NCBI GenBank assembly: GCA_013002105.1
Contig: JABDKS010000505.1
Coordinates: 1 to 20,327, forward strand
Reading direction: 5' to 3'
From: Pirellulaceae bacterium
GTDB lineage: Bacteria; Planctomycetota; Planctomycetia; Pirellulales; Pirellulaceae
Length of the DNA: 20,327 nucleotides
Shown: in pieces, positions 1 through 20,327 of the stretch
Layout: each line of letters starts with the position of its first letter
Position numbering within the stretch: the stretch's first letter is position 1
Program-made: the position numbers and the translations under genes
The notes under the pieces: model-generated
Told to the model about the DNA's origin: nothing
Seen by the model: only the letters and a program-made list of their open reading frames with translations
Database searches by the model: none

Positions 1-24
1 AGACTGACCCGCGGCATCTGGGAC

Positions 25-30
25 AGGAGG
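25..30 (+). promoter_or_regulatory. Shine-Dalgarno site for the XylR-type regulator
   Basis: A full AGGAGG sits 6 nt before the TTG at 37. It is the strongest ribosome-binding site seen in the window and the reason for choosing the TTG over the later in-frame ATG at 127, which would remove the start of the sugar-binding domain. Confidence 0.6.
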
Positions 31-36
31 CTTGAT

Positions 37-1236
37 TTGGGTCAACCCGATCGATCGCGGAGCCAAAATGGCAAGCCCAGTGTTTTAGCCCACAGGCCGC
101 ACGTTTTGCTGATTGTCGAAACGTCCATGGCGTTTGGGCGATCCGTCTTGGAAGGGATCAGCCGGTACCTGGTCGAGAATCCGCCCTGGTCGGTTCAGCT
201 TGATTTACGAGAGTTAATGGCAACGCCGCCGGCGTGGTTGCGACGGTGGGAAGGCGACGGGATCATCACGCGATCAACGACCCCAGAGATGGCCCAGGTG
301 ATTCGTGATTGGGGAATCCCGACGGTTAATCTGACCGATGTTTTCGGCGATCAAGGGTTGCCGGCCGTGTTGAATAACCACGCAAAAATTGGGGGCATGG
401 CCGCCCAACATCTGATCGAAAAAGGTCTGACCCGTTTTGCCTATTGTGGATTTGCCGATCATCATTGGTCGTCCGTCCGACTGGCTGGTTTTGAACGGGC
501 ATTGCAAACGCGAGATTTTTCTGCGCTGTCACACAGCACGGATTGGTCGCAGGCAAGACAACTTGGCTGGGGGGCTCAACAAACGGAATTGGTCCAGTGG
601 ATTGAATCATTACCCAAGCCGATTGGTGTCATGGCTTGTAACGATTTCCGTGGTCAACACATTTTAGAGGCGTGTCAGGCTGCCGGGATTGCTGTTCCCG
701 ATGAAGTCGCCGTTGTCGGCGTCGATAACGATCAGGTGCTGTGCGATTTTTGTAACCCGCCATTATCCAGTGTCATACCGGCGGCTGAAAAGATCGGCTT
801 TGAAGCTGCCAGGATGCTGGATCAATTGATGCGAGGCGAATCGCTGGAGCAGACGCAGGTTCTGATCGACCCGCTTGGAGTGGCCGAACGTCAATCCACC
901 GAAGTCTTGGCAATCGATGATGTCGACGTGGTCGCAGCGTTGCAAGTGATTCGCGACCGGGCCTGTCTGGGGGTGACGGTGAGTGAGATTTTGAAAGAAG
1001 TTCCGGTGGCTCGCAGTTCACTTGAAAGACGATTTCGCAAATACGTCGGCCGCTCGCCGCAAGGCGAAATTCGGGCGGTGCAGGTCAAGCGAGCTTGCCA
1101 GTTGTTGATCGATACGGATTTGAACCTAAATCAAATTGCCGCGCTGACGGGGTTTAAGCACAGCGAATACTTCAGCGTGGTTTTTAAACGCGAAGTCGGC
1201 CAAACGCCGGGCCGCTATCGGAGTCTAGGTCGCTGA
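37..1236 (+). CDS. XylR-type transcriptional regulator (LacI-like sugar-binding domain + AraC HTH)
   Basis: This is a 399-residue DNA-binding regulator, close in length to E. coli XylR (392). Residues about 20-295 resemble a periplasmic-binding-protein/LacI effector domain: PHVLLIVETS at the first strand, a GDGIITRS loop, VMACNDFRG, and VVGVDNDQVLCDF, the usual V-G-x-D-N-D signature before the effector pocket. Residues about 305-399 are an AraC-family double helix-turn-helix with LERRFRKYVGRSP and the C-terminal signature IAALTGFKHSEYFSVVFKRE followed by GQTPGRYR. By family knowledge such proteins bind a sugar (D-xylose in XylR) and activate catabolic genes; the ligand here is unknown. The start is TTG at 37, supported by AGGAGG. 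No sugar-catabolic gene lies next to it, so its targets are probably upstream of the window or elsewhere. Family is confident; ligand is not. Confidence 0.9.
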   Translation: MGQPDRSRSQNGKPSVLAHRPHVLLIVETSMAFGRSVLEGISRYLVENPPWSVQLDLRELMATPPAWLRRWEGDGIITRSTTPEMAQVIRDWGIPTVNLTDVFGDQGLPAVLNNHAKIGGMAAQHLIEKGLTRFAYCGFADHHWSSVRLAGFERALQTRDFSALSHSTDWSQARQLGWGAQQTELVQWIESLPKPIGVMACNDFRGQHILEACQAAGIAVPDEVAVVGVDNDQVLCDFCNPPLSSVIPAAEKIGFEAARMLDQLMRGESLEQTQVLIDPLGVAERQSTEVLAIDDVDVVAALQVIRDRACLGVTVSEILKEVPVARSSLERRFRKYVGRSPQGEIRAVQVKRACQLLIDTDLNLNQIAALTGFKHSEYFSVVFKREVGQTPGRYRSLGR

Positions 1237-1386
1237 CACTCGTTCAGCGGATTCTAGCACTTGCTAGCGAAATTACGCCGCGAGCTACCGAATATTGGCA
1301 CATCCGCATTGTCACTTTCGGCCGGACATCGTATTTCAAAGAACCGTTGATTCGCTAATGCGCTACAGCTTTTTCGCAGCTTGATT

Positions 1387-1450
1387 TTGGGTAGTGGATC
1401 TTGTCAAAGATCCTCCGACTCGGGGATCTTTGACAACATCCACTACCCAA
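1387..1450. repeat. Long near-perfect inverted repeat (REP/MITE-like palindrome)
   Basis: Two 27-bp arms (1387-1413 and 1424-1450) are reverse complements with a single mismatch, separated by a 10-nt spacer. The arms begin TTGGGTAGTGGATC and end CACTACCCAA. It lies in the 299-bp gap between the regulator and the DUF374 gene, in which I see no gene. A transcript would form a very stable hairpin on either strand, but no T-run follows, so it is not a classical intrinsic terminator. The arm length and near identity fit a REP/BIME or MITE-type mobile repeat, or a strong regulatory or protective hairpin. Class is uncertain; the symmetry is certain. Confidence 0.85.
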
Positions 1451-1535
1451 GGTTCATTCTTTGTCGGGACAAAGCACTCGTCGTGTAGGGATCATGGACG
1501 GATCGGAACGCTAGCAAACTAATGATTGAAGTTCT

Positions 1536-2219
1536 ATGAAACGTTTGGTGCCGTATTTGGTTGCTGTTTATACGCTGTTGATCCGATGGACAACGCGTGT
1601 TCAAGTCCACAACGACCCCCGCGCGGCGATGACGGCCAACAATATTCCGCATGTTTTTGCGGCCTTGCACGCCCACCAAGTCGCGGCAATGGTCAGTGCC
1701 GATCCGCGAACAGGCGCGATGGTTTCACGATCCGATGATGGTCAAATCATCGTGCCCGCGCTGCGAGCCAACGGACATGTTCCGGTTCGTGGTAGCAGTG
1801 GCAAGGCGGACAAGGGGGGCGCGTCGGCGCTCAAGTCATTAATTGATTACTTGGGTGTTGGCACACCGGTGATTCTGGCGGTCGATGGGCCTCGGGGTCC
1901 GCGTGGAACCGTACACAAGGGAATCGGTGTGTTGGCCAAGAAAGCACGTGCGGGCGTTCTACCGGTGATCGTCATTCCCAGTCAGCGCGTAATTCTGAAA
2001 AAGACCTGGGACCGAATTCAGATCCCGCTGCCATTTGGCAAGATCAACGCGTATTTCACCGAGCCGCTGTATCAACGCAAGGGCGAAAAACTCGATGCGT
2101 TCGCGCAGCGGATCGAATCGGCGTTGGCCCATCTGGAACAGCGTCACGATCCGGCCCAGGCAAGCCCCTACATTCATCCGCACGTGACTGGGCAACGAAC
2201 CAGACGTCGCGCCGCGTGA
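1536..2219 (+). CDS. DUF374 lysophospholipid-acyltransferase-like protein
   Basis: This 227-residue protein matches the DUF374 family, which is distantly related to LpxL-type and lysophospholipid acyltransferases acting at the inner membrane on lipid A or phospholipid. Visible signatures are an N-terminal hydrophobic segment (about 5-17), the histidine box HAHQ (45-48, where many relatives have WHG), MVSRS-DDG (62-69), RGSSGK (85-90), and DGPRGPRG (117-124), which is the most characteristic block, followed by K-GIGVLAKKA. The exact acyl donor and acceptor cannot be read from sequence. The start is ATG at 1536 without an obvious Shine-Dalgarno site. The C-terminus is Arg/Ala rich and ends RRRAA, an ending shared with two other proteins in the window. 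It converges with the large DUF4347 gene 89 nt downstream and has no operon partner. Confidence 0.85.
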   Translation: MKRLVPYLVAVYTLLIRWTTRVQVHNDPRAAMTANNIPHVFAALHAHQVAAMVSADPRTGAMVSRSDDGQIIVPALRANGHVPVRGSSGKADKGGASALKSLIDYLGVGTPVILAVDGPRGPRGTVHKGIGVLAKKARAGVLPVIVIPSQRVILKKTWDRIQIPLPFGKINAYFTEPLYQRKGEKLDAFAQRIESALAHLEQRHDPAQASPYIHPHVTGQRTRRRAA

Positions 2220-2308
2220 TCGATTCGCAGGGCTAAGTCAGCGCGATCGATCGTTGATTCAGGGCTCAGCGTTCACGTCTCCGGTACATAACCGCAGACA
2301 GTATCGCG

Positions 2309-5300
2309 TTAGACGAGCTGCCACTTTCCGACGTAGCCATCGACAAGGTCAACGAAGTACAGCGAGCCATCGGGGCCTTGTCGAATCGTGACAAAGTATT
2401 GGGCACCGGTGGTGAAGACCTGCATATTTGTCAGTACACCATTGGCATCGATACTGGCGCTGCGGACGATGCCTTGCCCCAGGTCGTTGAAGAAAATATC
2501 GCCCTCGTACTGTTGTCCCAAGTCTCCATTTCGCAGGACATCTCCCATCACGATGGCGTTGATTCCGTCGGTTGCATGATTCAGCGCGATCGCACCCGGC
2601 GTCGCCACGGCGCCGCTGGCATAAAACGCCTGTGCTTCGGACAAGTTCGCGTAACCACCGCCGGTCTGGTAGTTCACACCCTGACCGCCTTCGTAGTACG
2701 GCCAGCCAAAATTGGTGCCCGCTCCACCTGTGTTGATTTCTTCCCATCTTGTCCAGCCCACGTCACCGACATACAGCTGGCCGGTTGCATCGTCTACCGA
2801 AATTCGGAATGGATTTCGCAATCCCAGTTGGTAAACCTTGGATCGATTGGCATCCGGATTGCCGTTGTAGAAAGGGTTGTCGGCAAGGCCGTCACCGGTG
2901 ATCGGATTGATCCGCAAAATCTTGCCGCTTAACGAATCGATGTCTTGAACACGAACGGCGCGAGGATCGACGTTGTTGTAGCTCGCTCCGTCACCGATCG
3001 AAACGAACAGACTGTTGTTGGATTCGAAGGCAAGGGAACCGACGGTGTGAGTCGTGCTGTCACTGTTGATGAAGTCCTGCAGATAGGATCCATCAGGATT
3101 CTGACCAGCCGGCGGTTCGGACACATTGAAGACACTATTGACGAAGCCGTTGAAATTGTCCCAGGTGCTGTTGTTGCCCAACAGAATGGTCTCGCTGCCA
3201 CCGACCATGGTGGTGTAATTCGTGGACGAATTCAGAGTAATCCGCATCAGTCGTCCGGCGCGGTTACCGCTTCCGTCAGGTCGCGCGTTGGCGTTGCCGG
3301 TGTGATTATTTACCTCGGGCGGATCATAGGTGTACAGCAAGTACAAATATGGGTTGTTGGCGAGGTCGGGGTGGACCGCGATGTCCAGCAAGCCACGGTC
3401 AGAGTAATCGTTGACGATTGCGGAGATGTCGATCACCGGAGAGCCAACGGATTGACCGTCTCGCAAAACTTTGACGACTCCACCTTTTTCGGCAACGTAC
3501 ATGTTTCGGCCGTCCGGTGACCAATCGATGGCGATCGGTTGAACAAAACCGCTTGCGACGACCAATTCGCTGACGTCGCCCGACGGATTGACCGGCGGGT
3601 CGGCGGGCGGAGTTTCCAAATTCATCGTCCACGACAAAATACGGTGGGCATTTGGACGGTCGTAGTTGGACGAAGTAAATCCAGCGTAAAACTGCGAGCC
3701 GACATAGGCATCCAAACTAACCGTTGTCTTCAGCGTTGCCGCGGTCGGTTTAGTCGACGTTTCAGAAACATACACGCTGAGCGAATCGCTGATCCCGTTG
3801 TAATCGACCCAAGCGTAGTACACGCCGCCAAAATTCAGGTTGAACGGCGCTTGAACTTGCGCTAGATGATTTGTAATTTCGCCGCCGGCGAGCACACCGA
3901 CTTCGTCGTTGTACAAGTCCCAGCCGTTTCTCCAAGTATCCAGTTCGACGGCGATGCTGTTGCCAATGTCATCGTAGCCGACGCCGCTACCGCCGCGACC
4001 CAATGCCGAAGCACCAGCGGCGGAGTTTTGCAACACGAATAAGATTCCGTCAGCGCCGCCGGCACCGCTGCCGCCAGTCATCTCGAACGAAAACGCCGTT
4101 TGAAAGGAGGTGTCCGCGTTGGCCAAGATCGGTGTGTCATAGAACGCCGATCCGGTTTGGAAAGTTGAATCACTGGTGATCTGTAATTTGCCGCTAACAA
4201 GAGACGCGCCGCCGTTGGTGACGATCCCCGACGCATTTTGAAAATCAGCGTAATTAGGAAGCGGCAGATCATCGTCAAGGATCGTGATGGTCGCGGTACG
4301 TGGAATGCCCAGGTCGGCGCCATTGGGATTGTCAATCGTAAAACTGAATGTCTCAGTTGTTTCCGGATCGCCGTTGTCGATGATGGGAATCAAAATGTCT
4401 CGCGACGACTGGTTCGGACTGAATGTGATGGTGTTCTCCGTGGTCGTGTAGTCGTCGCCGCTGATTGCATCTTGATCAAACGTTTGATAATCAACGCTTG
4501 CCGATGCGGACAGGTCGCCCGTTCGGACGATCGTCAGTGTTGCCGATCCATCCGATTCGCTGACTGTGATTTGGGAACTTGCTAGCTGAAACGAACTCTC
4601 GCCGCCCGGATTGCCACCGCCACCGGCGTACTGGAAGTACCCGTTGGTGTGTAAGTATTCGCTGGTGCGAAACCCTGGTTGGATGCCGTCACCGGGCAGC
4701 CAAGTCCCCGTCGAATAGACGCTTGGGTCTTCGGTCTGAAGTCGTTGCCCATCGATTTCGATCCAATCAACACGCAAATTGCGATCGATGACGCCATCGA
4801 CATACAAGTCATTGGTGAACGCGATTTGAATTTGATCCGCGGTGACCGTTTCGGACGCGGTGAAAGTCAGATCCACGAATTGTCCGCCGTAGGCATTCCC
4901 ACCGACATTCAACCAGGTACTGACCGTCCGGCCGTCAATCCGTAATTCCATCGTTTCTTCATTCGTGACGCCTGCGGCACGAATGTTGATCACAGAACCA
5001 TTTCCTGTGTTGCCGCCTGGATCGAAATACTCGAAGTAGCCGCCAGCATGCATGAATTCGCTCTCTCGGAAACCGGCAGTAATGCCATCGCTGCTTTTCC
5101 ACGTTCCGGTCGAGAAGACACTGGGATGTTCGGTTTCGATCGTCACGCCATTGACGGTGATGTTATCGACGCGCAGATTTCGATCGATGTTGGGAGGATC
5201 GTATAAGTCGTTGGTAAAGACGACGCGCACGCGATCGCCCGTTACCGTGTCGCCGCCGGTGTACGTAAAGGTCTCGAATTGCCCGGCGTAGTAATCACCG

Positions 5301-6103
5301 CCGATGTTCGACCACGTCTGAACTGTTTGGCCGTCAATCTGCAATGCCATTTGCTCTTCGCCGGTCAGACCCGCAGCGCGGATCGTAATCGGTAGGGTGT
5401 GGCGATAGTTGGCTAACACATATCCCTCGAACGCCACACCGGCCTCAATCACGCCGATGGTGTGTTCCAGGTCCCAGTCGGCGCCGCCGATCGCACCGGT
5501 GCGGTTGGTCGATGCGGCAACGTCGGCGCCAGTTATTTTGGCCAACGCAGCAACGAAACGTTGTCCCTGGCTGTCGGCAGCAACGTCGCAACCATAAACC
5601 AGGATGTCGGCGTCGGGCCGCAAGGCACGCGACCATTTCGCAATGTGTTGGGATTGATGTGCGATCGTCGTGGCATCGATCACCTTGCCGCCCAGTTGGA
5701 TCTTCCCTGCTTCGCCGTGGCTGACGATGTGGAGCGAACCGACGTCGCGCCGATGGGCGAGCGTCTGCGAGATTTGGGCGATCGGGTCTTGAGATTCGCC
5801 GATCAAGACAATTTCGGCATCATCGATCGAAGCTCCAAGCAGGTCCGAATCGGCAACCGCGCTGTCGATGAAAACAATTCGATCGACGCTCGTCCGCGGC
5901 GAGGTCAATTCGTTTCCGGTCAATGCGGTACCGACCACGCTGGATGTCGGGCCGGAGGTGGTAGCTGGACTGGCAAGTGCTCCAACGGACGCGACAGCCC
6001 AGGCCGCATCGCCAGCGAGCATCAATCGTTGTTCCAATGGCGAGCAAGTCCAGCTTCGAGCGTCCCTGCGATCGGGGAAAGTACGATTACGACGACTTCT
6101 CAT
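2309..6103 (-). CDS. LEPR-type DUF4347 protein with CBM60-like repeats, Calx-beta, lectin and PQQ sugar dehydrogenase-like domains
   Basis: This 1264-residue modular protein is probably exported. Order: a basic N-terminus with LEQRLMLAG (23-31), a variant of the planctomycete LEPR motif; DUF4347 (about 76-232) with VSHG (His129), YGCD (Cys172), GADVAAS and ADWDLE; two tandem CBM60-like calcium-dependent carbohydrate-binding repeats (239-360 and 372-492); Calx-beta (about 506-612); L-type-lectin-like domain (about 617-830); and a glucose/sorbosone dehydrogenase-like six-bladed propeller (about 843-1264) with AVHPDL, GLRNPFRI (Arg1096) and His1019 at the place of the catalytic histidine of soluble PQQ glucose dehydrogenase. 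No hydrophobic signal peptide is visible. I infer a surface or secreted protein that binds polysaccharide and oxidises released sugar. A GGAG lies 10 nt before the ATG at 6103. It diverges from glf. Domain names are from pattern memory; Calx-beta and GSDH are the surest. Confidence 0.9.
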   Translation of the reverse strand: MRSRRNRTFPDRRDARSWTCSPLEQRLMLAGDAAWAVASVGALASPATTSGPTSSVVGTALTGNELTSPRTSVDRIVFIDSAVADSDLLGASIDDAEIVLIGESQDPIAQISQTLAHRRDVGSLHIVSHGEAGKIQLGGKVIDATTIAHQSQHIAKWSRALRPDADILVYGCDVAADSQGQRFVAALAKITGADVAASTNRTGAIGGADWDLEHTIGVIEAGVAFEGYVLANYRHTLPITIRAAGLTGEEQMALQIDGQTVQTWSNIGGDYYAGQFETFTYTGGDTVTGDRVRVVFTNDLYDPPNIDRNLRVDNITVNGVTIETEHPSVFSTGTWKSSDGITAGFRESEFMHAGGYFEYFDPGGNTGNGSVINIRAAGVTNEETMELRIDGRTVSTWLNVGGNAYGGQFVDLTFTASETVTADQIQIAFTNDLYVDGVIDRNLRVDWIEIDGQRLQTEDPSVYSTGTWLPGDGIQPGFRTSEYLHTNGYFQYAGGGGNPGGESSFQLASSQITVSESDGSATLTIVRTGDLSASASVDYQTFDQDAISGDDYTTTENTITFSPNQSSRDILIPIIDNGDPETTETFSFTIDNPNGADLGIPRTATITILDDDLPLPNYADFQNASGIVTNGGASLVSGKLQITSDSTFQTGSAFYDTPILANADTSFQTAFSFEMTGGSGAGGADGILFVLQNSAAGASALGRGGSGVGYDDIGNSIAVELDTWRNGWDLYNDEVGVLAGGEITNHLAQVQAPFNLNFGGVYYAWVDYNGISDSLSVYVSETSTKPTAATLKTTVSLDAYVGSQFYAGFTSSNYDRPNAHRILSWTMNLETPPADPPVNPSGDVSELVVASGFVQPIAIDWSPDGRNMYVAEKGGVVKVLRDGQSVGSPVIDISAIVNDYSDRGLLDIAVHPDLANNPYLYLLYTYDPPEVNNHTGNANARPDGSGNRAGRLMRITLNSSTNYTTMVGGSETILLGNNSTWDNFNGFVNSVFNVSEPPAGQNPDGSYLQDFINSDSTTHTVGSLAFESNNSLFVSIGDGASYNNVDPRAVRVQDIDSLSGKILRINPITGDGLADNPFYNGNPDANRSKVYQLGLRNPFRISVDDATGQLYVGDVGWTRWEEINTGGAGTNFGWPYYEGGQGVNYQTGGGYANLSEAQAFYASGAVATPGAIALNHATDGINAIVMGDVLRNGDLGQQYEGDIFFNDLGQGIVRSASIDANGVLTNMQVFTTGAQYFVTIRQGPDGSLYFVDLVDGYVGKWQLV
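4628..4990 (-). repeat. CBM60-like module, copy 2 of 2
   Basis: Codes for residues 372-492 of the same protein and is clearly homologous to copy 1 along its whole length. The copies differ at many positions and are not recent identical duplicates, which suggests both are retained for function, for instance to raise avidity for polysaccharide. Confidence 0.8.
5024..5389 (-). repeat. CBM60-like module, copy 1 of 2
   Basis: Codes for residues 239-360 of the large DUF4347 protein. It shares with copy 2 the blocks IRAAG, LQIDGQTV / LRIDGRTV, FTNDLY, DRNLRVD, STGTW and GYFxY, in the same order and spacing. The second copy follows after about 11 residues, so this is an intragenic tandem duplication. 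The Asp/Asn-rich FTNDLY and DRNLRVD segments suit the calcium-dependent sugar-binding site of CBM60. Confidence 0.8.
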
Positions 6104-6463
6104 CAGTTGGAGTCTCCATTGCTGGCAAGAATCCTCTCGATGAAGATCAGATGCCGGGCGTCAAAATGCGGTGGCGGGGAGCTTTGGGCGGGGCTGGGGG
6201 TATGACTCTAGCAGAATCAGTAATGCCCGAATGTCAAGTGATTCCCGGCCGATTGAGTCGCTGGCGATCGGAGGATTTTGCTAGATCAAAACGAGTACGG
6301 TCGCTGACATCCGAGCGGAATGCCGACCCAGCGCGTCCAGGCAGGTCCATCGACGAGTCGAATAGATTGATTCATCTTGCGGTAAATGCGTGTAAACCGG
6401 TACTTACATCTGTTGATCTGGCCTCGGCGATTCATCCCCGCAACGATTCGAGCACCTTTCGAT
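6104..6463. other. Divergent intergenic region between the DUF4347 gene and glf
   Basis: About 360 bp separate the two start codons. I see no convincing gene; open frames here are shadows. It must hold promoters for both directions but I cannot pick convincing -35/-10 pairs. A weak 5-bp hairpin TTTTG-CTAGAT-CAAAA (6276-6291) and two CTAG-containing sites (near 6206 and 6281) are the only structured elements noticed. Confidence 0.5.
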
Positions 6464-7612
6464 ATGTACGACTACCTGATCGTTGGCGGCGGATTTTTTG
6501 GGTCGGTCTTTGCCAGGCAAATGACCGATGCTGGGGCGCGATGTTTGATCATCGAAAAACGCGATCACATCGCTGGGAATTGCCATACCCAATCGGTCGG
6601 TGGGATTCATGTCCATCAATACGGACCCCACATCTTTCACACCAATGACGAAGCGGTCTGGAATTACGTCAACCGATTCGCGGTTTTCAACCGTTTTACG
6701 TACCGGCCACGTGTCAACTACCGCGGCAACTTTTACTCATTCCCCATCAACTTGATGACGTTGTACCAACTCTGGGGAGTCAGTACGCCGGAGCAGGCTC
6801 AGAAGCGTTTGGAGGCCGAGCGGGTCAAGATCACGAAGCCGGCCAATTTGGAAGAGTGGGCTTTGTCTCAGGTGGGCCGCGAGTTGTACGAAACGTTTAT
6901 TTACGGCTACACGCGAAAGCAATGGGGACGGGATCCCAAAGAGTTGCCCACATCAATCATTCGCCGCATCCCGGTTCGGATGACGTGGAACGATGACTAT
7001 TTCAACGATCGTTTCTGTGGCATCCCGGTTGGCGGGTACACCCAACTGTTCCAAAAACTGATCGACGGTATTCCGATCGAAACCGGCGCGGACTTTATGG
7101 ATGACCGTGAACGGTTTGAAAGTCAGGCAAAGAAAATCGTTTACACCGGGCCTCTGGATCGATTTCACGAATACGAATTGGGAAGCAACGATTGGCGCGG
7201 ATTGAGGTTCGAGCAACAAGTGATGAATGTGGCTGACTATCAGGGAGTTGCAGCCGTCAATCACACCGACGTCGACGTTCCCTATACGCGAACCGTCGAA
7301 CACAAACATTTTGATCCGGTCAAATCATCCCACACGGTGGTGACGCATGAGTATCCGGCTGACTGGAAAGTGGGTGACGAGATGTTCTATCCCGTCAACA
7401 ACCGTCTGAACGAACAACTACAGCAAAAGTACGTCGAAATGATGCCATCGAATTACATCATCGGTGGTCGACTGGCAACCTACAAATACTACGACATGCA
7501 TCAAGTGATTGCATCAGCGATTCACACCGCCAATAAAGAGATCAACAGTTGGATGCCTCGACTGCTTCATTCCGATGCGAACGTTGATGGCCATCGTCGC
7601 CGTGCTGCCTAA
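6464..7612 (+). CDS. glf: UDP-galactopyranose mutase
   Basis: This flavoenzyme interconverts UDP-galactopyranose and UDP-galactofuranose, the donor for galactofuranose in surface polysaccharides; it is cytoplasmic and needs reduced FAD. The protein starts MYDYLIVGGGFFGS, an FAD-binding GxGxxG fold at the very N-terminus, followed by the FAD-ribose acidic end (IIEKRDHIAGN). Family blocks YGPHIFHTN, YGYTRKQWG, IPVGGYTQLF and the C-terminal GRLATYKYYDMHQVI are all present. I chose the ATG at 6464, giving 382 residues (family about 370-390). The frame is open back to an ATG at 6386, but that adds 26 residues before the Rossmann strand and is unlikely. No clear Shine-Dalgarno site precedes 6464. 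It probably forms a transcription unit with the gene 24 bp downstream. It ends RRRAA. Confidence 0.95.
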   Translation: MYDYLIVGGGFFGSVFARQMTDAGARCLIIEKRDHIAGNCHTQSVGGIHVHQYGPHIFHTNDEAVWNYVNRFAVFNRFTYRPRVNYRGNFYSFPINLMTLYQLWGVSTPEQAQKRLEAERVKITKPANLEEWALSQVGRELYETFIYGYTRKQWGRDPKELPTSIIRRIPVRMTWNDDYFNDRFCGIPVGGYTQLFQKLIDGIPIETGADFMDDRERFESQAKKIVYTGPLDRFHEYELGSNDWRGLRFEQQVMNVADYQGVAAVNHTDVDVPYTRTVEHKHFDPVKSSHTVVTHEYPADWKVGDEMFYPVNNRLNEQLQQKYVEMMPSNYIIGGRLATYKYYDMHQVIASAIHTANKEINSWMPRLLHSDANVDGHRRRAA

Positions 7613-7636
7613 TCACAATATCTATAGGTCTGTTTC

Positions 7637-8518
7637 GTGAATCTTCGTCAGCGAATTCGCAAACTGTTCTCGCTCGGTCGACCACATGACCCGTCGGTCC
7701 AGCCGATTGCAGGGTACCCCAGTTCGATCGTGGATTCGTACGGATGCGAGTTTGGCTTTGAGATGTATTACCACATCGCTTACGCGTACCATTTGCATCG
7801 CCGGGGGTTGCTGACCAAAACGATTAGTTGTCGCGACACGAAGTGTTTTTATTGGTTTTCGGACAATCACGAAGAACGCTATCAGCGACGTGACTGGGTT
7901 GCTCACTACCCGTGCATCGCGCAAACGCCTCATCAAACGCCCGACTTTTCGCGTTGGACGGTGCCTGATTTTCGCGGTCACTACCGGGGTCAGGTTGACT
8001 TTGGGTTTCAACGGCCACTGCTATTGGTGTTCAATAAGTACAACGGCGAATGGTTTGGGCCACCGGTCAATTATTTGTCCAAAGATCAGTTGGTTGGGTT
8101 GGCAGACTGGGCCCGTGATCGATATCAAATGGTCTATTTTCGTCCAACCCGCAAGATCGTCGAGGACAACAGCGACGTTTTTGACCTTGACGAAAAGCAA
8201 ACGCTCTCGCAAATGGGCGTTGTCATGGCGGAATCTCTGCATGACAAATACTCTCAGCTAACCTTCAATGAATTTCAGCTTTGCTTGCTCGCTCAAGCAG
8301 ATCAGAGAATTGCTGTGCAGGGCGGAGCAACTTACTTGAACGCACTATTTCCAGGTGACTTGTTGATCCTGCATCGTCGCGGCGAAGAGTCAGAACGCGG
8401 AACCTACGAACATTTTAAGCGGATGGCAGTCGATACTGTGGACGTCTTTGACGACGATCATCAACTGATCGAAACCCTCCAACGTCGCAATAGCAATCCA
8501 GATCGCGATGTTGCCTAG
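7637..8518 (+). CDS. Uncharacterised protein of the surface-polysaccharide cluster (possible glycosyltransferase)
   Basis: I do not recognise this 293-residue protein with certainty. It begins 24 bp after glf with GTG at 7637, preceded by AGG at 8-nt spacing, so it is very likely co-transcribed with glf. Visible blocks are SYGCEFGFEMYYHIAYAYHL near residues 34-53, LLLVFNKYNGEW near 127-138, and a late IAVQGGATYLNALFPGDLLIL. The late block resembles the C-terminal nucleotide-sugar-binding half of GT-B-like or GT61/fucosyltransferase-like enzymes, where a Q-G-G/S motif precedes a strand. No signal peptide or membrane helix is visible, so a cytoplasmic enzyme is likely. A galactofuranosyl or other sugar transfer role is inference from the neighbour glf alone. 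Confidence 0.8.
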   Translation: MNLRQRIRKLFSLGRPHDPSVQPIAGYPSSIVDSYGCEFGFEMYYHIAYAYHLHRRGLLTKTISCRDTKCFYWFSDNHEERYQRRDWVAHYPCIAQTPHQTPDFSRWTVPDFRGHYRGQVDFGFQRPLLLVFNKYNGEWFGPPVNYLSKDQLVGLADWARDRYQMVYFRPTRKIVEDNSDVFDLDEKQTLSQMGVVMAESLHDKYSQLTFNEFQLCLLAQADQRIAVQGGATYLNALFPGDLLILHRRGEESERGTYEHFKRMAVDTVDVFDDDHQLIETLQRRNSNPDRDVA

Positions 8519-8536
8519 CGGCACGTGTGGCGTATC

Positions 8537-8564
8537 CCACTTGTGACGAATACGAGGCAAGTGG
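8537..8564. terminator. Inverted repeat in convergent intergenic gap, possible bidirectional terminator
   Basis: A perfect 7-bp inverted repeat, CCACTTG (8537-8543) and CAAGTGG (8558-8564) with a 14-nt loop, lies in the 60-nt gap between two convergent genes. The position suits transcription termination in both directions, but the stem is short and no T-run follows. Confidence 0.3.
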
Positions 8565-8578
8565 AGATGGCGTCGGTG

Positions 8579-9496
8579 TTATGCAGCGCGTCGGGTGATG
8601 CCGAGTTTGCGTCGCAATCGTTTCAGCGGTCCGACACGATTGGGGTGACTGAAAAGTTGTCGATCCGTGTACGCATCTGCGTCGTGATTGCGGCTCACGT
8701 GGTTGGGATGCCAGAGTTCTGTTAAGGCTTGAGTTGGCAATGCCGTCATGGGGTCATGCCGCTGCGTATGCGTGGCATCGGATCCAAATCCGATGTTGGA
8801 GACTAAATTGACGTCCGGCAGAATCGTTAGTCCGTGATTCATCCAGCAACTAAGTTGCCAGGGATACGCCCAACTGGCACTTTCGCCTGCGTGACAGCGG
8901 TCGTAGATCTCGGTCCAATAACGTATTTCTTGTGCGCTATCGCACCAATTCGAAAGGCCGCCTGCATCACGAAATGTGGGCCATTGGGGAATCATCAATG
9001 AAAAGTGTTCCCAGGCGCGACGCCACGTTGCCCAGCCCCAGCAATGCATGTATTTGGAAAAGTAGTAGCTGGCATCGGTGCGACTGATCCCTTGTTGAAA
9101 GTTGTCGCCGCTGATCGCCATGATCCGCTCGTCGTCTTCGTATCGTTCCAGCATGGCATCGCAGAACGAAAAAAAACTGGGGTCCGCCACACAGTCGTCT
9201 TCTAGGACGATCAGACGGTCGACAAACTGCATTGCTTGGGTGATGGCGCTGCTGATTCGCAGTCCACATCCCATATTGCTGGTGGCATAGATCTTGTAGA
9301 CGGCGCAATCCCAATCGACCTGCTGCGCGATCTGACGCGTTTGCTGAACTAGCTGATCCTCACCCGGTCGATCCGGGCGAGCAGCGTCGCTGACCAGAAA
9401 AAGTTTGTTCGGACGGACGGAACGAATGCGTGCAAAACTGGCCCGCGTGGGCTCAGGTCGGTTGAAGGTCACAAAGGCAACAGCAACATCCAGCAT
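8579..9496 (-). CDS. GT-A fold glycosyltransferase (GNT-I/HlpA-like)
   Basis: This 305-residue, probably cytoplasmic glycosyltransferase begins with the GT-A opening strand VAVAFVTFNRP. The metal/nucleotide-binding acidic motif is VLEDDCVADPSFFSF (EDD at 99-101), typical of proteins annotated as GNT-I-like or HlpA-like transferases in polysaccharide and O-antigen clusters. The conserved aromatic block YMHCWGWATWRRAW (149-162) and PYPWQ-like WAYPWQLSCW (209-218) also fit that group. Donor and acceptor sugars are unknown. It converges with the glf pair, so it is not in their transcript, but proximity suggests the same glycan pathway. The start is ATG at 9496 with no Shine-Dalgarno site. It ends TRRAA. 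A 184-nt gap separates it from the secretion operon, so separate transcription is likely. Confidence 0.85.
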   Translation of the reverse strand: MLDVAVAFVTFNRPEPTRASFARIRSVRPNKLFLVSDAARPDRPGEDQLVQQTRQIAQQVDWDCAVYKIYATSNMGCGLRISSAITQAMQFVDRLIVLEDDCVADPSFFSFCDAMLERYEDDERIMAISGDNFQQGISRTDASYYFSKYMHCWGWATWRRAWEHFSLMIPQWPTFRDAGGLSNWCDSAQEIRYWTEIYDRCHAGESASWAYPWQLSCWMNHGLTILPDVNLVSNIGFGSDATHTQRHDPMTALPTQALTELWHPNHVSRNHDADAYTDRQLFSHPNRVGPLKRLRRKLGITRRAA

Positions 9497-9539
9497 CGTT
9501 ACGATTTTGTCTCACTAAAAAGGGGACAGCAGGCTTCAC

Positions 9540-9560
9540 TCGTTGGCGGAAAACCAACGA
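9540..9560. other. Hairpin downstream of the secretion-like operon
   Basis: TCGTTGG (9540-9546) and CCAACGA (9554-9560) form a perfect 7-bp stem with a 7-nt loop in the gap between the operon's last stop (9681) and the glycosyltransferase start. On the minus strand it is followed about 13 nt later by CCCCTTTTT. This is weak evidence for an operon terminator. Confidence 0.35.
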
Positions 9561-9680
9561 CACAGTGCCTTGTAGACAAACCTGGGCGGTAAAAACGAGG
9601 GGAATTCAGCATCCTGATTGCGAAAAATCGCATTCATTCACTTTGGATCCTTTGCTAGCGTCCCTGCGTTGGTCCCTCCA

Positions 9681-11861
9681 TCACGACACATCATTGGCCT
9701 GCTGCCAGAGGCGACGAATGGTCTCGACCAGTCGCGTGATGATGGGATCGCGACGATAGCCAATCGATGCTTCCATTCGCATCCCTGCCGGTAGTGTTCG
9801 CGCCGTTTCGCTGGACAACTGGATCCTGGCTGGAAAATGCGGTTCCAATAGCCGGTACTCCTGGTCGCCATCGTCCCCATCTGCATCGGACGCCTGTCGT
9901 ACTGCCAACGGGCCTCCTTCGATGGCCGAAAGCGATGGTTCGGCAAGCCGATGGGTGGCGCGTGGATCAACGCGACGAATCTTGCCCTCGATTGGATCAA
10001 AACGACAGGTGCGGATTGGAATGGTTGCTCCCACTTGTGAGCGAGCTTCTTCGATATAGTCCTGATGAACGACAGCCAGCAGTTCTTTCTCGTTTTCCGC
10101 AGCGACCATTAACAACAGATCGCCTTCGTGTACGTAGCTGCCGACCAATTGAGCTAAGTCGCGACCAACGATTTGTCCATCGCGGTGGGCGATTACCTTG
10201 AGCCCACTGGCATGACGCTGGACCTGATCGATTTGATCGATCAATGATTGCGTCTTTTCCTGGAGCACCAATTGAGCTGACGCGTCACGCTGATTGATGG
10301 CTGCCCGATATCGCAACTTGTTCTGTTCCAATGCGATTCGCAGTTTGTAAAGTCGGATTTGCAACTCGGGGTTATCGATCTCGATCAACAGGTCACCACT
10401 TTTGACTTGCATCGAATCGACAACGTGAACCGCTCGCACAAATCCATCGGTTCGGCTGCGGACCAACGTCTCGGGCAAGAATGTGACGACGGCCGGTACC
10501 TTGACGGCTGTCGGAATCGGCATCCAGCAGACGGTCGCGATTGCGGCTGACAAGATCGCGGATCCAACAACAACGCCGCGGATGAAACGTGGCGTGTCAC
10601 GTTGAAACAACTCTTTCCCATGCTTCTGCAATTGACCCAGCGGTTGGCCCAGCCATAGCAGCACGCCGATCGCCGCAATGATAACTCCGGCTCCGGAGAA
10701 CATTGCTGCAGCGGTAATCGCGAGGGTTACGCAGATGACGACCTTCCAAATCAATGCCGCTGCACCATAAAGCCGCAGGAACCAGAGTCGCCAATGAATA
10801 TAATGACCTGGCGAATCGTGTTGGCCGGTGACGATCCGCTTCGCAATTCGTTTGATCTCCTGCATCGATTCGCCGTACAAATTCGGAATTTCGATCAAGT
10901 CGGCCAAGATAAAGTAGCCGTCGAATCGCATTAAGGCGTTGGCATTGAACAGGATGGTGGACAGTCCCGCAGTGAACACGAGGTTGTGCAGCAGGAACTG
11001 TGTCTGTTGGGATTCACTATTGGCCCAAACCAAAATGGCGACTGCCGCGATGGTCAGTTCGACAAACATTCCGGCCGAAGCGACTGCGATCCGAGGCCAA
11101 CGCGATGTCATTCGCCAGCAGCTGGTGACATCGACGTACGCCATCGGTGCGAAAAGGATAAATACCAGCCCCAACTCGCGAACTTCCCCGCCGTGTCGTT
11201 GGCAGGCGACGGCATGTGCAAGTTCGTGAACGATTTTCAGGACGACCCACCAACCCAATAGCCAGATCCAGTTGGTGCTACTGAAAATTTGCGTGCTCGA
11301 TTCGGCGAAGCGATTCCAATGGCCCGCCAAGGTGAACAACGCGATCAGTATCAACAGGATGCCCAGCACCACGACGATTGGCGAAAAAATCCAGCGCAGT
11401 GACCGCGCCATTGGCGCGATAAAATCCCGCGAATTTCGATGCCCCGGTTTGCACAACGGCAGTTTCATCCAAAACGGATTGAATTTCGTCCACAGGGCGC
11501 TTGCCTGCTTGTCGCCGGGCGTTCGAGAGTGACCGCGTCGTGGCGGACCGTCGGTCGGTAGGTACGCCAGGTTGTTGCGAAGCAACCAACGTTGGATTGA
11601 CTCAGCTTGACTGGCCGTCGGGGCTCGATCACGCAGTGTTGCTGCGGCAAGGCCACAGGCCTGTGGGATGGTTGTCTGTCCATCCAGCAACGAAATAAAT
11701 ACGTATTCTTCGTAGCCAACACGAAAAAACTTGTGCTCGGTTGGGATCTCGATTCTGTAGACGCACTCGCCACGTTCGCGAACCGGCCAGACGACAATGT
11801 CGTCTGCCAATTTCAGTTTCTGCTGCGCAAGGTCAACGCTATGGGGATCTCGGCGTACCAT
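9681..11861 (-). CDS. M50-type membrane metalloprotease fused to HlyD-like adaptor, with PqqD-like N-terminus
   Basis: This 726-residue protein has three parts. Residues about 15-100 resemble a PqqD-like/winged-helix peptide-binding domain (FFRVGYEEYVFISLLDG). Residues about 155-447 form a polytopic M50/site-2-protease-like domain: zinc motif HELAH (212-216) inside a membrane segment, and NALMRFDGYF (Asp314 as likely third ligand), so the active site looks intact. After the last membrane helix (about 428-447), residues 453-700 form a HlyD-like adaptor with a split biotinyl-lipoyl domain (DGFVRAVHVVDSMQVKSGD ... DGQIVGRDLAQLVGSYVHEGD) around a coiled coil (about 500-550). Relatives are sometimes annotated as putative peptide zinc metalloproteases. 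It is the last gene of the operon; its ATG begins 3 nt after the previous stop, so translation is probably coupled. Cleaving or releasing an exported substrate is inference. Confidence 0.9.
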   Translation of the reverse strand: MVRRDPHSVDLAQQKLKLADDIVVWPVRERGECVYRIEIPTEHKFFRVGYEEYVFISLLDGQTTIPQACGLAAATLRDRAPTASQAESIQRWLLRNNLAYLPTDGPPRRGHSRTPGDKQASALWTKFNPFWMKLPLCKPGHRNSRDFIAPMARSLRWIFSPIVVVLGILLILIALFTLAGHWNRFAESSTQIFSSTNWIWLLGWWVVLKIVHELAHAVACQRHGGEVRELGLVFILFAPMAYVDVTSCWRMTSRWPRIAVASAGMFVELTIAAVAILVWANSESQQTQFLLHNLVFTAGLSTILFNANALMRFDGYFILADLIEIPNLYGESMQEIKRIAKRIVTGQHDSPGHYIHWRLWFLRLYGAAALIWKVVICVTLAITAAAMFSGAGVIIAAIGVLLWLGQPLGQLQKHGKELFQRDTPRFIRGVVVGSAILSAAIATVCWMPIPTAVKVPAVVTFLPETLVRSRTDGFVRAVHVVDSMQVKSGDLLIEIDNPELQIRLYKLRIALEQNKLRYRAAINQRDASAQLVLQEKTQSLIDQIDQVQRHASGLKVIAHRDGQIVGRDLAQLVGSYVHEGDLLLMVAAENEKELLAVVHQDYIEEARSQVGATIPIRTCRFDPIEGKIRRVDPRATHRLAEPSLSAIEGGPLAVRQASDADGDDGDQEYRLLEPHFPARIQLSSETARTLPAGMRMEASIGYRRDPIITRLVETIRRLWQQANDVS

Positions 11862-11864
11862 CGA

Positions 11865-13400
11865 CTACCACCCCGTGTAGGTTCGGAGAGAATAGTAGGC
11901 ACGATGGAAAAGATTCCAGGCGAGAGGATGTCGATCACTCTTAATCCAAGACCGTCCACGCATCCCGGGTCGCAGAGTCCCTTTGGGATCGCGAATCGTG
12001 ACTTCGCCAATGAAGACGTTGTCGTGTTCGCGAATTTCAGCTTTGGGGTGAATATGCTCCAGCTTGCCGGTCAGTTTCTCCGCTGGCAGCGCGTGCAAAT
12101 AGAACTCCACCGGCATTCCGGTCCGGACGGACGCGAGTTCTTGCTCGGGGATTGCGATTTCGACAATCATTTCGCCCAGTGGTGCAATTTCGAAAAGTAT
12201 TTCGCCCTTGGTCAACGGCGTGCCTTCGGATCGCTTCAGGTCGTGACTGACCACTACTCCGGAGAGCGGACTGCGAATTTCTAAATTGTCGCGTTGATAT
12301 TCCAGCAGCTCTTGTTCGAGCGTCAATCTTTCCGTCTCGAGCTGTGCGATCGAACTGCCGCCGAAATCGTGTTGGGCCATCAGTCCTTTCTTTTCTTGAA
12401 TAGCCTGTTTTAGCTGGGCACGAAGACCGGCGAGTTCGTAATCGATTTCGCGGGGGTTGATTCGTGCGAGCGTTTCACCGCTTTGGACAACATCGCCGGG
12501 ACGAACCAGGACGCGCTGGAGCGGGCCGTCGAAGGGCGCCGCGACGATGCGGCGTTGAACGGGTTGGAGTTCGCAGCGAGCCTTGACGTGATAGGGAACG
12601 GGAACGCACATTGCCAGTGCGATCGCAGCCGAAGCGGCCAGAATGACTTTGCGTCGCGACCGATCCGCCCGCTCGGTTGCCGAGCGAATCACTTGTTCCC
12701 ACTTGCGCGGCTGCATCGCTTCGATCGCGACCAGTTTGTTGGTCAACGCACTGCCGACGGCATCCAAGTAATCTGCGACTCGTTGGGTGGCGGAATCAGG
12801 GGTTGGAATTTCAGGCGTTCGTTGATCGCGTGGCACTGAGATGGCATCGACCGCCATCAAGACGCCGTGAGGTTCACCCTGGGAGTCGATCAGCGGAATG
12901 GCGACCAAGGATGTCGCGGAGATCATGTCGACATATTTCTTGATTGCCAACAACGCGTGACGCTTGGAATGATCTCGACAGGGAAACATCGTTACGGCGC
13001 CACGCGCAAGGATTTCCTCCGCCGCCGCGTGAAAATGGGCCGCGGAATCGATTGTGTCGGGTGCTGTGTCGGCAATCAGTTCACACTTGCGTCCAAGCTT
13101 TCGCTGCCAAGCGATTTGCACTCTCTTGACATGGAGGCATTGCCCCAGCATGCGGGCGGCTTTGACCGCGGCCGATTGGCAGTCATGGCAAGTGTCCATT
13201 TCGGAAACGATCGCGACCGCCGCGGCCAGCATTCGGCATTGATCCTCGGCCTGCAAAACACGCTCGTTGGCTTGCTGGATTGCGACAGAGGCGTGCTCGA
13301 TTGGCTGATGTGATACCACGTTGCCCGGCGCAGCGTTGATCGGCGCGCCAACGGACGATGGCACTTCGCCGGATCCGATTAAATGGGACGGATCAAGCAT
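11865..13400 (-). CDS. GAF domain-HlyD fusion, membrane-anchored adaptor
   Basis: This 511-residue protein has a cytoplasmic half with a GAF-like domain (about 55-225; the block SLVAIPLIDSQGEPHGVLMAVD is the usual end of a GAF fold), a single membrane helix (about 251-268), and a periplasmic HlyD-like adaptor (about 275-490) with APFDGPLQRVLVRPGDVVQSGE and IRSPLSGVVVSHDLKRSEGTPL as the two lipoyl half-motifs around a coiled coil (about 325-372). The GAF half has several cysteines (71, 74, 88, 106, 141), so a redox or metal signal is possible but unproven. A good site, AAGGAG (13410-13415 on the complement), lies 9 nt before the ATG. It sits 41 nt behind the periplasmic adaptor gene and 3 nt before the M50-HlyD gene. 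The role suggested is linking a cytoplasmic signal or motor to the conduit. Confidence 0.9.
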   Translation of the reverse strand: MLDPSHLIGSGEVPSSVGAPINAAPGNVVSHQPIEHASVAIQQANERVLQAEDQCRMLAAAVAIVSEMDTCHDCQSAAVKAARMLGQCLHVKRVQIAWQRKLGRKCELIADTAPDTIDSAAHFHAAAEEILARGAVTMFPCRDHSKRHALLAIKKYVDMISATSLVAIPLIDSQGEPHGVLMAVDAISVPRDQRTPEIPTPDSATQRVADYLDAVGSALTNKLVAIEAMQPRKWEQVIRSATERADRSRRKVILAASAAIALAMCVPVPYHVKARCELQPVQRRIVAAPFDGPLQRVLVRPGDVVQSGETLARINPREIDYELAGLRAQLKQAIQEKKGLMAQHDFGGSSIAQLETERLTLEQELLEYQRDNLEIRSPLSGVVVSHDLKRSEGTPLTKGEILFEIAPLGEMIVEIAIPEQELASVRTGMPVEFYLHALPAEKLTGKLEHIHPKAEIREHDNVFIGEVTIRDPKGTLRPGMRGRSWIKSDRHPLAWNLFHRAYYSLRTYTGW

Positions 13401-13441
13401 CCAGGGCGACTCCTTCCAAGGTGGTCAATTGGATCAGCAAA

Positions 13442-14380
13442 TCAGCGTGACTTGATCTTGGGTGTGTGGAACGGGGCACCGGTCAGAGGGCGACGATCGG
13501 TGATACGTTCCGTCTGGTCGTATTGGGCAAGTTCCCAGTGGCAAGCGACTCCACACAGGATTTCTTCCTGAGGATTGGGGACTTTTACCTTGACGCGAAC
13601 CGATCCGCTTTGCGGATCAGCGGTTGGTGAGATGAACTCGATGACTCCCGTACAGGTGGCGTTCTCCAAGCCGACCTGTAGTTCGATTTTTTCTCCGACG
13701 TGCAAGGTGCTGGAGACATTTTGAGGAACAAAGAAAACAGCTTTCAAGAGATCCAATTGGACGATGTGCATCACGACCGGATCGTTGGGCGACACAAATT
13801 CGCCTGCCTCTTTTTCGATTGCAACCACATGCCCGGTGATCGGCGATTGAATCTGACGCTGCTTGATCTGAGCCTTCGCACGTTCGTACTCGAGCCGACG
13901 GACCTCCAATTCCTCGCGAACGCTCTGCAATCGAGCTGCAGCCTTGAACTGTTCATTCTCGGCACGTTCGCGTTCACGCTCGGACGCGTTGCCCTGCTTG
14001 CTGAGCGCTTCGTAGCTTTCGAGTTGTTTTTTGCGTACTTCGTTTTCCGCTTCGGCTGAACGCAATGCTCCGGTTGCTGTTTTGGCCGCCCGGGCAACTT
14101 CCAGCGAGGCTTGCAGCACAGTGTCATCGAGCTTTGCCAACAGTTGATGCTTTGTCACGCGGTCGCCTTCATGGACCAACACTTGCGATAGCACGCCGAT
14201 TTCCGCGGCCGGAACTGCGATTTGGCGATACGGTTCGGTGAAGCTTTCGACCGCGTCGCCACAAGCGATCGCCGGAGTTCCCAGGCAGATTGCCAACAGT
14301 AACATTCGGCTTCGGGTTCTGGACAGAACATTGGTCAGAGATTCGGGCATCATCCGTTCGCTTTGGCGTATGGGTCGCAT
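13442..14380 (-). CDS. Periplasmic HlyD/AcrA-like adaptor (possible lipoprotein)
   Basis: This 312-residue adaptor (membrane fusion protein) would join inner-membrane parts to the TolC-like protein. It has an N-terminal export signal with hydrophobic core MLLLAICLGTPAIAC (26-40); Cys40 could be lipidated, although the lipobox AIAC is imperfect, or cleavage could occur after AIA. First lipoyl half IGVLSQVLVHEGDRV (61-75), long coiled coil (about 90-175, Glu/Arg/Lys/Ala rich), second half IQSPITGHVVAIEKEAGEFV, then a beta-barrel domain ending near 285. There is no RND-pump gene beside it. The ATG at 14380 is taken; ATGs at 14353 and 14350 would also keep the signal sequence. Third gene of the operon, 75 nt after the SecA-like stop. 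Confidence 0.88.
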   Translation of the reverse strand: MRPIRQSERMMPESLTNVLSRTRSRMLLLAICLGTPAIACGDAVESFTEPYRQIAVPAAEIGVLSQVLVHEGDRVTKHQLLAKLDDTVLQASLEVARAAKTATGALRSAEAENEVRKKQLESYEALSKQGNASERERERAENEQFKAAARLQSVREELEVRRLEYERAKAQIKQRQIQSPITGHVVAIEKEAGEFVSPNDPVVMHIVQLDLLKAVFFVPQNVSSTLHVGEKIELQVGLENATCTGVIEFISPTADPQSGSVRVKVKVPNPQEEILCGVACHWELAQYDQTERITDRRPLTGAPFHTPKIKSR

Positions 14381-14421
14381 GAAATCGATTCCGCTAGAGT
14401 CGTGGGTGATTGTTTGGTAAG

Positions 14422-14438
14422 CGGCACTGCGGGTGCCG
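14422..14438. other. GC-rich intercistronic hairpin between SecA-like and HlyD genes
   Basis: CGGCAC and GTGCCG pair perfectly (6 bp) around a 5-nt loop. It is the only sizeable spacer (75 nt) inside an otherwise tightly packed operon. On the transcribed strand no T-run follows, so it may set message stability or partial attenuation rather than full termination. Confidence 0.4.
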
Positions 14439-14455
14439 GCTAGAATTCAATTGGA

Positions 14456-16459
14456 TTACAGTTGCCAACATCCCTCAGGGGATTGGGATGTATCGAGCAA
14501 CGATTCGGTTTCGTGGTCAAGCTTCAGCATTTGCAAACGCATGGAGGTTGCTTTGGATTGTTGGCTATGCTGGACGCGGGCGAGGGATTTGTCCCACGAG
14601 TTGGATACCGACGAACGATCCTCGGTTCGACGTAGGATCGCACGCCTGATCCAAGGTGCGTGCTTGGTGATCAGTGCGTCGTCGGCCGAGGTGTAAAATC
14701 TTGCCGTTCCCGGATCACCGCATCGTGCGCAGCGACCGATGAGTTGTCGGTCGACCCTGGCTAGTGAATGTCGCTCGGTCACGATGACATGCAGTCCGCC
14801 CAGTCGCCGCACATGTTCGTCCAACACGATATCCGTGCCACGTCCGGCCAAGTTTGTGGCGACGGTGATCGCACCGCTACGACCGGCTTTGGAGATAATG
14901 GCGGCTTCGTTTGCGTCTTGAACTCCGTTAAGAAGTTCGAAATCGAGTCCGAGCCGGCTAAGTTCTTCGGCGACACAAAGACTCTGCGCGATGTTCAGTG
15001 TTCCAATCAGGACGGCACGGCCTTGTCGATTCAGAGATTCTGTTTCTTGACCGATGGCTGCAATCTTGTCCGACTCGGTGTTGGAGATTGATTCGGCTTG
15101 AACTTGGCGTCGTGATTGCAGACGCAGGGGCACCGTGGCGACGGGTAACCCGTACACAAATGCAAATTCCTTTTCGCAACCCCTGGCCGTGCCGGTCATT
15201 CCACCGAGCATTGCGTACTGACGATAAAAACGTTGCCGCGTGATCTTGGCCAGCGGCTCGGTCTCAGGAGTGATTGGCAGGTTTTCCGCAGCCAAGACCG
15301 CCTGGTGCAAACCATCCGACCAGGTTCGGTCCTCGAAGATCCGGCCGGTGGACGGATCGACAATTTGCACCTTGTCTTCGGCAGTGACGTAGTGCACGTC
15401 GCGTTGGAATAGATGTGCGGCACGAAGGGCCAGAACGACATATTCGTGCCAGGGTCGAATCAATTGCCGATCCACCGCCATGGTGACGTCGGTATAGCAA
15501 CGATCAAAACCCGCCGCCGTCAGTTCAACAACCCCAGCTTTTTGGTCCACCACAAAATCGCGATCGGCTTGCAGTTCCTGCCCGAGAGCGTTCGCTTGTA
15601 AGTGTATCGCGGCATCGGCTGCTTCACCTTGACTGCTACTGCTTAGCAAAAGGGGCGATACCGCATCGTCGATCAAAACGTGGTCGACTTCGTCAACAAT
15701 CGCAGCGTGCAGCGGGCGTTGCCGAAGCGATGCATCGGGATCATTTCCCCTCAGTCGGTTCAAAATGACAGACCCCACTGGGCCGGACGCTTGTTGGGCG
15801 AGTGTCAGTTGGTCTTTTAAGTAATCAAATCCAAACACATGACCGGCCGCGTAAGTTACATCCGCTTCATACGCTGCACGCGTCTGGGACAGCGAATCAG
15901 AATCGGTCAGCAGGCCAGTGGTCATGCCAAGTCGTTCGAAGATCGGAGTCAATCGCTCGCGGTCACGACTGGCCAAGTAGTCGTTCGTAGTGGCAACATG
16001 AACTCCGCGTCCAGCGAGTGCATGCACGTAGGCGGGCAAGACGCCCGCTAACGTCTTGCCTTCGCCGGTTTGCATTTCGGCCACCGCTGAACAACTGACG
16101 ATGATGCCCGCATGCAGTTGCACGTCGAAAAGGTCCAAGCCGGTCGCCTGGCGAATCGACTCCAAAACGCCTGCACCGGCAAGTGTGAGCAGACGTTGAT
16201 CGTCTGTTGCAATTCCCGATCGCAAATATTGTTTCAGTCGCCCGGTGTGTTGCCTTAGTTGGTCGATGCCGCAATCACGCATCGTGCGGGCGGCCGTATG
16301 AGTTTCGTTCAAGATGGACGCGATCCACTTTGGATCGCTCAGCCGTCGGCGTCTCTCTCTGGCGACCGGTGACCGATCCACTTTGTCGCTGCGGCGATCA
16401 ATATGCGTGAATCCACCGGCTATCGGTTCCGTTTTTGGCGACAGTGCGGCGGCAATCAT
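14456..16459 (-). CDS. Truncated SecA-like ATPase (NBD1-PPXD-NBD2 only)
   Basis: This 667-residue SecA paralogue keeps the motor core: QLHAGI and AEMQTGEGKT (Walker A, Lys135), VDEVDHVLIDDA (Walker B, 255-266), a preprotein cross-linking region with WSDGLHQAV, GGMTGTA (419-425), ATNLAGRGTDIVL (534-546), and TERHSLARVDRQLIGRCARCGDPG with both motif VI arginines. Canonical SecA is about 830-950 residues. Here the chain ends about 80 residues after NBD2, part-way into the long scaffold helix, so the helical wing, two-helix finger and C-terminal zinc linker are missing. The stop is followed by other genes in other frames, so this looks like the real end, not a local frameshift. Its ATG overlaps the TolC stop (ATGA). 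It cannot be the housekeeping SecA; a dedicated motor for the neighbouring conduit is inferred. Confidence 0.93.
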   Translation of the reverse strand: MIAAALSPKTEPIAGGFTHIDRRSDKVDRSPVARERRRRLSDPKWIASILNETHTAARTMRDCGIDQLRQHTGRLKQYLRSGIATDDQRLLTLAGAGVLESIRQATGLDLFDVQLHAGIIVSCSAVAEMQTGEGKTLAGVLPAYVHALAGRGVHVATTNDYLASRDRERLTPIFERLGMTTGLLTDSDSLSQTRAAYEADVTYAAGHVFGFDYLKDQLTLAQQASGPVGSVILNRLRGNDPDASLRQRPLHAAIVDEVDHVLIDDAVSPLLLSSSSQGEAADAAIHLQANALGQELQADRDFVVDQKAGVVELTAAGFDRCYTDVTMAVDRQLIRPWHEYVVLALRAAHLFQRDVHYVTAEDKVQIVDPSTGRIFEDRTWSDGLHQAVLAAENLPITPETEPLAKITRQRFYRQYAMLGGMTGTARGCEKEFAFVYGLPVATVPLRLQSRRQVQAESISNTESDKIAAIGQETESLNRQGRAVLIGTLNIAQSLCVAEELSRLGLDFELLNGVQDANEAAIISKAGRSGAITVATNLAGRGTDIVLDEHVRRLGGLHVIVTERHSLARVDRQLIGRCARCGDPGTARFYTSADDALITKHAPWIRRAILRRTEDRSSVSNSWDKSLARVQHSQQSKATSMRLQMLKLDHETESLLDTSQSPEGCWQL

Positions 16460-19212
16460 CGTCTCGATTCCGTCGGTGGAGCTTCTTGAATCAAGGTTGC
16501 CTCGCGGCCCCAGATTAGATCCTGATCCGGGTTTGCAGTGGTCGCTCCATCTCGTGGGGTACCGACGCTATCCATACCACTGTTCGCGGCGCTCATGTCG
16601 TTTGGATCGACTCCCAGGGGACCGATATTGGGTGGAGCAACAATGGGCGCCTGGTCTTGAGCGTCAAATCGCAGCAGGATTCCCATCGCCTTGCGAAGTT
16701 CAATCCAAGACAGCGCATAGGCGACTTGTGACGACACGAGTGCTCGTTCTTCGTCAGCGAGTCGTTGTTGTGCGTCCAGTAAGTCCTCGATCAACAGGAC
16801 CGCGGATTGGTTGGGATCGGGCAGGAGTTCCCAACGCTGCTGCAAATAATTGACTTCCTGGGTCGCGGCATCGATGGAACGTTTTTTGGCGACCAATTCG
16901 CTGTATGCGGTTTGTGTTTCGCGTACGGCCACTTCGACTTCCGTAAATGCGACTTCGGTGGCCTGTTGAAATTGATACATCGCTTGCGAAAATTGCCATC
17001 GATTTCGGTTCAACCGCGCCTTGTTGGCACGGTTACGAACCGGCAACTCATAGACCAAACCGGCCCAGTAGGTTGGACGACCATCGGATAACTGATTGGT
17101 CCAGGCACCCAGCGTGTTGCGATTGTCATCCAGTCCCGCAACATAGGTCCCCAGGATCATATCCAGTTTGGGCAGCACTTGATTTCGCGCCGCACCCACT
17201 TGCGCCGACACCGCTTGAACATTCCGAATGGCTTGAGCAATATCGGATCGATTGTCCAGTGCCGTGATCACGCTTTGCCGCGTGGAGACGGTGATGGGAA
17301 AACTGAGCGGTTGATCACGAGGGATCAGTTCCCACTGCTGCGCCTGCATCAGTTGTTGGCTGCCGGTCAGTAGACGCAGACGTGCCTGCGCGTCACGAAT
17401 GCGAGTCACACTGCGAACGAGTTCTGATCGGCGACTGGTCAATGCGGCGCGTGCTCGCAAGATTTGACGTTTTTGTGAATCGACGCCATCACGTGCTTCC
17501 AACACTTTGGTCAAACGCTCCGCACCGGCGACCAAACGCTGACGTTGCAGCCAATCGGCACGGGCTTGATACAGATCCCAGTAGGCACGCGTGACATCGA
17601 CCAGATGGGTCTCTAAGTCGGTGCGCACCGAAGCATTTGATATTTGCAAGTCCAATTGCGCTAGCAGCACGCGCACGTTGTTGACGGCAGCGCCACGGTC
17701 GCGCATCAGCGGTTGTGTAAAGTTGAACTCCAGCCGCGTGGTGCCTTGCGGATTGGGATCGAGAAACTGCGAGTTGTTGGATTGGAAACCGCCGCGCTGA
17801 TACAGTTCCCATTTTCCGCCGTTACGGGTTTTCTTGCGAACGCCACCGGTCGCGGTGAACGTTTCGTCGCGGAATGTGTCGTTGGCATTTCCGGTGGTCA
17901 GCGTGCTGCCGACCGGTTCACTGGTGTCGGTGAACTTGCCTTCGAGAAACACTTTGGGGTCAAACTCGGCGTCGGCGATCACGATGTCGCTGTGGCGGAT
18001 ATGCGATTTCGTCAGGATGGATCGGACATAGGGCGACGATGCGAGGGCGGTTTCGGTTAACGTTCCAATATCGACCGGCAGTGTCTGCGGAGACAAACCG
18101 AGGGAGTTTTGCATTGGCAAACTCCACCACATCTCGAACGTTTCACCGCCATTCGCGCCCGCATCGGCTGCCGTGAACATCGCTTCGGGGTCAACGAACA
18201 GAGGTTGTGATTGGCTGGGAACCTCGGTGGCCCGGATTCGATAGGGGTCCAGGACTCGCGCGTAGGGCCCGTGCGACACAGGCATCGGGAGTGAAGGAGC
18301 AGGAGGCGGGATTAACCCGACACGCTCGGCCGGGGAATCGATCACGACGTCGCGACTGGTGAATTGGCCGGTGCTGTTTTCAGTGTTGTTTGCGTTATTG
18401 ACTTCGTTGGCTTGATCGATGCGGCTGTCGTCGTTTGCGATTTTGCGACTTGGAGCGGATGTTTTTGCTTGTGCGTCGTCTGGTTCGATTTGCAGGTAAC
18501 TAGGGAGGGATCTCTGTTGGGGTGCACCCGGGGGCGTCAGTCGCGGTTGTGTCGCAGCAATGTCTTGCGTCGTATCGGTCTCCGTTGCGATTATCGGAGT
18601 GGATTCAGCGACAGGCGTGAAGCGAATGGGCTCTGGAGGAAGCGGGGTAGCAGCGATCGTGGGCGACTTCGGTCCACTGGCGAGAAATGCCGGTGGGCTC
18701 AACGAGGTCGTTGCCGGACGCTGGTTGTCTGTTTTTTCGATGGGCGTGGACATCTGCGGAAACGCAAATGGAATGCTCGGGCCCGATGTGTCCAGCGCGT
18801 GCAAAGTAGCGTCGCTGTGTGTCGGTGGTGACAACTGTGCGGCGGCGACGGGCGTGGTAGGCGAAGTCGCAAGAATGGAAGGATTGACCGGCGTGGCGGT
18901 CTGCGCTGTTTTTTTGCTGAACGTCTTGAGGGCAGGCACGCTGGCCCCGTCAACCGCAGGTACGCTTTCGGTTTTTGACTCAGTAGCCACGTTAGCCGAC
19001 GGCGGATTTTCGCTAGGAAATGCGAAAGGGTTGGCGCGGGTTTTGTATGCGGGTGCGCCGATGATCAGCGACGATTTCGTCGTACGCTGTCGACCGGGCG
19101 GTTCTTGAGCTGTTCCAACTGTGGTGACCAAAGTGGCCGACGCCAATAAGGCGCGCAGAATCTGCGCCCGGGAGCGTCGTCGACTTTCAATAGGCGTCTT
19201 GAGCCTACGCAT
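16456..19212 (-). CDS. TolC-family outer-membrane efflux protein with long proline-rich N-terminal region
   Basis: This 918-residue protein (ATG at 19212; a TTG just before it at 19215 would add one residue) is about twice a usual TolC (430-500). It opens with a signal peptide: RRRSR, hydrophobic ALLASATLVTTVG, and likely cleavage near TAQ. About 340 residues of Pro/Thr/Ser/Ala-rich, low-complexity, probably disordered sequence follow, including PFAFP twice (about 63-67 and 149-153). From about 380 comes the outer-membrane efflux protein fold: LTETALASSPYVRSI, FTQPLMRDRG, long alpha-helical hairpins with DLVTRAYWDLYQA-type pattern (540-550), and a second half with SDIAQAIRNVQAVSAQVGAARNQVLPKLD and LLDAQQRLADEERALV. 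It is the first gene of the operon and overlaps the SecA-like gene by 4 nt. Expected role: outer-membrane exit duct. The extension may reach across periplasm or wall. Confidence 0.92.
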   Translation of the reverse strand: MRRLKTPIESRRRSRAQILRALLASATLVTTVGTAQEPPGRQRTTKSSLIIGAPAYKTRANPFAFPSENPPSANVATESKTESVPAVDGASVPALKTFSKKTAQTATPVNPSILATSPTTPVAAAQLSPPTHSDATLHALDTSGPSIPFAFPQMSTPIEKTDNQRPATTSLSPPAFLASGPKSPTIAATPLPPEPIRFTPVAESTPIIATETDTTQDIAATQPRLTPPGAPQQRSLPSYLQIEPDDAQAKTSAPSRKIANDDSRIDQANEVNNANNTENSTGQFTSRDVVIDSPAERVGLIPPPAPSLPMPVSHGPYARVLDPYRIRATEVPSQSQPLFVDPEAMFTAADAGANGGETFEMWWSLPMQNSLGLSPQTLPVDIGTLTETALASSPYVRSILTKSHIRHSDIVIADAEFDPKVFLEGKFTDTSEPVGSTLTTGNANDTFRDETFTATGGVRKKTRNGGKWELYQRGGFQSNNSQFLDPNPQGTTRLEFNFTQPLMRDRGAAVNNVRVLLAQLDLQISNASVRTDLETHLVDVTRAYWDLYQARADWLQRQRLVAGAERLTKVLEARDGVDSQKRQILRARAALTSRRSELVRSVTRIRDAQARLRLLTGSQQLMQAQQWELIPRDQPLSFPITVSTRQSVITALDNRSDIAQAIRNVQAVSAQVGAARNQVLPKLDMILGTYVAGLDDNRNTLGAWTNQLSDGRPTYWAGLVYELPVRNRANKARLNRNRWQFSQAMYQFQQATEVAFTEVEVAVRETQTAYSELVAKKRSIDAATQEVNYLQQRWELLPDPNQSAVLLIEDLLDAQQRLADEERALVSSQVAYALSWIELRKAMGILLRFDAQDQAPIVAPPNIGPLGVDPNDMSAANSGMDSVGTPRDGATTANPDQDLIWGREATLIQEAPPTESRR

Positions 19213-19584
19213 CAAATTCTGCAGGAATTGAGGTCACGGTTGGCAACGTCCCATCGGCCACTTTCTTGGATTGAATGTCAATCACATGGACGTCCGGTAC
19301 GTGAGAATCCGAATTGCCAGATCGGTTCGAACAGGAATAACGATCGGCAGAAACGGACTAGGCGGTACAGGGCGATCGCAAGGAAAGGGGTGGCCCCCTA
19401 CTGCCCGTCATGGAAAAACCAAAGCAAGCGATGCAATCGGAACAGCAATTCAACTTTGCCACGTCCTCACATTGTCTCAATGTCGGCATCTACTCAGATC
19501 GTTCCCTACAGTTCAATTGGTCGACTCCCGCACCGGCGATCCGGCTCCAACTATTCGTCCATACCCCACAAAAGTCCCTGTTTC
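19213..19584. other. Divergent promoter region between secretion operon and second DUF4347 gene
   Basis: About 370 bp hold no convincing gene. Both transcripts must start here. On the minus strand a TTGACA lies at 19281-19276 with only a poor -10 at 17-nt spacing (GCCGAT), so promoter assignment is weak. A 5-bp GC stem AGGGG-TGGC-CCCCT is at 19386-19399. The shared region would allow co-regulation of operon and putative client. Confidence 0.45.
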
Positions 19585-20327
19585 ATGCCTAATCGAATAC
19601 GCAATTGGTGGCAGACGTGCTTGCTAACTGCCGATGAAGCGGCATTGCGTGTTCGCGCGGCGGTTGCAAAAAGCGATCATCCGGCACGATCGTCAAAATC
19701 GTTAATCCTTAACGATTTGGAACCTCGCGTGCTGTTCAGCGCGACCCCGATCGACCCGGCGATGATTCCGGGGGCGGACGAATTGAGTGCGACGGTGGTT
19801 GAAGTGGAGCCCGCAGAGGATTCGGGTCAGGATCAACAACTTGCCGCCAGCAGTGCAACCGAGCAATCGAGCTCGGAAATCATCGTGATCGATTCGAGTC
19901 TGCCGGATTTGCAGCAATTCTTGGATGACTTGCATCAGTCCGACCGCGATAGAGACGTGTTTGTATTGGATGCCAACCGCGACGGGGTCGATCAAATCAC
20001 CGAAATCCTGTCGGGTCGTAACGGGGTCGAATCATTGCATTTGGTTTCGCATGGCAGCGACGGTGGAATCCAACTCGGCAATACTTGGCTTACCGACGAC
20101 AATTTGAATGCCTACGCCGGGCAGATTTCGATGTGGCAAGGTTCGCTGAGCAGCGAATCGGACATTCTGATCTACGGCTGTGATCTGGCCAGCGGCGCCG
20201 ATGGTCAACACCTGATTGAGTCGCTGAGCGTCTTAACCGGCGCTGATGTGGCTGCGAGTGTCGACGACACGGGCCATCAGTCTCTCGGCGGCGATTGGGA
20301 TCTGGAATATACCGTCGGTCAGATTCA
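19585..20327 (+). CDS. LEPR-motif DUF4347 protein, 5' part (runs off the window)
   Basis: The frame stays open from 19585 to the window end (247 codons plus 2 nt), so only the N-terminus is seen. It carries a basic start (MPNRIRNWW), LEPRVLFSA (45-53), which is the canonical planctomycete LEPR motif, then an acidic low-complexity linker, then DUF4347 (about 98-247) with HLVSHGSDGG (His156), LIYGCDLASG (Cys199), TGADVAAS and GGDWDLEYTVGQI. His-to-Cys spacing is 43, the same as in the 1264-residue protein. No classical signal peptide is present. ATG at 19585 has no Shine-Dalgarno site; an in-frame ATG at 19480 is also possible, but its extra 35 residues look non-coding. Such proteins are often very long, with adhesion repeats after DUF4347; that part is unseen. 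It is divergent from the secretion operon and is its most obvious client candidate. Confidence 0.88.
   Translation, partial: MPNRIRNWWQTCLLTADEAALRVRAAVAKSDHPARSSKSLILNDLEPRVLFSATPIDPAMIPGADELSATVVEVEPAEDSGQDQQLAASSATEQSSSEIIVIDSSLPDLQQFLDDLHQSDRDRDVFVLDANRDGVDQITEILSGRNGVESLHLVSHGSDGGIQLGNTWLTDDNLNAYAGQISMWQGSLSSESDILIYGCDLASGADGQHLIESLSVLTGADVAASVDDTGHQSLGGDWDLEYTVGQI

Follow-up and report, generated by a model that had tools for sequence, protein, structure and literature searches.

The window analysed here is an entire contig of 20,327 bases, and the flanks beyond it were judged on relatives only. Five of its 12 apparent genes, all on the minus strand, encode a TolC-type channel, a short SecA and three HlyD-type adaptors (Table 1); their junctions, calculated from the coordinates, are a 4-nt overlap followed by gaps of 75, 41 and 3 nt. 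Domain scans and coordinates agree with the initial annotation on these genes, their places and their junctions. It had also reported DUF4347/LEPR genes on both sides of the cluster and the absence of an ABC exporter or RND pump. The DUF4347 matches on the two flanks confirm the former, and scans of every one of the 12 apparent genes with Pfam, NCBIfam or both revealed neither transporter. No ABC exporter adjoins the cluster in the annotated plasmid loci L001-L004 and L006. An oligopeptide-type ABC operon lies further away from the cluster in L001 and L002. The frame of the divergent client starts at 19228 or 19585. Consensus searches of the window gave 4 promoter-like sites (4.5 expected) and 18 terminator-like sites (13.4 expected, standard deviation 4.0), and both are uninformative.

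Table 1. Features of the cluster and of the two proposed client genes in the window.
Feature	Position	Strand	Basis
TolC/OEP gene, 919 aa, long N-terminal extension	16456..19215	-	Pfam OEP 4.4e-22, best stretch residues 651-845
Short secondary SecA, 667 aa	14456..16459	-	Pfam SecA_DEAD 1.4e-80, cross-linking domain, P-loop
Walker A motif GEGKT of short SecA, residues 132-136	16052..16066	-	invariant 16/16
Periplasmic adaptor HlyD/RND_mfp, 312 aa	13442..14380	-	TIGR01730 124.1 bits, above cut-off
Second HlyD adaptor, 511 aa	11865..13400	-	HlyD_3 1.1e-21; homologous to GAF-HlyD adaptors
PqqD/RRE-like + M50 intramembrane protease + HlyD adaptor fusion, 726 aa, proposed hub	9681..11861	-	Pfam, alignments, model
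PqqD/RRE-like N-terminal domain, residues 23-95, proposed leader reader	11577..11795	-	model, profile match
HExxH zinc motif HELAH, residues 212-216 of M50 fusion	11214..11228	-	invariant in alignments
MacA/MexA-like C-terminal adaptor part of M50 fusion, residues 449-707	9741..10517	-	
Divergent client, LEPR leader + DUF4347, cut by window end	19585..20327	+	DUF4347 4e-52; ATG at 19585
LEPRVLFSA leader motif of divergent client	19717..19743	+	LEPR-XLL 19.9 bits
DUF4347 domain (clan-CD-like cysteine-protease fold) of divergent client, end cut	19858..20325	+	
Second client: LEQRLMLAG leader, DUF4347, CBM60, Calx-beta, legume-type lectin, glucose/sorbosone dehydrogenase	2309..6103	-	Pfam, DUF4347 1.8e-51
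LEQRLMLAG leader motif of second client	6011..6037	-	
DUF4347 domain of second client	5429..5899	-	modelled, mean pLDDT 93.2

The short SecA keeps the ATPase core and the preprotein cross-linking domain and lacks the C-terminal part of SecA. It aligns to residues 33-584 of the 778 of SecA 7xha_A, with the C-terminal ~190 residues missing, and no SecA_SW domain was found in it by Pfam. The GEGKT motif, D256/E257/D259 and R568..R579 are invariant in 16 aligned secondary SecAs. The protein scores under the cut-offs of the four SecA2 models that match it (503.8 against 1085 for TIGR04397, 396.9 against 930 for TIGR03714, 369.2 against 725 for TIGR04221 and 356.6 against 1100 for NF012136).

According to Pfam and NCBIfam, a membrane fusion protein and a TolC-type channel are both present in the cluster, and among NCBIfam models the one for RND adaptors gives the window adaptors their top match or one of their top matches. 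The 511-aa protein had been called a GAF-adaptor. The adaptor part of the name stands, as the protein is homologous to GAF-HlyD adaptors; the GAF domain itself is undetectable in it by Pfam even at E≤1, and is present in 4 of the 10 proteins aligned with it.

The third adaptor is fused to an M50 protease. Both motifs of M50 site-2 proteases (HExxH and a second Asp) are present in the window protein, and H212, E213, H216 and D314 are invariant in alignments of 22 and 15 proteins. Of the NCBIfam models, that of the daptide protease fits the M50 part best (156.3 bits, below cut-off, residues 35-402), and the YydH/LiaK model matches with 38.7 bits, also below cut-off. In the model, the N-terminal domain has three strands followed by three helices (bbb-aaa). 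Pfam PqqD matches 5 of the 15 aligned hub proteins, all of them alphaproteobacterial (one, in L006, above the cut-off and four below), and gives no match in the window hub or in the other planctomycete members of that alignment. The planctomycete N-terminus matches the proteobacterial one at the profile level (probability 97.9, E value 4.5e-13). The Foldseek and VIA lists for the hub model are dominated by the adaptor half. Because one chain combines a PqqD/RRE-like domain with a conserved M50 motif and a MacA-like adaptor, we propose that the hub recognises the leader and links it to TolC. The assignment of LEPR reading to the PqqD-like domain is plausible but tentative.

In the divergent client the LEPR-XLL score exceeds the cut-off of 17 bits, while the second client gives no match to this model at E≤0.01 and no RTX match by Pfam. 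The leader motif is N-terminal, with 27 occurrences within the first 100 positions of the proteins (95,200 residues in total) versus 7 in 494,512 residues elsewhere. The mean peak hydropathy of 31 motif-bearing client N-termini is 1.33, compared with 2.30 for HlyD and 1.94 for TolC of the same cluster; two of the 31 (L015 and L063) lie above the hydropathy of the TolC signal region, and most of the examined client N-termini have no Sec-like hydrophobic core. The longest open frame with a LEPR match has 20,466 residues. In Verrucomicrobiota, 18 of the 36 LEPR matches listed are in open frames longer than 5,000 residues (M50-less genomes included), and the client of L004 has 23 RTX stretches. 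A LEPR-XLL giant of ~8,000 aa is mentioned in PMC10868602.

The model of DUF4347 has a caspase-like fold with a His/Cys dyad, for which fold matches were found; H61 and C104 are invariant in 23 of 23 sequences and each follows a core strand. In the model the domain takes a cysteine-protease fold of clan-CD type (caspase/CPD-like), with putative activity. DUF4347 has been noted in PA0256 (PMC8262886), and PA0256/Tce1 has been called a putative cysteine protease (PMC13323088). As a client-defining domain DUF4347 was rejected as too narrow, being found in 15 of 195 planctomycete genomes, only 7 of which also have LEPR. Since these 7 are all that match among the 34 LEPR-positive planctomycete genomes, the N-terminal LExR motif defines the client class better than DUF4347. 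Two DUF4347 genomes (G045 and G201) have no M50-adaptor, and the DUF4347 gene of G045 (L098) has neither LEPR nor a cluster.

All five core genes occur in 15 of the 80 relative loci, which argues that the arrangement is not due to chance; 9 of the 15 have a client gene in view, the loci being limited by contig ends and 10-kb flanks. A DUF4347/LExR gene is present in 22 of the 80 genome loci, and in 16 of the 27 with a recognisable TolC (no client is in view in the other 11). In alphaproteobacterial plasmid loci, genes annotated as LEPR-XLL (L003 and L004) or LEPR-bearing giants (L001 and L006) lie upstream of the adaptors, either adjacent to them or separated by one small gene. In G263, TolC, HlyD, a 3,177-aa LEPR protein, GAF-HlyD, M50 and SecA stand in one row.

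The tie between LEPR/DUF4347 clients and the cluster, as suggested by the initial annotation, holds across genomes. In the samples of Planctomycetota, Gammaproteobacteria and Verrucomicrobiota, the M50-adaptor is present in 61 of 68 genomes with LEPR-XLL versus 61 of 506 without (58/65 versus 61/506 after removal of the three centre genomes, one per sample, that had been chosen for their M50 locus). The separate values are 32/34 versus 25/161 (p 8e-19), 14/16 versus 10/169 (p 6e-13) and 15/18 versus 26/176 (p 4e-9), respectively, by Fisher tests that count related genomes as independent. The M50-adaptor limit was E≤1e-15 for Planctomycetota and E≤1e-30 for the other two. LEPR was searched at E≤1 in Planctomycetota and counted above the curated cut-off (34/195 genomes, with 1 of 14 control genomes also above); at E≤0.01 there are 25 positive genomes, 24 of them with the M50-adaptor. 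In Gammaproteobacteria and Verrucomicrobiota the LEPR search was at E≤0.01, with 0 of 14 controls positive. Half of the M50-positive genomes (61/122) have no LEPR match; the profile may be narrow, or weaker M50 families may act otherwise.

LEPR genomes lacking the cluster had been set in advance as a check, and there are seven among the 68, all kept in every count. They have one match each (two in G103), and in five of them the match is weak or the frame is short or doubtful: G103 (L099, a stretch of 73% GC with overlapping long frames and no cluster gene), G189 (138-aa frame with a stop), G330 (99 aa), G419 (138 aa) and G453 (18.7 bits, 354 aa). Of the remaining two, G513 has a match of 22.2 bits in a 636-aa frame, and G286 has no SecA_DEAD at all in the genome, so its assembly is probably incomplete. 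In the 50 LEPR-positive genomes of the planctomycete and gammaproteobacterial sets (the 18 verrucomicrobial ones being left out), a HlyB-type T1SS ABC protein scores above the cut-off in four and a PrtD-type one in none. ABC proteins matching the HlyB model at E≤1e-100 are nevertheless found in 42 of the 50, only four being above the cut-off, so another ABC exporter may serve.

The short SecA is distributed less regularly. It is found in all 12 gammaproteobacteria with an M50 score of at least 574 bits and in none of the 12 below this value, G270 and G310 being ambiguous. In G270 a divergent SecA frame of 573 aa adjoins the M50 gene, and in G310 pieces of SecA fall into frames of 193 and 763 aa. 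Of 16 genomes chosen from loci (12 of the 16 with no SecA in the locus stretch), 15 encode a short SecA somewhere. SecA frames of 590-830 aa are found in 0 of 20 genomes with neither M50-adaptor nor LEPR (the second SecA of G029, in an 831-aa frame, is ambiguous). The short SecA is missing from 9 of the 25 planctomycete genomes with M50 but no LEPR, and from 3 of the 14 gammaproteobacteria with both (G262, G329 and G387, genome completeness not given); among the 32 planctomycete genomes with both, the search covered G001 alone. In the planctomycetes G020, G085 and G108, clusters of OEP, two adaptors and M50 without the short SecA adjoin DUF4347/LExR clients, and an equal set occurs in the gammaproteobacterium G329, where a LEPR frame lies at another genomic site; each of the four genomes has a single recognisable SecA gene, of full length. 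The short SecA as an obligate partner was rejected for the existence of such clusters. The statement that a SecA-like motor is the energy source is too strong in view of these clusters.

The cluster and the LEPR clients very probably work together, and the clients are probably exported by it. As a whole, the cluster is best read, with modest confidence, as a leader-addressed protein exporter. Its clients would be long proteins of extracellular type, addressed by the N-terminal LE-x-R-x-L-L/F-x-A motif. The PqqD/RRE-like domain of the M50-adaptor, presumably cytosolic, would take the leader, which is then probably trimmed or released at the intramembrane M50 site. In this organism the chain would most likely be threaded by the cut-down SecA with its ATPase motifs and cross-linking domain; that this protein powers export here is somewhat favoured. 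The hole in the inner membrane may be provided by the M50 hub or by SecYEG. M50 proteins are not known to act as protein channels. The MacA-like C-terminal half of the hub, the two other adaptors and TolC may form the periplasmic conduit, and outside the cell the DUF4347 domain probably processes the client. That these parts amount to a separate secretion route, with cytosolic leader reading by the RRE-like domain of a hub akin to peptide-maturation proteases, a push by the cut-down SecA or, in some lineages, by other means, and one-step exit through TolC, is a possibility put forward with reserve.

A two-step export, in which canonical SecYEG carries the clients over the inner membrane, the short SecA, where present, helps in the manner of SecA2, the adaptors and TolC serve the outer step and M50 removes the leader, is rather unlikely, although the operon has no channel protein of its own, the SecA core is retained, and SecA-less clusters adjoin clients in genomes with one full-length SecA. 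The clients mostly have no Sec-like hydrophobic core, and the C-terminal residues missing from the short SecA are those that in SecA hold the two-helix finger and the wing, both used in the interaction with SecYEG. The LEPR/M50 association could also be a by-product of lineage and large genomes with no joint function, given that the Fisher tests treat kin genomes as independent and apply no size correction; its repetition in three samples and among gene neighbours makes this scarcely credible.

The M50 matches to proteases of RiPP maturation and the affinity of the adaptors for the RND model would fit a pump for a small product or a DUF4347-derived peptide, with GAF/M50 sensing and processing and LEPR proteins leaving elsewhere. 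This is very improbable, as the cluster has no pump and the linkage holds in LEPR genomes without DUF4347 and in three samples. The gene set and architecture of the window also match the type I variant proposed in 2015 (PMC4452313), where a secondary SecA replaces the ABC ATPase and M50 is the pore, with no cargo or leader reading. As a full account it is improbable, for it leaves unexplained the SecA-less clusters, the invariant HExxH/D314 motif and the PqqD-like domain.

The initial annotation presented the cluster as a new system. This is unsupported, since both the locus type with a secondary SecA_DEAD and the idea of a SecA motor with an M50 pore were published by Kamneva, Poudel and Ward in 2015 (PMC4452313). 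Their locus, like the one here, has a short SecA without most of the wing/scaffold, M50-HlyD, HlyD and an optional OEP, and the suggested energy source is the same; theirs also has GAF-HlyD. By their definition, the window contains SecA_DEAD without SecA_SW, M50-HlyD, an HlyD/biotin_lipoyl adaptor and OEP, with the homologous adaptor in the place of GAF-HlyD. The broader biological role of the locus type is called 'completely unknown' by the authors; the portion of PMC4452313 consulted names neither cargo nor leader motif, and a term search of its main text gave no mention of PqqD. No cargo is named in the portions consulted of the openly licensed literature searched, which include PMC3482391 (TolC, HlyD, M50 and LEPR all absent) and PMC8277102, both with nothing on this system. 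The SecA-less versions of the cluster and the LEPR link are additions to the 2015 description.

The tie to LEPR provides the locus with a probable cargo as well as candidates for the address and its reader, and with the probable cargo named the five-gene machine becomes testable. If the separate route is true, a large share of the giant proteins of planctomycetes, verrucomicrobia and proteobacteria, up to ~20,000 residues long, would leave by it. With half of the listed verrucomicrobial LEPR frames above 5,000 residues, the tie would also bear on the release of some of the longest bacterial proteins in the absence of a recognised type I ABC exporter.

In respect to known systems, the cluster shares HlyD adaptors, TolC and long clients, some of them RTX-bearing, with type I secretion (ABC + HlyD + TolC), but has no ABC exporter, and the proposed signal is N-terminal whereas that of type I is C-terminal. 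It differs from RND tripartite efflux pumps in the absence of an RND pump from the window. As in the accessory SecA2 pathway, there is a second SecA with DEAD, cross-linking and P-loop domains; unlike SecA2, it falls under all four cut-offs, lacks the C-terminal part and has HlyD, TolC and M50 as partners. The M50 part resembles the RiPP-maturation proteases (daptide, YydH/LiaK) in its daptide profile match, which includes the N-terminal region, but it scores far below the cut-offs, is fused to an adaptor and has long proposed clients. In contrast to the known clan-CD proteases (the CPD of MARTX and TcdB, caspases, CHAT and Tce1), DUF4347 is placed close behind an N-terminal client leader.

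The observation is confirmed: the five co-directional genes lie on the minus strand in the order TolC, short SecA, HlyD, second HlyD and M50-HlyD, with the junctions given in the initial annotation, and Pfam and NCBIfam agree with its family names. One label is doubtful: the adaptor described there as a GAF-adaptor is present, but domain search finds no GAF in this 511-aa second HlyD, though 4/10 aligned proteins have one. Both flanking genes, proposed as DUF4347 clients on the two sides of the cluster, do encode DUF4347 proteins, each of which carries a leader motif. The profile model for the leader (LEPR-XLL) matches the LEPRVLFSA client only, with no match to the LEQRLMLAG client (2309-6103). 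A WW-containing stretch ~33-36 residues ahead of the LEPR motif is common to the clients of the relative loci L007, L008, L009, L011 and L013 and of the window (19585 onward). Judging from family assignments, 6464-9496 is possibly a surface-sugar neighbourhood.

Features of the window (forward-strand coordinates)
Feature	Position	Strand	Support or context
TolC	16456-19215	-	Pfam, NCBIfam
Short SecA	14456-16459	-	Pfam, NCBIfam
HlyD	13442-14380	-	Pfam, NCBIfam
Second HlyD	11865-13400	-	Pfam, NCBIfam
M50-HlyD	9681-11861	-	Pfam, NCBIfam
LEPRVLFSA leader motif	19717-19743		client from 19585
LEQRLMLAG leader motif	6011-6037		client 2309-6103
UDP-galactopyranose mutase	6464-7612
Protein without family assignment	7637-8518
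GNT-I-type glycosyltransferase	8579-9496		26.9 bits (cut-off 25.4)
XylR-like regulator (periplasmic-binding domain, AraC HTH)	37-1236		window start
DUF374 protein	1536-2219		window start

As an association, the client hypothesis has good support. Pooled over three samples, the M50-adaptor is present in 61/68 genomes matching LEPR-XLL (LEPR+) vs 61/506 without a match (58/65 LEPR+ without the three centre genomes, chosen for their locus), statistics that in all three samples ignore kinship and genome size. Genomes with many LEPR/DUF4347 proteins and no cluster were named in the initial annotation as evidence against its proposal; the LEPR+ exceptions are 7/68. The 195 Planctomycetota genomes include 57 with the M50-adaptor (alignment A2), 34 with LEPR-XLL over cut-off and 15 with DUF4347; the adaptor is found in 32 of the 34 and 13 of the 15, and in 24 of the 25 with LEPR at E<=0.01. 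The corresponding numbers for the M50-adaptor, LEPR and their overlap are 24, 16 and 14 in 185 Gammaproteobacteria, and 41, 18 and 15 in 194 Verrucomicrobiota. The LEPR signal is carried by the higher M50 scores: LEPR occurs in 13/15 verrucomicrobial genomes scoring at least 510 bits and in 2/26 below, one of which (G574) has its M50 gene divided between two contigs. LEPR matches in open frames of 17,103-20,466 residues were observed in five Verrucomicrobiota (G409, G412, G485, G551, G580).

Among the best 80 of 545 relative loci, taken from named genome contigs, all five core genes occur together in 15, with a client in view in nine of these; a client is in view in 22 of the 80, and in 16 of the 27 with a recognisable TolC. 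A divergent DUF4347/LExR gene adjoins TolC also in L007, L008, L009, L011, L013, L017, L021, L022, L024, L031, L035 and L036, and in L046, where it is recognised by DUF4347 alone. In the alphaproteobacterial plasmids L001, L003, L004 and L006, giants of ~4,000-13,000 residues lie upstream of the adaptors, directly or one small gene away, with LEPR (IEPR in L004) in their N-termini; the L002 record gives no upstream gene and L005 is unannotated. A small DUF3467-annotated protein separates giant and adaptors at L006:12657-12977 (Pfam agrees) and L004:13496-13792, and two Rhodobacterales plasmids have SapC-family genes as neighbours of the system or of its client (L003:17173-17994, L088:2558-3355). 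The plasmid collection also holds M50-adaptor matches of <60% identity in 18 Escherichia and 8 Citrobacter records, which may cover only part of the protein.

The core motif of the clients is LE-[PDEQR]-R-x-[LMV]-[LFYM]-[SDNA]-[AG] (IE in L004), which lies 7-79 residues behind the assumed start, some starts being uncertain. Its density within the first 100 residues of frames is ~20 times that elsewhere (27 in 95,200 vs 7 in 494,512, in a frame set containing spurious frames). Peak hydropathy, a crude measure and not a signal-peptide predictor, averages 1.33 for 31 motif-bearing N-termini and exceeds 2.0 in two of them; it is 2.30 and 1.94 for the signal regions of the cluster's HlyD and TolC. 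The LEPR leader and the PqqD-like domain of the M50-adaptor form a testable candidate pair of address and reader, the most useful addition made here.

Export of the clients by a type I system was weighed in the 50 LEPR+ planctomycete and gammaproteobacterial genomes. An HlyB-type ABC exporter over cut-off is present in four of the 50, all gammaproteobacterial, and in 0/34 planctomycetes, and a PrtD-type exporter in 0/50; 42/50 have ABC proteins that match this HlyB model with E<=1e-100 but for the most part score under its cut-off, so a role of other ABC exporters is possible.

In respect to the SecA-like motor, the ATPase motifs of the short SecA are invariant in 16/16 aligned proteins and the cross-linking domain is kept, the alignment ending at residue 584 of a 778-residue SecA. 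A 590-830-aa SecA is encoded in 15/16 genomes picked from the loci; 12 of the 16 have no SecA in the locus stretch examined, and 11 of those 12 have one of this size elsewhere. Among 24 gammaproteobacterial genomes with the M50-adaptor, the 12 with top M50 scores all have a short SecA; none was found in the 12 lower-scoring ones, of which G270 and G310 are ambiguous. In G270, the M50-adaptor is directly adjoined by a SecA_DEAD frame of 573 aa that is very divergent (95.9 bits; G270:C215:45279-46154). Planctomycete genomes with the M50-adaptor and without LEPR (n=25) have a short SecA in 16 cases and lack it in nine. A compact SecA-less set of OEP (confirmed by Pfam), two HlyD-type adaptors and M50 adjoins DUF4347 genes in G020, G085 (two loci) and G108, genomes with one recognisable SecA each, full-length; these genes carry the LExR motif in three of the four loci (L095, L096 and L097, not L094). 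The same set occurs in G329 (L104), with a LEPR frame elsewhere in the genome. No dedicated ATPase is apparent among the subset of long frames inspected in L094-L097 and L104. Hence a short SecA usually, but not always, accompanies the cluster, and the proposed motor is plausible in this organism but not general. Public plasmid records wrongly label two short SecA genes (L003:17987-20011 and L006:17135-19051) as 'prepilin peptidase', which keeps the family out of sight.

The system, a candidate new one in the initial annotation, belongs to a locus type that was published in 2015. Neither the type nor the core mechanism idea is new, because both are in the paper by Kamneva, Poudel and Ward (PLoS One 2015, PMC4452313), who suggested SecA as the ATPase and the M50 protein as the pore. 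According to that paper, the genetically tractable laboratory strain Methylorubrum extorquens AM1 has the locus (MexAM1_META1p2399-2402). In a term search of the main text, PqqD, RTX, cadherin and hemolysin are all absent, and substrates are mentioned once, in general terms; the broader biological role of the locus is termed there 'completely unknown'. The LEPR client link would supply this locus type with a function.
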